Source: Poseidonibacter lekithochrous
GTDB lineage: Bacteria > Campylobacterota > Campylobacteria > Campylobacterales > Arcobacteraceae
Direction: 5' to 3'
Length of the DNA: 64,000 nt
Assembly (NCBI RefSeq): GCF_013283835.1
Contig: NZ_CP054052.1
Span: 3,286,001 to 3,350,000 of the forward strand
This document shows positions 1 through 64,000 of this stretch, in pieces. The notes under the pieces are model-generated. The model searched no databases, was not told the origin of the DNA, and saw only the letters and a list, made by a program, of their open reading frames with translations. The translations under genes and the position numbers were made by a program. Within the stretch, counting starts at the first letter, position 1, and every line of letters starts with the position of its first letter.

Positions 1-819
1 AGATGGGAATACTGCCATTAAACCTTGAGATACTCCCCAGAAAACTGATAAACCAATAACTGATAAGAAGATTGTATTATTTGAGAAAATTGTATGAATA
101 TTTTTGGCTAATAATTTACCTTGAATGAACTCTTTTTTATCTAAAGATAGTTTTTCATTTTTCACATAAGAAGTTTTTACTCTTCTTAAAATAAATATAG
201 AAGTTAACATCTCTAATAAAGCAATAGGAGCAATATAATAAGTTAAAGATATTGTTGCATCAAGTAAGGCTTCTTTGCTGCTAAGGGCTTCTAAATTATT
301 TGATATATAAAAACTCTCAAAGAAAAAAGATCCACTACCTATACCAAATAAAATAGCAATAATTGAAATGGCTTGTAATGCAGAGTTTCCTTTTGCTAAG
401 TTTTTTTTACCCCAAATATCAAGAATAATACCGAACTTTGCAGGGGAATAAATAGCACTTTGAACAGCTAATAATACAAGATTGAACATTGCTAAATAAA
501 AGTTTCCACTCATATATGAAAATATCATTAAAACAGATAAAACAAATGATGAAATAGCCCCATAAACTAGGATATCTTTCTTATTATATTTATCAGATAG
601 ATAACCACTTAGAGTAAATAAAAGTAAGAATGGAATAATAATCATTGCATTAATTATTGAAATCCAAACAACTTGTTCACTTCCATCAAAAATTTTAAAA
701 GCTATGTTTTGTAAAAGTACTTTATGTGATACATCTACAACTGCATTACAAAAAACTACAAATAAAAATGCAAATTTTATTAAAACAATATTTCCTAGGT
801 TATCTTTTAATTTTCCCAT
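1..819 (-). CDS. MFS transporter domain resembling LplT / Aas lysophospholipid transporter (3' end outside window)
   Basis: An open frame starts at the ATG at 819 and runs off the left edge, so about 273 N-terminal residues are visible. They contain several hydrophobic helices and the classic MFS loop motif between helices 2 and 3 (LSGYLSDKYNKKDIL), followed by QSAIYSPAKFG, which I associate with the LplT lysophospholipid flippase family and with the MFS half of the fused Aas acyltransferase / acyl-ACP synthetase proteins. If it is the fused type, acyltransferase and AMP-ligase domains would follow outside the window. The ATG overlaps the stop of the upstream MerR gene by one base (TAATG) and has a strong AAGAAGGA ribosome binding site inside that gene, so the two are translationally coupled. 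The substrate is inferred from family resemblance only. Confidence 0.72.
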   Translation of the reverse strand, partial: MGKLKDNLGNIVLIKFAFLFVVFCNAVVDVSHKVLLQNIAFKIFDGSEQVVWISIINAMIIIPFLLLFTLSGYLSDKYNKKDILVYGAISSFVLSVLMIFSYMSGNFYLAMFNLVLLAVQSAIYSPAKFGIILDIWGKKNLAKGNSALQAISIIAILFGIGSGSFFFESFYISNNLEALSSKEALLDATISLTYYIAPIALLEMLTSIFILRRVKTSYVKNEKLSLDKKEFIQGKLLAKNIHTIFSNNTIFLSVIGLSVFWGVSQGLMAVFPS

Positions 820-1457
820 TATATATCCTTCTTAAATTCTTCTATTGTATGACGATTAAAAATATATGGTTTGAAAGAGTTTAGAATATCTAAAACTAAA
901 ATTTCAGGTAAAAATCCAGTTTTTTCTAATACTTTTGAACTAAGTTCTCTCTCTAACATAGCAAGTTTTTTACTTGTTTGTACATATTCATTAATAAGTT
1001 GTATTGAAATATCAAAACGTCTAAGCTCAGTAAATGTTTTAAGAACTTCTATTTCTGTTTTAAAATAGATCTCTTTATCATCAATTAAATCTAATTTTAT
1101 TGCTTCTTCAACATTTAAATCTAATAAATCTTTTTTTGATATTGGATTTTTTATTTCACTTGAAATCATTTGTATTGATTGAAGAATTAAATCTGCTCTA
1201 TCATCAAAATTTATATTGTAATAGTCAAATAATTCTTTAATATAATCAATTGAAAAACTCAAATTGTCTTTGAAGTATTTGATCATATTTAATACTGTAA
1301 TTGTGATTTCTGGATAATATTTCATATTTTTTGAAGTGCTTAGGCTATTTGGTAATAGACCTTTTTTATGATAAAAAGAGATTGTATGGTTGCTTAAAGC
1401 TGTTTGTTCAACCAATTCACTCATTTTATAGTAATTTTTATCATCAATAATTTTCAT
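819..1457 (-). CDS. MerR family transcriptional regulator
   Basis: 212 residues. The N-terminal part (about residues 8-75) is a MerR-type winged helix: MSELVEQTALSNHTISFYHKKGLLP followed by a Tyr-rich segment and IKYFKDNLSFSIDYIKELF. The C-terminal half is helical and has no cysteine cluster of the metal-sensing MerR type, so the signal is not evident. The gene is the first of a leftward pair with the MFS/LplT-like gene, which it overlaps by one base. Upstream lie a good promoter and two copies of a 13-bp inverted repeat that flank it, suggesting autoregulation. Ribosome binding site AAGGA sits 8 nt before the ATG. Regulation of membrane-lipid recycling is an inference from the neighbour. Confidence 0.85.
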   Translation of the reverse strand: MKIIDDKNYYKMSELVEQTALSNHTISFYHKKGLLPNSLSTSKNMKYYPEITITVLNMIKYFKDNLSFSIDYIKELFDYYNINFDDRADLILQSIQMISSEIKNPISKKDLLDLNVEEAIKLDLIDDKEIYFKTEIEVLKTFTELRRFDISIQLINEYVQTSKKLAMLERELSSKVLEKTGFLPEILVLDILNSFKPYIFNRHTIEEFKKDI

Positions 1458-1473
1458 TCTCTAATTCCTTAAA

Positions 1474-1550
1474 GTTAAGAGTTAAACTCTTTACTTTTAA
1501 AAGTATAGATAAATAAAAATAAAAAGTCAAGAGTTGAACTCTTTACTTTT
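1474..1550 (-). promoter_or_regulatory. merR promoter flanked by two 25-bp operator copies
   Basis: On the minus strand a promoter reads TTGACT (1525-1530), 17 bp, TATACT (1502-1507). Two near-identical 25-bp blocks (1474-1498 and 1526-1550) each contain the perfect inverted repeat AGAGTT-N-AACTCT (1478-1490 and 1530-1542). One covers the -35, the other the transcription start and leader. The centres are 52 bp apart, close to five helical turns. This is the likely binding site of the MerR-type product just downstream. The position outside the -35/-10 spacer suggests repression rather than the classic MerR underwinding mechanism. Confidence 0.72.
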
Positions 1551-1566
1551 TATATTTTTGGCAAAA

Positions 1567-2448
1567 TTATTTTGATTTTTTCTTGAAAGAATCTAATGAG
1601 AAGATAAGTAAAGCTATCCAAATCAGAGCAAAAGTAACTAACTTATCAAAGTTAAACTCTTCATTATAAACAAATACTGCAATCAAAAATGCAACTGTAG
1701 GACCAATATACTGGAAGAATCCTAAGGTTGCTAGTTTCATTCTTCGTGCAGCTCCATTAAATAAAAGAAGAGGTATTACGGTAATTAGACCTGTTAATGT
1801 AAGCATAAAAGATACATAAACTGTGCTATTTTGGATAAATGCAATTCCATCTGTATTTAATAAATAAAGTAAATACATTAGTGAGAAAGGAAGAAGAATA
1901 AGTACTTCTATGAATAATCCAGTAATAGAACCTAAGTTGATTTTCTTTCTTATAAGCCCATATAATCCAAAAGTTATAGCTAAAGATAAAGATAAAATAG
2001 GAATATGTCCTAGGGCAAAAAACTGATAAATTACAGCTAATGAAGCAATGGCTACTGCAATATTCTGATTTCTAGTCATTCTTTCATTTAAAAATAAAAA
2101 TCCTAAAAGTACATTAATCAAAGGATTAATATAATATCCCAAAGATGCCTCTAAAATCATATTATTTGAAATTGCCCAAATAAATATTAACCAGTTAGTT
2201 GAAGCAAATAAGGTTGAGAAGAATAAGTATTTTAATTTTTTTAAATCAACTATTGTGATTAAAAAAGATTGTAATTCTTTTTTAAAAAATAAAAAAGGTA
2301 AAAGAGTTAAAAATGAGAATATAACTCTATAAATAAGTACTTCAATGGGCTCAACTAAAGCTACTTGTTTGAAATAAATAGGTGAGATTCCACCCCAAAA
2401 TAAAAATGCAAATATTGCGTAAATTTGTCCTAATCTAGCTTCTGTCAA
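1567..2448 (-). CDS. rarD: RarD-type EamA/DMT family permease
   Basis: 293 residues with about ten predicted transmembrane helices and the RarD-like N-terminus (GQIYAIFAFLFWGGISPIYF) and FLNERMTRNQNIAV in the middle, typical of the RarD branch of the drug/metabolite transporter superfamily. The family name comes from a chloramphenicol-sensitivity phenotype; the physiological substrate is generally unknown. The start at 2448 is a TTG; a weak AAAGAG ribosome binding site lies 7 nt upstream and the alignment with the family N-terminus supports it. An extended -10 (TGGTATAGT) lies about 40 nt upstream. It stands alone between the merR operon and a histidine kinase. Confidence 0.88.
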   Translation of the reverse strand: MTEARLGQIYAIFAFLFWGGISPIYFKQVALVEPIEVLIYRVIFSFLTLLPFLFFKKELQSFLITIVDLKKLKYLFFSTLFASTNWLIFIWAISNNMILEASLGYYINPLINVLLGFLFLNERMTRNQNIAVAIASLAVIYQFFALGHIPILSLSLAITFGLYGLIRKKINLGSITGLFIEVLILLPFSLMYLLYLLNTDGIAFIQNSTVYVSFMLTLTGLITVIPLLLFNGAARRMKLATLGFFQYIGPTVAFLIAVFVYNEEFNFDKLVTFALIWIALLIFSLDSFKKKSK

Positions 2449-2542
2449 AATATACTCTTTAAAATAGTTTTTTGAAACTATACCACAATAAATAGATAAT
2501 TTTAGTAAATATAATTTATATTAAATTTATAATTATAAGAGT

Positions 2543-4237
2543 TTATATTTTCTTAAATTCTATAATAAACTCAACTCCATTATTTTCTTCACTATTACAA
2601 ATAATTCTACCAAAGAGTCTTAAATTAACAAGGTTATAAACAATATTCAAGCCTAATCCTGTTCCACCTTTATTTCTTTTTGTAGTAAAGAAAGGTTCAA
2701 ATATTTTATTAATATTTTCTTTTTTTATACCTTTTCCATTATCTTTATAAATTATAAAAATATATCCATCTTTTTCTTTACATTCAATAGTAATTTTTCC
2801 TATCTTTTTTTCACAAAAAGCATGAATTGTAGAGTTCATTATTAAGTTCGTAAGAAGCTGAGCAAATACCCCCGGATATGAATTTATTCTAATATTATCA
2901 TCCCCTAATATATCAACTTCAATTTGTGTTTTTTTAAGAATATTACTAAGACTTAAAATTGTTTCTTCAAAATAAGACTTTAAATTGAAACTTCGTTTTT
3001 CATCATTTGTTTGAGCAACTGATACTTTTTTAAAACTTTTAATTAAAGAGGCTGTTCTATTAAGATTTGAATAAATTAAATTTCCTATTTCTAGACCCTC
3101 TTCAATAAAATCTTCAAAATCTTTTTGAGTCATTTCATCTTTATCATATTTTATTTTTATCTCATCAGTAACTTTTAAAAAGTGACTAATACCAGTTAAT
3201 CCCACACCAAGAGGAGTATTAACTTCATGGGCAACTCCAGCAACTAAACCACCTAAGGAAGCTAGTTTTTCTGATTCTATTAATCTTTTTTGAGTTTGTT
3301 TGAGATTATCCAAAGACACTTCTAACTCTGTATTAGAATCTTCTAGTTCATTTTTTGTACTCTCTAAATTATTTATTGTCTCTTTTAGACTTAATCTCAT
3401 ACTATCTATATTTGAAGATAAAATATCTAGTTCATTATTTTCTTTTAATTGTAATTGACTATCTAAATCCCCATTTTTTATTTTACTTATATAGGTGATG
3501 ATTTTATTAAGAGGGCTTAAAATATTGTTGTTTATTAAAAGATACACCATAGCTAATAAAATAATTAGAAATGCACAAATAATAAAAGTGGTATTCAATG
3601 TATTTTTCTTATTTGCAAGAACCATATCTTCTATAGAAACAACCATTTCTAGAATTCCACCCACATCATTTAATTTCCAATCACGTTTAGGAGAACTCTC
3701 GATTGCATTATGACAAGACACACATGAAGGGGTTGAAAATATATCAGGGATAGCAACTCGTACACTATCTTTACCTTTATAAATTTCTCTTTTATAAAAG
3801 ACCTCATTTCTATTTTCTTCTAAAAAGGGAATAGAGTCTTTCTCAAAGTCATCTAATACTCTCCGTTCTCTAATAGGAAAAGGGTAATTACTATAGAACT
3901 TAACATATGTTCCTGAGTTTTGTTTATTTATATAAGTACTTAGTTCTTGCATCATAGTAGCGGGTAAAGGAACCATACCTTCTTTTCTTTGGGCAAAAAT
4001 ATCAATTTTAGCATTTGAGTATTTTGAGAGGACACTTACAATTTCATGATTATAATATTGTCTTAGATATTTATATTGAATAAGACTATTTTTAGAGTGA
4101 CTTACCGTAGCAGAAACAATATTAGTTTCATTTTTTACAATCAAGAAATTGTAAATTATTATGGACATAACAACAGTAATGATTAAAATTGGAAGAAGTA
4201 ATTGTTTTTTAATACTTTTTTTAGTCAAAGTCTTCAT
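2543..4237 (-). CDS. Membrane sensor histidine kinase with CxxCH (Tll0287-like/DUF3365) periplasmic domain
   Basis: 564 residues. A first membrane helix (about 13-31) is followed by a periplasmic domain of roughly 180 residues that ends with PSCVSCHNAIESSPKRDW. The CVSCH is a c-type heme-attachment motif of the kind seen in DUF3365/Tll0287-like sensors. A second helix (about 215-235), HAMP, a coiled coil and the kinase core follow: H-box GVAHEVNTPLG, N-box NLIMNSTIHAF, G1 DNGKGI and G2 GGTGLGLNIV. It probably phosphorylates a response regulator not located next to it. Ribosome binding site AAGGAAG precedes the ATG by 6 nt, and an extended -10 (TGCTATAAT, hexamer at 4268-4273) lies upstream. 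A redox or gas signal is inferred from the heme motif. Confidence 0.86.
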   Translation of the reverse strand: MKTLTKKSIKKQLLLPILIITVVMSIIIYNFLIVKNETNIVSATVSHSKNSLIQYKYLRQYYNHEIVSVLSKYSNAKIDIFAQRKEGMVPLPATMMQELSTYINKQNSGTYVKFYSNYPFPIRERRVLDDFEKDSIPFLEENRNEVFYKREIYKGKDSVRVAIPDIFSTPSCVSCHNAIESSPKRDWKLNDVGGILEMVVSIEDMVLANKKNTLNTTFIICAFLIILLAMVYLLINNNILSPLNKIITYISKIKNGDLDSQLQLKENNELDILSSNIDSMRLSLKETINNLESTKNELEDSNTELEVSLDNLKQTQKRLIESEKLASLGGLVAGVAHEVNTPLGVGLTGISHFLKVTDEIKIKYDKDEMTQKDFEDFIEEGLEIGNLIYSNLNRTASLIKSFKKVSVAQTNDEKRSFNLKSYFEETILSLSNILKKTQIEVDILGDDNIRINSYPGVFAQLLTNLIMNSTIHAFCEKKIGKITIECKEKDGYIFIIYKDNGKGIKKENINKIFEPFFTTKRNKGGTGLGLNIVYNLVNLRLFGRIICNSEENNGVEFIIEFKKI

Positions 4238-4289
4238 ACTATTCTTCCTTTTCTAAACCTTGTATTAATTATAGCAAAGAACTTATCAA

Positions 4290-4329
4290 CATATATTATA
4301 AAATAAAGAGAAAATAAATTCTCTTTATT
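4290..4329 (-). terminator. Rho-independent terminator after arsA
   Basis: A perfect 11-bp inverted repeat (4302-4312 with 4319-4329, 6-nt loop) is followed on the minus strand by TTTTAT. It lies 10 bases beyond the arsA stop and closes the regulator-arsC-arsD-arsA unit. Confidence 0.75.
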
Positions 4330-4339
4330 TTTGTAAAAA

Positions 4340-6106
4340 TTATATTAGTTTATTTAAAGTCTCTTCATTATTAATTTCTTGAGCAATCCAAGGTGAAAGA
4401 ACTAGATTTGAAGATAAATCATTTTTAATTTCATTTATATATTTTAATTCATTTAAACCTTTTTGACATAAAAGATTATTTGAACTATTTGTAAGTGCAA
4501 AACTTCTATTTACAACCCAAGAAAAAGGAGTAATCCCAGCTCTTTTTAGATCATCTTGTAAATCTTTTGCTTCATGAGTAGGAGTAGCTTCAGCAAGAGA
4601 TACTAATAAAATCTTAGTAAATTTATTATCTTTAATTCTAGGAATTAATGATGTTAATTCATCCCCAATTTCATTATTAGAATTTTTTAGAACTTCTTTA
4701 TGATATGCACTTGAAGCATCAAGTAAAAGTAAAGTATGTCCAGTTGGAGCAGTATCAAGTACTACAAATCTATCTGTAGCTTTTGCAACTGTTTTAGCAA
4801 AGGCTTCAAAAATTGCTATCTCTTCAATACAAGGAGAGCTTAACTCTTCTTTTAATAAAGCCATATCATCAGCACTTAACTTATTCACATTTTTAGAAAT
4901 CACATCATCAACATGTCTTTTAGTTTCAACTTTTGGGTCAATTTTTTCAATAATTAGATTTTCATTGTCTTGTTGAATATACTCTAAATGTGCCGCTGGA
5001 TCTGTAGTTGAAAGAGTAACTTTATGCCCTCTTTTAGCTAAAGTTGAAGCAATCATAGAAGCAATAGTAGTTTTACCTACTCCACCTTTTCCCATAGTCA
5101 TAATCAAACCACTTTTATCAGCTTCAAAAGATTTGATTAAATTTTCCCATGAATTAACTCCATGAAGTGAAATTTCTAAAGCAGAAGATAAAGCCTCTTT
5201 TACCCCTTCAAATTCACCTGCAATTTCTTCGTCTACTATACTTCTTAAACTTTTAACGCCAACAACACCATTTGGGTAAAAACCTATTTCTGTGTTATCT
5301 ATGTTTTGTAGGTTTGAAGAAATTGAAGAAATAGCTTCTTTTGATTTTAAAGAGAAAGCTTTTGAGATTTCATCTTCATCAGTACTTTTAAATACTCCAT
5401 TTATTACTAAATGTTGATTTTTCATACCTTGTTGTTTTAACTCATCACTTGCATTACTAGCTTCTAAAAGTGATAATTTCTCAGCACGTGAAACTAAAAT
5501 AAGAAGTGTTTTTTCTTTATCTTTTAAATTCTCAACTACATTATCATATAGTTTCTTATATTCAGAAAGTCCAGATACTGGTCCTAAACAAGAAGATCCA
5601 GTTTGATTATCAGCAATAAAATCATTCCAAGCAGAAGGTAATGCTAAAAGTCTTAAAGTATGTCCAGTAGGAGCAGTATCTAAAATAATATGGTCATAAG
5701 ATGAAACAATATCTTCATCTCCTACATATTTTGAAAACTCATTAAATCCTGCAATCTCAACAGTACAAGCCCCACTTAGTTGCTCTTCCATTTGATTAAT
5801 AGCTTCAGCAGGTAAAATACCTCTATAAGGCCCTACCATTTTCTCTTTATATTCATTTGCAGCAACAACTGGATTAATATTCATTGCAAATAAGTTATTC
5901 ACTTTATTTACTTGAACAGGTGTTGATTTTAATTTTGTATTTAATACCTCATCAAGATTTGATGCAGGGTCAGTTGAGATTAATAATACTTTTTTACCTT
6001 CATCAGCTAAGGCAACAGATATAGCACATGACATAGATGTTTTACCAACCCCTCCTTTTCCAGTGAAGAAAAGAAATTGAGGTATTTTTGAAAGTAAATT
6101 TTTCAT
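4340..6106 (-). CDS. arsA: Arsenite-transporting ATPase ArsA
   Basis: 588 residues, the usual length of the two-domain ArsA. Two P-loops are visible: GKGGVGKTS at residues 16-24 and GKGGVGKTT near residue 340. Two copies of the DTAPTGHTL signature lie one in each half. Three cysteines at about 114, 173 and 426 sit at the positions known to bind arsenite in E. coli ArsA (C113, C172, C422). The protein energises arsenite export with ArsB, which is encoded 3.5 kb upstream. It is the last gene of the unit; only one base separates it from arsD, so translation is probably coupled. Confidence 0.96.
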   Translation of the reverse strand: MKNLLSKIPQFLFFTGKGGVGKTSMSCAISVALADEGKKVLLISTDPASNLDEVLNTKLKSTPVQVNKVNNLFAMNINPVVAANEYKEKMVGPYRGILPAEAINQMEEQLSGACTVEIAGFNEFSKYVGDEDIVSSYDHIILDTAPTGHTLRLLALPSAWNDFIADNQTGSSCLGPVSGLSEYKKLYDNVVENLKDKEKTLLILVSRAEKLSLLEASNASDELKQQGMKNQHLVINGVFKSTDEDEISKAFSLKSKEAISSISSNLQNIDNTEIGFYPNGVVGVKSLRSIVDEEIAGEFEGVKEALSSALEISLHGVNSWENLIKSFEADKSGLIMTMGKGGVGKTTIASMIASTLAKRGHKVTLSTTDPAAHLEYIQQDNENLIIEKIDPKVETKRHVDDVISKNVNKLSADDMALLKEELSSPCIEEIAIFEAFAKTVAKATDRFVVLDTAPTGHTLLLLDASSAYHKEVLKNSNNEIGDELTSLIPRIKDNKFTKILLVSLAEATPTHEAKDLQDDLKRAGITPFSWVVNRSFALTNSSNNLLCQKGLNELKYINEIKNDLSSNLVLSPWIAQEINNEETLNKLI

Positions 6107-6107
6107 A

Positions 6108-6431
6108 TTAGAATTTTGCTACAAAAGAAGCTAGCCCAAGCTTTGAGCTTAATTGTGGAACTGATGGATAATCTTTTGAAAATACAAGTTCATCATCTAC
6201 AAAAAATAAAGGAAGAGAATCAACACCCTCTTCTTTTAATATTCTAGCAACTTCAGAATTTGCTACATACTCACCAGGTTCAGTAGTAAGTCCAAATCTA
6301 TTCACTTCAAATTTTGATTTATCAAGTGTATTTAAAAAGTTTGCTAGTTGAACTAATCTTGTATCAACATCTGTACCACATACACCAGTTGGACAACACA
6401 TAGCTGGGTCATATATTTTTAATATTTTCAT
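6108..6431 (-). CDS. arsD: Arsenite metallochaperone / repressor ArsD
   Basis: 107 residues with the diagnostic N-terminus: C12-C13 and C18 (DPAMCCPTGVCG) match the three cysteines through which ArsD passes As(III) to ArsA. No C-terminal vicinal cysteine pairs are present; such pairs occur in some ArsD proteins but are not needed for the chaperone function. The ATG overlaps the arsC stop by one base (TAATG), and arsA follows after a single base, fitting stoichiometric synthesis with its partner ATPase. Confidence 0.95.
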   Translation of the reverse strand: MKILKIYDPAMCCPTGVCGTDVDTRLVQLANFLNTLDKSKFEVNRFGLTTEPGEYVANSEVARILKEEGVDSLPLFFVDDELVFSKDYPSVPQLSSKLGLASFVAKF

Positions 6432-6832
6432 TATTTTAAAGCCTCAATAACTTTTGGAAGTAATACTTCTTCAATTTCAGAATATGTATCTTCAAAGGCA
6501 TCAAAACCTTTTCCATCTGGATCTTCAAATCCAACATGAATAACTTTTACTGCTTGTGGGAACATTGGACAAGTTTCATTTGCATGGTCACATACAGTTA
6601 CTACTAAATCATATTTATTATCAATAACTGTATCAATAGTTTTTGAATGATATGAATCACTCCAAATACCTTTTTTTGTTAATAACTCTTTTGCATTTGG
6701 GTTTACTCTACCACTTGCTTTTACACCTGATGAATCAGAAGAGATTCCGTCTAATTTAGCATTTATAAGTGCTTCAGCAATAATACTTCTACAAGAGTTT
6801 CCTGTACATAAAATTAAAACTTTCTTATCCAT
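6431..6832 (-). CDS. arsC: Arsenate reductase, thioredoxin-coupled (low-molecular-weight phosphatase fold)
   Basis: 133 residues. The active-site loop is C9-TGNSC-R15 (CX5R), as in low-molecular-weight tyrosine phosphatases. The redox pair C81/C88 (VCDHANETC) marks the thioredoxin-coupled ArsC type known from Staphylococcus and Bacillus rather than the glutaredoxin type. It reduces arsenate to arsenite in the cytoplasm, feeding ArsD/ArsA/ArsB. The gene follows the response-regulator gene after 10 bases with an AAAAGGA ribosome binding site and overlaps arsD by one base. Confidence 0.95.
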   Translation of the reverse strand: MDKKVLILCTGNSCRSIIAEALINAKLDGISSDSSGVKASGRVNPNAKELLTKKGIWSDSYHSKTIDTVIDNKYDLVVTVCDHANETCPMFPQAVKVIHVGFEDPDGKGFDAFEDTYSEIEEVLLPKVIEALK

Positions 6833-6842
6833 TTTTTTCCTT

Positions 6843-7976
6843 TTAAATCTGGGTATATTTTCTTGTTATCTTATCAATCTCTTCACTATGAAAAGATTGA
6901 AAATTATCTAATCTTTTTTCTTGTTCTATTAATTTTTCTTCTAACTCAAGGACTCTTTTTTTACTTTTTTCTAATTCCCAAAGAGTTTGTTGAGCACAAT
7001 CTACTCCATCATCTATTCTTTTTTGATATTCACAAATAAGTTTAAGATGACATTCTTCTTTTTCTTGATACTTATGAGCTAACTCATCATATTCTGATTT
7101 TATATGTTTACTCAATTGATCATTTTTAAAAGTGTTTGTTTTCATAGAAATTATATGTTTTTTTAATTTCAAAATTTCACTTTTATATTTTGTTGTTAAA
7201 GTAGCAAACTCTATATATTTTTCAATCTTACCTTTTATATTAACAATTGGTAATATAATTGAAAAAGTATAATAGACTTTTCCACTTTTTGTAATCTTTT
7301 TACGTTCACCACTCCATACTTTTCCAGTTGAAGTGCTTTTTTGCATTTCATCAAAATCTTTAAATCCAGAATCTTCTTCACTTATCATTTTATGTTTCAT
7401 ATGACAAAGTTCATCTAAATTATATTCAGAAGTAATCAAATATAAATCATTGGCATAAGTAATATAACCATCTAAAGCAATCTCACATACTAGATTTATT
7501 GAATCTAATATAGACATAAACTGTTTTAGTTCATACTCGTGTTTTTTAACATCATATTTACGTTGTTTCTCTTCCATTAATAAAGAAATAATTTTAAATG
7601 TTGTATTAAGTTGCATAGGCTTAGCAATATAATTTGTCACATTCAATTTAATTAACTTTAACAATAATTCTGAATTTTCAAAAGCTGTAGATATTAAAAC
7701 AGGAATTTCCCAATTTACTTTTCTAATTTTTTTTAGAAGGTCTAATCCATTCATTCTATCAAGATCAATATCTGTTAAAATTACATCTATCTCATTTTGA
7801 AATTCCACAAACTTTTCAAAGGCATCCATTCCATCTACTGCCACTATGACTTTAGATAAAAAACCATCAAATATTTCAAATGCTTCTGTTCTTGTTTTTT
7901 TATCACTCTCTACATACAAAATAGTTGTACCTTGTAGAAACTCTTTTTTAAAACTACACTCTAAGTCATTTTCCAT
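6843..7976 (-). CDS. Response regulator receiver-PAS-coiled-coil protein, first gene of the arsCDA unit
   Basis: 377 residues. The receiver domain is at about 14-135: acidic pair E/D in YVESDKK, phospho-acceptor Asp in ILTDIDLDRMNG, Lys in YIAKPM. A PAS-like domain follows (about 145-265, with DGYITYAND and KSGKVYYTF). The rest (about 265-377) is a charged coiled coil with no recognisable DNA-binding, kinase, GGDEF or EAL domain. It is therefore probably a signalling adaptor or single-domain output protein rather than a transcription factor. It is the first gene of the unit containing arsC, arsD and arsA and shares their promoter region. What it contributes to arsenic resistance is not evident. 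Confidence 0.8.
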   Translation of the reverse strand: MENDLECSFKKEFLQGTTILYVESDKKTRTEAFEIFDGFLSKVIVAVDGMDAFEKFVEFQNEIDVILTDIDLDRMNGLDLLKKIRKVNWEIPVLISTAFENSELLLKLIKLNVTNYIAKPMQLNTTFKIISLLMEEKQRKYDVKKHEYELKQFMSILDSINLVCEIALDGYITYANDLYLITSEYNLDELCHMKHKMISEEDSGFKDFDEMQKSTSTGKVWSGERKKITKSGKVYYTFSIILPIVNIKGKIEKYIEFATLTTKYKSEILKLKKHIISMKTNTFKNDQLSKHIKSEYDELAHKYQEKEECHLKLICEYQKRIDDGVDCAQQTLWELEKSKKRVLELEEKLIEQEKRLDNFQSFHSEEIDKITRKYTQI

Positions 7977-8019
7977 AATACTTCCATCGGATTTTAATTT
8001 TATTTAATTATTTTTTTAA

Positions 8020-8075
8020 ATTGTAGCACATACTAAATTAAAATAATTCTTAAATACCAATTAAATACCTTTTAA
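8020..8075 (-). promoter_or_regulatory. Activator-type promoter with three 11-bp direct repeats before the arsCDA unit
   Basis: Read on the minus strand, three consecutive 11-bp repeats (8065-8075, 8054-8064, 8043-8053) share the pattern TTAA-N2-GGTAT, the last being degenerate (TTAAGAATTAT). They end exactly 17 bp before a -10 hexamer TACAAT (8020-8025), in the place of a -35 that otherwise looks poor. Tandem 11-bp repeats on the -35 are typical of OmpR/PhoB-family activators. No ArsR box is seen here, unlike arsB and arsR. Confidence 0.55.
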
Positions 8076-8137
8076 ATGGTAGATGATACATATTATTAAC
8101 AATAAATAACTTTTATATATTTTTATAAAATCTTATT

Positions 8138-8689
8138 TTATATAACTGATACTCCTTCTAATAATATTTTAAACCCTAAGATTATTAATATTATTCCACC
8201 GAGATATTCTGCTTTATCTTCTAGGAAACCACCTAAAAACTTCCCAATATAAACAGCTATTACACATAAAACAAAAGTAATAGCAGTGATTAGAGAAACT
8301 GCATATAATATATCTGTTTCATTAAATGAAAATGTAATACCAACAGCTAAAGCATCTATGCTTGTAGCAATTGCTAAAATTAGTAAAGTTTTATTTTTTA
8401 AATCCTTTACTTCATCTTCAAAATTATCTTCTCTTGCTTCTTGTATCATTCTGTATCCAAGATATACAAGAATTATAAATGCAATATAATGGTCAATACT
8501 ATCTACAAAAGAAGCAAATAGATTTCCCATAAAAAAACCAAGTAAAGGCATTAGCCCTTGGAATATTCCAAAGAATAATGCAATTTTTATTACATCAAAA
8601 AAATTAATATTTTTATATTTACTTCCACTTGCTATTGATACTGCAACTGAGTCCATTGCAAGGGCTACTGCTATTAAAATTAACTCCAA
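8138..8689 (-). CDS. mntP: Manganese efflux pump MntP
   Basis: 183 residues, normal for MntP (formerly YebN), with six predicted membrane helices in two inverted halves. The conserved acidic residues are present in VALAMDSVAVS and ATSIDALAVGITF. It exports Mn(II) across the inner membrane. The start is a TTG at 8689; the first ATG would delete the first helix. The arsB stop is only three bases upstream, so the gene is the second of an arsB-mntP pair and should respond to ArsR. This pairing is unusual and I know no standard explanation for it. Confidence 0.88.
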   Translation of the reverse strand: MELILIAVALAMDSVAVSIASGSKYKNINFFDVIKIALFFGIFQGLMPLLGFFMGNLFASFVDSIDHYIAFIILVYLGYRMIQEAREDNFEDEVKDLKNKTLLILAIATSIDALAVGITFSFNETDILYAVSLITAITFVLCVIAVYIGKFLGGFLEDKAEYLGGIILIILGFKILLEGVSVI

Positions 8690-8692
8690 ACT

Positions 8693-9964
8693 CTAAACTA
8701 CCATTGCAAGAGATAGTAATACTATTAAAAGTACTGGTGGAGTAATAATAAGACCAAATTTACTATATTGAGCAAATGAAATATTCACACCTTTTTTAGA
8801 TAAAACATGTAACCAAAGTAAAGTAGCTAATGAACCAAATGGTGTCATCTTAGGCCCTAAGTTACATCCAATGATATTTGCATAAGCAAGTGCTTGATTT
8901 ACATTTTCACCCATATTGTCTAAAGCTATATCCATAATCATAACAGTTGGCATATTATTCATAATAGCAGATAAAAAGGCTGATAAGAAACCAGTTCCAA
9001 CAATTGCAAGAGTATCACCTCTCCCAGATAAATCTTGTAACACTACTGTTAAATAATCCGTAAGTCCCGCATTTTTAAGTCCATAAACAACTATATATAA
9101 TCCAATACTAAACCATACTACTTGCCAAGGAGCTTCTTTGATAATGTGTTTTGGTTCTACTGTTTTAAATGCTGTTGCAATTACTAAGAAGATAACTCCT
9201 CCTCCAAGTGCAAACACTGCAACTGGTAAATCATAAGCATCTCCTACAAAGTATCCAGCTAAAAGTACTGCTAAAAATACCCAAGATAGTTTGAATAGTG
9301 TTTTATTTTTAATAGCAGATTCTGGCTCTTTTAATAATGAGATATCAACTTGTTTTGGAATATCTTTTCTTAAAAGCAACCATAAAAAAGCAATAGAAGC
9401 TAGTACACTTATAATATAAGGAATTAACATATTTGATATATACTCAGAGAATCCAATATCAAAATAATTAGCTGTTACAATATTTGTAAGGTTTGAGAAT
9501 ACTAAAGGTAATGAAGCACTATCAGAAATAAACCCACCTGCTAGTAAAAAAGCAATGATTGATTTCATATTTAGTTTTAAAATTCTCATTTTTGCAAGTA
9601 AAATTGGAGTTAAAATAAGTGCTGCTCCATCATTTGCAAATAAAGCAGAGACAAAGGCTCCTAATAAAATAGAATAAATAAACATCTTCATTCCCGAACC
9701 ATTTGAAAACTTTGCCATTTTAAGTGCACACCATTCAAAGAATCCAATTTCATCTAAAACCATAGATAAAATGATAATTCCAATAAACGATAAAGTTGCA
9801 TCCCAAACTATATCTGTAACTATTAATACATCTGAAAAACTAACAACTCCTAAAACTAAAGCAACAATTGCCCCAATAACAGCTGTTGTTCCTATTTGTA
9901 AATCTTTTGGTTGCCAGATTACAAAAATAAGTGTAATAATAAAAATTGCACTTGCTAATATCAT
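8693..9964 (-). CDS. arsB: Arsenite efflux permease ArsB
   Basis: 423 residues (E. coli ArsB has 429), about twelve predicted helices, and family segments such as ALFANDGAALILTPI near residue 110-125 and MNNMPTVMIMDIALD late in the protein. It is the inner-membrane arsenite carrier of the ArsB type, not the unrelated Acr3. It works alone as an antiporter or with ArsA, encoded 2.6 kb downstream in a separate unit. AGGAA lies 6 nt before the ATG. An ArsR box (9992-10007) overlaps the promoter region, so expression is expected to be arsenite-inducible. Confidence 0.93.
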   Translation of the reverse strand: MILASAIFIITLIFVIWQPKDLQIGTTAVIGAIVALVLGVVSFSDVLIVTDIVWDATLSFIGIIILSMVLDEIGFFEWCALKMAKFSNGSGMKMFIYSILLGAFVSALFANDGAALILTPILLAKMRILKLNMKSIIAFLLAGGFISDSASLPLVFSNLTNIVTANYFDIGFSEYISNMLIPYIISVLASIAFLWLLLRKDIPKQVDISLLKEPESAIKNKTLFKLSWVFLAVLLAGYFVGDAYDLPVAVFALGGGVIFLVIATAFKTVEPKHIIKEAPWQVVWFSIGLYIVVYGLKNAGLTDYLTVVLQDLSGRGDTLAIVGTGFLSAFLSAIMNNMPTVMIMDIALDNMGENVNQALAYANIIGCNLGPKMTPFGSLATLLWLHVLSKKGVNISFAQYSKFGLIITPPVLLIVLLSLAMVV

Positions 9965-9991
9965 ATTTTTTCCTAAATTCTATTTTTATAT

Positions 9992-10007
9992 ATCAAGATA
10001 TGTTGAT
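9992..10007 (-). promoter_or_regulatory. ArsR operator before arsB-mntP
   Basis: ATCAA (9992-9996), six bases, TTGAT (10003-10007) is the ATCAA-N6-TTGAT box described for ArsR/SmtB repressors. It lies 28 bp upstream of the arsB start, overlapping the likely -10 (GATATATAAA on the minus strand). The same box occurs before arsR. Confidence 0.8.
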
Positions 10008-10017
10008 ATATTTTAAT

Positions 10018-10042
10018 AAAAAAAAGTAACCTTTTGGTTACT
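10018..10042 (-). terminator. Rho-independent terminator after the GGCT gene
   Basis: A 7-bp perfect stem, AGTAACC with GGTTACT (10025-10031 and 10036-10042), and a TTTT loop in the plus-strand reading. On the minus strand the stem is followed by a run of seven T. The stop codon of the cyclotransferase-like gene lies within the stem. It separates arsR-GGCT from arsB-mntP. Confidence 0.88.
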
Positions 10043-10391
10043 CTTCTTCCATTTCTATTACTGCTTTTTTCAAAGTATAAATATATGTATCCACTTCAAA
10101 TTCATCATGTCGCTCAACTGTCACAGGTGTTCTTTGAAACTCTGCACCTTCAAACTCATCTAAATAATCCCAATGATTAATTAGATTTGAAGAGTAGAAT
10201 AAATATCCATGAATTGTATCTCTTTGATCATCTAGTCTAATTCCTGGATAACCCATACCTGCTGACCATCCAGCATCTACAAGTTTTCCTCTAACAGTTG
10301 CAGGAACAAACTTACCTACAATCTCTTCTAACACATGTCCATTTGGACAATTTGGCATCAATGTACCATATACAAAAAGTGTTTCAGTCAT
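10038..10391 (-). CDS. Gamma-glutamylcyclotransferase-like (AIG2/GGCT fold) protein
   Basis: 117 residues with the GGCT-fold signature: LFVYGTLM near the N-terminus (substrate-binding loop), then GYLFYSS and LDEFEGAEFQRTPV containing the conserved acidic catalytic residue. Family members act on gamma-glutamyl-amines or gamma-glutamyl peptides including glutathione derivatives; several bacterial members have no proven substrate. The ATG overlaps the arsR stop by one base (TAATG), so it is made together with the arsenic repressor and should be arsenite-controlled. A role in thiol or arsenic-thiol turnover is an inference from this location only. Confidence 0.82.
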   Translation of the reverse strand: MTETLFVYGTLMPNCPNGHVLEEIVGKFVPATVRGKLVDAGWSAGMGYPGIRLDDQRDTIHGYLFYSSNLINHWDYLDEFEGAEFQRTPVTVERHDEFEVDTYIYTLKKAVIEMEEE

Positions 10392-10699
10392 TATGTATTA
10401 CAAGCCTTTATTATATTTGGTAATTCAATTTCTAGTGTCATTATCTCTTTTAAAGCCTGAGTTCTAAACTCATCAAGGGGAGCACGTACAGAATAATAAG
10501 CCCATCGCCCTTCCCTATCAACTCTTAAAAAGCCAGCCTCTTTTAGAATTTTTAAATGACGTGAAAGTCTAGATTGAATCATATCAAAAGAGTGTTCTAA
10601 GTCACATACGCAACATTTTCCATGAATATACATAAATTTCAATAGTTTTACTCTTGTTTCATCATTAAGTGCTGAAACAGATTTTAGAAATATATCCAA
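10391..10699 (-). CDS. arsR: ArsR family arsenite-responsive repressor
   Basis: 102 residues from the TTG at 10699. The As(III)-binding cysteines are in GKCCVCDLEHS and the recognition helix in SRLSRHLKILKEAGFLRV. The frame is open back to an ATG at 10762, but that codon cannot be used: a promoter with -35 TTGATA (10762-10767) and -10 TATACT (10739-10744) places the transcription start at about 10732, downstream of it. AAAAAAGGAG lies 5 nt before the TTG, which gives the usual ArsR N-terminus (DIFLKSVSALNDETRVKLL). Translationally coupled to the GGCT-like gene. It probably represses itself and arsB-mntP through the two ATCAA-N6-TTGAT boxes. Confidence 0.9.
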   Translation of the reverse strand: MDIFLKSVSALNDETRVKLLKFMYIHGKCCVCDLEHSFDMIQSRLSRHLKILKEAGFLRVDREGRWAYYSVRAPLDEFRTQALKEIMTLEIELPNIIKACNT

Positions 10700-10738
10700 G
10701 AAAACTCCTTTTTTAATATTGTATTTTTTATTTGTGGA

Positions 10739-10778
10739 AGTATATCCAAAAAAGTTTAACATATCAAGATATCTTGAT
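10739..10778 (-). promoter_or_regulatory. arsR promoter with overlapping ArsR operator
   Basis: The sequence at 10763-10778 is a perfect 16-bp palindrome, ATCAAGATATCTTGAT, matching the ArsR box ATCAA-N6-TTGAT. On the minus strand its right part provides the -35 TTGATA (10762-10767), followed by 17 bp and the -10 TATACT (10739-10744). Bound ArsR would block RNA polymerase directly. Confidence 0.85.
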
Positions 10779-10792
10779 GTATTATTTTTATT

Positions 10793-11473
10793 TTATTCTT
10801 TATCTTTTTGGAAAGATTCTAATCCAAACTCTTTATTTTTGTATCTTTTCAATAAATCATCCCTATAAAATGGCGATAATTCAGGAACTTCAAGTATCTC
10901 TTTTATCTGCTCTTGATTCTCTTTTGCATTATAATAACACTTATTAATATATTCAATATTTAGATTTTCATGTTTTCTTATTTGTAGTTTGAACTCATCT
11001 TCTTTACAGATTTTACCTTCTTTTATAACTCTTAGATAAAATCCACTTCGCCCTTCTTTTACTATAAGAGCTGTTAGTTTTTTAATACCTAAAATAGAAG
11101 AGATTATCCAACAAGGTTGTCTTGGTTGTGACACTTCAAAAACAGCTTCCCCACAAGAGAATCTATCTCCTAAACAAATATCTTTATCATCACAATCTAA
11201 AAGTGTTATATTTTCACCTAAAGCACAAGTTGGAAGATTTATATTATGTTTTTCTTTGAAAAAATCATAAGAGCCTTGAGTAAATACACATAAAGCTCTT
11301 TGAACTCCTCCATGTACTTCTTTATCACTTTGATTATCCTCTTCTAATCCTTGAAAATTAACATACTGTGAACCATTTATTGGCTGTTTTTTATATGAAG
11401 TTTTATATGTTTTATTTTTCTTTTGTAGCTGTTCTTCCAAGCCTGTATAAATCTCTTTTATTTTATATGTCAT
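10793..11473 (-). CDS. MOSC domain protein, YiiM-like
   Basis: 226 residues. The MOSC core spans about residues 30-165 with DKEVHGGVQRALCVF, ALGENITL and the conserved cysteine in SQPRQPCWIISSILG, the cysteine expected to coordinate sulfur or molybdenum-cofactor ligand in MOSC proteins. The length and arrangement resemble YiiM, which detoxifies N-hydroxylated base analogues using Moco. The family contains several activities, so the substrate is unknown. The start lies three bases after the lrgB stop, making it the third gene of lrgA-lrgB-MOSC. Confidence 0.85.
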   Translation of the reverse strand: MTYKIKEIYTGLEEQLQKKNKTYKTSYKKQPINGSQYVNFQGLEEDNQSDKEVHGGVQRALCVFTQGSYDFFKEKHNINLPTCALGENITLLDCDDKDICLGDRFSCGEAVFEVSQPRQPCWIISSILGIKKLTALIVKEGRSGFYLRVIKEGKICKEDEFKLQIRKHENLNIEYINKCYYNAKENQEQIKEILEVPELSPFYRDDLLKRYKNKEFGLESFQKDKE

Positions 11474-11476
11474 TAT

Positions 11477-12193
11477 CTAACCTTTTAAAAACTGAATAAT
11501 TAGGGGCAAAAATATTGCTGTAAATATACCACTTAATCCCATGGCTAAAGCTGAGAAAGCTGCTGCCTTTTCACTTATCTCAATAGCTCTTGCAGTTCCT
11601 ATTCCATGCGATATAAGTCCAAGAGCAAAACCTTTTGAAGTATCGTGTTTAATTTTTAAAAGTTTAAAAATACTTGTTCCTAATAGGGCTCCAATAACTC
11701 CAGTGATAATTACAAAACCAACTGCAAGTGAAGGGATAGCTCCTATTTGCTCAGATGTTATAATAGCAATTGGTGCAGTAATTGACTTCGTTGTCATTGA
11801 TAATATAGTAGTAAGTTGTGCATCTAAAGCCCATAATAAAATTACTGCTATTACAATTGAGAATACTCCTGCAACAATTAATGTAATCATAATAGGTATA
11901 AAAAGTGATTTTATATATTTTAGATTATTGTACAAAGGAAGAGCAAGTGCTACAGTTGCAGGGCCTAAAAAGAAATGAATAATCTCTACACCTTTAAAAT
12001 ACTCTTCATATGAAACTCCACTTATAAATAAAACACTCATAATAATTGTGTATGCAACAATGATTGGTTGTAATAAAGTATGTTTATTACACTTTTCATA
12101 AATTATAATTCCTAGTTTAAAAGCCCCTAAAGTTAAGATCAGCCAAATAAGAGGAGTTTGATTTATATAGTTTATTAATGCCTCAAAATTCAT
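11477..12193 (-). CDS. lrgB: LrgB/CidB/YohK family membrane protein
   Basis: 238 residues, seven or eight predicted helices, with the conserved C-terminal half typical of LrgB (MTTKSITAPIAIITSEQIGA, then LGLISHGIGTARAIE and ALAMGLSGIFTA). With LrgA it forms a two-component inner-membrane system historically described as holin/antiholin-like and in some bacteria shown to carry pyruvate or related small acids. Its ATG overlaps the lrgA stop (ATGA). The divergent YheO-type regulator and the shared promoter element suggest specific control. Confidence 0.9.
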   Translation of the reverse strand: MNFEALINYINQTPLIWLILTLGAFKLGIIIYEKCNKHTLLQPIIVAYTIIMSVLFISGVSYEEYFKGVEIIHFFLGPATVALALPLYNNLKYIKSLFIPIMITLIVAGVFSIVIAVILLWALDAQLTTILSMTTKSITAPIAIITSEQIGAIPSLAVGFVIITGVIGALLGTSIFKLLKIKHDTSKGFALGLISHGIGTARAIEISEKAAAFSALAMGLSGIFTAIFLPLIIQFLKG

Positions 12194-12540
12194 TTTTTAC
12201 TCTCCTGCTTAATTGTTAAATAATCCATAAGTTTTGCAGAAAATGCTAAAGCAACTATCGTTCCTATAAATAGAGATATAAAAATAGCCCAAAACTCTTT
12301 TGAGATAATATCTACTTGAGTAATAATTCCCATTGCTGCTGGAATAAATAAAAGTGGTAAATATCTTAAGTGTAAAAACACAGCAGAATCTAAACTTGGG
12401 AAACTTGATTTTCTAATCATTAAAAAAATCAACATCAAAACCATTCCAATAACAGGCCCAGGAACTAATAACTCAAATAATGTAGTTATACATTCCCCTA
12501 TAAATTGGAATATTAATAGTGTAATAATACCTTTTAACAT
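12190..12540 (-). CDS. lrgA: LrgA/CidA/YohJ family membrane protein
   Basis: About 116 residues with four predicted helices and the family segments FQFIGECITTLFELLVPGPV and LFIPAAMGI. It partners LrgB, whose start codon it overlaps. There are two close in-frame ATGs (12546 and 12540). The ribosome binding site AAGGA ends one base before the first and seven bases before the second, so the second is preferred. A near-perfect promoter lies upstream (TTGACA at 12588-12593, 18 bp, TATAAT at 12564-12569). Confidence 0.88.
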   Translation of the reverse strand: MLKGIITLLIFQFIGECITTLFELLVPGPVIGMVLMLIFLMIRKSSFPSLDSAVFLHLRYLPLLFIPAAMGIITQVDIISKEFWAIFISLFIGTIVALAFSAKLMDYLTIKQESKK

Positions 12541-12578
12541 ATACATATCCTTAAAAAAAAGAGATTATACTTAAGTTG

Positions 12579-12623
12579 TAGACATTTTGTCAATTAATTG
12601 TATTAAATAGACTTTTTGTATTT
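12579..12623. promoter_or_regulatory. 45-bp regulatory element, copy A (lrgA / YheO-type regulator)
   Basis: The element carries TAGACATTTTGT (12579-12590) and TAGACTTTTTGT (12608-12619) as direct repeats 29 bp apart, joined by CAATTAATT. It differs from copy B at 17693-17737 in only two of 45 positions. It overlaps the leftward -35 TTGACA of lrgA (12588-12593) and the rightward -35 TTGTAT (12616-12621, -10 TATGAT at 12639-12644). The divergently encoded YheO-type protein is the obvious candidate for binding it; that is inference. Confidence 0.75.
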
Positions 12624-12650
12624 TAATCATCTTTATTGTATGATTTTTTT

Positions 12651-13259
12651 ATGAATAAACAATTAGAAACTTTTACCCCTTTATGTGATGCCATTGGAAA
12701 ACTTTTTTATCCAAATGTTGAAGTAGTACTTCATGATTTAGAAACTCAAAAATTAGTACATATTGTAAATGCCTTTTCAAAAAGAGAAATTGGCGATAAA
12801 ATGATAAATGATGTAAAAGATATAAACTCTTTAAAAGAGGATATTGTAGGGCCATACAATAAAACAAATATTGATGGTAAAAAACTAAAAACTGTATCTA
12901 CAATACTTCGAGATACTAATAAAAAAGCTATTGGTATTATCTGTATAAACTTTAAAATTGAAGTATTTGAAACTATGTATGATAGTCTAAAAATGCTTTT
13001 AAATATTGAAGAAAATGAAGAACAACCACAAGCTTTATTTTCCCAAGACTGGAAAGAACATACACATAGTACAATCAATAAATATTTAGAAACAAATGAT
13101 TTAATTTTAGAAGAGTTAAAAATAAAAGAGAAAAAAGAGCTTATTATCTATCTAAATAATGAAGGTATTTTCTCAATTAGAAATGTAGTCACATATCTAT
13201 GTGAAGTTTTAGATATATCAAGAGCTACAATTTATAAGTGGTTAAAAGAGATTAAATAG
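12651..13259 (+). CDS. YheO-type transcriptional regulator (PAS_6 + HTH_22)
   Basis: About 202 residues from the ATG at 12651. The N-terminal PAS-like domain (about 5-115: ETFTPLCDAIGKLFYPNVEV, later KKAIGIICINF) and the C-terminal HTH (NEGIFSIRNVVTYLCEVL, then ISRATIYKWLKEI) are those of the YheO family. The frame extends upstream to a TTG at 12636, but the -10 TATGAT at 12639-12644 overlaps that region. The transcript should therefore begin at about 12650-12651, at the ATG itself, with no ribosome binding site: a probable leaderless mRNA. It is divergent from lrgAB-MOSC and shares a regulatory element with that unit. The ligand is unknown. Confidence 0.85.
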   Translation: MNKQLETFTPLCDAIGKLFYPNVEVVLHDLETQKLVHIVNAFSKREIGDKMINDVKDINSLKEDIVGPYNKTNIDGKKLKTVSTILRDTNKKAIGIICINFKIEVFETMYDSLKMLLNIEENEEQPQALFSQDWKEHTHSTINKYLETNDLILEELKIKEKKELIIYLNNEGIFSIRNVVTYLCEVLDISRATIYKWLKEIK

Positions 13260-13283
13260 AAGATAAACTTTTATTTATCTTCT
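13258..13283. terminator. Bidirectional hairpin between convergent genes
   Basis: A perfect 10-bp stem, AGAAGATAAA with TTTATCTTCT, and a 6-nt loop. It overlaps the stop codons of the YheO-type gene (plus) and of the cadherin/FISUMP lipoprotein gene (minus). The T-runs on either side are short, so termination strength is uncertain. Confidence 0.55.
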
Positions 13284-16200
13284 TAGTCTTCTATACATCT
13301 AACAGAACCACCAAAAGCTCTAGTTAAACTACTATCAGGTGCAGCAGTTCCAGAAGAAACTCTAAGATACTTAGCTTCAGTTGTACCATTAGGTGTGTTA
13401 TACCATAAGTAAACAATTGAACCTACATTTTGCATTGTTCCATCATCTTTTCTAAATCCTGCTACTGGTAATTTTAAGAAATTAGAAAAGGCTGTTGCAT
13501 TATTACTTACACCTTGACTAGTAGTTTCAGAAATAACTTCAGCTTGAGTTGGAACTCTAAATCCAACTGGACAAACATCTGTATATGTTGCTCCTGAAAC
13601 TCCATTTACATTTCCAGTAATTTGATTCCATCTAGCAACTCTTAATGCTCCTGAAGTATCACCAGTACCCCATTCTGCTGGGGTAATATATTCATTACTT
13701 GTATCATCGTTATAAGCTATTGTTGTAGCAGTTGTTGTACTAGTTTGTTTTTCATGTCCATCAGCTAATCTACCCCATTGGAAATAATCCCCATAACAAT
13801 TAAGATCATTAGAAGCAGAACATACTTGAGATGCTCCAATATTTCTATCCAGCCATTTTTTTGTAGTATATGGTGATGTGACTATTATATAATTAATACT
13901 ATTATGAGAAATTGATGTAGATTTAACTGTAACTGTAATTGTATCTACTGATTTTTCACCATTCGAATCTGTTCCTATAAGTGATAAGTAGTGAATACCT
14001 ACAGCAAAATCACTTTTTACTAAAGATTGAGCTGATCCAAGAGGAGTATTACCGTCCCTCCACTCATAAGAAGTAAAACCAGCAGTAGCTGTTAAAGTAA
14101 CTGTTGCCCCTTGATATACAATTTGATCAGTTCCTGCATCAATTGTAGTACTTGTATTTGTACTTGTATGTTGGATACATCTAATAGGATAGGCATTAAC
14201 TAAATTTGTTGATGTATTTTCACTAGCTGTTGTTCCATCGTAATTAATACTACTTGCATTACCACCACTAACACTTGATGACCATAAATATCCAAAGCCA
14301 TCACTTACAGGAGTTCCACTATTATTTCTATAACCAGAAGTTGGTAATTTTAAAAAGTTTTGAAAAGCTGTTGCACTATTTATTACTTCTATTGTACCAT
14401 TGCTATTTGTATCTGTATCAGCGATTGAATCATCTAAAGTTTCTGCTTTTATTTCGGCAACACTTGGCATTCTATACCCACTTGGACAAACTATATTATT
14501 TGTTGCAGAATCTCCATTTGTTTGTGACCATAAAATATTTCTTATATTTCCATTATCATCAATATCATCTGTATCTTGTGTACTATTAGTTAACCAATCC
14601 ATAGGAGAAGAACTATTTGTAATAAAATTAGAACCTGAACTTATTATATTTGTAGCTCTTGTAGCACTATTTGTACTTGAAGATAATTGATGTCCATCTC
14701 TTAATCTTCCCCATTGATAAAGATTACCATAACAAGCTGTATCACCTGAAGAAGTACAAACTTGTGTAGCTCCAATATTTCTATCTAACCAAAATCTTCC
14801 TGTAATTTGAGAGATTATAAATTTATATGGTAAAGAGTTAAATGTAAGATTTTCATTTACATCTGTTAAACCTAAAGTATAAATTTGTGTATCACTATTA
14901 CTTTGAGTATCTGTTGCTGTTACAGTAATAGAAAAAGAAGTTTTAGTAGGAGTTGCTTCAAAATCTGGATATAACTTAAAAGTTACAACTCCAGAACTTG
15001 AGTTTATTGAGAAAGTATCATTATCTGTTACTCCTGCACCTAAAGAATATGCAATAGTACTTGCATCAGTTGCACTTGCTGTAAATGCAGTTTTTTGATT
15101 CTCTGCAGCACTTGGAGTAAAAGAACCTGTAAATACAGGAGGATTTTCATCTACATCATTTACATTTACCGTATATGCTTGACTTGAAGTATTACTTAAA
15201 CTATCCGTAGCTGTTACAGTAATAGTATATGAAGTCTTAGTTGGTAATGCTTCATAATTTGGAGCAGAATTAAAAGTTATAGCACCAGAACTTGAATTAA
15301 TAGAGAAACTATTATTTTCAGTAACTCCACTTGTTAATGAATAAGTAATTGTACTTGCATCTGTAACACTAATTGCTGAAACACTTGTTTGATTTTCATC
15401 TCCACTTATTACATAGGGAGCATTAAATACAGGAGCATTTTCATCTACATCAGAAATTGTAATTGTATAAACCTGAGTAGATGAATAAGCTAAACTATCT
15501 GTTGCTGTTACTGTAATAGAATATGATGCTTTTATCTCAAAATTTGGTGCCACTTTAAATGTAATAACACCTGAACTTGAGTTAACATTAAAATCATCAT
15601 TATCTGTTACTCCTGAACCTAAAGAATATGTAACAGTATTTAGATCCGTGGTATTTGCAGTAGTTGCTGATGTTTGATTTTCTGCTACAGTAGCAGTAAA
15701 TGAACCTGTAAATACTGGTGCATCATCATCAATATTTGTGATACCTAAAGTGTAAACTTGTGTTGATACATTTGATAAACTGTCCGTTGCTGTAACTGTA
15801 ATAGAATATGATGTTTTTGTCTCATAATCGGGAGCTGTATTAAAAATAACAACACCAGAAGTAGAATTTATAGAAAAATCATTATTATCTGTAACTCCAG
15901 CAGATAAAGAGTATGTAATAGTATTAGAATCTGTTGCACTAGCTGTAAATGCTGACGTTTGATTTTCCAAAGCACTAGGAGTAAAAGAACCCACGAAAAC
16001 CGGTGCATCATCATCTACATTACTAATATTAATAGTATAAACTGTATCAGAAGTATAACTTAAGCCATCAGTTGCATGTACTGTAATCGTATATTGTGTT
16101 TTTGTTTCATAATCAGGAGCAACTTTAAAAGTAACCACAGCTGTTGAAGAATCAATATTAAAATCATCATTATCATTAGTAGCAGCTAATGAATAAGTTA

Positions 16201-16654
16201 AAGTACTTGTACTATTAATACTAGCAGTTATTGCACCACTCTGGTTTTCAGCTACATTAAATGTATTAGGATCATTTAAGTCTGTAATATTAATTGTATA
16301 TACAATATCAGAATTAAAAGCTAAACCATCTGTTGCATGCACAGTAACCTTATATTGTGTTTTAATTTCATAATTTGGCGCTACTTTAAAAGTAACTACT
16401 GCTGTTGATGCATTTATATTAAAATCATTATTATCTGTAATTCCTGAAGCAAGAGAATAAGTTAAAGTATTGGTATGATTTACAGTTGCCGTTACAGCAC
16501 TAGTTTGATTCTCAAGTACACTAAAAGTGTATGGGTCAGAAGGAGTACTAGAAGATCCTCCACCTGAAACTCCTCCACCTCCACATCCAATTAGAGTAAA
16601 TGTTAATAACAAAGTAGAGAAAAATAATTTATATATATTTATGAATTTTAGCAT
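13283..16654 (-). CDS. Surface lipoprotein with six cadherin-like domains and two FISUMP domains
   Basis: 1,123 residues. The signal peptide ends in a lipobox, LIGC with Cys24, followed by a Gly/Ser-rich linker, so it is a lipoprotein. Six repeats of about 90-95 residues (residues about 40-610) share the pattern ENQTS...Y-S-L...DNDDFNI...VVTFKVAPDYE...YTITVTATD...VYTI, which is a cadherin-like fold. Two Fib_succ_major (FISUMP) domains follow, each beginning with a WLDRNIGA-Q-VC segment and CYG-YQWGR, separated by a PKD/Ig-like domain (about 810-890). FISUMP domains occur in surface proteins of unproven binding function. It is expected in the outer membrane. The ribosome binding site is weak (AGG at 9 nt). 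It appears monocistronic. Confidence 0.85.
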   Translation of the reverse strand: MLKFINIYKLFFSTLLLTFTLIGCGGGGVSGGGSSSTPSDPYTFSVLENQTSAVTATVNHTNTLTYSLASGITDNNDFNINASTAVVTFKVAPNYEIKTQYKVTVHATDGLAFNSDIVYTINITDLNDPNTFNVAENQSGAITASINSTSTLTYSLAATNDNDDFNIDSSTAVVTFKVAPDYETKTQYTITVHATDGLSYTSDTVYTINISNVDDDAPVFVGSFTPSALENQTSAFTASATDSNTITYSLSAGVTDNNDFSINSTSGVVIFNTAPDYETKTSYSITVTATDSLSNVSTQVYTLGITNIDDDAPVFTGSFTATVAENQTSATTANTTDLNTVTYSLGSGVTDNDDFNVNSSSGVITFKVAPNFEIKASYSITVTATDSLAYSSTQVYTITISDVDENAPVFNAPYVISGDENQTSVSAISVTDASTITYSLTSGVTENNSFSINSSSGAITFNSAPNYEALPTKTSYTITVTATDSLSNTSSQAYTVNVNDVDENPPVFTGSFTPSAAENQKTAFTASATDASTIAYSLGAGVTDNDTFSINSSSGVVTFKLYPDFEATPTKTSFSITVTATDTQSNSDTQIYTLGLTDVNENLTFNSLPYKFIISQITGRFWLDRNIGATQVCTSSGDTACYGNLYQWGRLRDGHQLSSSTNSATRATNIISSGSNFITNSSSPMDWLTNSTQDTDDIDDNGNIRNILWSQTNGDSATNNIVCPSGYRMPSVAEIKAETLDDSIADTDTNSNGTIEVINSATAFQNFLKLPTSGYRNNSGTPVSDGFGYLWSSSVSGGNASSINYDGTTASENTSTNLVNAYPIRCIQHTSTNTSTTIDAGTDQIVYQGATVTLTATAGFTSYEWRDGNTPLGSAQSLVKSDFAVGIHYLSLIGTDSNGEKSVDTITVTVKSTSISHNSINYIIVTSPYTTKKWLDRNIGASQVCSASNDLNCYGDYFQWGRLADGHEKQTSTTTATTIAYNDDTSNEYITPAEWGTGDTSGALRVARWNQITGNVNGVSGATYTDVCPVGFRVPTQAEVISETTSQGVSNNATAFSNFLKLPVAGFRKDDGTMQNVGSIVYLWYNTPNGTTEAKYLRVSSGTAAPDSSLTRAFGGSVRCIED

Positions 16655-16777
16655 ATTGTAAGACCTGTCAATTTAATTAGAAAGATTATACTATTATATA
16701 CTTTAATAGAATTTATCGTTATGTTAGATATTAATTACATGATTGTTTCATATGGAGAAAATACTCTCCAATATGAT

Positions 16778-16796
16778 AAAAAAAGCTTAAAAGCTT
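16778..16796 (-). terminator. Probable terminator after the beta-hydroxyacid dehydrogenase
   Basis: Inverted AAGCTT repeats (16783-16788 and 16791-16796) are followed on the minus strand by seven T, eight bases past the stop of the upstream dehydrogenase gene. The stem is only 6 bp with a very small loop, so it may fold with a wider loop. Confidence 0.55.
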
Positions 16797-16802
16797 CTCT
16801 TT

Positions 16803-17654
16803 TTATGATTTAAATAATTTATAAATTGAAGAAAAATCTTCATCCCCATTACCCATCATTTTCATTTTTGAAAACAGCTCTTTTGGCATTGCCGCTGAGT
16901 AAAGTGGTTTATTCATTGAGTATGCTAAATCTTGTAATAAATGTAAATCTTTATTTATTGCATCATTTGAGAAATGAGCTGAGAAGTCTTCATTAATTAA
17001 TTTTTGTTTTTTTGCATTTAAAACTAGTGATGTTCCCCCACCTACTCCTAAAATATCTAAAGCTTTCTCTTTTGGAATTGAACAATCTTCAGCAAGAGAA
17101 GTACACTCTGCAATTGTAGCCATAAAAGAGCCTAAACATAAGTTATTGATTAACTTCATTTTAGTTGCACTTCCTTGCTTTTCTAAAAAGAATATCTCTT
17201 TACCAAATTTTTCTAAAAGTGGTTTTACTTCTTCAAAAACTTCTTTTTTTCCAGAAGCTACTAATGTTAAAGCACCTATTAATGCAGGTGCAACACTTCC
17301 AAATACTGGATTTTCTAAATATTTAGCTCCTATTTTTTCAACTGCTTCATGGAATTTTAAAACATCCTCATAATGATTTGTTGATAAATCAATAATAGTT
17401 TTACCTTTTAACTCATCACATAATAAACCATTTTCCATATTTAAAATATTTTCAACAGCAGGAGAATCAAATAAACATAAAAAAACTACATCACATTTAG
17501 AAAGTAAATCTTTAGGAGTATTGGCAATTTCATATCCTAAATCTGCAACTTTACTTTTTGTTCTATTATAAACTACTATCTCTTCACCCATTTCTTTAAG
17601 TCTAGTAGTTATTGCTTTTCCTAGATTTCCAAGTCCTATAAATCCTATTGACAT
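16803..17654 (-). CDS. NAD(P)-dependent beta-hydroxyacid dehydrogenase (HIBADH/GarR/GlyR family)
   Basis: 283 residues. The N-terminal Rossmann motif GFIGLGNLGKA is followed by VYNRTKSKV, suggesting NADP preference (Asn-Arg-Thr after beta-2). The family's catalytic lysine is in KMKLINNL near residue 170, and the C-terminal all-helical domain follows. Members oxidise 3-hydroxyisobutyrate, tartronate semialdehyde, glyoxylate or succinate semialdehyde; the exact substrate cannot be told from sequence. GGAGAG lies just upstream of the ATG, and an excellent promoter (TTGACA at 17702-17707, 17 bp, TATAAT at 17679-17684) overlaps copy B of the 45-bp element. Confidence 0.87.
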   Translation of the reverse strand: MSIGFIGLGNLGKAITTRLKEMGEEIVVYNRTKSKVADLGYEIANTPKDLLSKCDVVFLCLFDSPAVENILNMENGLLCDELKGKTIIDLSTNHYEDVLKFHEAVEKIGAKYLENPVFGSVAPALIGALTLVASGKKEVFEEVKPLLEKFGKEIFFLEKQGSATKMKLINNLCLGSFMATIAECTSLAEDCSIPKEKALDILGVGGGTSLVLNAKKQKLINEDFSAHFSNDAINKDLHLLQDLAYSMNKPLYSAAMPKELFSKMKMMGNGDEDFSSIYKLFKS

Positions 17655-17692
17655 ACTCTCTCCAATTTTTTTTCATTTATTATATTAAAGTA

Positions 17693-17737
17693 TAGACTTT
17701 TTGTCAATTAATTTTATTAAATAGACTTTTTGTATTT
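17693..17737. promoter_or_regulatory. 45-bp regulatory element, copy B (dehydrogenase / PPOX-like)
   Basis: Direct repeats TAGACTTTTTGT at 17693-17704 and 17722-17733, again 29 bp apart, in a block matching copy A (12579-12623) at 43 of 45 positions. It covers the leftward -35 of the dehydrogenase gene and the rightward -35 TTGTAT (17730-17735) that pairs with TATATT (17753-17758) for the PPOX-like gene. The same geometry in both divergent regions points to one shared regulator. Confidence 0.75.
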
Positions 17738-17785
17738 CCCACTAAAATATGTTATATTATTTTACATTATTAAAAAAGGAAGTAG

Positions 17786-18334
17786 ATGGCAAATATTACA
17801 GATAAATTAAACCAATATGATATAGACTTTATAGAAAGTCAGAAAATGTTTTTTGTATCAACTGCACCAAAAGATGGAAAAATAAATCTATCCCCAAAAG
17901 GTTTAGATGATACATTTAAAATTGTAGATGAAAATAAGATTTTATGGTTAAACTACTTTGGTAGTGGAAATGAAACAGCAGCTCATTTATTAGAAGATAA
18001 TAGAATGACTATTATGTTTTGTGCTTACGAGGGTGATGCAAATATTTTAAGACTTTATTGTACAGCAAAAGCAATTCAAGAAAAAGACTCTAATTGGGAT
18101 GAGTACATAAACCAATTTGAAAATAAAAAAGCAGCAAGACAAGTTTTTGAGGTAACTATTGAAGGGGTGAATAACTCTTGTGGAATGGGTGTACCATTAT
18201 ATGACTTTGCAGGACAAAGAAAAGAATTAACAAACTATTATGCTAACTCAAACAAAGAAGAGCATATTAAATATATGAAAAAACACAACCAGAAAAGTTT
18301 TGATGGAAAAGATACAAAACTTTTTGAAGACTAG
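17786..18334 (+). CDS. Pyridoxamine 5'-phosphate oxidase family (flavin split-barrel) protein
   Basis: 182 residues with the split-barrel pattern of the PPOX superfamily: QKMFFVSTAPKDGKINLSPKG near the N-terminus, LWLNYFGSGNETAAHLLED, and RMTIMFCAYEGDANILRLYC. It resembles the group of small FMN- or F420-type binding proteins annotated only as pyridoxamine-phosphate-oxidase-like, not PdxH itself. GGAAG lies 7 nt before the ATG. It is transcribed divergently from the dehydrogenase through the shared 45-bp element, so the two are probably co-regulated. Function beyond flavin-linked oxidoreduction is not predictable. Confidence 0.82.
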   Translation: MANITDKLNQYDIDFIESQKMFFVSTAPKDGKINLSPKGLDDTFKIVDENKILWLNYFGSGNETAAHLLEDNRMTIMFCAYEGDANILRLYCTAKAIQEKDSNWDEYINQFENKKAARQVFEVTIEGVNNSCGMGVPLYDFAGQRKELTNYYANSNKEEHIKYMKKHNQKSFDGKDTKLFED

Positions 18335-18379
18335 TTTGTTAAACTAGTGTTAAACTAAAATTTAAAAATCATTAAAAAA

Positions 18380-18410
18380 GTTCCTTTATAATTATATGAT
18401 ATAAAGGAAC
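18380..18410 (+). promoter_or_regulatory. 11-bp perfect inverted repeat enclosing the ribosome binding site of the DUF4405 gene
   Basis: GTTCCTTTATA (18380-18390), a 9-nt loop, and TATAAAGGAAC (18400-18410). The right arm contains the AAAGGA ribosome binding site, three bases before the ATG at 18414. As RNA it would hide that site. Alternatively, TATAAT at 18387-18392 is a -10 and the palindrome is a DNA operator; the transcript would then lack the left arm. Confidence 0.55.
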
Positions 18411-18413
18411 ATA

Positions 18414-18905
18414 ATGAAAACCCACAAAAAAAGAGAACTAGCCACATCATTTACTACATTTTTATTTTTAGTTATTGCTATAACTGGAATACTAATGTTT
18501 TTTCATATACTTGATAACTATACAAAACAGATGCATGAAATATTAGGATTAGCATTTATAGCAATAGTTATGTTACACGTATTTTTTAACTGGAAATCTA
18601 TGAAAAACTACTTTTCAAATAGAATATTCTTTTCCTCAGGAATTATTGTAACAATTATAGCTTTAGGATTTATTCTATCAACTTCAAATGAACCAAATCC
18701 TAAAAGAGTAGTTTTTGAATCAGTATTTAATCAACCAATAGAAAAAACTTCTGTTTTATTTAGTGATAGTTATGTAAAAGCAAAAGAAACATTAGAAAAC
18801 AAAGGAATAAAAGTTGAGAATGGTAAGTCTATAAAAGAGTTAGCAATATTAAATAAAACATCACCATTTAAAATAATATCTATTCTAAATGAAAAAAATA
18901 GATGA
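18414..18905 (+). CDS. DUF4405 membrane protein
   Basis: 163 residues. Three hydrophobic segments (about 10-32, 42-62, 73-93) with histidines H27, H40 and H54 (MFFHIL, MHEILGL, MLHVFFNW) match the DUF4405 family, whose members resemble cytochrome b-type four-helix membrane proteins. The C-terminal part (about 95-163) is soluble and contains KAKETLENKGIKVENGKSIKELA. Heme binding is plausible from the histidines but not shown. It stands between the PPOX-like gene and the convergent transketolase gene, with a large hairpin at its 5' end and a terminator overlapping its stop. Confidence 0.78.
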   Translation: MKTHKKRELATSFTTFLFLVIAITGILMFFHILDNYTKQMHEILGLAFIAIVMLHVFFNWKSMKNYFSNRIFFSSGIIVTIIALGFILSTSNEPNPKRVVFESVFNQPIEKTSVLFSDSYVKAKETLENKGIKVENGKSIKELAILNKTSPFKIISILNEKNR

Positions 18906-18924
18906 GATTAAATCTCATCTATTT
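18896..18924. terminator. Bidirectional terminator between DUF4405 gene and tktA
   Basis: A perfect 13-bp stem, AAATAGATGAGAT with ATCTCATCTATTT, and a TAA loop. An A-run lies to its left (a T-run for tktA transcripts) and an AT-rich stretch ending in six T to its right. The DUF4405 stop codon is inside the stem. Confidence 0.85.
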
Positions 18925-18932
18925 AAAATTAT

Positions 18933-20849
18933 TTATTTTTTGAAATCAGCTACAATTTTAGCTTTTAATTTTGGAATAGTAAATCCAAATTCGTCAAATA
19001 AATCTCCAGCAGGTCCAGATGCACCAAATGTATCCATACCATATACAACGTCAGCAAATCTATAGTATTCTAATCCTCTAGCTGCTTCAACTGCAAATAC
19101 TTGTGTATTTTTGTCAATTACTTGATCAATGTAAGATTGTTCTTGCTCAACAAATAAATCATAACAAGGAACAGAAACTACGTTTGCAATAATTCCTTCA
19201 TCTTCTAAAGTACAAGCAGTTTGTAATGCTAACATTAACTCAGACCCAGAAGCCATAATAGTAATATTTGCATTATCTCTTTTCTTAACTAAGTATCCAC
19301 CATTTGATACTTCACCATATGCTCTATCGTCTTTTAATACTTTAAGACCTTGTCTAGAACATACAAATGCAGTTGGAGCATTCATTTTAAGTGCTGTCTT
19401 CCAAGACTCAACATTTTCAGTAGCATCAGCTGGTCTGAATGTATAGAAGTTTGGTAATGCTCTAAATTGAGATAAATGCTCAATTGGTTGATGTGTTGGT
19501 CCATCTTCACCTACACCAATAGAATCATGTGTCCATACGAAGTGTTGAGGAATAGAAGCTAATGCTGCAATTCTTGCAGATGGTTTTAAGTAATCAGAGA
19601 ATACAAAGAATGTTGCAGAATAAACTCTGTATAAACCGTATAAGTTCATAGCATTAGCAATTGCTGCCATTGCATGTTCTTTAATACCAAAGTGAATATT
19701 TCTACCATTAGGGAAGTCACCTTCACCTTTTAATTCAGTTTTGTTAGAAGGTCCTAAATCTGCTGATCCACCTAAGAAACCTGGAACTGCTGCTGCAATT
19801 GCATTTAAGATTTTGTGGTTAGAATCTCTTGTTGCAACTGAAGAGTCAGCTTCAAAAGTTGGGTATTCAACTGCATCATAATTAGGGTTTTGTAATTCTT
19901 CAATTTTTGCTTTTGTATCAGCAGATAATGAATCATTCCATTCATTTTCAGCAACAGAACCAACCATTAATTTATCAAATGCACCTTTTACATCAGCAGG
20001 AACAATGAATTTTTCATCTGGATTAAATCCAGCTTTTGCTTTAGAAGCTGCAATATCATCTTCACCTAATGGAGCACCGTGTGCATGGTGTGAACCTTCC
20101 ATAGATACAGAACCTTTTCCAATTGCAGTTTTTGCAATAATCATTACAGGCTTAGTAGCAGCTTTTGCTTGTACAAATGCTTTTTCGATTTGATCAAAGT
20201 TATGTCCATCAATTTCAATTACTTCAAAATCAATACCTTGGAATCTTTTCTTAACATTCTCAGACCATGCTAATGAAGTATCACCTTCAATAGTGATTGA
20301 GTTTGAATCATAAATAATAACTAAGTTATCTAATTTTAAATGTCCAGCAGTTGCAGTTGCTTCGTAAGAGATACCTTCTTGTAAATCTCCATCTCCACAT
20401 AAACAGTAAACTTTATGATTAATAACATCAGAACCTAAAGTATTTTGTGCATATTTAGCAGCAGAAGCGAAACCTACAGCATTTGCAATACCTTGACCTA
20501 ATGGACCAGTTGTAATTTCAATACCATGAGTATGACCATATTCTGGGTGACCTGGTGTTTTTGAGTGAGTTTGTCTGAAGTTTTTTAAATCGTTTAATGC
20601 AACGTTAAATCCCCATAAATGTAATAAAGAGTAAACTAAACCAGTGGCATGACCACCAGAAAATACTAATCTATCTCTATTTAACCATTTTTCGTTTGCT
20701 GGATTTACGTTTAAGTGTTTACTTAAAACTGTAGCAATATCAGCAAGACCCATTGGTGCACCTGGGTGTCCTGAGTTTGCAGCTTGAACCATATCAGCAG
20801 CTAAGAATCTGATTGTATCCGCTTGTTTTTGTAAAAGTTGTTTTGACAT
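18933..20849 (-). CDS. tktA: Transketolase
   Basis: 638 residues, slightly shorter than the usual 650-670. The N-terminal thiamine-diphosphate domain has ANSGHPGAPMGLAD and the GDGDLQEG motif with the distant Asn for metal binding; the middle domain has GIKEHAMAAIANAMNLYG and SIGVGEDGPTHQPIEH; the C-terminal domain ends in DEFGFTIPKLKAKI. It transfers two-carbon ketol units between sugar phosphates in the non-oxidative pentose-phosphate pathway. AGGA lies 6 nt before the ATG. It appears monocistronic, with a strong bidirectional terminator at its 3' end. Confidence 0.97.
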   Translation of the reverse strand: MSKQLLQKQADTIRFLAADMVQAANSGHPGAPMGLADIATVLSKHLNVNPANEKWLNRDRLVFSGGHATGLVYSLLHLWGFNVALNDLKNFRQTHSKTPGHPEYGHTHGIEITTGPLGQGIANAVGFASAAKYAQNTLGSDVINHKVYCLCGDGDLQEGISYEATATAGHLKLDNLVIIYDSNSITIEGDTSLAWSENVKKRFQGIDFEVIEIDGHNFDQIEKAFVQAKAATKPVMIIAKTAIGKGSVSMEGSHHAHGAPLGEDDIAASKAKAGFNPDEKFIVPADVKGAFDKLMVGSVAENEWNDSLSADTKAKIEELQNPNYDAVEYPTFEADSSVATRDSNHKILNAIAAAVPGFLGGSADLGPSNKTELKGEGDFPNGRNIHFGIKEHAMAAIANAMNLYGLYRVYSATFFVFSDYLKPSARIAALASIPQHFVWTHDSIGVGEDGPTHQPIEHLSQFRALPNFYTFRPADATENVESWKTALKMNAPTAFVCSRQGLKVLKDDRAYGEVSNGGYLVKKRDNANITIMASGSELMLALQTACTLEDEGIIANVVSVPCYDLFVEQEQSYIDQVIDKNTQVFAVEAARGLEYYRFADVVYGMDTFGASGPAGDLFDEFGFTIPKLKAKIVADFKK

Positions 20850-20935
20850 AATTATCCTATTTGGTTGATGAGTTTTTCTTATAATTCGTGATTATATCTA
20901 AAATTGATTAAATACAATTTGAAGTAAGTTTTTTT

Positions 20936-21739
20936 CTATATTTTTGGGATAATTATTGTAAAACAAGCACCTTCATTTTTATTTTTAACTTCTAATTTTC
21001 CATTCATATTATTTTGAACAATAAGCCTAGACATAAATAGCCCTATTCCTGAACCATTTAACTTCTCATATGTAAAAAATGGATCAAAAACTTTTTCAAT
21101 TGGTTCTATTTTTACACCACCTGCATTATCTTCAATTGATGTAATTACCTCATTATTTTTTTCTGTAATAAGTATTTTTATTTTAGGGTTTTCTATTTTT
21201 CTTTGAATTAATAGATCTCTTGCATTATTAATAATATTAATTAAAACTTGAGCATATTCATTTTTATATCCAAGTAAAGTAGGATTTTTTTGCAAAATAA
21301 TTTCTAGTTTTATATCATAAGATTTTAAACTACCACTGATAATATTTATAGTTGAGTTAATTTGTTCTAATAATTCAAATTCAATTTTTTCTTTATCATG
21401 TGCAAAAAAGTTTTTAAAATCATCTATAGTATTAGACATATATTTTGTAATATCATTTAACTTATTAATTGATTCTATTAATTCTTTATTATCCACAGGC
21501 ATATCAAGATTTAACTTAGCTTCAATAGGTAAGAATAAAGAAGATATTTCCATTAATGGCTGTCTCCATTGGTGTGAAATATTACCTAACATTTCACCCA
21601 TTGAAGCTAGCTTTGATTGCTGGAACATAAGTCTATCTTTTGCTCTATTCTTTGCTACTTCTTCTTGAAATCTTTTTTCTAATTCTTTATTGTGTTCTTC
21701 TAATTCTAAGAATTCATCAAGTTGTGTTTGTCTCATCAT
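20936..21739 (-). CDS. Soluble sensor histidine kinase downstream of the giant adhesin gene
   Basis: 267 residues with no membrane segment or PAS domain. A coiled coil (about 5-45) leads straight into the dimerisation helix with the H-box GNISHQWRQPLMEISSLF, then an N-box (INIINNARDLL), G1 (DNAGGV) and G2 (GSGIGLFMSRLIV). Such kinases in this phylum often act as the kinase half of a split sensor. It is on the same strand as the adhesin operon, 61 bases beyond it, past a 13-bp hairpin. The orphan OmpR-type regulator at the other end of the locus is its most attractive partner (inference). The ribosome binding site is weak. Confidence 0.85.
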   Translation of the reverse strand: MMRQTQLDEFLELEEHNKELEKRFQEEVAKNRAKDRLMFQQSKLASMGEMLGNISHQWRQPLMEISSLFLPIEAKLNLDMPVDNKELIESINKLNDITKYMSNTIDDFKNFFAHDKEKIEFELLEQINSTINIISGSLKSYDIKLEIILQKNPTLLGYKNEYAQVLINIINNARDLLIQRKIENPKIKILITEKNNEVITSIEDNAGGVKIEPIEKVFDPFFTYEKLNGSGIGLFMSRLIVQNNMNGKLEVKNKNEGACFTIIIPKI

Positions 21740-21762
21740 TTTTGTTTACCAATTTAGGAATT

Positions 21763-21789
21763 ATAAGGCAAATAATTTATTTGCCTTAT
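21763..21789. terminator. 13-bp hairpin between adhesin gene and histidine kinase
   Basis: ATAAGGCAAATAA (21763-21775) pairs with TTATTTGCCTTAT (21777-21789); in practice the innermost pairs must open to form a loop. It lies 11 bases past the adhesin stop. On the minus strand it is followed by ATAATTCC rather than a clean T-run, so it may attenuate rather than stop transcription into the kinase gene. Confidence 0.55.
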
Positions 21790-21800
21790 TTTGTTAAATA

Positions 21801-24800
21801 TTAAATATCTGGAGTTATTTCGATATCATCATCAATTAATAATTTTACTGTTGAGTTAGCCCCAAGACCTGTGTATACATTATAGTTTGAACCATCAATC
21901 TCTTGAGTTCCACTATTTGTCCATTCTGTATTATCTAAATCGACTTTATCTGATAAATCACCTTTGATTACTAATTCATTATCGGAATCAGTTAAATCAA
22001 TTACATCGTCTAAATCTAAAGATATAGTTTGTCTTATATTATTTTCTAAATCTAATGTATCAATCTCATAACTTGGTTTAGCAATACTTTCTAAATCAAT
22101 TGTCTCATCACTAAATGTCATAGTTTCAGTTTCACTTGAATTTTCTGATTCAGTTGATTTTGCAATTGCAACTAAGTTAAAGTCATTATCTGATTCTGAT
22201 ATTCTCATTGTAATATCAGCATCAATTGATTTTTGACCTGCAGGGATTTCTATTTCCCAAATTCCATTCCCTTTATCTGTTAATGTCATACTTGATGTAA
22301 ATACAGCAGAAGAAGGTACTCCTTCTAATCGTACAGTCAATGTTTCACTACCATCTGTATCACTTAATACAGCTGCAATATCAATAGGATATACATATGT
22401 ATCTGGTAATTCTTCAACTCCACCATCAAGAACACTTGTAATAGAATTAATAGTTACTTTCTCAGCTTTTTCAGTTGAAGAAGCCGCCAATACTACATTT
22501 GCTTTACCTTGTGCATTTAATGTTACAACAATAGGTATAGTTGTATGAGTAAAGTTAGAGATATTACTATTCTCTCCTGAGTTTCCATATCTATATTGTG
22601 TAACACCATTATTAGTTACTTCAGTATAGTCATCAGGATTACTTCCATTATCACTTGAGTATTTATAAATAGCTTTTTGCTCTGAATTTACAAAAACACT
22701 CCAATTATCATCATAGTAACCTGAACCATAATTCCAAGATCCATTAATAGTAACATCCATAGATAAAGTCACAGTTTTTCCTGCATTTTCAATACCAAAA
22801 TTAAGTAATTTACTATACGACTCATCGTAATCAGATGGTGTTGAACCATAAATATTACTATCACCTTTTTGATCACCTAAAACAACACCTATTGGATGTG
22901 TTTGAGTAACATCAGGTAAATCTCTAGATCCTCCATCAATAACTGTAGCTTGACCTAATACTAAAGATAAATCTGTAGATTCAGCAGAATGATCTCTAAT
23001 AGTACAACCTGTTGTTTCTAAATCAATAGTCACTTTTGCACTCTCTGATTCTCTATTGTCTGAATCAATTGCTACATAATCAAATGAATCATCAACTTTA
23101 TAATCTATATTCATGTATTGAATAGAGTAATTAGCATTTAAAGTAGATACTGAAGTAAATTCTATTTTGTCAAACTCTGTATCAATTTTAAATGAGTTAG
23201 TTGTATCATTTGAATCACCTGTACTTTGTTGAACATCACCTGAGGCTACTTCAACTCCATTTTTAAATGCTACCCAATGAGCTTTTGAGTCTATTGAATC
23301 AGATGTAAAGTAAGTTCCTAAGCTAGATAATCCAATCTCAGCATTTGTAACAATTTCTTTAAATTCAACTACTAGTTTCTCCCCAGAGCTTCCTTCAATT
23401 TGATCATCATCCCCATCAGGTGATACAACACCTAATCCTAAACCATCATGACTGTTGTTATTATTTTCACTTGAGAATCCAACCTCTCCAATAACGCCAT
23501 TGTTATATGCTTTAATTGTAGCATTTCCATCAGCAGTAGTTATTACACCATTTGTTATTGTTCCCCACTCTGCTAATGTTCCTGAATCAGCAGTTGTACC
23601 ATATAAAGTATCTTCAATATTTGAATTAGCTGTATATTTGATTACAGCTGTTTCATCATAAATATCTCCAACTTTTACAGCTGTACCATTTACTGTTAAT
23701 ACTCCATCTTCAGGTAAAGAATCAATTCTAATTTTTACAATTGTTGAACTTGCATCATCTTCTACATCTGATACAAAATCTTCCATTTTAAATTCAATTG
23801 CTGTTTCATCATTTGATGAAGTATCTTCTGTAAATAACATTGAAGAATCTAAGAATTTGTATGTAGCCCCACCATCAGAAGATATTTGAGGTTGGAATAC
23901 ATATGCTCCACCTTGATCCCACCATAACATTTCTATATCATAGTAACCATCTTCTGCAATAGTAAACTCATCATGCACTTTTGTACCTGGAGATTGATTT
24001 GATTCAAAATCAGCTACATTTTGACCATTAACTTTAATATCATATCCGTCATCTGAATATACTTTAAAGTTATAAGTTCCAGCAGCTAAGAAAACTTTAC
24101 CATATAATTTAATCCCCGCATCACTTGAATCTGCTGGGTCATTACTTAATGATGAAGCATCTCCTTTTAAGAATGTTTGTAAATTAGTACCTAATCCAAC
24201 TGATCCTGTACCATATCCATAATTAATATTAGTTGCAGTAAATGTTGCATCAGGATCATTTGCAGATACAATAGCTTTAAACTCTGTTAAGTTATGAATT
24301 TGACTATCCACACCATAGTATTCTGATTTTAATCCTGCTGTATATGTATCAGTACTACAATCTAAATCAATATGTCTATCATTTGCTTCAGGTGGAGTTC
24401 CTGGTTCATCATTATCTACAATAGTTACCGTTCCAGTATTTGTTTCACCTGTACTTAATGTTGCAGTTAAGTTATAAAGCTCATTTACTTCATCATTACT
24501 ATCATCAACTGTTACAGTTTTTACTATTAACCTAGATGAATCTTCAGGTACATTCACAGCTCCTGTATATTCAATCCAAGTAATATTATTCATATCTGTA
24601 CTATCACTTACAAAGGCATAATAGAATGTAGAGTTATAATCTACAGTATTTAATGCTGTTCCATCACTTAATGTTAAACTTAATGTAGTACCAGCTTCTG
24701 CCCCACTAACTCTTACTGCTAGAATCGCATCTTCACCTTCATTAACTGTAATATCATGACCTTTAACATCTGCATCACATAAAGTACCAACAAATACTGA

Positions 24801-27800
24801 TGGTTCACCTTTTGGTTTTACATCTAAATGAACAGTTGCAGTATCAACTGCACCTTTTTCATCAGTTAAAGTATATACAAATGTTGCAGGCCCATTATAA
24901 TCTTCATTTGGAGTAAATGTAACAGAATCATAAGTTCCGTCATTATTTGTATCATTTAATACAACTGTTCCATTTTGAGCATTACTAACAGCTGTAATTT
25001 TAAAGTTATGGCTTTCTGGATCAGTATCATTTGCCATTAAATCAGCTACGTCTATAGTTATAGATGTATCTTCATCTAAGTCTAGTGAATTAACTTTATA
25101 AGTTGTACCATCAGCATTAAATCTTTGTGCAGAGATATTATCTCCATTTTGCCATGCAATTATATATCCACCATCAGATAATGTAGTAATTGTAGGTTCC
25201 ACTTGATCTGAAATATCACTTGAGTTAACTTTTACTTTATCTCCAATTTCAGAACCAGAACTATTAAATCTTTGAGAATAAATATCATGGTTTCCGTTTT
25301 CATTTGATTGCCATGTAATAATAAACCCTGTAGAAATTGCAGTAACAACTGGATTAGACTGAACCCCTGAACTTGTTGTTACATCAAGTTCCATTCCAAC
25401 CTTAGCTCCATTTTCATCTAGAATTTGTGCATAAACATCTGTTCCACTTTCCCATGTAATAACTGCTTTTCCATCTGTTAAAGCTGTGATTTCTGGATCA
25501 GTTTGAGAACCATTTGTTGTAGTATTAACTTGTTTTTCATCACCAACTTTAGTAACTCCATTAGAAGTTAACTCAAATTTCTGAGTATAAATACCATAAC
25601 TACTTCCATCTTGGTTTTCTGATTGCCATGTAATAACAACGTCACCATTAGAATCAAGAGTAATATCAGAATCCATTTGATCATTTAATGTATGTGTATT
25701 TATTTGGAATTTATCACCCATCGCATTACCAAACTCATCATATCTTTGTCCAAATACTCCATATTCACTACCATCATGTACATCTGAATGTATTGGATTA
25801 TCTTGTGCACCTTGATCTGTATTATTATGTCTAGCATCAGCTGACCAAGTTACAATAAATCCACCATCTGGTAATCCAACAATTGGATCATATTCTGCTC
25901 TTGCAACTGTAAATTCATTACAAACTGGATTATTATGTTCATCATAAATTCTAGCTTTGATATATCTACTTGAGTTATCATAATTATCAACATTAATATA
26001 ATCATCATCCGATGTCCATGTTACTAAATATCTACCATTTGGTAAAGCTGTAACATTTGCATCATGCTGATCTCTTGCATCATGTGTATTAACTTGAATA
26101 GCATCACCTACAGGTTCACCATCTTTATCAAATCTTTGAGAGAAGATATCATGATTTTCTCTTGTTGCCCACTGTGTACTTTCTGTATCATTATTATATT
26201 CAGCTCCATTATAAGAAGCTCCATTTACTTCTTCCCAAACTACTACATATCCACCATCTTCTAAATATGTAATATCAGGAGTACCTTGGTCTGCATTAAC
26301 TGCTTTTGCAATTACGATTTCACCTTGCTCAACATCTTTTCCATAATCATCATTTGCAATAACAGTATTTAATACTCCAATATCTTCTTCACAAGTTTGA
26401 CCTGGGTTTCCTGCATTATCATTTACAAATACACCAATTTTAATATTTCCATGTGTTAATGAACTTACATCTTCACTAATTTCCCATGTACCATCAGGTT
26501 TTACAGTTGTTGTTGTTCTTACTTCATATCCACCATCATCAATAAATTTAATACTTATTGTTCTTCCAGGTTCAACATCTGTTACTGTTCCACTAGCTAA
26601 TCCTGTCATATGATCAATACTTGCAGATGTAATACTTATTTCAGAAATTGTATCTTTTGATACTGTATCTGTGTCACTTGCTGTATTTCCAGAAGAGTTT
26701 TGTACTTCTAACTCAACAGTTAATACACCATCATTTAATGTACTTACATCTACATTTTCAATAGTAAAAGTACCATCTGGTTGAACCGTTACATTTGCTG
26801 GGTCAATTTCTACTTTTTGTGAACCATTTGTAACTACAAGTTTTGTAATCGTATCACCAAAGTTAATAGCACCAGTAATTTTAGCAGTTTCAACTGTACC
26901 ACTTGATGCATCAACAACAGTATTAATATCATCAGAATCTACAATAGAAACTTCTGCTTTAATATTATCAAACTCATCAGTAATTGTTCCAGTTACACTA
27001 TCTTTTACTCCATTTGTTTCATGAGCAAATATTGTTCCTAGACCAGCAACATTTGAAGAAATACTCTCAATACTTAATGTATAAGATTCATCACCTTCAT
27101 AAACTGAATCATTTTGAATATTATTAATAATTTGTACTGTATTAACTCCACCTGCTGTTCCAGTAATTACTGCTGTTACAGTTTTAGCAGATGTAAAGTC
27201 ATTTGATTCAGTTGAGTCATTTTCATATTTTAATTCAACTGTAACTACTTGACCTTCTCTTAAATTAATAGCTGTTCCATTTTGATCTACTAAAGATAAA
27301 GTATGCTCTAATGTAGCACCATTAGCTTCTGCAACTGTACTATCACCACTTAATTTAACAAAGGCTTTAAAGTTACTATCAATGTCAATTGATAAATTAG
27401 CAGTAGCTCCATCTCCATCTCCGTCAACAACTGTAAATGGAACTTCAACTTTTGTAATTCCTGTATTTGGAACAAATTGAGTTACTTCATATGTTGGGTT
27501 ATCACTATTTACATTATTAGCTTCAATTTTTACTAGGATTTGACCACTTGTAGCATCTTTTCCTAAAATCACTTTTCCATTGTTAAATACTGTCCAAACA
27601 AGATTTGGACCAGTTCCATCACCATTATTAATAATAACTCCAGAACCATCACTTAAATCACCATCTCCCCAAGTAAATGATAATTTTCCGCCATCAAGTT
27701 TAGGTCCACTTCCATCAGCAGGTCCATCAGCTCCAAAACTAAAGTCTAATTCATTTCCACCTGTGTTAATAACTAATACACCATTAACATTAACAATTGT

Positions 27801-30800
27801 TGCTAATAATTCATCTGTTAATTCATTTACATTTTTAACAACAAATGTATCATGTCCATTAGCTACATCAGCAATCTGATCTAAACTTCCTCTTGAGTTT
27901 CCATCTAAATCTACATTTGTACCAATACCAATTGAATAAACATCATCAAAGTTATTTTCAGCAAAAGTCTTCCACTCAGGAACTATTCCAGAGATACCAT
28001 CACTTCCATTCATATCACCTTTTGTTGGATCTCCATCAGAAAGCATATAGAAGATATCTTGATCTGCACTTGGTTTTGGATCTGAATTTGTATCAAAAGT
28101 ATCAATAGTTTGTCTTAATGTATCTTCGTAGTTTGTATATCCACCCGCACTTAATCCATTGATAGAATCTTTTGCACTTTGTGAATCTGTAAACCATGTA
28201 GTAGCACTTGCATTTGTATTAAACTCTACAACTTTTACATTTACATTACCCATTTGTTCATATTTTTCAATTAATTTAATTGCAGCTTCTTTAGCTAAAT
28301 TCATTTTTGTAGTACCCATACTTCCAGAAGTATCAATACCAATAACAATATTAGTAGTAGTTTCAGTATATTGTGAATCTGCATCAATTACTACTGTATT
28401 TGCAGTAGGAATATCATCTGCAATGCTAATATTAATCTTACTTGCAGTTATATCAGAACCTCTAACTGCAATTACATTAAAGTCAATATTACTAATTAAA
28501 TCTTCACTTGTAACATCTGGATGATCAACTACATCTTTTAATTTAAATGTATACTCACCTGTACTTTCATCTAAAGTAATTTCAAAGATTTCTCTACCGT
28601 CTTTTGAAACACCTTTTATAGTTTCATTGTTATTTGAATAATTGATATCAATCATTTCACCCTTAGAAGTTAAAGATGTAGATTGTCCACCTTCAAACAT
28701 TAAATTAACTTCTGCAACATTTTCTACATTTAATCCAAGGCTTCCCGTAAATTCTTTAATATCTGGATCATAGTTATCTAAATCATCTGTACCTAATAAT
28801 GCATCTTCATCTACTTGTACAGAGTCAATATTCATTGATAGACTGTCATTATCTACAATTGTTGTATCTACACTATTAGCACCTGTTTTTGCTGCTATGT
28901 GCTCAAAGTTACTATCAGTGATAGCTCCAATAGTCATTGTAAATACTTCAGACCCTTCTGCTAATACATCATCTAGTGTTGTAATATTGAAATCAACTGA
29001 GTTAGATCCTGCTGGAATTGTTACACTTGCAACTTTTGTGAAGTCTTTTCCATCTGCTGCTACACCAGAATATGTAATCTCTACTGTAATTGGTGATGTT
29101 ACATCTGCTGCTGGTTGATCAACGCTTACTGTATATGCTGTTGATGTTTCACCTTCAACAATTGTTTGTTCACCTGCAATTGATACTAAGGCTGTTTCAG
29201 TTGTTGGTTCTGTTGTATCTGGATCTTTATCATCTACAATTGTTGTATCTACACTATTAGCACCTGTTTTTGCTGCTATGTGCTCAAAGTTACTATCAGT
29301 GATAGCTCCAATAGTCATTGTAAATACTTCAGACCCTTCTGCTAATACATCATCTAGTGTTGTAATATTGAAATCAACTGAGTTAGATCCTGCTGGAATT
29401 GTTACACTTGCAACTTTTGTGAAGTCTTTTCCATCTGCTGCTACACCAGAATATGTAATCTCTACTGTAATTGGTGATGTTACATCTGCTGCTGGTTGAT
29501 CAACGCTTACTGTATATGCTGTTGATGTTTCACCTTCAACAATTGTTTGTTCACCTGCAATTGATACTAAGGCTGTTTCAGTTGTTGGTTCTGTTGTATC
29601 TGGATCTTTATCATCTACAATTGTTGTATCTACACTATTAGCACCTGTTTTTGCTGCTATGTGCTCAAAGTTACTATCAGTGATAGCTCCAATAGTCATT
29701 GTAAATACTTCAGACCCTTCTGCTAATACATCATCTAGTGTTGTAATATTGAAATCAACTGAGTTAGATCCTGCTGGAATTGTTACACTTGCAACTTTTG
29801 TGAAGTCTTTTCCATCTGCTGCTACACCAGAATATGTAATCTCTACTGTAATTGGTGATGTTACATCTGCTGCTGGTTGATCAACGCTTACTGTATATGC
29901 TGTTGATGTTTCACCTTCAACAATTGTTTGTTCACCTGCAATTGATACTAAGGCTGTTTCAGTTGTTGGTTCTGTTGTATCTGGATCTTTATCATCTACA
30001 ATTGTTGTATCTACACTATTAGCACCTGTTTTTGCTGCTATGTGCTCAAAGTTACTATCAGTGATAGCTCCAATAGTCATTGTAAATACTTCAGACCCTT
30101 CTGCTAATACATCATCTAGTGTTGTAATATTGAAATCAACTGAGTTAGATCCTGCTGGAATTGTTACACTTGCAACTTTTGTGAAGTCTTTTCCATCTGC
30201 TGCTACACCAGAATATGTAATCTCTACTGTAATTGGTGATGTTACATCTGCTGCTGGTTGATCAACGCTTACTGTATATGCTGTTGATGTTTCACCTTCA
30301 ACAATTGTTTGTTCACCTGCAATTGATACTAAGGCTGTTTCAGTTGTTGGTTCTGTTGTATCTGGATCTTTATCATCTACAATTGTTGTATCTACACTAT
30401 TAGCACCTGTTTTTGCTGCTATGTGCTCAAAGTTACTATCAGTGATAGCTCCAATAGTCATTGTAAATACTTCAGACCCTTCTGCTAATACATCATCTAG
30501 TGTTGTAATATTGAAATCAACTGAGTTAGATCCTGCTGGAATTGTTACACTTGCAACTTTTGTGAAGTCTTTTCCATCTGCTGCTACACCAGAATATGTA
30601 ATCTCTACTGTAATTGGTGATGTTACATCTGCTGCTGGTTGATCAACGCTTACTGTATATGCTGTTGATGTTTCACCTTCAACAATTGTTTGTTCACCTG
30701 CAATTGATACTAAGGCTGTTTCAGTTGTTGGTTCTGTTGTATCTGGATCTTTATCATCTACAATTGTTGTATCTACACTATTAGCACCTGTTTTTGCTGC

Positions 30801-33800
30801 TATGTGCTCAAAGTTACTATCAGTGATAGCTCCAATAGTCATTGTAAATACTTCAGACCCTTCTGCTAATACATCATCTAGTGTTGTAATATTGAAATCA
30901 ACTGAGTTAGATCCTGCTGGAATTGTTACACTTGCAACTTTTGTGAAGTCTTTTCCATCTGCTGCTACACCAGAATATGTAATCTCTACTGTAATTGGTG
31001 ATGTTACATCTGCTGCTGGTTGATCAACGCTTACTGTATATGCTGTTGATGTTTCACCTTCAACAATTGTTTGTTCACCTGCAATTGATACTAAGGCTGT
31101 TTCAGTTGTTGGTTCTGTTGTATCTGGATCTTTATCATCTACAATTGTTGTATCTACACTATTAGCACCTGTTTTTGCTGCTATGTGCTCAAAGTTACTA
31201 TCAGTGATAGCTCCAATAGTCATTGTAAATACTTCAGACCCTTCTGCTAATACATCATCTAGTGTTGTAATATTGAAATCAACTGAGTTAGATCCTGCTG
31301 GAATTGTTACACTTGCAACTTTTGTGAAGTCTTTTCCATCTGCTGCTACACCAGAATATGTAATCTCTACTGTAATTGGTGATGTTACATCTGCTGCTGG
31401 TTGATCAACGCTTACTGTATATGCTGTTGATGTTTCACCTTCAACAATTGTTTGTTCACCTGCAATTGATACTAAGGCTGTTTCAGTTGTTGGTTCTGTT
31501 GTATCTGGATCTTTATCATCTACAATTGTTGTATCTACACTATTAGCACCTGTTTTTGCTGCTATGTGCTCAAAGTTACTATCAGTGATAGCTCCAATAG
31601 TCATTGTAAATACTTCAGACCCTTCTGCTAATACATCATCTAGTGTTGTAATATTGAAATCAACTGAGTTAGATCCTGCTGGAATTGTTACACTTGCAAC
31701 TTTTGTGAAGTCTTTTCCATCTGCTGCTACACCAGAATATGTAATCTCTACTGTAATTGGTGATGTTACATCTGCTGCTGGTTGATCAACGCTTACTGTA
31801 TATGCTGTTGATGTTTCACCTTCAACAATTGTTTGTTCACCTGCAATTGATACTAAGGCTGTTTCAGTTGTTGGTTCTGTTGTATCTGGATCTTTATCAT
31901 CTACAATTGTTGTATCTACACTATTAGCACCTGTTTTTGCTGCTATGTGCTCAAAGTTACTATCAGTGATAGCTCCAATAGTCATTGTAAATACTTCAGA
32001 CCCTTCTGCTAATACATCATCTAGTGTTGTAATATTGAAATCAACTGAGTTAGATCCTGCTGGAATTGTTACACTTGCAACTTTTGTGAAGTCTTTTCCA
32101 TCTGCTGCTACACCAGAATATGTAATCTCTACTGTAATTGGTGATGTTACATCTGCTGCTGGTTGATCAACGCTTACTGTATATGCTGTTGATGTTTCAC
32201 CTTCAACAATTGTTTGTTCACCTGCAATTGATACTAAGGCTGTTTCAGTTGTTGGTTCTGTTGTATCTGGATCTTTATCATCTACAATTGTTGTATCTAC
32301 ACTATTAGCACCTGTTTTTGCTGCTATGTGCTCAAAGTTACTATCAGTGATAGCTCCAATAGTCATTGTAAATACTTCAGACCCTTCTGCTAATACATCA
32401 TCTAGTGTTGTAATATTGAAATCAACTGAGTTAGATCCTGCTGGAATTGTTACACTTGCAACTTTTGTGAAGTCTTTTCCATCTGCTGCTACACCAGAAT
32501 ATGTAATCTCTACTGTAATTGGTGATGTTACATCTGCTGCTGGTTGATCAACGCTTACTGTATATGCTGTTGATGTTTCACCTTCAACAATTGTTTGTTC
32601 ACCTGCAATTGATACTAAGGCTGTTTCAGTTGTTGGTTCTGTTGTATCTGGATCTTTATCATCTACAATTGTTGTATCTACACTATTAGCACCTGTTTTT
32701 GCTGCTATGTGCTCAAAGTTACTATCAGTGATAGCTCCAATAGTCATTGTAAATACTTCAGACCCTTCTGCTAATACATCATCTAGTGTTGTAATATTGA
32801 AATCAACTGAGTTAGATCCTGCTGGAATTGTTACACTTGCAACTTTTGTGAAGTCTTTTCCATCTGCTGCTACACCAGAATATGTAATCTCTACTGTAAT
32901 TGGTGATGTTACATCTGCTGCTGGTTGATCAACGCTTACTGTATATGCTGTTGATGTTTCACCTTCAACAATTGTTTGTTCACCTGCAATTGATACTAAG
33001 GCTGTTTCAGTTGTTGGTTCTGTTGTATCTGGATCTTTATCATCTACAATTGTTGTATCTACACTATTAGCACCTGTTTTTGCTGCTATGTGCTCAAAGT
33101 TACTATCAGTGATAGCTCCAATAGTCATTGTAAATACTTCAGACCCTTCTGCTAATACATCATCTAGTGTTGTAATATTGAAATCAACTGAGTTAGATCC
33201 TGCTGGAATTGTTACACTTGCAACTTTTGTGAAGTCTTTTCCATCTGCTGCTACACCAGAATATGTAATCTCTACTGTAATTGGTGATGTTACATCTGCT
33301 GCTGGTTGATCAACGCTTACTGTATATGCTGTTGATGTTTCACCTTCAACAATTGTTTGTTCACCTGCAATTGATACTAAGGCTGTTTCAGTTGTTGGTT
33401 CTGTTGTATCTGGATCTTTATCATCTACAATTGTTGTATCTACACTATTAGCACCTGTTTTTGCTGCTATGTGCTCAAAGTTACTATCAGTGATAGCTCC
33501 AATAGTCATTGTAAATACTTCAGACCCTTCTGCTAATACATCATCTAGTGTTGTAATATTGAAATCAACTGAGTTAGATCCTGCTGGAATTGTTACACTT
33601 GCAACTTTTGTGAAGTCTTTTCCATCTGCTGCTACACCAGAATATGTAATCTCTACTGTAATTGGTGATGTTACATCTGCTGCTGGTTGATCAACGCTTA
33701 CTGTATATGCTGTTGATGTTTCACCTTCAACAATTGTTTGTTCACCTGCAATTGATACTAAGGCTGTTTCAGTTGTTGGTTCTGTTGTATCTGGATCTTT

Positions 33801-36800
33801 ATCATCTACAATTGTTGTATCTACACTATTAGCACCTGTTTTTGCTGCTATGTGCTCAAAGTTACTATCAGTGATAGCTCCAATAGTCATTGTAAATACT
33901 TCAGACCCTTCTGCTAATACATCATCTAGTGTTGTAATATTGAAATCAACTGAGTTAGATCCTGCTGGAATTGTTACACTTGCAACTTTTGTGAAGTCTT
34001 TTCCATCTGCTGCTACACCAGAATATGTAATCTCTACTGTAATTGGTGATGTTACATCTGCTGCTGGTTGATCAACGCTTACTGTATATGCTGTTGATGT
34101 TTCACCTTCAACAATTGTTTGTTCACCTGCAATTGATACTAAGGCTGTTTCAGTTGTTGGTTCTGTTGTATCTGGATCTTTATCATCTACAATTGTTGTA
34201 TCTACACTATTAGCACCTGTTTTTGCTGCTATGTGCTCAAAGTTACTATCAGTGATAGCTCCAATAGTCATTGTAAATACTTCAGACCCTTCTGCTAATA
34301 CATCATCTAGTGTTGTAATATTGAAATCAACTGAGTTAGATCCTGCTGGAATTGTTACACTTGCAACTTTTGTGAAGTCTTTTCCATCTGCTGCTACACC
34401 AGAATATGTAATCTCTACTGTAATTGGTGATGTTACATCTGCTGCTGGTTGATCAACGCTTACTGTATATGCTGTTGATGTTTCACCTTCAACAATTGTT
34501 TGTTCACCTGCAATTGATACTAAGGCTGTTTCAGTTGTTGGTTCTGTTGTATCTGGATCTTTATCATCTACAATTGTTGTATCTACACTATTAGCACCTG
34601 TTTTTGCTGCTATGTGCTCAAAGTTACTATCAGTGATAGCTCCAATAGTCATTGTAAATACTTCAGACCCTTCTGCTAATACATCATCTAGTGTTGTAAT
34701 ATTGAAATCAACTGAGTTAGATCCTGCTGGAATTGTTACACTTGCAACTTTTGTGAAGTCTTTTCCATCTGCTGCTACACCAGAATATGTAATCTCTACT
34801 GTAATTGGTGATGTTACATCTGCTGCTGGTTGATCAACGCTTACTGTATATGCTGTTGATGTTTCACCTTCAACAATTGTTTGTTCACCTGCAATTGATA
34901 CTAAGGCTGTTTCAGTTGTTGGTTCTGTTGTATCTGGATCTTTATCATCTACAATTGTTGTATCTACACTATTAGCACCTGTTTTTGCTGCTATGTGCTC
35001 AAAGTTACTATCAGTGATAGCTCCAATAGTCATTGTAAATACTTCAGACCCTTCTGCTAATACATCATCTAGTGTTGTAATATTGAAATCAACTGAGTTA
35101 GATCCTGCTGGAATTGTTACACTTGCAACTTTTGTGAAGTCTTTTCCATCTGCTGCTACACCAGAATATGTAATCTCTACTGTAATTGGTGATGTTACAT
35201 CTGCTGCTGGTTGATCAACGCTTACTGTATATGCTGTTGATGTTTCACCTTCAACAATTGTTTGTTCACCTGCAATTGATACTAAGGCTGTTTCAGTTGT
35301 TGGTTCTGTTGTATCTGGATCTTTATCATCTACAATTGTTGTATCTACACTATTAGCACCTGTTTTTGCTGCTATGTGCTCAAAGTTACTATCAGTGATA
35401 GCTCCAATAGTCATTGTAAATACTTCAGACCCTTCTGCTAATACATCATCTAGTGTTGTAATATTGAAATCAACTGAGTTAGATCCTGCTGGAATTGTTA
35501 CACTTGCAACTTTTGTGAAGTCTTTTCCATCTGCTGCTACACCAGAATATGTAATCTCTACTGTAATTGGTGATGTTACATCTGCTGCTGGTTGATCAAC
35601 GCTTACTGTATATGCTGTTGATGTTTCACCTTCAACAATTGTTTGTTCACCTGCAATTGATACTAAGGCTGTTTCAGTTGTTGGTTCTGTTGTATCTGGA
35701 TCTTTATCATCTACAATTGTTGTATCTACACTATTAGCACCTGTTTTTGCTGCTATGTGCTCAAAGTTACTATCAGTGATAGCTCCAATAGTCATTGTAA
35801 ATACTTCAGACCCTTCTGCTAATACATCATCTAGTGTTGTAATATTGAAATCAACTGAGTTAGATCCTGCTGGAATTGTTACACTTGCAACTTTTGTGAA
35901 GTCTTTTCCATCTGCTGCTACACCAGAATATGTAATCTCTACTGTAATTGGTGATGTTACATCTGCTGCTGGTTGATCAACGCTTACTGTATATGCTGTT
36001 GATGTTTCACCTTCAACAATTGTTTGTTCACCTGCAATTGATACTAAGGCTGTTTCAGTTGTTGGTTCTGTTGTATCTGGATCTTTATCATCTACAATTG
36101 TTGTATCTACACTATTAGCACCTGTTTTTGCTGCTATGTGCTCAAAGTTACTATCAGTGATAGCTCCAATAGTCATTGTAAATACTTCAGACCCTTCTGC
36201 TAATACATCATCTAGTGTTGTAATATTGAAATCAACTGAGTTAGATCCTGCTGGAATTGTTACACTTGCAACTTTTGTGAAGTCTTTTCCATCTGCTGCT
36301 ACACCAGAATATGTAATCTCTACTGTAATTGGTGATGTTACATCTGCTGCTGGTTGATCAACGCTTACTGTATATGCTGTTGATGTTTCACCTTCAACAA
36401 TTGTTTGTTCACCTGCAATTGATACTAAGGCTGTTTCAGTTGTTGGTTCTGTTGTATCTGGATCTTTATCATCTACAATTGTTGTATCTACACTATTAGC
36501 ACCTGTTTTTGCTGCTATGTGCTCAAAGTTACTATCAGTGATAGCTCCAATAGTCATTGTAAATACTTCAGACCCTTCTGCTAATACATCATCTAGTGTT
36601 GTAATATTGAAATCAACTGAGTTAGATCCTGCTGGAATTGTTACACTTGCAACTTTTGTGAAGTCTTTTCCATCTGCTGCTACACCAGAATATGTAATCT
36701 CTACTGTAATTGGTGATGTTACATCTGCTGCTGGTTGATCAACGCTTACTGTATATGCTGTTGATGTTTCACCTTCAACAATTGTTTGTTCACCTGCAAT

Positions 36801-39800
36801 TGATACTAAGGCTGTTTCAGTTGTTGGTTCTGTTGTATCTGGATCTTTATCATCTACAATTGTTGTATCTACACTATTAGCACCTGTTTTTGCTGCTATG
36901 TGCTCAAAGTTACTATCAGTGATAGCTCCAATAGTCATTGTAAATACTTCAGACCCTTCTGCTAATACATCATCTAGTGTTGTAATATTGAAATCAACTG
37001 AGTTAGATCCTGCTGGAATTGTTACACTTGCAACTTTTGTGAAGTCTTTTCCATCTGCTGCTACACCAGAATATGTAATCTCTACTGTAATTGGTGATGT
37101 TACATCTGCTGCTGGTTGATCAACGCTTACTGTATATGCTGTTGATGTTTCACCTTCAACAATTGTTTGTTCACCTGCAATTGATACTAAGGCTGTTTCA
37201 GTTGTTGGTTCTGTTGTATCTGGATCTTTATCATCTACAATTGTTGTATCTACACTATTAGCACCTGTTTTTGCTGCTATGTGCTCAAAGTTACTATCAG
37301 TGATAGCTCCAATAGTCATTGTAAATACTTCAGACCCTTCTGCTAATACATCATCTAGTGTTGTAATATTGAAATCAACTGAGTTAGATCCTGCTGGAAT
37401 TGTTACACTTGCAACTTTTGTGAAGTCTTTTCCATCTGCTGCTACACCAGAATATGTAATCTCTACTGTAATTGGTGATGTTACATCTGCTGCTGGTTGA
37501 TCAACGCTTACTGTATATGCTGTTGATGTTTCACCTTCAACAATTGTTTGTTCACCTGCAATTGATACTAAGGCTGTTTCAGTTGTTGGTTCTGTTGTAT
37601 CTGGATCTTTATCATCTACAATTGTTGTATCTACACTATTAGCACCTGTTTTTGCTGCTATGTGCTCAAAGTTACTATCAGTGATAGCTCCAATAGTCAT
37701 TGTAAATACTTCAGACCCTTCTGCTAATACATCATCTAGTGTTGTAATATTGAAATCAACTGAGTTAGATCCTGCTGGAATTGTTACACTTGCAACTTTT
37801 GTGAAGTCTTTTCCATCTGCTGCTACACCAGAATATGTAATCTCTACTGTAATTGGTGATGTTACATCTGCTGCTGGTTGATCAACGCTTACTGTATATG
37901 CTGTTGATGTTTCACCTTCAACAATTGTTTGTTCACCTGCAATTGATACTAAGGCTGTTTCAGTTGTTGGTTCTGTTGTATCTGGATCTTTATCATCTAC
38001 AATTGTTGTATCTACACTATTAGCACCTGTTTTTGCTGCTATGTGCTCAAAGTTACTATCAGTGATAGCTCCAATAGTCATTGTAAATACTTCAGACCCT
38101 TCTGCTAATACATCATCTAGTGTTGTAATATTGAAATCAACTGAGTTAGATCCTGCTGGAATTGTTACACTTGCAACTTTTGTGAAGTCTTTTCCATCTG
38201 CTGCTACACCAGAATATGTAATCTCTACTGTAATTGGTGATGTTACATCTGCTGCTGGTTGATCAACGCTTACTGTATATGCTGTTGATGTTTCACCTTC
38301 AACAATTGTTTGTTCACCTGCAATTGATACTAAGGCTGTTTCAGTTGTTGGTTCTGTTGTATCTGGATCTTTATCATCTACAATTGTTGTATCTACACTA
38401 TTAGCACCTGTTTTTGCTGCTATGTGCTCAAAGTTACTATCAGTGATAGCTCCAATAGTCATTGTAAATACTTCAGACCCTTCTGCTAATACATCATCTA
38501 GTGTTGTAATATTGAAATCAACTGAGTTAGATCCTGCTGGAATTGTTACACTTGCAACTTTTGTGAAGTCTTTTCCATCTGCTGCTACACCAGAATATGT
38601 AATCTCTACTGTAATTGGTGATGTTACATCTGCTGCTGGTTGATCAACGCTTACTGTATATGCTGTTGATGTTTCACCTTCAACAATTGTTTGTTCACCT
38701 GCAATTGATACTAAGGCTGTTTCAGTTGTTGGTTCTGTTGTATCTGGATCTTTATCATCTACAATTGTTGTATCTACACTATTAGCACCTGTTTTTGCTG
38801 CTATGTGCTCAAAGTTACTATCAGTGATAGCTCCAATAGTCATTGTAAATACTTCAGACCCTTCTGCTAATACATCATCTAGTGTTGTAATATTGAAATC
38901 AACTGAGTTAGATCCTGCTGGAATTGTTACACTTGCAACTTTTGTGAAGTCTTTTCCATCTGCTGCTACACCAGAATATGTAATCTCTACTGTAATTGGT
39001 GATGTTACATCTGCTGCTGGTTGATCAACGCTTACTGTATATGCTGTTGATGTTTCACCTTCAACAATTGTTTGTTCACCTGCAATTGATACTAAGGCTG
39101 TTTCAGTTGTTGGTTCTGTTGTATCTGGATCTTTATCATCTACAATTGTTGTATCTACACTATTAGCACCTGTTTTTGCTGCTATGTGCTCAAAGTTACT
39201 ATCAGTGATAGCTCCAATAGTCATTGTAAATACTTCAGACCCTTCTGCTAATACATCATCTAGTGTTGTAATATTGAAATCAACTGAGTTAGATCCTGCT
39301 GGAATTGTTACACTTGCAACTTTTGTGAAGTCTTTTCCATCTGCTGCTACACCAGAATATGTAATCTCTACTGTAATTGGTGATGTTACATCTGCTGCTG
39401 GTTGATCAACGCTTACTGTATATGCTGTTGATGTTTCACCTTCAACAATTGTTTGTTCACCTGCAATTGATACTAAGGCTGTTTCAGTTGTTGGTTCTGT
39501 TGTATCTGGATCTTTATCATCTACAATTGTTGTATCTACACTATTAGCACCTGTTTTTGCTGCTATGTGCTCAAAGTTACTATCAGTGATAGCTCCAATA
39601 GTCATTGTAAATACTTCAGACCCTTCTGCTAATACATCATCTAGTGTTGTAATATTGAAATCAACTGAGTTAGATCCTGCTGGAATTGTTACACTTGCAA
39701 CTTTTGTGAAGTCTTTTCCATCTGCTGCTACACCAGAATATGTAATCTCTACTGTAATTGGTGATGTTACATCTGCTGCTGGTTGATCAACGCTTACTGT

Positions 39801-42800
39801 ATATGCTGTTGATGTTTCACCTTCAACAATTGTTTGTTCACCTGCAATTGATACTAAGGCTGTTTCAGTTGTTGGTTCTGTTGTATCTGGATCTTTATCA
39901 TCTACAATTGTTGTATCTACACTATTAGCACCTGTTTTTGCTGCTATGTGCTCAAAGTTACTATCAGTGATAGCTCCAATAGTCATTGTAAATACTTCAG
40001 ACCCTTCTGCTAATACATCATCTAGTGTTGTAATATTGAAATCAACTGAGTTAGATCCTGCTGGAATTGTTACACTTGCAACTTTTGTGAAGTCTTTTCC
40101 ATCTGCTGCTACACCAGAATATGTAATCTCTACTGTAATTGGTGATGTTACATCTGCTGCTGGTTGATCAACGCTTACTGTATATGCTGTTGATGTTTCA
40201 CCTTCAACAATTGTTTGTTCACCTGCAATTGATACTAAGGCTGTTTCAGTTGTTGGTTCTGTTGTATCTGGATCTTTATCATCTACAATTGTTGTATCTA
40301 CACTATTAGCACCTGTTTTTGCTGCTATGTGCTCAAAGTTACTATCAGTGATAGCTCCAATAGTCATTGTAAATACTTCAGACCCTTCTGCTAATACATC
40401 ATCTAGTGTTGTAATATTGAAATCAACTGAGTTAGATCCTGCTGGAATTGTTACACTTGCAACTTTTGTGAAGTCTTTTCCATCTGCTGCTACACCAGAA
40501 TATGTAATCTCTACTGTAATTGGTGATGTTACATCTGCTGCTGGTTGATCAACGCTTACTGTATATGCTGTTGATGTTTCACCTTCAACAATTGTTTGTT
40601 CACCTGCAATTGATACTAAGGCTGTTTCAGTTGTTGGTTCTGTTGTATCTGGATCTTTATCATCTACAATTGTTGTATCTACACTATTAGCACCTGTTTT
40701 TGCTGCTATGTGCTCAAAGTTACTATCAGTGATAGCTCCAATAGTCATTGTAAATACTTCAGACCCTTCTGCTAATACATCATCTAGTGTTGTAATATTG
40801 AAATCAACTGAGTTAGATCCTGCTGGAATTGTTACACTTGCAACTTTTGTGAAGTCTTTTCCATCTGCTGCTACACCAGAATATGTAATCTCTACTGTAA
40901 TTGGTGATGTTACATCTGCTGCTGGTTGATCAACGCTTACTGTATATGCTGTTGATGTTTCACCTTCAACAATTGTTTGTTCACCTGCAATTGATACTAA
41001 GGCTGTTTCAGTTGTTGGTTCTGTTGTATCTGGATCTTTATCATCTACAATTGTTGTATCTACACTATTAGCACCTGTTTTTGCTGCTATGTGCTCAAAG
41101 TTACTATCAGTGATAGCTCCAATAGTCATTGTAAATACTTCAGACCCTTCTGCTAATACATCATCTAGTGTTGTAATATTGAAATCAACTGAGTTAGATC
41201 CTGCTGGAATTGTTACACTTGCAACTTTTGTGAAGTCTTTTCCATCTGCTGCTACACCAGAATATGTAATCTCTACTGTAATTGGTGATGTTACATCTGC
41301 TGCTGGTTGATCAACGCTTACTGTATATGCTGTTGATGTTTCACCTTCAACAATTGTTTGTTCACCTGCAATTGATACTAAGGCTGTTTCAGTTGTTGGT
41401 TCTGTTGTATCTGGATCTTTATCATCTACAATTGTTGTATCTACACTATTAGCACCTGTTTTTGCTGCTATGTGCTCAAAGTTACTATCAGTGATAGCTC
41501 CAATAGTCATTGTAAATACTTCAGACCCTTCTGCTAATACATCATCTAGTGTTGTAATATTGAAATCAACTGAGTTAGATCCTGCTGGAATTGTTACACT
41601 TGCAACTTTTGTGAAGTCTTTTCCATCTGCTGCTACACCAGAATATGTAATCTCTACTGTAATTGGTGATGTTACATCTGCTGCTGGTTGATCAACGCTT
41701 ACTGTATATGCTGTTGATGTTTCACCTTCAACAATTGTTTGTTCACCTGCAATTGATACTAAGGCTGTTTCAGTTGTTGGTTCTGTTGTATCTGGATCTT
41801 TATCATCTACAATTGTTGTATCTACACTATTAGCACCTGTTTTTGCTGCTATGTGCTCAAAGTTACTATCAGTGATAGCTCCAATAGTCATTGTAAATAC
41901 TTCAGACCCTTCTGCTAATACATCATCTAGTGTTGTAATATTGAAATCAACTGAGTTAGATCCTGCTGGAATTGTTACACTTGCAACTTTTGTGAAGTCT
42001 TTTCCATCTGCTGCTACACCAGAATATGTAATCTCTACTGTAATTGGTGATGTTACATCTGCTGCTGGTTGATCAACGCTTACTGTATATGCTGTTGATG
42101 TTTCACCTTCAACAATTGTTTGTTCACCTGCAATTGATACTAAGGCTGTTTCAGTTGTTGGTTCTGTTGTATCTGGATCTTTATCATCTACAATTGTTGT
42201 ATCTACACTATTAGCACCTGTTTTTGCTGCTATGTGCTCAAAGTTACTATCAGTGATAGCTCCAATAGTCATTGTAAATACTTCAGACCCTTCTGCTAAT
42301 ACATCATCTAGTGTTGTAATATTGAAATCAACTGAGTTAGATCCTGCTGGAATTGTTACACTTGCAACTTTTGTGAAGTCTTTTCCATCTGCTGCTACAC
42401 CAGAATATGTAATCTCTACTGTAATTGGTGATGTTACATCTGCTGCTGGTTGATCAACGCTTACTGTATATGCTGTTGATGTTTCACCTTCAACAATTGT
42501 TTGTTCACCTGCAATTGATACTAAGGCTGTTTCAGTTGTTGGTTCTGTTGTATCTGGATCTTTATCATCTACAATTGTTGTATCTACACTATTAGCACCT
42601 GTTTTTGCTGCTATGTGCTCAAAGTTACTATCAGTGATAGCTCCAATAGTCATTGTAAATACTTCAGACCCTTCTGCTAATACATCATCTAGTGTTGTAA
42701 TATTGAAATCAACTGAGTTAGATCCTGCTGGAATTGTTACACTTGCAACTTTTGTGAAGTCTTTTCCATCTGCTGCTACACCAGAATATGTAATCTCTAC

Positions 42801-45365
42801 TGTAATTGGTGATGTTACATCTGCTGCTGGTTGATCAACGCTTACTGTATATGCTGTTGATGTTTCACCTTCAACAATTGTTTGTTCACCTGCAATTGAT
42901 ACTAAGGCTGTTTCAGTTGTTGGTTCTGTTGTATCTGGATCTTTATCATCTACAATTGTTGTATCTACACTATTAGCACCTGTTTTTGCTGCTATGTGCT
43001 CAAAGTTACTATCAGTGATAGCTCCAATAGTCATTGTAAATACTTCAGACCCTTCTGCTAATACATCATCTAGTGTTGTAATATTGAAATCAACTGAGTT
43101 AGATCCTGCTGGAATTGTTACACTTGCAACTTTTGTGAAGTCTTTTCCATCTGCTGCTACACCAGAATATGTAATCTCTACTGTAATTGGTGATGTTACA
43201 TCTGCTGCTGGTTGATCAACGCTTACTGTATATGCTGTTGATGTTTCACCTTCAACAATTGTTTGTTCACCTGCAATTGATACTAAGGCTGTTTCAGTTG
43301 TTGGTTCTGTTGTATCTGGATCTTTATCATCTACAATTGTTGTATCTACACTATTAGCACCTGTTTTTGCTGCTATGTGCTCAAAGTTACTATCAGTGAT
43401 AGCTCCAATAGTCATTGTAAATACTTCAGACCCTTCTGCTAATACATCATCTAGTGTTGTAATATTGAAATCAACTGAGTTAGATCCTGCTGGAATTGTT
43501 ACACTTGCAACTTTTGTGAAGTCTTTTCCATCTGCTGCTACACCAGAATATGTAATCTCTACTGTAATTGGTGATGTTACATCTGCTGCTGGTTGATCAA
43601 CGCTTACTGTATATGCTGTTGATGTTTCACCTTCAACAATTGTTTGTTCACCTGCAATTGATACTAAGGCTGTTTCAGTTGTTGGTTCTGTTGTATCTGG
43701 ATCTTTATCATCTACAATTGTTGTATCTACACTATTAGCACCTGTTTTTGCTGCTATGTGCTCAAAGTTACTATCAGTGATAGCTCCAATAGTCATTGTA
43801 AATACTTCAGACCCTTCTGCTAATACATCATCTAGTGTTGTAATATTGAAATCAACTGAGTTAGATCCTGCTGGAATTGTTACACTTGCAACTTTTGTGA
43901 AGTCTTTTCCATCTGCTGCTACACCAGAATATGTAATCTCTACTGTAATTGGTGATGTTACATCTGCTGCTGGTTGATCAACGCTTACTGTATATGCTGT
44001 TGATGTTTCACCTTCAACAATTGTTTGTTCACCTGCAATTGATACTAAGGCTGTATCTTCTGATGTAATAATATTATTATCAGAAATTGAAGAAGTACCT
44101 GATGCAGTTGTATTAGAAGTAAGTCCTGAAGATAAAGTACCTTCTAAATCAAATGTTTCTAAGGGTTCTTTTAATGCATCATTTAAAGTTTTTACTCTTA
44201 CTTGAACCGAAATATCTCCTGCTGGAATCGTTACAGTAGAAGAATCTACCCATGAACCATTTACTAAAATTTCTGTCTGAGGAAGATAATCATTTGAAGT
44301 AGCACTTCCATCTTTAGTTGCTAATGAAATTGTAATATCTCTGGCACTTGCACTATCTAAATCAACAGTAAATACAGCATATTCACCTTCAATAACTTCA
44401 ACACCTTGAATGCTAAAAGCAGGTAAATTAGTATCTATAATCGTCCCTGTAGCTTGACCATCTGTAATAGTAGCATTAATAGGAGCATCTAAATTAATTA
44501 GTAAGTTTTCTGAGATTTCATAAATATTGTCATTATTAACTGGAATATTTATTGTTTTTGAAACTTCCCCAGGTAAAAATATAATTGAACCAGCTGAAGC
44601 AGTATAATCAAGTCCAGATAAGGCTGTTCCATCTAAAGTAGAATAATTAACTAAAACTGTATTTGTAGTAGCTTGGTCTAAAGTAATAACAAAAGAAATT
44701 TGTCCTGCTGTTTCATTAACAGTAGAATCAGAAATAGAAATAGTAGGGATAACAGGTGTACCGTCTGTTTCAATACCAGTAGAAGAGATTGATTCTGGTA
44801 GGTTAACCCAAGAATCAGAAGTAGCAATAGGAGATAAAGGATCATCAATGTTTCCAAAGATAGTATTAAAAGTAGACCCATCAGAATTAGTGTCACCACC
44901 AGCATCAGGACCAGCTGCTGCTGCACCTAATGAACCAACTAAAGATTCAAAACTAGTAATTAAAGATAAACTATCATCCCCATCAACACCTAATTCAATA
45001 GGTTTTGAAGATAAAAGTGCTAACTGATCTAAAATTTCACTACCATTAAATGCAGTATTCTCCATAATAGTATCAAGAGACTCATCATCAACATTTTTAT
45101 TGATAATTACAGCCGTTGGACTATCCATACCAGGAATATTATCCTGAAGATGAGGAACAATTCCATTTAGTACAACTTGCACTGATTTACCATCAATGTT
45201 GAATACAAGAACTATAGATTCTTGATCATCTTTGAAGTTTAATACATAATTTGTGAAGCCATTAGAGAATACATATTGTTCTCCTTTTGCTACTGTGAAT
45301 TCTAAATCTTTGTTTAGTTCAACAACCTTAATTGAGCCATTTTCAAGTTTTATCGTAAGTTTCAT
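21801..45365 (-). CDS. Giant repetitive type I-secreted adhesin (LapA/BapA-like)
   Basis: 7,854 residues, roughly 0.8 MDa. N-terminal module (1-150) with GAAAAG at about 147-152, resembling a LapG-type di-alanine cleavage site. Two Calx-beta-like domains (about 205-430). About 40 tandem 127-residue Calx-beta-like repeats (about 437-5505). A von Willebrand A domain (about 5670-5860) with MIDAS motif DTSGSMG. Calx-beta and Ig-like domains. Seven ITxLxDGGYVVxW repeats (about 6340-6760). A cadherin-like domain (about 6760-6845). A PA14 domain (about 7010-7175). A C-terminal region ending in NYNVYTGLGANSTVKLLI and DI. No Sec signal and no GGxGxDxxx RTX nonapeptides. The ATG has AAGGA 6 nt upstream. 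It is last in the TolC-ABC-HlyD operon direction. Expected on the cell surface, anchored in the outer-membrane pore, mediating attachment or biofilm formation. Confidence 0.93.
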   Translation of the reverse strand: MKLTIKLENGSIKVVELNKDLEFTVAKGEQYVFSNGFTNYVLNFKDDQESIVLVFNIDGKSVQVVLNGIVPHLQDNIPGMDSPTAVIINKNVDDESLDTIMENTAFNGSEILDQLALLSSKPIELGVDGDDSLSLITSFESLVGSLGAAAAGPDAGGDTNSDGSTFNTIFGNIDDPLSPIATSDSWVNLPESISSTGIETDGTPVIPTISISDSTVNETAGQISFVITLDQATTNTVLVNYSTLDGTALSGLDYTASAGSIIFLPGEVSKTINIPVNNDNIYEISENLLINLDAPINATITDGQATGTIIDTNLPAFSIQGVEVIEGEYAVFTVDLDSASARDITISLATKDGSATSNDYLPQTEILVNGSWVDSSTVTIPAGDISVQVRVKTLNDALKEPLETFDLEGTLSSGLTSNTTASGTSSISDNNIITSEDTALVSIAGEQTIVEGETSTAYTVSVDQPAADVTSPITVEITYSGVAADGKDFTKVASVTIPAGSNSVDFNITTLDDVLAEGSEVFTMTIGAITDSNFEHIAAKTGANSVDTTIVDDKDPDTTEPTTETALVSIAGEQTIVEGETSTAYTVSVDQPAADVTSPITVEITYSGVAADGKDFTKVASVTIPAGSNSVDFNITTLDDVLAEGSEVFTMTIGAITDSNFEHIAAKTGANSVDTTIVDDKDPDTTEPTTETALVSIAGEQTIVEGETSTAYTVSVDQPAADVTSPITVEITYSGVAADGKDFTKVASVTIPAGSNSVDFNITTLDDVLAEGSEVFTMTIGAITDSNFEHIAAKTGANSVDTTIVDDKDPDTTEPTTETALVSIAGEQTIVEGETSTAYTVSVDQPAADVTSPITVEITYSGVAADGKDFTKVASVTIPAGSNSVDFNITTLDDVLAEGSEVFTMTIGAITDSNFEHIAAKTGANSVDTTIVDDKDPDTTEPTTETALVSIAGEQTIVEGETSTAYTVSVDQPAADVTSPITVEITYSGVAADGKDFTKVASVTIPAGSNSVDFNITTLDDVLAEGSEVFTMTIGAITDSNFEHIAAKTGANSVDTTIVDDKDPDTTEPTTETALVSIAGEQTIVEGETSTAYTVSVDQPAADVTSPITVEITYSGVAADGKDFTKVASVTIPAGSNSVDFNITTLDDVLAEGSEVFTMTIGAITDSNFEHIAAKTGANSVDTTIVDDKDPDTTEPTTETALVSIAGEQTIVEGETSTAYTVSVDQPAADVTSPITVEITYSGVAADGKDFTKVASVTIPAGSNSVDFNITTLDDVLAEGSEVFTMTIGAITDSNFEHIAAKTGANSVDTTIVDDKDPDTTEPTTETALVSIAGEQTIVEGETSTAYTVSVDQPAADVTSPITVEITYSGVAADGKDFTKVASVTIPAGSNSVDFNITTLDDVLAEGSEVFTMTIGAITDSNFEHIAAKTGANSVDTTIVDDKDPDTTEPTTETALVSIAGEQTIVEGETSTAYTVSVDQPAADVTSPITVEITYSGVAADGKDFTKVASVTIPAGSNSVDFNITTLDDVLAEGSEVFTMTIGAITDSNFEHIAAKTGANSVDTTIVDDKDPDTTEPTTETALVSIAGEQTIVEGETSTAYTVSVDQPAADVTSPITVEITYSGVAADGKDFTKVASVTIPAGSNSVDFNITTLDDVLAEGSEVFTMTIGAITDSNFEHIAAKTGANSVDTTIVDDKDPDTTEPTTETALVSIAGEQTIVEGETSTAYTVSVDQPAADVTSPITVEITYSGVAADGKDFTKVASVTIPAGSNSVDFNITTLDDVLAEGSEVFTMTIGAITDSNFEHIAAKTGANSVDTTIVDDKDPDTTEPTTETALVSIAGEQTIVEGETSTAYTVSVDQPAADVTSPITVEITYSGVAADGKDFTKVASVTIPAGSNSVDFNITTLDDVLAEGSEVFTMTIGAITDSNFEHIAAKTGANSVDTTIVDDKDPDTTEPTTETALVSIAGEQTIVEGETSTAYTVSVDQPAADVTSPITVEITYSGVAADGKDFTKVASVTIPAGSNSVDFNITTLDDVLAEGSEVFTMTIGAITDSNFEHIAAKTGANSVDTTIVDDKDPDTTEPTTETALVSIAGEQTIVEGETSTAYTVSVDQPAADVTSPITVEITYSGVAADGKDFTKVASVTIPAGSNSVDFNITTLDDVLAEGSEVFTMTIGAITDSNFEHIAAKTGANSVDTTIVDDKDPDTTEPTTETALVSIAGEQTIVEGETSTAYTVSVDQPAADVTSPITVEITYSGVAADGKDFTKVASVTIPAGSNSVDFNITTLDDVLAEGSEVFTMTIGAITDSNFEHIAAKTGANSVDTTIVDDKDPDTTEPTTETALVSIAGEQTIVEGETSTAYTVSVDQPAADVTSPITVEITYSGVAADGKDFTKVASVTIPAGSNSVDFNITTLDDVLAEGSEVFTMTIGAITDSNFEHIAAKTGANSVDTTIVDDKDPDTTEPTTETALVSIAGEQTIVEGETSTAYTVSVDQPAADVTSPITVEITYSGVAADGKDFTKVASVTIPAGSNSVDFNITTLDDVLAEGSEVFTMTIGAITDSNFEHIAAKTGANSVDTTIVDDKDPDTTEPTTETALVSIAGEQTIVEGETSTAYTVSVDQPAADVTSPITVEITYSGVAADGKDFTKVASVTIPAGSNSVDFNITTLDDVLAEGSEVFTMTIGAITDSNFEHIAAKTGANSVDTTIVDDKDPDTTEPTTETALVSIAGEQTIVEGETSTAYTVSVDQPAADVTSPITVEITYSGVAADGKDFTKVASVTIPAGSNSVDFNITTLDDVLAEGSEVFTMTIGAITDSNFEHIAAKTGANSVDTTIVDDKDPDTTEPTTETALVSIAGEQTIVEGETSTAYTVSVDQPAADVTSPITVEITYSGVAADGKDFTKVASVTIPAGSNSVDFNITTLDDVLAEGSEVFTMTIGAITDSNFEHIAAKTGANSVDTTIVDDKDPDTTEPTTETALVSIAGEQTIVEGETSTAYTVSVDQPAADVTSPITVEITYSGVAADGKDFTKVASVTIPAGSNSVDFNITTLDDVLAEGSEVFTMTIGAITDSNFEHIAAKTGANSVDTTIVDDKDPDTTEPTTETALVSIAGEQTIVEGETSTAYTVSVDQPAADVTSPITVEITYSGVAADGKDFTKVASVTIPAGSNSVDFNITTLDDVLAEGSEVFTMTIGAITDSNFEHIAAKTGANSVDTTIVDDKDPDTTEPTTETALVSIAGEQTIVEGETSTAYTVSVDQPAADVTSPITVEITYSGVAADGKDFTKVASVTIPAGSNSVDFNITTLDDVLAEGSEVFTMTIGAITDSNFEHIAAKTGANSVDTTIVDDKDPDTTEPTTETALVSIAGEQTIVEGETSTAYTVSVDQPAADVTSPITVEITYSGVAADGKDFTKVASVTIPAGSNSVDFNITTLDDVLAEGSEVFTMTIGAITDSNFEHIAAKTGANSVDTTIVDDKDPDTTEPTTETALVSIAGEQTIVEGETSTAYTVSVDQPAADVTSPITVEITYSGVAADGKDFTKVASVTIPAGSNSVDFNITTLDDVLAEGSEVFTMTIGAITDSNFEHIAAKTGANSVDTTIVDDKDPDTTEPTTETALVSIAGEQTIVEGETSTAYTVSVDQPAADVTSPITVEITYSGVAADGKDFTKVASVTIPAGSNSVDFNITTLDDVLAEGSEVFTMTIGAITDSNFEHIAAKTGANSVDTTIVDDKDPDTTEPTTETALVSIAGEQTIVEGETSTAYTVSVDQPAADVTSPITVEITYSGVAADGKDFTKVASVTIPAGSNSVDFNITTLDDVLAEGSEVFTMTIGAITDSNFEHIAAKTGANSVDTTIVDDKDPDTTEPTTETALVSIAGEQTIVEGETSTAYTVSVDQPAADVTSPITVEITYSGVAADGKDFTKVASVTIPAGSNSVDFNITTLDDVLAEGSEVFTMTIGAITDSNFEHIAAKTGANSVDTTIVDDKDPDTTEPTTETALVSIAGEQTIVEGETSTAYTVSVDQPAADVTSPITVEITYSGVAADGKDFTKVASVTIPAGSNSVDFNITTLDDVLAEGSEVFTMTIGAITDSNFEHIAAKTGANSVDTTIVDDKDPDTTEPTTETALVSIAGEQTIVEGETSTAYTVSVDQPAADVTSPITVEITYSGVAADGKDFTKVASVTIPAGSNSVDFNITTLDDVLAEGSEVFTMTIGAITDSNFEHIAAKTGANSVDTTIVDDKDPDTTEPTTETALVSIAGEQTIVEGETSTAYTVSVDQPAADVTSPITVEITYSGVAADGKDFTKVASVTIPAGSNSVDFNITTLDDVLAEGSEVFTMTIGAITDSNFEHIAAKTGANSVDTTIVDDKDPDTTEPTTETALVSIAGEQTIVEGETSTAYTVSVDQPAADVTSPITVEITYSGVAADGKDFTKVASVTIPAGSNSVDFNITTLDDVLAEGSEVFTMTIGAITDSNFEHIAAKTGANSVDTTIVDDKDPDTTEPTTETALVSIAGEQTIVEGETSTAYTVSVDQPAADVTSPITVEITYSGVAADGKDFTKVASVTIPAGSNSVDFNITTLDDVLAEGSEVFTMTIGAITDSNFEHIAAKTGANSVDTTIVDDKDPDTTEPTTETALVSIAGEQTIVEGETSTAYTVSVDQPAADVTSPITVEITYSGVAADGKDFTKVASVTIPAGSNSVDFNITTLDDVLAEGSEVFTMTIGAITDSNFEHIAAKTGANSVDTTIVDDKDPDTTEPTTETALVSIAGEQTIVEGETSTAYTVSVDQPAADVTSPITVEITYSGVAADGKDFTKVASVTIPAGSNSVDFNITTLDDVLAEGSEVFTMTIGAITDSNFEHIAAKTGANSVDTTIVDDKDPDTTEPTTETALVSIAGEQTIVEGETSTAYTVSVDQPAADVTSPITVEITYSGVAADGKDFTKVASVTIPAGSNSVDFNITTLDDVLAEGSEVFTMTIGAITDSNFEHIAAKTGANSVDTTIVDDKDPDTTEPTTETALVSIAGEQTIVEGETSTAYTVSVDQPAADVTSPITVEITYSGVAADGKDFTKVASVTIPAGSNSVDFNITTLDDVLAEGSEVFTMTIGAITDSNFEHIAAKTGANSVDTTIVDDKDPDTTEPTTETALVSIAGEQTIVEGETSTAYTVSVDQPAADVTSPITVEITYSGVAADGKDFTKVASVTIPAGSNSVDFNITTLDDVLAEGSEVFTMTIGAITDSNFEHIAAKTGANSVDTTIVDDKDPDTTEPTTETALVSIAGEQTIVEGETSTAYTVSVDQPAADVTSPITVEITYSGVAADGKDFTKVASVTIPAGSNSVDFNITTLDDVLAEGSEVFTMTIGAITDSNFEHIAAKTGANSVDTTIVDDKDPDTTEPTTETALVSIAGEQTIVEGETSTAYTVSVDQPAADVTSPITVEITYSGVAADGKDFTKVASVTIPAGSNSVDFNITTLDDVLAEGSEVFTMTIGAITDSNFEHIAAKTGANSVDTTIVDNDSLSMNIDSVQVDEDALLGTDDLDNYDPDIKEFTGSLGLNVENVAEVNLMFEGGQSTSLTSKGEMIDINYSNNNETIKGVSKDGREIFEITLDESTGEYTFKLKDVVDHPDVTSEDLISNIDFNVIAVRGSDITASKINISIADDIPTANTVVIDADSQYTETTTNIVIGIDTSGSMGTTKMNLAKEAAIKLIEKYEQMGNVNVKVVEFNTNASATTWFTDSQSAKDSINGLSAGGYTNYEDTLRQTIDTFDTNSDPKPSADQDIFYMLSDGDPTKGDMNGSDGISGIVPEWKTFAENNFDDVYSIGIGTNVDLDGNSRGSLDQIADVANGHDTFVVKNVNELTDELLATIVNVNGVLVINTGGNELDFSFGADGPADGSGPKLDGGKLSFTWGDGDLSDGSGVIINNGDGTGPNLVWTVFNNGKVILGKDATSGQILVKIEANNVNSDNPTYEVTQFVPNTGITKVEVPFTVVDGDGDGATANLSIDIDSNFKAFVKLSGDSTVAEANGATLEHTLSLVDQNGTAINLREGQVVTVELKYENDSTESNDFTSAKTVTAVITGTAGGVNTVQIINNIQNDSVYEGDESYTLSIESISSNVAGLGTIFAHETNGVKDSVTGTITDEFDNIKAEVSIVDSDDINTVVDASSGTVETAKITGAINFGDTITKLVVTNGSQKVEIDPANVTVQPDGTFTIENVDVSTLNDGVLTVELEVQNSSGNTASDTDTVSKDTISEISITSASIDHMTGLASGTVTDVEPGRTISIKFIDDGGYEVRTTTTVKPDGTWEISEDVSSLTHGNIKIGVFVNDNAGNPGQTCEEDIGVLNTVIANDDYGKDVEQGEIVIAKAVNADQGTPDITYLEDGGYVVVWEEVNGASYNGAEYNNDTESTQWATRENHDIFSQRFDKDGEPVGDAIQVNTHDARDQHDANVTALPNGRYLVTWTSDDDYINVDNYDNSSRYIKARIYDEHNNPVCNEFTVARAEYDPIVGLPDGGFIVTWSADARHNNTDQGAQDNPIHSDVHDGSEYGVFGQRYDEFGNAMGDKFQINTHTLNDQMDSDITLDSNGDVVITWQSENQDGSSYGIYTQKFELTSNGVTKVGDEKQVNTTTNGSQTDPEITALTDGKAVITWESGTDVYAQILDENGAKVGMELDVTTSSGVQSNPVVTAISTGFIITWQSNENGNHDIYSQRFNSSGSEIGDKVKVNSSDISDQVEPTITTLSDGGYIIAWQNGDNISAQRFNADGTTYKVNSLDLDEDTSITIDVADLMANDTDPESHNFKITAVSNAQNGTVVLNDTNNDGTYDSVTFTPNEDYNGPATFVYTLTDEKGAVDTATVHLDVKPKGEPSVFVGTLCDADVKGHDITVNEGEDAILAVRVSGAEAGTTLSLTLSDGTALNTVDYNSTFYYAFVSDSTDMNNITWIEYTGAVNVPEDSSRLIVKTVTVDDSNDEVNELYNLTATLSTGETNTGTVTIVDNDEPGTPPEANDRHIDLDCSTDTYTAGLKSEYYGVDSQIHNLTEFKAIVSANDPDATFTATNINYGYGTGSVGLGTNLQTFLKGDASSLSNDPADSSDAGIKLYGKVFLAAGTYNFKVYSDDGYDIKVNGQNVADFESNQSPGTKVHDEFTIAEDGYYDIEMLWWDQGGAYVFQPQISSDGGATYKFLDSSMLFTEDTSSNDETAIEFKMEDFVSDVEDDASSTIVKIRIDSLPEDGVLTVNGTAVKVGDIYDETAVIKYTANSNIEDTLYGTTADSGTLAEWGTITNGVITTADGNATIKAYNNGVIGEVGFSSENNNNSHDGLGLGVVSPDGDDDQIEGSSGEKLVVEFKEIVTNAEIGLSSLGTYFTSDSIDSKAHWVAFKNGVEVASGDVQQSTGDSNDTTNSFKIDTEFDKIEFTSVSTLNANYSIQYMNIDYKVDDSFDYVAIDSDNRESESAKVTIDLETTGCTIRDHSAESTDLSLVLGQATVIDGGSRDLPDVTQTHPIGVVLGDQKGDSNIYGSTPSDYDESYSKLLNFGIENAGKTVTLSMDVTINGSWNYGSGYYDDNWSVFVNSEQKAIYKYSSDNGSNPDDYTEVTNNGVTQYRYGNSGENSNISNFTHTTIPIVVTLNAQGKANVVLAASSTEKAEKVTINSITSVLDGGVEELPDTYVYPIDIAAVLSDTDGSETLTVRLEGVPSSAVFTSSMTLTDKGNGIWEIEIPAGQKSIDADITMRISESDNDFNLVAIAKSTESENSSETETMTFSDETIDLESIAKPSYEIDTLDLENNIRQTISLDLDDVIDLTDSDNELVIKGDLSDKVDLDNTEWTNSGTQEIDGSNYNVYTGLGANSTVKLLIDDDIEITPDI
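28851..44054 (-). repeat. Tandem array, about 40 copies of a 381-bp unit inside the adhesin gene
   Basis: The 381-bp period (127 codons) repeats for 15,204 bp, i.e. 39.9 units. Homology stops at ATCTACAATT on the left and at GATACTAAGGCTGT on the right; the last unit lacks the short PDTTEPTTE linker. All 40 antisense reading frames are also identical, so silent changes are absent at least over that 222-bp part of each unit. Five 60-base rows I counted average about 37% G+C, richer than the surrounding DNA. Each unit encodes one Calx-beta-like domain (ALVSIAGEQTIVEGETSTAY near its start). Confidence 0.97.
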
Positions 45366-45388
45366 TTGTTATCCTTAGTTTCTGCTTC

Positions 45389-45565
45389 TTATATATCTAC
45401 TACAATTTCTTTATTTATAAATAATTTAACCAATGCTTTATCACCAGTACCGTGATAAACATCATACATTTTGCTATCTAGAATCTCAGACTTATCTTTG
45501 ATCCATTCATTGCTATGCGTGTCAATTATATTTGCTACCATTTTTTTGTCATTTTTATCTATCAT
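45389..45565 (-). CDS. 58-residue protein resembling the C-terminus of the giant adhesin
   Basis: The frame starts at an ATG at 45565 with AAGG 6 nt upstream and ends at 45389, 23 bases before the adhesin start. Its last 38 residues align with the last 40 of the adhesin: EW...D...Y-VY-G-G....VKL-I...I...DI (Y-DVYHGTG against Y-NVYTGLG, VKLFI against VKLLI), 15 identities with one two-residue gap. The shared segment is where a type I secretion signal would lie. It may be a free-standing secreted mini-substrate, a regulator or plug of the exporter, or a relic of a duplicated adhesin end. I know of no named family. It is intact and has normal translation signals. Confidence 0.75.
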   Translation of the reverse strand: MIDKNDKKMVANIIDTHSNEWIKDKSEILDSKMYDVYHGTGDKALVKLFINKEIVVDI

Positions 45566-45607
45566 TTTAAACCTTGTTTTAGAAAAAAATATCTTAAGTA
45601 TATAAAT

Positions 45608-45613
45608 ATTATA
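45608..45613 (-). promoter_or_regulatory. Possible promoter -10 for the mini-gene and adhesin gene
   Basis: TATAAT on the minus strand, 43 bases before the mini-gene start, with no good -35 at 17 bp. It lies between the hairpin after the HlyD gene and the mini-gene. If active it would allow the adhesin to be expressed separately from its exporter. The rest of 45566-45710 shows nothing else I recognise. Confidence 0.4.
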
Positions 45614-45701
45614 GGAATAAAGTCTCTAAAAAGTTTTTATAGGAGGAAATAATAAAGAAATTTATCATTTCTTTTAATAATTTAGTAAGTTTTTTTATTA
45701 G

Positions 45702-45733
45702 TGATGAAAAATAAGTTAATTTTACTAACTTAT
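45702..45733 (-). terminator. Probable terminator after the HlyD-family gene
   Basis: An 8-bp stem, ATAAGTTA (45711-45718) with TAACTTAT (45726-45733), and a 7-nt loop, followed on the minus strand by TTTTCATC. The HlyD stop codon lies inside the stem. It would separate exporter transcription from adhesin transcription. Confidence 0.6.
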
Positions 45734-47274
45734 CTTTCGTGTAGAGAGTCTTGTTTTACTTTAAGTATTGGTTTTAATAAGAAGTCTAAAATAGTCTTTT
45801 TCCCAGTTACGATATCAACACTAGCAACCATTCCTGGGATAATTGGTAATCTTATTCCTTGTCTTTCAAGGTAGTTTTTGTCAGTTTTAACTAAAACCCT
45901 ATAATAACTTTTACCTTCTTTTGATTCTTTATCAACAATACTATCTGCTGATATTTCAATAATTTTACCATCTAATCCACCATAAATTGAAAAATCATAT
46001 GCTGTTATTTTAATAATGGCTTTTTGGCTAGGATTAATAAAAGCAATATCTTTAGGATCAATCTTAGCTTCAACAACTAAGGCATCACTTAAAGGTACAA
46101 TTTCTATTAATTCCATTCCTGATTGAACAACTCCACCAATAGTATTCAGATTTAATTGTTTAACAATTCCATCAACAGGAGAAGTAATAACTGTTCTTGC
46201 AACCTTATCTTCATCCCCTACTAATTTTGCTTCAAATCTATTAATTTGACTTAATGTCTGTTGCAATTCATTTGAAGCTTCTGCTCTAAAAGTATTTATC
46301 CTCTCAGAAATTCTATGTTTTGCTTCTGCTATTGCATAAGTAGATCTAGAAATAGATAATCTAGCTGTTTCTAAATCACCTCTTGTTTGGGTATGTTCTT
46401 TTTCAATATTTAATAAATCGTATTTAGATTTAATCCCTCTTGCTACAAGTTTTTTTATAGTTTTTCTTTGTTCAATAATAAACTTTAAACTTTGCTCAAG
46501 TTTTCTAATATTACTTTCTATCTCTTTTTGTTCTTGAATTTTTTGATTTAATTGAGTATCAAGAACTCTAACTGACGATTTTAATTCTCTAAATTTATTT
46601 TCTAGAAAAAGCATTTCTGAAAGGTCATATCTTGAAGGATCTTCAATAACTTTTTTATCAAACTTTACTTTTGGTAAAGGTTTATTTATTTCTATATTTG
46701 ATTCTATTACAAGTCTAGTTTTTAAAGCTAAAAGAGAATAATACTCTTGTAAACTTTCTTCTAATGTAGCTTGAAACCTTGTAGTATCAATCTTCATTAA
46801 AGAGTCACCTTTTTTTACTGTTTGTCCTTCTTTTACAGATATCTCAGAAATAATACCACCATCTAAAGATTGAACCGTTTGAATTTTATCAGTTGGGATA
46901 ACTTTACCATTTCCTCTTGCTAATTCATCAATTTGAGCAAAAGTAGCCCATAATAAAAATGATATGAAAATACCAACTACTAATAAAAAAACATAATTAG
47001 CTCGACTAGAAGGTTCTTCATTAGATGCAGAATAACTTGAATAAACAAAATCTAAATCTTCTTCTTCATTAGATAAGCCATATAATCTTCTTACCCAATT
47101 AAAAAAACCTCTTTTTTTTACCTTTTTTACCTCTTCAACAGAATCATCATCATTTTGAGTTAAAGTATCTTCTAGTTTTTTTTCTTCAGTAGTTTTAGTA
47201 CTTGAAGAATCAACATCAACAATAGTTAAATGATCTGGATTTTCAATTATTTCTTCTTTTTTTTCAATATCCAT
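45730..47274 (-). CDS. Type I secretion membrane fusion protein (HlyD/LapC family)
   Basis: 514 residues. An acidic cytoplasmic N-terminus of about 90 residues, longer than in typical HlyD proteins, precedes one membrane helix (about 93-112: YVFLLVVGIFISFLLWATF). A lipoyl/barrel-sandwich half follows (GNGKVIPTDKIQTVQSLDGG, KEGQTVKKGD), then a long coiled-coil hairpin (about 180-350) and the closing half (VIIS-like TSPVDGIVKQLNLNT, IPGMVASVDI). It bridges the inner-membrane ABC exporter and the TolC-like pore. Encoded six bases after the ABC gene. Confidence 0.93.
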   Translation of the reverse strand: MDIEKKEEIIENPDHLTIVDVDSSSTKTTEEKKLEDTLTQNDDDSVEEVKKVKKRGFFNWVRRLYGLSNEEEDLDFVYSSYSASNEEPSSRANYVFLLVVGIFISFLLWATFAQIDELARGNGKVIPTDKIQTVQSLDGGIISEISVKEGQTVKKGDSLMKIDTTRFQATLEESLQEYYSLLALKTRLVIESNIEINKPLPKVKFDKKVIEDPSRYDLSEMLFLENKFRELKSSVRVLDTQLNQKIQEQKEIESNIRKLEQSLKFIIEQRKTIKKLVARGIKSKYDLLNIEKEHTQTRGDLETARLSISRSTYAIAEAKHRISERINTFRAEASNELQQTLSQINRFEAKLVGDEDKVARTVITSPVDGIVKQLNLNTIGGVVQSGMELIEIVPLSDALVVEAKIDPKDIAFINPSQKAIIKITAYDFSIYGGLDGKIIEISADSIVDKESKEGKSYYRVLVKTDKNYLERQGIRLPIIPGMVASVDIVTGKKTILDFLLKPILKVKQDSLHER

Positions 47275-47280
47275 AATTAC

Positions 47281-49434
47281 CTACTTTGTCGTAAATACTT
47301 CATTTTTTGGTCCATCAACAACAACTTGCCCATTTTCTACAATAATAACTCTATCAACCAATTGAAGTAAAGAAGTTTTGTGAGTAACCACAATCAAAGT
47401 CTTATTATCAACTATTTCTTTCATTTTCTTAATAAATGATTTCTCAGTTTGTCTATCCATTGAGTTAGTTGGCTCATCAAGCATAATAATATTAGGATCA
47501 GAGATTAAAGCTCTTGCTAATGTTACAGATTGTCTCTCTCCACCTGATAAACCTTCACCTCTCTCACCTACTAATAAATCATATCCAGCTTCATGTTTAC
47601 CTAGAAATTCATCTAGTCCTGCAATTTTTGAAACTCTTAAAAGTTCTTCATCAGAAACATATTGTTCCCCAATAGTTAGGTTATCTTTAATTGTACCCAT
47701 GAATAAAAATGGTTCTTGAGGAACTGAACCAATTGCATGTCTTAAATCAGTTGGGTCAATTTGTCTAGTATCTAAACCATCCACTAAAACGGAACCTTTT
47801 GTCGGTTCGTATAAATTCATAATTAATTTTAAAAGAGTTGATTTTCCAGAACCAATTTTTCCTAAAATAGCAACTCGCTCACCTTGTTTAATAGTAAGAT
47901 TAATATTTTTTAGAGTTTCATGATTTTGATCTTTATAAGAAAAATTAAGATCTTTTAACTGAATACTACCCTTTAGATTTGGTCTACTAATATAACTTTT
48001 ATTCTCTTTTTCAACAGGCATTTTCATAATTTCATCAAGATTATTTAGAGATAACATTGTTTTATCAAACTTAATTATCATTCCAACTAATTGAGAAACA
48101 GGAGCAATTACTCTTCCATTTAATATCATCGCGGCAATGATTGCACCCATTGTAATTTCACCATCTTGAGCTAAATAAACTCCACCTGCAACAATAGCAA
48201 TGTTAGAAAACTGAGAAATAAAAGCAGTAAAATAAGTAATACTTTGAGATAAAAAATGACTCTTATCAGAATAATGTACTGTTTTATTAATCGAATTATC
48301 CCAATGTGTTTTCATTCTATTTTGAGCTTTTACACTTTTAATAATTTCTAATCCAGATACTGCTTCGATTAAAGTTGTTTGTTTGATCTGTTCTTCTTTT
48401 ACAGATTTTTCAATTAAGGACTTTAAAGGTTTTTGCATATACCAAGATAATAAAATAGAAATAAGTACCGTAAATACTGTGATATAAGCAAGTGGCCCTG
48501 CTATATAAATTATTACTACAATAAAAATCAATACAAAAGGTAGATCAACAACAGCCGTGATTGTGGCACTTGTAAAGAATTCTCTAACACTTTCAAAAGA
48601 CTGTAATCTACTAATAAACTGCCCTGTTGAAGAGGGTTTTGCATCCATTTTAATATTTAAGAGATGATTAAAAATCATATTAGACATTACCGTATCTGCT
48701 CGTTTACTAGCAATTCCTAAAAAATGGGATCTTAAAACTTTTAGTATAAAATCAAAAACCATAACAATAGTAATTCCAAAAAATAATACCCATAATGTTT
48801 CAATTGCATTATTTGGTAAAACTCTATCATAAACATTCATTGTAAAAAGAGGTGTAGCTAAAATAAAAATATTAATAAATAAAGATACAATCATTACTTG
48901 TTTGTAAATACCTTTATTTCTGAACATTGTTCCCCAAAACCATTCTTTTGGATTTTCAACAACAACTTCTTTTTCAATTCTATTATTAAAATTGTATTCT
49001 GGTTTTATAATAATTACTTCACCATTAAACTCAGATTCTAGTTTAGAAATAGACATACTTGTTTCACCAGTACTTAGACCTGGCAAAATTACACTTGCAG
49101 TATCGTTTTCTAAATCATAGTCAAGTAAAACACAGGCTCTATTCTTTTTTAGAATTAAAACAGAAGGTAAAGCAAGTTTTGTAATGTCATTAAGATTATT
49201 TCGTTTTACAGTTTTAGTTATTAAACCAATTTTTTGAGCAGCTTCTTGGAACATAGATATGTTCATTGAAGTATTATGAATAGGCAACCCAAAAGTTACA
49301 GACTCTGCAGAAGTCTCCCTTTTGTGATACTTAGACAAAAAAAGTAGACAACCAAGAAGGTCATCTACTTTTCTTCTGTCTTTTAGATTTTTTAATGTTT
49401 CATTTCCAATTTGCGTTGAATCATTATTTTCCAA
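47281..49434 (-). CDS. Type I secretion ABC exporter with C39-like domain (LapB-like)
   Basis: 717 residues. The N-terminal domain (about 20-155) has the fold pattern of a C39 peptidase-like domain but shows no catalytic Cys in the expected position, as in LapB and HlyB, where it binds substrate instead of cleaving it. Six helices (about 175-445) and the nucleotide-binding domain follow: Walker A GKIGSGKST, signature LSGGERQSVTLARAL, Walker B NIIMLDEPT, H-loop VVTHKT. It powers export of the giant adhesin. Located between the TolC and HlyD genes. Confidence 0.95.
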   Translation of the reverse strand: MENNDSTQIGNETLKNLKDRRKVDDLLGCLLFLSKYHKRETSAESVTFGLPIHNTSMNISMFQEAAQKIGLITKTVKRNNLNDITKLALPSVLILKKNRACVLLDYDLENDTASVILPGLSTGETSMSISKLESEFNGEVIIIKPEYNFNNRIEKEVVVENPKEWFWGTMFRNKGIYKQVMIVSLFINIFILATPLFTMNVYDRVLPNNAIETLWVLFFGITIVMVFDFILKVLRSHFLGIASKRADTVMSNMIFNHLLNIKMDAKPSSTGQFISRLQSFESVREFFTSATITAVVDLPFVLIFIVVIIYIAGPLAYITVFTVLISILLSWYMQKPLKSLIEKSVKEEQIKQTTLIEAVSGLEIIKSVKAQNRMKTHWDNSINKTVHYSDKSHFLSQSITYFTAFISQFSNIAIVAGGVYLAQDGEITMGAIIAAMILNGRVIAPVSQLVGMIIKFDKTMLSLNNLDEIMKMPVEKENKSYISRPNLKGSIQLKDLNFSYKDQNHETLKNINLTIKQGERVAILGKIGSGKSTLLKLIMNLYEPTKGSVLVDGLDTRQIDPTDLRHAIGSVPQEPFLFMGTIKDNLTIGEQYVSDEELLRVSKIAGLDEFLGKHEAGYDLLVGERGEGLSGGERQSVTLARALISDPNIIMLDEPTNSMDRQTEKSFIKKMKEIVDNKTLIVVTHKTSLLQLVDRVIIVENGQVVVDGPKNEVFTTK

Positions 49435-49456
49435 TCTATACCTTTATTTAAAATTC

Positions 49457-51277
49457 CTAGTGATATTTTGCATATAATTTTTGATGTTTATCTACATTGT
49501 CGATATAAGGTCCACCTGCTTTTATAGCTTCAGGTAAATTTGATAATGCAATTTTTGCTTCTTTTATTGAAGTAAATATACCATAAAGAACCTTTGCACT
49601 TTTCATTTCAGGTCCAAATTCATAAGTAAATGAAGAGCCTTCATCTAAGCCTCTTTCATTAACATAATTTTTAGCTTGAGATAAACCATTAGTTGTAGCA
49701 ATATTAATTGTATAGTTTTCTGATGATGTATTTAAAAATGCTGGTTCATCCTCGCTAGAAGTTTCCATACTAGAATCAGCAAGTAAATCTTCTTCAGGAG
49801 ATTTTTCTGTACTTTCATCTAATTCAAGTTCAGCTTCTTCAATTTTCTCTTTTTCAGACTCATTAGCTAAATCATCACCTAATAAAGCACTTAATTCATC
49901 AGAAACATCTTCTTCTTTTGGAATCATTTCTTTTTTGTTTTCTATTTTTTTATCTTGAGAAACAATACACGCTTTAACATCTGATTCCAAAACTGATTTT
50001 GTAAGAGTAGATAATGAATTTAATAAAGTATAATAATTTGAGTATAATTCAAATTCTCTGTTAACTAAACTTTTTTCAGCTTCATATAAAACTGTTTGAG
50101 CATCTAAGATATCAACAAAAGTTCTAGTACCAGATTCAAATTCACTTTTATATACTTCTACAATATTTTCATTTGCATATACATATTTTTTTAGAATTTC
50201 TATTCTTTCTTTATTTTTTTTGTATCTTTGATAAACTACTTTTACTTCTTCAACAACTTTTTTAGTAATTGAATCTAATCTTTCTTTTTGTTCTGATAAG
50301 AAAACATCTTCTTGTTTAGAAACAGCATGATCTCCACTACCATTATAAAGATTCCAAGCTAAAGTAATTCGACCAAAGGCTTGATTTTCAACACCCTCTT
50401 CATTTAATGATAAATCATTATCAGTTATAGCTTTTAATTCAAGATTTAACGTAGGTAAAAATGCAGCATCAGCTTGTGCTATTTTTTCTCTTTGAGCTTT
50501 AATTCTTTCGATTTGCTCTTGAACTTCATAATTATTTAATACAGCTTGTCTAACTGTTTCTTGTAATGTTTTTGGAATATGTAATTCATTAATTGAAGGT
50601 CTACACTCTTTTCCATCAGATTCCATACCAACATATCTTTTAAATGTGCTGTTTCGTGAACTTTTAATATCTCTTTCTTCAAGATATTTTTCTTTTACAA
50701 AACTAAGTTTTGATTCTACTTGATATGTTTCTAGGATTTCACCACTTATTGCTTCTTTTTCTTTTGCAATTGCTAAGTTTTCTTCATTTGTTGCAATCAT
50801 TACTTGAGTTAAACCAAGAAGTTCTCTATATTGAACTAATCCTGTATATGCATTGATTGTTTGAAAAATTACATCATCAATATTTTTATCTGTTCTATAT
50901 TTGTTTGCTAAATTGTTGTATTCTGCTTCTCTTACTTGACTAGGAGTTAAATCACCATCATATAAAATCTGATTAAGAGCAATACCAAAATTGTATCCAT
51001 CTTCTTGATCTGAGCCATCAGAGTTAGCAGATGTTTTATCATATTGCTTATCAGAAGTACTTTGTTCAACTCTACCATCTAAATCAATTCTAGGGTAGAA
51101 ATTTCCTTCTCTTTCATCAATATAATATTTAAAGGCATCTTTATTCTTTTTCTCAGCAATAACTTCTGGATTCTTTTCTAATACTCTTTGCACAGACTCT
51201 TTTAAACTTAAGCCGTATAACGAAGATGAAGCTAGAAAAGAAAGACATGTAAATTTAAATAGTTTTTTAATATACAT
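49457..51277 (-). CDS. TolC-family outer-membrane protein with C-terminal SPOR domain
   Basis: 606 residues. A signal peptide (FTCLSFLASSSLYGLS) and a TolC/LapE-type efflux domain up to about residue 430 (SLKESVQRVLEKNPEV, later YEAEKSLVNREFELYSNYYTLLNSL). An acidic linker of about 90 residues rich in Glu/Asp/Ser comes next. The last 75 residues (NYTINIATTNGLSQAKNYV, YGIFTSIKEAKIALSNLP) resemble a SPOR peptidoglycan-binding domain. It provides the outer-membrane pore for the adhesin and, in LapA-like systems, the structure in which the adhesin's N-terminus is retained. First gene of the leftward secretion operon; AGGAGAA lies 5 nt before the ATG. Confidence 0.9.
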   Translation of the reverse strand: MYIKKLFKFTCLSFLASSSLYGLSLKESVQRVLEKNPEVIAEKKNKDAFKYYIDEREGNFYPRIDLDGRVEQSTSDKQYDKTSANSDGSDQEDGYNFGIALNQILYDGDLTPSQVREAEYNNLANKYRTDKNIDDVIFQTINAYTGLVQYRELLGLTQVMIATNEENLAIAKEKEAISGEILETYQVESKLSFVKEKYLEERDIKSSRNSTFKRYVGMESDGKECRPSINELHIPKTLQETVRQAVLNNYEVQEQIERIKAQREKIAQADAAFLPTLNLELKAITDNDLSLNEEGVENQAFGRITLAWNLYNGSGDHAVSKQEDVFLSEQKERLDSITKKVVEEVKVVYQRYKKNKERIEILKKYVYANENIVEVYKSEFESGTRTFVDILDAQTVLYEAEKSLVNREFELYSNYYTLLNSLSTLTKSVLESDVKACIVSQDKKIENKKEMIPKEEDVSDELSALLGDDLANESEKEKIEEAELELDESTEKSPEEDLLADSSMETSSEDEPAFLNTSSENYTINIATTNGLSQAKNYVNERGLDEGSSFTYEFGPEMKSAKVLYGIFTSIKEAKIALSNLPEAIKAGGPYIDNVDKHQKLYAKYH

Positions 51278-51496
51278 TTATTCTCCTATGATTTTAACAA
51301 ATACAAATATAATTTTAAAAGTTACTTTATTGAATTTCGTCTTAATAAGTGGTTAATTTTTACAAAAACATACGCTTTTCTTAAAATTTAATGAATTATA
51401 CCATAAATAATAAAAAAAAAGATCATTTATTATGTATATAAGTAATGTCAAATCATAAATATTATAAGATGAATAATTATTAAAAAAAGGTCCTTT

Positions 51497-52210
51497 ATGG
51501 CTGAAAATCATGAAAATCAAAATCTTTCTAACATTCTTAAAAAATTAACTATTTTATATATAGAAGATGAACAAAACATCAGAGAAAATGTAAAAAAAGT
51601 TTTATTACTTTTATGTGAAAATGTTTTTGATGTAGAAAGTGTAAATGATGCCAAGTCCATACTAGAAAACAATCGTATTGACATTATAATTTCAGATATA
51701 AATCTACCAGGAGAAAATGGTTTAGATTTTATTGAAAGTATTAGAACAGTTGATAAGATTATTCCGGTTATTTTACTTAGTGCTTATACTGATACAAAAT
51801 ACCTATTAGCCGCTACTAAACTGAAATTAATTGACTATTTAACAAAACCAATTGACTTTAAAATACTTAATAATGCTTTACATAAATGTGTTCAAGATAT
51901 TGTTGATAGTTCAAGGTATATAATATCTTTTTCAAAGAAAATTCAATATAACGTTTTATATAAAAAATTATATGATAGTCAATCAGAAATCGAAATTACA
52001 TTAACTGCAAAAGAGCTAGAATTATTAGACTATTTAATTCTACATAGTAACAGAATTGTTTCTCAAGATGAATTAAAAAACAATATATGGAAAGACTCTT
52101 TTGACGCTACAGATTCTGCTTTAAAAAACCTACTAAATAAACTAAGAAAAAAAATTGGTAAAGAATCAATTATTAATATTTCTGGGGTTGGATATCGCTT
52201 AGATATTTAA
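51497..52210 (+). CDS. OmpR-family response regulator divergent from the secretion operon
   Basis: 237 residues. The receiver (about 15-130) has the acidic cluster IEDEQN, the phospho-acceptor Asp in IIISDINLPGENG and the Lys in YLTKPIDF. The winged-helix domain (about 160-237: LTAKELELLDYLILHSNRIV, SALKNLLNKLRKKIG, ISGVGYRLDI) is of the OmpR/PhoB type. The ribosome binding site AAAGG precedes the ATG by 8 nt. It is divergent from the tolC gene over a 219-bp region and has no adjacent kinase; the soluble kinase at the far end of the locus could be its partner. It may control the adhesin system. Confidence 0.88.
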   Translation: MAENHENQNLSNILKKLTILYIEDEQNIRENVKKVLLLLCENVFDVESVNDAKSILENNRIDIIISDINLPGENGLDFIESIRTVDKIIPVILLSAYTDTKYLLAATKLKLIDYLTKPIDFKILNNALHKCVQDIVDSSRYIISFSKKIQYNVLYKKLYDSQSEIEITLTAKELELLDYLILHSNRIVSQDELKNNIWKDSFDATDSALKNLLNKLRKKIGKESIINISGVGYRLDI

Positions 52211-52453
52211 TTAAAAGTTATTTAAAAATAATTATTTAATGAGTATTATTTTCCATTACTTTTACAATAAAAATATTGTATATATACGTTATTAATGATG
52301 TTATTAACAATTATTTTATTCTACACATTTTCCTAATCTACATAATAGATAATTATTTTAGTTTTTAGAAATTATATTTTGTAAATTTTACAAAGCTTTG
52401 AATAGTTATTTATGATTTAATATTGAATTAATTTGAAAAAATAAGATTTTTGG
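52211..52453. other. AT-rich gene-free stretch
   Basis: About 240 bases between the response regulator and the tRNA cluster. I see no reading frame with a ribosome binding site and no strong hairpin beyond the one next to tRNA-Cys at its right end. Confidence 0.5.
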
Positions 52454-52469
52454 ATTATCATTTGATAAT
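52437..52469 (-). terminator. Probable terminator of the first tRNA cluster
   Basis: ATTATC and GATAAT (52454-52459, 52464-52469) form a 6-bp stem that includes the last base of the encoded CCA. On the minus strand it is followed by a T-rich tract (CTTATTTTTTC). The equivalent place after the second cluster carries a degenerate version. Confidence 0.45.
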
Positions 52470-52544
52470 GGAGGAGCTAGTCGGACTCGAACCAACGCAT
52501 ACCGGATTTGCAATCCGGGGCATTACCAGCTTTGCTATAGCTCC
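52469..52544 (-). tRNA. tRNA-Cys(GCA), copy 1
   Basis: 76 nt including an encoded CCA. Acceptor GGAGCTA pairs with TAGCTCC, discriminator U; the anticodon loop reads TTGCAAA with anticodon GCA; the T arm has GGTTCGAGTCC. Transcribed leftward behind tRNA-Ser and tRNA-Leu. Confidence 0.95.
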
Positions 52545-52597
52545 AATTAAATAAGAATAAATCACAACAGTTAAAAAAAGATGATTTATTTAAATTA

Positions 52598-52686
52598 TGG
52601 CAGAGAGTGGGGGATTCGAACCCCCGGAGGCGTGAACCTCGCCGGTTTTCAAAACCGGTACATTCGACCAACTCTGTCAACTCTCT
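52598..52686 (-). tRNA. tRNA-Ser(TGA), copy 1
   Basis: 89 nt with encoded CCA and the long variable arm of a class II tRNA. Acceptor AGAGAGT pairs with ACTCTCT, discriminator G (as usual for tRNA-Ser); the anticodon stem CCGGT/ACCGG encloses TTTGAAA with anticodon TGA. Confidence 0.95.
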
Positions 52687-52705
52687 AGCAATAAATTTTG
52701 TATAG

Positions 52706-52792
52706 TGGTGCGAATGGTCGGAATCGAACCGACACTCCGAAACCGGAATTGGATTTTAAGTCCAACGCGTCTACCTATTCCGCCACACTCGC
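52706..52792 (-). tRNA. tRNA-Leu(TAA), copy 1
   Basis: 87 nt with encoded CCA and a long variable arm. Acceptor GCGAGTG pairs with CATTCGC (one G-U), discriminator A; the anticodon loop has TAA between GGACT and AATCC. First tRNA of the leftward cluster. Confidence 0.95.
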
Positions 52793-52838
52793 ACTATTTG
52801 GTAGTCACTAAGAAGTGTTCTTCTTAATTTGGACGGGA

Positions 52839-52867
52839 ATTATAATAGGTTTTTTTCCTTTTGTCAA
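52839..52867 (-). promoter_or_regulatory. Consensus promoter of tRNA cluster 1
   Basis: TTGACA (52862-52867), 17 bp, TATAAT (52839-52844) on the minus strand: both hexamers are perfect. About 40 nt of leader with the inverted repeat AAGAAG/CTTCTT precede tRNA-Leu. Confidence 0.9.
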
Positions 52868-52994
52868 TTAAAAATAGATTAAATTTTGTTTTTTTTGTGA
52901 ATTTGTAAAATATAAGTATATAAGACAATATAAATATAGTTTTTGTATTTTGATTAGGTTTTTTAGTATTTGAAATTATCAATTGAGAATGAAA

Positions 52995-53070
52995 TGGAGG
53001 AGCTAGTCGGACTCGAACCAACGCATACCGGATTTGCAATCCGGGGCATTACCAGCTTTGCTATAGCTCC
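52995..53070 (-). tRNA. tRNA-Cys(GCA), copy 2
   Basis: 76 nt, apparently identical to the copy at 52469-52544, offset by exactly 526 bp; anticodon GCA and encoded CCA. Confidence 0.95.
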
Positions 53071-53126
53071 AATGTAAATAAGAATAAATCATAACAGTTA
53101 TAAAAAAGGATGATTTATTTAAATTA

Positions 53127-53215
53127 TGGCAGAGAGTGGGGGATTCGAACCCCCGGAGGCGTGAACCTCGCCGGTTTTCAAAACCGGTACATTCGACCAA
53201 CTCTGTCAACTCTCT
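53127..53215 (-). tRNA. tRNA-Ser(TGA), copy 2
   Basis: 89 nt, same sequence as the first copy as far as I can compare by eye; anticodon TGA, encoded CCA. The offset to copy 1 is 529 bp because the tRNA-Cys/Ser spacer here is three bases longer. Confidence 0.95.
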
Positions 53216-53234
53216 AGCAATAAATTTTGTATAG

Positions 53235-53321
53235 TGGTGCGAATGGTCGGAATCGAACCGACACTCCGAAACCGGAATTGGATTTTAAGTCCAACGCGTC
53301 TACCTATTCCGCCACACTCGC
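53235..53321 (-). tRNA. tRNA-Leu(TAA), copy 2
   Basis: 87 nt, same sequence as the first copy as far as I can compare by eye; anticodon TAA, encoded CCA. First tRNA of the second cluster. Confidence 0.95.
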
Positions 53322-53367
53322 ACTATTTGGTAGTCACTAAGAAGTGTTCTTCTTAATTTGGACTGGA

Positions 53368-53396
53368 ATTATAATAGCTTTTTCTTTTATTGTCAA
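53368..53396 (-). promoter_or_regulatory. Consensus promoter of tRNA cluster 2
   Basis: TTGACA (53391-53396), 17 bp, TATAAT (53368-53373) on the minus strand. The hexamers equal those of cluster 1 but the spacer sequence has diverged. Confidence 0.9.
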
Positions 53397-53501
53397 GGGT
53401 TTTTTGAAAAACTTTTCAAATTTACATATCTCACCGTTTTCTTAATAGAATAAATGTATAATATCTGCAATTTAATATGTACATATATAAAAGGATAGAC
53501 A

Positions 53502-55190
53502 TTGAGAAGTGATGAAATAAAAAAAGGATTTGATAGAACACCTCATAGGTCACTATTAAGAGCTACAGGTTTACAAGACGAAGATTTTGATAAGCCATTT
53601 ATTGGGGTAGCAAACTCATTTATTGAGTTAATCCCAGGACACTTTTTCTTAGATAAAGTATCTGCAATTATAAAAGATGAAATCAAAAAAAATGGATGTG
53701 TTCCATTTGAATTTAATACTATTGGTGTAGATGACGGTATTGCAATGGGTCATGACGGGATGTTATTCTCGTTACCTTCAAGAGAACTAATTGCAAACTC
53801 TATTGAAACTGTAATGAATGCACACAAATTAGATGCAATGATTGCAATTCCAAACTGTGACAAAATTGTTCCAGGTATGATTATGGGTGCATTAAGAGTA
53901 GATGTTCCTACTGTATTCGTATCAGGTGGACCAATGCAAAAAGGTCACACAAAAGACGGTGTTCCAATTGACTTAGCAACTGCTTTTGAAGCTGTTGGTC
54001 AACATGAAGCTGGTGAAATGTCTGATGAAGACTTAAAAGATATCGAGTGTAATGCATGTCCAAGTGGTGGTTCATGTTCTGGTATGTTTACTGCAAACTC
54101 TATGAATACATTAATGGAAGCTATGGGTATTGCTCTTCCAGGAAATGGAACAATCTTAGCTTTAACTCCTGAGAGAGAAGTATTATATAGACAAGCTGCT
54201 AGAAGAATTTGTGAAATTGCTAAAGATGAACAAGCAAGAGAAAAATTCAAATTAAGAAATATTCTTAATGAAAATGCAGTAAGAAATGCATTTGCTGTTG
54301 ATATGGCAATGGGTGGTTCTTCAAACACTGTATTACATATGTTAGCAATCGCAAGAGAAGCAGATGTAAACTTTAACTTAGAAGATATTAATAAAATCTC
54401 TAAAAGAGTTTCTCATATTGCTAAAATTTCTCCATCTTTATCTACTGTTCACATGGAAGATATTAATAAAGCTGGTGGTGTAAACGCAGTAATGAAAGAG
54501 ATGAGTAAAAGAGGCGATGATATTTTACTTGATAACTTAACTATTATGGGTGAATCAACTTTAGAAAAAATTGCTGACGCTTATATTAAAGATACAAATA
54601 TTATTCATACTATTGATAATCCATATTCTGATGTTGGTGGATTAGCTATTTTATATGGTAACCTAGCTGAGCAAGGTGCTGTAATTAAAACTGCTGGTAT
54701 CACAGGTGCAAGAGCACTTTCTGGTAAAGCTGTATGTTTTGATGGACAAGCTGAAGCTATTGCTGGAATCATTGGTGGTAAAGTTACTCACGGTGATGTT
54801 GTAGTAATTAGATATGAAGGTCCAAGAGGTGGTCCAGGTATGCAAGAGATGCTTGCACCTACTTCATTAATCATGGGTATGGGTATGGGTGACACTGTTG
54901 CTCTTATTACTGATGGTAGATTCTCTGGAGCTACAAGAGGTGCTTCAATTGGTCACGTATCACCTGAAGCTGCTGAAGGTGGAATGATCGGATTATTAGA
55001 AGATGGAGATATTATTAACATTGATGTTGATGCATATTTATTATCTGTAGATTTATCTGATGAAGAAATAGCTAAAAGAAAAGCAAACTTCACTCCTATT
55101 AAAAAACCACTAAACTCAAAGTGGTTAGGACAATATAGAGCACTAGTTACGAATGCAAGTTCAGGTGCTGTTTTAAAAACTGACTTATAA
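53502..55190 (+). CDS. ilvD: Dihydroxy-acid dehydratase
   Basis: 562 residues, normal for IlvD. Iron-sulfur cysteines are in PNCDKIVPG and [18 protein letters not shown]; the C-terminal part has [14 protein letters not shown] and [20 protein letters not shown]. It converts 2,3-dihydroxy-isovalerate (and -methylvalerate) to the 2-keto acids in valine and isoleucine synthesis. The start is a TTG with AAAGGA 7 nt upstream. TATAAT (53457-53462) preceded by TG is the likely extended -10. A hairpin follows the gene. Confidence 0.97.
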
Positions 55191-55198
55191 CAACCAAT

Positions 55199-55236
55199 AA
55201 ATCGAGGCTTCGCGCCTTGGTTTATATTAACTTTTT
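55199..55236 (+). terminator. Probable terminator after ilvD
   Basis: A 10-bp stem with two G-T pairs (55199-55208 with 55214-55223) and a TTCGC loop, followed after eight bases by CTTTTTA. The G+C-rich stem with its TTCG loop stands out in this AT-rich region. Confidence 0.6.
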
Positions 55237-55310
55237 ATTAACTATTGATTGAAAAATAGTTTACATTTATACCCTACAATTATTTAATCAAAAATTCAAA
55301 AGGATATATT

Positions 55311-56729
55311 GTGAAGAAAAAACTTTTGTTAGCTTCCACTTTAATCGCTAGTCAACTATTCGCAGAGTCAATTAACTTTGATATGATGGAAAAAAATCCA
55401 ACTAGAGTTGCCCCAAATTCTGCAAACCAAATTTTATCTTTTAATAATAGTATTAAAAAATCAATGAATTCAATTGTAAATATTTCAGCAAAAAGACATG
55501 TTGATGCAAGTACACAAAACTTACCATTACAAATGTTTAATGATCCATTTTTCAAAAGATTTTTTGGAGACCAATTTGGTAACCAGTTTAAACAAAATAG
55601 AGTACAAAGATCACTAGGTTCTGGTGTTATTGTTTCTAAGAATGGATATATTGTTACAAATAATCATGTAATTGAAAATGCAGAAGAAATCTCTGTAACT
55701 ATTGGAACTGATACTACTGAATATAATGCAAAATTAATCGGTAGAGATTCAGATAGTGATATTGCTGTAATCAAAATTGAAGCAAAAAACTTATCACCTA
55801 TTAAACTAGGACATTCTAAATCACTTAAGATTGCAGATATGATTTTTGCTATTGGTAATCCATTTGGTATCGGTAGTACGGTAACTCAAGGTATTATTTC
55901 AGCATTGAATAAAAATAAAGTTGGAATCAATAGATATGAAAACTATATCCAAACAGATGCTTCTATTAACCCAGGAAACTCTGGTGGAGCTTTAGTAGAT
56001 TCTCGTGGTGCTTTAATTGGTATTAACACTGCTATTATTTCTAAATCTGGTGGAAACAACGGAATTGGATTTGCAATTCCGGTAGATATGGTAAGAGATG
56101 TAGTTAAAAAACTAGTTTCTGATGGTAAAGTGACAAGAGGTTACCTTGGTGTTTCAATTAGTGATTTAGATCAGTCATTAGAAAAAGTTTACAATCATAA
56201 AAAAGGTGCTTTAGTTTTAGATGTATCTCCTGATTCTCCTGCTTCTAAATATGGTCTTAAAAGAGGTGATTTAATTTATACAATCAACTCTAAAAAAATT
56301 ACTGATAGAACTTCATTACAAAATGTTGTTGCATCATTTAAACCAAATCAAAAAGTTGCTATTGAAGTTGAAAGAGATAAGAAAAATATCAAATTAGACA
56401 TTGTATTAGGAAATAGAGATTCTCTTGTTCATGTACAATCTAACAATGGTAGAGTTCTTGGTGGATTAAAACTAGCTGCAATTGATGTAAATATGAAAAA
56501 ACAATTTAGATTAACTCCTGATGCAAGTGGAATTTTAATCTCTGATGTTGCTCCTAAGTCAAAAGCAGAAAAAACTGGTTTCCAATCAGGAGATATTATC
56601 ATTCAAATTGAAGATATTGAAATTAAAAACTTTGCAAACATTGAAACAGCATTAACTAAATACAATAATAAACACAAAAGAGTATATGTTAATAGATATG
56701 GTCAAACAATTCTATTCGTAACTAAATAA
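55311..56729 (+). CDS. htrA: Periplasmic serine protease/chaperone, HtrA/DegP family
   Basis: 472 residues from a GTG start with AAAGGA 7 nt upstream. A signal peptide (KKKLLLASTLIASQLFAES) is followed by a trypsin-like domain: His in TNNHVIENA (about 118), Asp in DSDIAVIKI, Ser in NPGNSGGALV (about 224). Two PDZ domains follow (about 270-365 and 385-470). It degrades or refolds misfolded periplasmic proteins. The ArsR-like response-regulator gene begins within about 15 bases of its stop, so protease, regulator and kinase probably form one operon, an arrangement also found in other Campylobacterota. Confidence 0.96.
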   Translation: MKKKLLLASTLIASQLFAESINFDMMEKNPTRVAPNSANQILSFNNSIKKSMNSIVNISAKRHVDASTQNLPLQMFNDPFFKRFFGDQFGNQFKQNRVQRSLGSGVIVSKNGYIVTNNHVIENAEEISVTIGTDTTEYNAKLIGRDSDSDIAVIKIEAKNLSPIKLGHSKSLKIADMIFAIGNPFGIGSTVTQGIISALNKNKVGINRYENYIQTDASINPGNSGGALVDSRGALIGINTAIISKSGGNNGIGFAIPVDMVRDVVKKLVSDGKVTRGYLGVSISDLDQSLEKVYNHKKGALVLDVSPDSPASKYGLKRGDLIYTINSKKITDRTSLQNVVASFKPNQKVAIEVERDKKNIKLDIVLGNRDSLVHVQSNNGRVLGGLKLAAIDVNMKKQFRLTPDASGILISDVAPKSKAEKTGFQSGDIIIQIEDIEIKNFANIETALTKYNNKHKRVYVNRYGQTILFVTK

Positions 56730-56742
56730 AGGATTCGTCATA

Positions 56743-57423
56743 ATTAAAGTACTAATGATAGAAGATGATTTAGAGTTAGCTCAAATCATCAGTGATTATT
56801 TAGCATCATTTGATATAGAGGTAACTAACACAGATAGTCCATATAATGGATTATCTATGCTTAGTATTGATAAAGATTATAAACTTCTAATTTTAGATTT
56901 AACACTACCAGAAATAGATGGTTTAGAGTTAATTCCAAAAATCAGAGAAAAATCTGAAATACCTATTATCATTTCAAGTGCAAGAGATGATATCTTGGAC
57001 AAAGTAATGGGATTAGAGCGAGGTGCCGATGATTATCTTCCAAAACCTTATAATCCAAGAGAATTACAAGCAAGAATCAAAACTATTTTAAAAAGAGTAG
57101 ATACACTAAATCCTGAATCAAAAAAAGATGAAGTATCAAATTCTGTTTTTGAAGTAAAAGAAGATGATATGCAGATTATTTTTCAAGATAATTCTCTAGT
57201 TCTTACTTTAGCTGAATATGATATTTTAAAACTACTTATTCAAAGAAATGGTGGGGTTGTAGCTAGAGAAGATTTCATTTATGCTAGTGACCATATTGAA
57301 GATGATTCATCACTGAAAAATATTGATGTAATTATCTCTAGAATTAGAACAAAACTTGGAAAAGTTGATAAATCAAGAACTTACATTAAATCTGTAAGAG
57401 GGATAGGATATCAATTAGTATGA
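56743..57423 (+). CDS. OmpR-family response regulator, ArsR (acid-response) type
   Basis: About 226 residues. Receiver: the Asp in LLILDLTLPEIDGLEL and the Lys in YLPKPYNPREL. Winged helix ends in YIKSVRGIGYQLV. The first ATG (56755) would give MIEDDLEL and remove the first beta strand, and it lies 21 nt from the ribosome binding site. The AAAGGA at 56728-56733 is 9 nt before an ATT (56743), which would give I-K-V-L-M-I-E-D-D, the expected N-terminus. I therefore prefer the AUU start; an AUA at 56740 is the alternative. It resembles the Helicobacter pylori acid-response regulator ArsR (unrelated to arsenic). The stop overlaps the kinase start (ATGA). Confidence 0.85.
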   Translation: MKVLMIEDDLELAQIISDYLASFDIEVTNTDSPYNGLSMLSIDKDYKLLILDLTLPEIDGLELIPKIREKSEIPIIISSARDDILDKVMGLERGADDYLPKPYNPRELQARIKTILKRVDTLNPESKKDEVSNSVFEVKEDDMQIIFQDNSLVLTLAEYDILKLLIQRNGGVVAREDFIYASDHIEDDSSLKNIDVIISRIRTKLGKVDKSRTYIKSVRGIGYQLV

Positions 57424-58646
57424 TAAGACATATCTCAATTTCTGCCTTTATTAATATAATATTTTCATTAGCCTTTGTTGCTGTGATAATTACTTTTTCA
57501 ATATTTATTAACTTTGATAAACAAAGACATGAGATTACCTTACAAAATAGATATGAACTAATTGCGGAGAATTTTTTAAGTACTTTTCAGAATTTTCCAA
57601 CATCTGAAGCTTTATTAAAACTATTCAAAAAATTCAAAGTAAAACCTATTGATGATAGAGATCATAAACTTGAAATCATCAAACAAGCCCAAGAACTTAC
57701 TATTACTCAAAACTATTTAGGAACTTATAGAGTTTATAAATACAATCAAAACTACTATATTTATGTTCAACAATATGGTTATAACATCATGTTAAAAGAT
57801 GTAAGAAATCATAACTATAGTTTTGCCATTATTATCATTGCTATGATTTTATCTTTAGTTACTTTACTATTTTTATATATGACATTAAAAAGAAAACTTT
57901 TGCCATTAAGACTACTTAATAAACAAATTATTGAATTTTCAAATGGTAATAAAGATATCAAAATTAGAAGTGTAAGTAATGATGAAATAGGAACTATTGC
58001 AAAAAGTTTTAATGAAGCTATTACTATTATAAGCAATCAGACTAAATCAAAAGATTTGTTTATGCGGAATATGATGCATGAGCTTAAAACACCAATTACA
58101 AAAGCCATGTTTATTGCAGAAACACTAGATGATGATAAAACAAGAGAAAATCTTCAGAAAGCATTTAGAAGAATGGATGATATTATCAAAGAGCTTGCAA
58201 CAGTAGAGAAGCTAACTTCACATAATAGAATGATCTACAAAGAGAACTCATCTTTCTTTAATATCTATAATAAAACATTAGAAATCATGATGGTAAGTCC
58301 TGAGAATATTGCTTCAAAAATTAGAGATTTTAAATTTGATGTTGATATTTATATGTTCTCTATTGCGTTAAAAAACTTGATTGATAATGCTATTAAATTC
58401 TCACCAAATAAAAAAGCAATTATTATTGCTTCAAAAGAAGAGATAAATATTAGCTCACAGGGTGAACCTTTGAGCAATGAACTAGAGTATTATACAGAGG
58501 CATTTTGTCAAGAAGAAAAAAGAAGTGATGGATTTGGACTTGGTCTTTATATTGTAAAGACTATTGTAAATCTACATGGTTACAAACTAAAATATTATTA
58601 TGAAAATGGTAAAAACCACTTTGTTATAAAGATGATAGAGGATTAA
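57420..58646 (+). CDS. ArsS-type sensor histidine kinase
   Basis: 408 residues. Two membrane helices (about 8-30 and 137-157) bound a periplasmic domain of about 105 residues with a Tyr-rich end (YRVYKYNQNYYIYVQQYGYN). HAMP, H-box MMHELKTPITKAMF, N-box NLIDNAIKFSPN and G2 box GFGLGLYIVKTIV follow; the G1 box is shortened. Architecture and partner match the ArsS kinases of Campylobacterota, known in Helicobacter pylori for acid sensing. Encoded with a four-base overlap to its regulator and after htrA; periplasmic pH or envelope stress is the likely signal (inference). Confidence 0.9.
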   Translation: MIRHISISAFINIIFSLAFVAVIITFSIFINFDKQRHEITLQNRYELIAENFLSTFQNFPTSEALLKLFKKFKVKPIDDRDHKLEIIKQAQELTITQNYLGTYRVYKYNQNYYIYVQQYGYNIMLKDVRNHNYSFAIIIIAMILSLVTLLFLYMTLKRKLLPLRLLNKQIIEFSNGNKDIKIRSVSNDEIGTIAKSFNEAITIISNQTKSKDLFMRNMMHELKTPITKAMFIAETLDDDKTRENLQKAFRRMDDIIKELATVEKLTSHNRMIYKENSSFFNIYNKTLEIMMVSPENIASKIRDFKFDVDIYMFSIALKNLIDNAIKFSPNKKAIIIASKEEINISSQGEPLSNELEYYTEAFCQEEKRSDGFGLGLYIVKTIVNLHGYKLKYYYENGKNHFVIKMIED

Positions 58647-59068
58647 GAACCTCTAACATCTTTCATAACTTCAAACCAATCCCGTGAGAATTTGTTTTTA
58701 ATATACTTGGCCCTATGAGGCACAATACAGCCAGAACAGTTTTGGTGAATATAATCATCCCCTTTATACTGAGCTCCGTCTTTTGAGTTGATATTACACT
58801 TTGAAAATAGTGTTCTACCTTCAACTTCTTCGAAACCTTCCATCTTAAATCTAAAGTTTGGACAGGCACATAAGTAGCAGTTTAAATCTTCGTAATCATG
58901 GCACTTTTTATTGTCTTTGTATAAAGGACAAAAATCAGGTTCATTCTTAACCATGTTGTCAAATCTAAAATACTCTATAACCTCATCAATTGATTTATCA
59001 GTTAGTTTCTTCATTACATTTGCATGAAGGTTACCTTGCTGTATAAACCACTCTTCATAAGTCATCAT
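58643..59068 (-). CDS. Cysteine-rich small domain protein of the cobalamin operon
   Basis: 141 residues with eight or more cysteines: FCPLY, KKCHDYEDLNCYLCACPNF, LFSKCN and HQNCSGCIVPHR. The spacing suggests metal or iron-sulfur binding. I associate it with the Cys-rich small domain family (PF04071) seen beside cobalamin genes; its biochemical role is unknown. Its ATG overlaps the cbiB stop (ATGA), making it the third gene of cobQ-cbiB. Its stop shares the TTAA palindrome with the stop of the convergent kinase gene. Confidence 0.75.
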   Translation of the reverse strand: MMTYEEWFIQQGNLHANVMKKLTDKSIDEVIEYFRFDNMVKNEPDFCPLYKDNKKCHDYEDLNCYLCACPNFRFKMEGFEEVEGRTLFSKCNINSKDGAQYKGDDYIHQNCSGCIVPHRAKYIKNKFSRDWFEVMKDVRGS

Positions 59069-59952
59069 AGTACTCCTAAAATTAATACAATTATTATAAA
59101 TATATCTAGTTTTCTTTTTATTGATAATGCATTTAGCACATCATAATTTTCTATTATTTCTCTACCTCTACCAAAAAACGGCTTTTCTTTTAGTTTCCCA
59201 AAATAAGAAGTAGGACCGCCAAGTTTAACACCTAAACCTAAAGCAATAGCTGAGATAGGAAGTCCTGCATTTAAACTATCATGTTTTTTCCCAAACTTCC
59301 CAAACTCTATAAGTGCTGATCTTGAGAAGAAAAATAGAGCTATCAACACTGCTGTAATCCTAGCTGGTATATAATTTACTATATCATCTAATATAGCAGA
59401 TACTTTACCAAAGTTCTCATATTTTTCATTTCTATAACCTACCATAGAATCTAAGGTATTAATAGCTTTATATACATAAGCACCCACTATTCCAAAACAT
59501 ATAAGATAAAACAAGGGAGCTATTACTCCATCACTTAAGTTCTCGCTGTATGTCTCAACTGCTGCTTTGTTTACATCACTATTAGACATCTCACTTGTAT
59601 CACGACTTACTAAATATGAAATCTTTTGTTTCTTCACATCCAAGTCATCACTACTTACTATATCTTTTACACTGTCATATAACATCTTTGAAGCTAGTGT
59701 AAAAGAAGCTAAGAAACCTTGAACTACTACGTTATCAATTAGTGATAAAATATATGAGATTACAAATACTACTAATACTGTGGAGATAGTTAAAAAAGAA
59801 CCTCTTAAAATTGAGTCCTTATAAAACTTCTTTTGAAACCAAGAGATATAATTTCCTATTAGAATAATTGGATGTTTGATAAACTTTAGTTTTTCAAACT
59901 CTCCAAAAACTAAATCAAGAACATAAGCTATTAAAGCAATACTATAAAACAC
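59065..59952 (-). CDS. cbiB: Adenosylcobinamide-phosphate synthase
   Basis: 295 residues, hydrophobic, with the family segments HPIILIGNYISWFQKKFYKD near the N-terminus, VSRDTSEMSNSDVNKAAVET and ENLSDGVIAPLFYLICFG in the middle. CbiB/CobD attaches the aminopropanol (phosphate) arm to adenosylcobyric acid at the membrane. It overlaps the end of cobQ by 11 bases and the Cys-rich gene by four, so the three are one operon. Confidence 0.95.
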   Translation of the reverse strand: MFYSIALIAYVLDLVFGEFEKLKFIKHPIILIGNYISWFQKKFYKDSILRGSFLTISTVLVVFVISYILSLIDNVVVQGFLASFTLASKMLYDSVKDIVSSDDLDVKKQKISYLVSRDTSEMSNSDVNKAAVETYSENLSDGVIAPLFYLICFGIVGAYVYKAINTLDSMVGYRNEKYENFGKVSAILDDIVNYIPARITAVLIALFFFSRSALIEFGKFGKKHDSLNAGLPISAIALGLGVKLGGPTSYFGKLKEKPFFGRGREIIENYDVLNALSIKRKLDIFIIIVLILGVL

Positions 59953-61333
59953 TCTGCTCTATCCTCTCCACATCTAGTCTACTTCTCATTTCATCTATAA
60001 AAGTATCTACTGTATTCTTCTTATACTGCTCAAAGCTATAACCTACATAATTCTCATTAATTGATTTGAAATACTCTGTTCTGAACTTATCATTATCAAA
60101 GATACCATGTACAAATGTTCCTTTGAACTTATTAGACTCATAAGATAAAGGATACTTATCGCAAACTCCATGATGTATCTCAAAACCTTCTATTTTACAA
60201 TCAAACAAATCATATGATTGTTTCTTTAAAACCTTTTGTTTCTCGAACACTATATTCTCGGGAATTAATCCAAAGCCTTCTTCCACTAAAGGCTCGCTAT
60301 TTTCTAAAGCATACTTATCATTAAGTGTTTCGAACATCATCTCATATCCACCACAAACAGTACAAATATGCCCTTTGTAGTTTTTGATTTGATCAAATAG
60401 TCCCATATCTTTTAACCATTTTAAATCTTTGATTACTAGTTTTGAACCAGGAAGAATTACTAAATCAAACTTATCAAGAGAAAGATTATAATCTACAAAC
60501 TCTACAAATACCTCATCATCAGCGATTAGAGGCTCTATATCGTTATAATTACTCATAAAAGGATATGAGATAACAGCAACATCTAGTTTTTTCTTCTGTG
60601 GGTTTTGTACGAAGTTTTTCAAAGATGCAGAGTCCTCAAATCCTAAGTTAAACGGAATATATGGTAATACTCCTAATACTGGAATTTTAAACTCTTCTTC
60701 GATGATTCTAATACCTTCATCAAAAAGTGATAGGTCACCTCTGAACTTATTCACTATTACACCTACTACATTATTTCGCAGTTTCTCTGGTAATAAGTGA
60801 TAAACTCCATATATAGAAGCAAATACTCCACCCTTCTCTATATCTGCTACTAAGATAATCTTTGTATTGTATTCGTTCGCTATAAAGATATTTGATAAGT
60901 CTTTATCCATTAGATTTAACTCTACTGGACTTCCTGCACCTTCGTTTACTACTATGTCATACTTATCATCTAAGTACTCATAACATCTCTTAACTGCTGG
61001 TTTTAGTAAGTCTAAATCTCTATAGTATTCTAATACATGTTTATTAGCTACTACTTGTCCCTCAACTATAAGTGAAGCAGAACTTCCTCGACCTGATTTT
61101 AAAAGTACTGGGTTTAGATGATATGATGTTTCAACTCCTAATACTTCAGATTGAAAGTACTGGGCTATTGCTATTTCACTACCATCATCACATACATGTG
61201 AGTTATTAGATACATTTTGTGCTTTAAAAGGAGCTACTTTGTATCCTAAGTCTTGTAGTATTCTTGCTATTACAAATGTTATAGTTGATTTTCCAGCATC
61301 AGAGCTTGTGCCAAAGATAGAGATGTTTTTCAT
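59942..61333 (-). CDS. cobQ: Cobyric acid synthase, glutamine-dependent
   Basis: 463 residues, a little shorter than the common 480-510. The N-terminal P-loop-like domain begins FGTSSDAGKSTITFVIARIL and has FKAQNVSNNSHV. The class I-like amidotransferase domain (about 245-460) has the Cys in TVCGGYEMM and the His in GTFVHGIFDND. It amidates four side chains of adenosylcobyrinic a,c-diamide, the step before CbiB. First gene of the leftward cobalamin unit. No cobalamin riboswitch is visible in the 80 bases upstream. Confidence 0.95.
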   Translation of the reverse strand: MKNISIFGTSSDAGKSTITFVIARILQDLGYKVAPFKAQNVSNNSHVCDDGSEIAIAQYFQSEVLGVETSYHLNPVLLKSGRGSSASLIVEGQVVANKHVLEYYRDLDLLKPAVKRCYEYLDDKYDIVVNEGAGSPVELNLMDKDLSNIFIANEYNTKIILVADIEKGGVFASIYGVYHLLPEKLRNNVVGVIVNKFRGDLSLFDEGIRIIEEEFKIPVLGVLPYIPFNLGFEDSASLKNFVQNPQKKKLDVAVISYPFMSNYNDIEPLIADDEVFVEFVDYNLSLDKFDLVILPGSKLVIKDLKWLKDMGLFDQIKNYKGHICTVCGGYEMMFETLNDKYALENSEPLVEEGFGLIPENIVFEKQKVLKKQSYDLFDCKIEGFEIHHGVCDKYPLSYESNKFKGTFVHGIFDNDKFRTEYFKSINENYVGYSFEQYKKNTVDTFIDEMRSRLDVERIEQSVL

Positions 61334-61414
61334 TTTAGTCCCACGATTATAAATTGTGACATTATAGTCAAATATTTAATCGATTAAATTAAACTAGTTT
61401 TTTACTCAAGTATA

Positions 61415-62836
61415 TTACGTATCTTTAAACTTATCTCTAATTTCTAAGAATAGTGGCAATTTATCAAAGAATATATCTACTAATTTTGGATCAAAATGTT
61501 TGCCTCTTTGTTTTCTAAAAAGTTCATATACTCTTTCATCCTCCCAAGCCTCTTTATAACATCTATTACTTCCTAAAGCATCAAATACATCTGCAATTGC
61601 TGTAATTCTTCCATAGATATTAATCTCTTCACCTTTAAGTCCTCTAGGATATCCAGAACCATCCCATTTTTCATGGTGTTCATGGGCAAGAATTGCTGCT
61701 ACTTTTAAAAGAGGTCTACTTGAACCTTTTAACATCTCATATCCAAGTTTTGAGTGAGTTTTCATAATTTCAATTTCATCTTTATCCAACCGACCTGGTT
61801 TTTTTAAAATATTATCAGGAATTCCTACTTTTCCAATATCATGCATAGGACTTGCTTGTTTTAGAACTTCTGCATCAGACTCTGATAAACCATACTCTAA
61901 TGCTAATATTTTTGAATACTCAGCAACTCTTTTTACATGGTTACCTGTTTCTTTACTTCTTGTCTCACCAATAGCTCCCATTTTGAAAACAACTTCTTTT
62001 TGAGTATCTTCAATCTCTTTTTCTAAAAAAGACTCTTTTTCAAGTTTTAATTTTTCTAGATCATGATAAGTATCTTCTAGTTTATCTTTTAGAGTATTTA
62101 CCAAACTCTTTATTTTATCAACCTCATCATTTCCATCGTATTTTAATCTACTTGAAAAATCTGGTTTTCTAAGGGCTAAGTTTTTTAAAGAACTTATAAT
62201 ATCATCAAATCTTCTAGTTAATAATATATGAACAAAAAAGCCATTAAAAATAAGTATTGAAATACCTACAACTGAAAGGTAAAAAGAGTAAAAGAAATAT
62301 GTATTTGTATTTTTTGATACTTGATTAACTGCAAAAGTTAGTTTATTTATAGAATTTTCTGCATCTTTTTTGAAAGTATTTGAGATTTGTTCTGTTAGAG
62401 TTTTTACTTTTGTCATCTTCTCAATATCAAAATATTGATTATCTTTTATTATCATAAGAGTAAAACCATATGTAAAATCATAATACTCTAAAAACATCTT
62501 TTTATTTTTAAGAGAATCAACTTCTCCCATCTGATTTAAATTATCAAAGTTTCGAAGAATAGTCTCTTTTTTTTCATTTGCATTTTCTAAAATATCTATT
62601 TCATTAGTTAAAGCAGCATCGCTAAATATAATAGTGATATTCTCTAAGAATTTTAAATTATTAGTATAATAAGAAGATACTATCATCAACTCACTTCCAA
62701 TACTATCTAATTGTTTTGTATTCTCTTTTGTAAAAGCATATCCATATAAAATTACAGATAAAAAAACAATAACATTAATACTAAATATTATAATAAGTTT
62801 TTTTACAATTGAAATCTTTTTTATTTTAGAACGCAA
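61415..62836 (-). CDS. Membrane HD-GYP domain protein (probable cyclic-di-GMP phosphodiesterase)
   Basis: 473 residues. Two membrane helices (about 13-32 and 182-207) enclose a helical periplasmic sensor region, then a HAMP-like segment and coiled coil (to about 285). The HD-GYP domain (about 285-460) has HDIGKVGIPDNIL and HHEKWDGSGYPRGLKG, the residues of the metal site and GYP loop. It likely hydrolyses cyclic-di-GMP in response to an external signal. The start is a TTG inside the end of the upstream barrel gene, with AGGA about 9 nt before it, so the two genes overlap by 11 bases and are probably coupled. Confidence 0.88.
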   Translation of the reverse strand: MRSKIKKISIVKKLIIIFSINVIVFLSVILYGYAFTKENTKQLDSIGSELMIVSSYYTNNLKFLENITIIFSDAALTNEIDILENANEKKETILRNFDNLNQMGEVDSLKNKKMFLEYYDFTYGFTLMIIKDNQYFDIEKMTKVKTLTEQISNTFKKDAENSINKLTFAVNQVSKNTNTYFFYSFYLSVVGISILIFNGFFVHILLTRRFDDIISSLKNLALRKPDFSSRLKYDGNDEVDKIKSLVNTLKDKLEDTYHDLEKLKLEKESFLEKEIEDTQKEVVFKMGAIGETRSKETGNHVKRVAEYSKILALEYGLSESDAEVLKQASPMHDIGKVGIPDNILKKPGRLDKDEIEIMKTHSKLGYEMLKGSSRPLLKVAAILAHEHHEKWDGSGYPRGLKGEEINIYGRITAIADVFDALGSNRCYKEAWEDERVYELFRKQRGKHFDPKLVDIFFDKLPLFLEIRDKFKDT

Positions 62837-64000
62837 AACTTAGTCCTATTGTATAAAGATACACTGCTTCATTATCAGTTCCAGCAAATCTTCCTAGAAT
62901 TCCTCTTCTTTCATAACCACTACTTGATACAGTTGAGTCTGAGATAGAACCATAATTTGTAGTTGTAATTCTATCAATTTGCGTTTTTATAGCAAGTCCT
63001 GGTTTAATATTATATCTTAGACCAAGAGATTGGGTTCTTTGAGAATAGTTTGTTAAATATAACATATCATCCAAACCTCTTTGTAAACTAGCAGATGTTG
63101 CATCTGGAGTATTTAAACCTGAAGTATCAAAATGTTCTTTATCATTCTTTGACTTTGCATATGCAATATATGGTGTAAACTTATCCCAGTTATATCCAAG
63201 CATTACATAATATGCTGTTGTATCAGGGTTCATAGATTTTGTTTCATATCTAGAAATTTCTGTATTTAAAATGTAATTCTCATAACTATAGTTTAAACCC
63301 AAAGTAAAAATAGTAGTATCTTTATCTTCATAACTATATTCATCTACATTATTACCATATGATTTTAATCCATTAGTTACAGTTTTTAAAGCACTTGAAT
63401 CCTCAAGGCTTGATTTTAGTTTTGTATAAGAAGTATGGATTTCAATATTGTCATCATTTGTAATATTTAATCTTATTGAATTAATATTTTTTAATTCAAT
63501 ATTCTCTTCAATATCAAAAGTTGTATTTATATTTTGTTTTGCTTTTCCATAAGGTACTAGGGTTACAGCATAATTATAATCATCATTGATAAAATCTTTA
63601 TAAGTTAACTCTACTCCATCATAATGCTCTAATGCAATAATTCTATATACCTCATTTGGAGAATGAGTCATAGTATGAATATAATCTATATGTAAAGAAT
63701 CTGAATTAAAAAGTAGATTTGATTGCATTCTTCCTACTCTTAAGGCTAAATTCTCATTAAAATCATAATTAACATTTAACCACGTAAATTTTGCTTTATA
63801 TTCATGATGGTTTCGATATGTAATTGCTTGAGATGTAAATTTGTATTTATCATTATAAATACTTACCTGCCCTCCAAGCTTTGAATAAGGAGAAAAAGAA
63901 GTGTCATTATCCACATTATCATAGTTATAATTGTTTGAAGTAAACCCATTTTTATTAAGTTTTGAGGCCATTACATTACCAAAATAATTAAAGCTTGTTT
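62826..64000 (-). CDS. Outer-membrane beta-barrel protein, 5' end outside window
   Basis: About 391 residues are visible. The frame stays open past the Met at 63971 to the window edge (SFNYFGNVMASKL), so that Met is internal and the true start and signal peptide lie outside. Alternating hydrophobic strands with aromatic girdles (YKAKFTWLNVNYDFNENLAL, YVMLGYNWDKFTPYIAYAKS) and a C-terminal Phe (IGLSFAF) are typical of porin-like barrels. The specific substrate is unknown. It overlaps the HD-GYP gene that follows it. Confidence 0.8.
   Translation of the reverse strand, partial: TSFNYFGNVMASKLNKNGFTSNNYNYDNVDNDTSFSPYSKLGGQVSIYNDKYKFTSQAITYRNHHEYKAKFTWLNVNYDFNENLALRVGRMQSNLLFNSDSLHIDYIHTMTHSPNEVYRIIALEHYDGVELTYKDFINDDYNYAVTLVPYGKAKQNINTTFDIEENIELKNINSIRLNITNDDNIEIHTSYTKLKSSLEDSSALKTVTNGLKSYGNNVDEYSYEDKDTTIFTLGLNYSYENYILNTEISRYETKSMNPDTTAYYVMLGYNWDKFTPYIAYAKSKNDKEHFDTSGLNTPDATSASLQRGLDDMLYLTNYSQRTQSLGLRYNIKPGLAIKTQIDRITTTNYGSISDSTVSSSGYERRGILGRFAGTDNEAVYLYTIGLSFAF

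Follow-up and report, generated by a model that had tools for sequence, protein, structure and literature searches.

A conserved small gene before a giant LapA-like adhesin of Poseidonibacter lekithochrous encodes a free-standing homologue of the adhesin C-terminal module

Several small proteins are natural substrates of type I secretion: microcins and glycine-zipper bacteriocins are functional cargo with the exporter encoded nearby, the microcins carrying N-terminal GG leaders. HasA is likewise a small protein whose type I machine is encoded nearby, and HlyAc, an engineered signal piece of HlyA without the toxin part, keeps the RTX repeats. HlyAc consists of the 218 C-terminal HlyA residues and is described as secreted by the exporter (passages of PMC4648471). 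For HlyA itself, the last 50-60 residues are reported to hold the export information and to be necessary as well as sufficient, and a role in triggering the assembly of the channel has been proposed for them; the same passages describe the type I signal as sufficient, its code and steps being unclear (excerpts of PMC8870123). Binding of HlyA via its C-terminal signal has been proposed to bring HlyD to TolC (in part of PMC3034196), and a signal-bearing fusion is described as competing with a second substrate, inhibiting its export (passages of PMC4648471). Searches of an open-licence library listed no title or abstract opening that points to a free-standing homologue of an adhesin secretion signal, which is weak evidence of absence. 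The locus presented here is made of parts of known kinds; what is new is a separately encoded, selectively kept, signal-like module.

The locus lies in a stretch of 64,000 nucleotides of P. lekithochrous DNA (the window; contig NZ_CP054052.1, positions 3,286,001 to 3,350,000), from a genome of 3.57 Mb on a single contig. The gene order on the minus strand is TolC-type protein, LssB-type ABC transporter, HlyD-type protein, a 58-codon ORF (referred to as the mini-gene, and its product as the mini-protein), a 7854-aa adhesin and a histidine-kinase-like protein; a response regulator gene is divergent from the TolC-type gene and upstream of it. The features are the following:

51497..52210, plus strand: OmpR/PhoB-type response regulator (Response_reg and Trans_reg_C), candidate binder of the 21-bp element listed further below
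49457..51277, minus strand: TolC-type outer membrane protein (PF02321, 125 bits, cut-off 22; TIGR01844, 186 bits, below the cut-off of 225)
47281..49434, minus strand: LssB/LapB-type ABC transporter with a C39-like N-terminal domain (TIGR03375, 881 bits, cut-off 693; Peptidase_C39 match)
45730..47274, minus strand: HlyD-type membrane fusion protein (TIGR01843, 393 bits, cut-off 209)
45389..45565, minus strand: mini-gene for a protein of 58 aa that is free-standing and homologous to the adhesin C-terminal module (alignment, conservation in seven genomes, coding-type substitutions)
21801..45365, minus strand: giant LapA-like adhesin of 7854 aa (Calx-beta; SLGAAAAGPD near residue 148)
21804..21989, minus strand: adhesin C-terminal module, the last 62 residues, resembled by the mini-protein (alignments)
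20936..21739, minus strand: histidine-kinase-like protein 3' of the adhesin (HATPase_c)

SLGAAAAGPD and a Calx-beta domain are both found in the N-terminal part of the adhesin, and the RTX nonapeptide pattern GG.G.D.[LIVFYWM] matches nowhere in the protein. Four matches to Peptidase_C93 (LapG-type) exceed the cut-off in the genome, none of them in the window; together with these LapG-type proteases, SLGAAAAGPD is a putative di-alanine cleavage site, and the locus looks like a LapA-type retained adhesin system. By analogy with type I secretion in general, the adhesin C-end would be its secretion signal. In relatives the adhesin is also followed by a 266-aa homologue (by eye) of the histidine-kinase-like protein. 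Two further observations concern the window: the adhesin (21801-45365) contains a long array of repeats of about 120 residues, identical by eye, and on the strand opposite to longer genes there are open frames of 104-145 codons at 11541-11978 (+), 14275-14589 (+), 28159-28524 (+) and 53999-54328 (-), probably by chance.

The mini-gene runs from 45565 to 45389 on the minus strand, with an ATG start, 58 amino acids and a TAA stop. The preliminary description had taken it to be intact and to encode, on its own, a homologue of the adhesin C-terminal region, and this holds: the similarity is beyond chance. BLASTP of the 58-mer against the last 299 residues of the adhesin gives 14/41 identical and 23/41 positive positions (E 2e-7, single comparison). 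The best local alignment against the whole 7854-aa protein pairs mini-protein residues 14-56 with adhesin residues 7808-7850, stopping four residues before the adhesin C-terminus, and its score of 77 was reached by none of 1000 shuffles of the mini-protein (mean 38, maximum 65). When 166 window ORFs of 40-90 aa were compared with the last 62 adhesin residues, the mini-gene scored 77 and the runner-up 31. The preliminary alignment had covered the last 38 residues of the mini-protein; the similarity is weak, but with relatives aligned it spans most of the 58 residues, nearly all of the mini-protein being set against the adhesin terminal module. A W, a D, Y-x-V-Y, G-x-G, a K and two I are common to the mini-proteins and most adhesin ends, whereas IKGD and VDG, typical of the adhesin ends, are lost in the mini-proteins; the N-terminal third of the mini-protein is poorly conserved. 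At its extreme C-terminus the mini-protein is related to the C-end of the adhesin, itself a presumed substrate, and no nonapeptide repeats (GGxGxDxU, RTX type) were seen by eye in the mini-protein. A single-sequence search of the whole genome (E<=10) returned the mini-protein itself and the C-end of this adhesin only (E 4.5e-4, 30% identity), and profile searches reached one further C-end, that of another giant frame (E 0.014; with a wider profile, 7.5e-9). That frame, of 5328 codons (region G000:C1:1861787-1861957), has the same C-terminal module, so that several adhesins may share one signal type.

Compared with the described systems, the mini-protein resembles the end of a LapA-type adhesin in its homologous sequence and in being encoded at the same locus as an LssB/LapB-type exporter; unlike such an end, it is separately encoded, has no passenger, belongs to a clade of its own and is devoid of IKGD and VDG. 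Its length is in the class of the 50-60-residue HlyA signal (excerpts of PMC8870123). With HlyAc it shares the character of a signal piece without the toxin part, but it is natural, of 58 aa and free of repeats. With HasA it shares small size and a type I machine encoded nearby; HasA is functional cargo, whereas the mini-protein is a homologue of the C-end of a giant cargo.

The seven mini-proteins known from the searches described below contain no Cys and no Pro (7/7), and six have a pI of 4.05-4.21, that of the window being less acidic (pI 5.50, net charge -2); the adhesin ends are similar in composition, also without Cys and with a pI of 4.05-4.51. The window's mini-protein matched no Pfam family (E<=1) and no NCBIfam family (E<=10), and no two of 17 mini-protein and adhesin-end sequences share a family of either collection at E<=1. 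AlphaFold2, run on a four-row alignment, predicts three strands at about residues 21-51 (block pLDDT 73-85; overall pLDDT 66.9, pTM 0.51). The adhesin-end model has strands in the same places and order at low confidence (mean pLDDT 47), an agreement that is not independent, as its alignment contained mini-proteins. Foldseek with the medium-confidence mini-protein model returned nothing significant (best E 0.51), nor did a PDB sequence search with a profile of 12 adhesin ends (best E 0.13).

A protein search in ten genomes of the genus matched seven, five of which, the window's genome included, have a free-standing ORF. In 104 genomes of the family, a profile search (E<=1) matched 66, and strong free-standing copies (E<1e-15, frames below 100 codons) were present in seven: G000, G001, G002, G004 and G009 (g1), G045 (g5) and G093 (g17), where G and g labels denote genomes and genera in the analysis and G000 is the window's genome. 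The remaining family matches better than E 1e-5 fall in frames of 186 to 8295 codons, the match in G050 being a 186-codon frame that runs off its contig. The seven mini-proteins are 57-61 aa long, come from three genera of Arcobacteraceae, and are all encoded between hlyD and the adhesin ATG (7/7), the mini-gene stop being followed after 14-29 nt by the MKLTI start of the adhesin. The preliminary description had linked a decaying fragment to a lack of homologues beside other adhesins and of translation; the profile search found homologues in seven genomes, in the same place.

Wider, even sampling was made in the order (398 genomes drawn, 5/7 mini-bearing ones included; 20 matched at E<=0.01) and, with a wider profile, in the phylum (397 genomes drawn, again 5/7 included; 59 matched at E<=0.05), and no further free-standing copy was upheld there on inspection by eye. 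Weak short-frame matches were left out, namely G036, G077, G079, G087, G088, G091, G102, G041 and G033:C60 in the family, and G573, with stops, in the phylum. Other short frames were rejected as mini-genes: those of G122 and G316 (phylum search) prove to be C-ends in the vicinity of adhesin-like frames that are interrupted, G033:C82 holds a piece of 34 codons from an adhesin-like C-end at a contig edge, and those of G232 (order search) and G053 (which has two stops) bear no relation to it; none of the five lies in an hlyD-adhesin gap. In G122 (about 3864-4127 of the locus) and G316 (1854-2288) the adhesin-like C-ends stand in frames separate from the long bodies, so the reading frames appear interrupted near the end. 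Plasmid-borne relatives were also discarded: the DNA of the window's gap matched 40 plasmid records over at most 20% of the query among the matches listed, which looks like chance in A+T-rich DNA, and the mini-protein of a relative had no matches in plasmids.

In the close pairs, the mini-gene has evolved like a coding sequence. Between G002 and G009, the closest pair, 0/57, 0/57 and 10/57 differences fall at codon positions 1, 2 and 3, besides one codon indel. For G002-G004, dN is 0.060 and dS 0.56 (dN/dS about 0.11), and for G004-G009 dN is 0.067 and dS 0.77 (about 0.09). Constraint is weak in some pairs (G001-G009, dN 0.19, dS 0.37; G001-G045, dN 0.60, dS 0.67), the distant pairs being near or past saturation. 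On these substitution patterns, the mini-gene is under selection at the protein level. We take the ORF to be a genuine gene, small and conserved, and probably short enough for annotation to miss.

Upstream of the mini-gene, the gap contains the following candidate signals:

45706..45738, minus strand: strong hairpin over the hlyD stop, possible terminator (folding energy)
45616..45636, minus strand: 21-bp element AAACTTTTTAGAGACTTTATT, with two copies of ACTTT at a spacing of 11 bp, probable activator site (conservation, placement)
45608..45613, minus strand: TATAAT, probable -10 box, 2 nt past the element (sequence)
45572..45575, minus strand: AAGG, probable ribosome-binding site of the mini-gene (kept in 7/7)

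Where the hlyD-adhesin gap is intact (21 genomes), 15 genomes have exactly this element and six differ from it by a single base, the surrounding DNA being variable. With at most one mismatch it occurs at 45 places in 33/104 family genomes, singly in 25 of these, while a reversed control pattern was found in three genomes. Inspection covered 30 of the 45 places. At 13 of these, an adhesin start of the MK[LI]TI type comes no more than about 75 nt further on, or else a frame leads into one; four are the mini-gene locus (G000, G001, G045, G093); four begin long frames that carry the C-end module by position (G021, G041, G088, G090); two begin other long frames (G096, G098); one begins a frame of 265 codons that is closed (G043); and six have another start or none (G025, G042, G067, G097, G003 and a second site in G002). 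The element thus precedes giant adhesin genes in several genera of Arcobacteraceae. In many relatives it is succeeded by a hexamer resembling TATAAT, which in some is degenerate (e.g., G019, G026, G014). Direct repeats spaced by 11 bp are typical of OmpR/PhoB-type regulators, and the regulator of this type beside the exporter genes is a candidate binder.

The mini-gene of the window starts about 50 nt past the element, and AAGG occurs within 22 nt 5' of the ATG in 7/7 mini-genes; the adhesin has an SD-like sequence of its own (by eye). In 14 genomes of genus g2, devoid of the mini-gene, the element stands immediately before the adhesin, and in the seven mini-bearing genomes the two are separated by the mini-gene. 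The adhesin mRNA therefore probably has the mini-gene as its first cistron, in a single transcript that would comprise the mini-gene, the 14-29 nt and the adhesin. A sigma-70 scan found four sites against 3.0 expected from shuffles and did not pick up the TATAAT 3' of the element, which would be natural for a promoter where an activator takes the place of the -35 box. The best sigma-70-like site (11/12, ATGACA-N16-TATAAT, 45552-45525 on the minus strand) is inside the mini-gene in the direction of the adhesin, which might thus also be transcribed without the mini-gene; patterns of this quality are near chance in the window (two found, 1.94 expected), and the other six mini-genes have their best internal matches (9-11 of 12) at other places. 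The hairpin at the hlyD stop (-13.5 kcal/mol, z -6.8, 0/200 shuffles as good) has an inverted repeat at the same place in relatives (by eye). Its role as a terminator is uncertain, since no U run follows the stem in the window and a terminator scan found none. A known RNA element was rejected for the mini-gene region, Rfam giving no match at E<=1 in 45000-46200.

The distribution of the mini-gene was read against hlyD, for which 64 of the 104 family genomes matched at E<=1e-100; the hlyD-adhesin gap was read in the best 30 of these 64 loci, one per genome. The mini-gene is present between hlyD and adhesin in seven. Another 14, all of genus g2, have the adhesin directly after hlyD (gap 109-133 nt) and no mini-gene; in G005, whose hlyD is 95% identical, the contig ends 96 nt past hlyD; and eight (genera g3 and g10) have no adhesin start of this type within 1.5 kb. 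Because 14/14 of the g2 genomes examined have the same hlyD-adhesin arrangement without the gene, the mini-gene is not needed for export as such, and at least eight of the 14 have an adhesin with the same C-end. On the hlyD tree, where the truncated G005 is scored as lacking the gene, a single clade holds the 14 g2 genomes, and the lineages with the mini-gene stand beside it in no firm branching order; one gain with one loss in g2 and more than one gain are each possible.

The origin of the mini-gene and its relation to the adhesin ends can be judged from a tree of the seven mini-proteins and 17 adhesin C-ends (30 loci were tried, and 13 gave none by the filter and were dropped). The mini-proteins form one clade (100/99.9, a rough bootstrap on few columns), compatible with one origin. 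In core DNA, a mini-gene is as similar to its own adhesin end (0.583, n=7; range 0.53-0.63) as to foreign ends (0.582, n=112), mini-genes among themselves reaching 0.73 (n=21), so that, on identity and tree together, the mini-gene has long evolved on its own. Core protein identity to the own adhesin is 0.26-0.53; cores were compared ungapped, so that the two adhesin ends that are one residue longer (G045 and G035b) come out too dissimilar, and the value of 0.26, from G045, is too low for this reason. The preliminary description had proposed that the mini-gene donates sequence to adhesin ends by recombination. A homologous stretch at a distance of 23.6 kb from the adhesin end would suit this role, but separate clades and equal own and foreign identity leave no sign of gene conversion; the proposal fails and we consider it extremely improbable. 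Two g2 genomes (G035; G021:C1 2059566-2080560) have tandem giant adhesins 3' of the same hlyD, each with its own 21-bp element. Such tandem adhesins with this C-end make loss of an upstream adhesin body a plausible origin, and a possible one, for the mini-gene. That the gene is at present a decaying remnant of a former upstream adhesin is, however, rejected, and hardly to be credited: it is intact in 7/7 genomes, its substitutions follow a coding, third-position pattern, and its clade is its own.

What the mini-protein does can be proposed from its place and kinship. The usual bacterial translation rates allow seconds for 58 residues and minutes for 7854. With the mini-gene 5' of the 7854-codon frame on the presumed mRNA, the 58-mer would be finished within seconds and the adhesin only after minutes, the peptide thus being complete long before the first adhesin. 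It would then be the first to meet the LssB-HlyD exporter, via the surface that recognises the adhesin C-end, would trigger or keep the assembly of the export channel, would probably be exported too, and would thereby set the number or order of channels ready for the adhesin. The reading that we favour, tentatively, is hence that of an exporter ligand that primes or meters adhesin export and is probably itself exported; transcription unit, exporter recognition, export and priming are here inferred. Constant place and length, coding-type selection, homology to the extreme C-end, the promoter-like element, AAGG and a composition like that of the adhesin ends are in keeping with this reading. Co-secretion, and competition for or priming of the exporter, which the preliminary description had raised, are thus kept as hypotheses. 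The size of the HlyA signal, its proposed trigger role and the competition between substrates suggest that a free signal of 58 residues is of the right size to act in trans on an exporter, and it is this literature and the early completion that place the exporter ligand first. Recognition may have changed, given the low identity of the mini-protein to the own adhesin (0.26-0.53, the lower value understated) and the loss of IKGD and VDG. The less acidic copy of the window, the weak constraint in some pairs and the lack of the gene in the 14 g2 genomes also count against this reading. The internal promoter-like site does not alter how the readings are ranked, since it has to do with the mRNA rather than with the target of the peptide.

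Next in rank come two other roles of the peptide, each of them unlikely. Homologous small beta modules often pair, and the mini-protein might bind the adhesin C-end or another region as a chaperone, cap or tip subunit; the adhesin C-end would leave the cell first and should end at the far tip. The predicted three strands, in the same order as in the low-confidence and not independent adhesin-end model, would agree with such a partner, whereas the at least eight of 14 g2 genomes that keep the same adhesin C-end without the mini-gene speak against it. Alternatively, the free signal might occupy or disassemble exporters in trans, so capping the number of adhesins in passage at one time. Such a cap would make sense for an adhesin of the LapA type, which remains lodged in its outer-membrane channel, and the four LapG-type Peptidase_C93 matches are consistent with a retained adhesin. 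A signal-bearing fusion is described as inhibiting the export of a co-expressed substrate (passages of PMC4648471), but the competing passenger there folded fast and stalled the channel, whereas a 58-mer should pass quickly. The account of the HasA system ties the signal to disassembly of the complex and not to its assembly (in the part of PMC11026475 cited), which favours such a brake or recycler and counts against priming. An effect of translation itself is improbable: the short gap and the location in the 5' leader would suit a mini-ORF whose translation opens or paces the adhesin start 14-29 nt downstream, the peptide being secondary, but selection acts on amino acids (third-position differences only in the closest pair), including C-terminal residues needless for a leader, the adhesin has its own SD-like sequence, and Rfam has no match. 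That the peptide acts as a protein, which is common to the exporter ligand, the brake and the adhesin partner, is supported by the selection pattern.

Evolution appears to have detached a signal from the cargo it served and to have maintained it in three genera, and the mini-protein is a natural 58-residue reagent for how type I exporters recognise, or are readied for, proteins of several thousand residues. The near-invariant 21-bp element, for its part, is a candidate switch by which these giant adhesins may be turned on. More doubtful than the exporter ligand in general is a natural, dedicated "pilot signal", made first from the mRNA of its cargo and pre-assembling, clearing or metering the exporter for the giant adhesin; if true, it would add a trans-acting signal step to a pathway thought to need exporter and substrate only.
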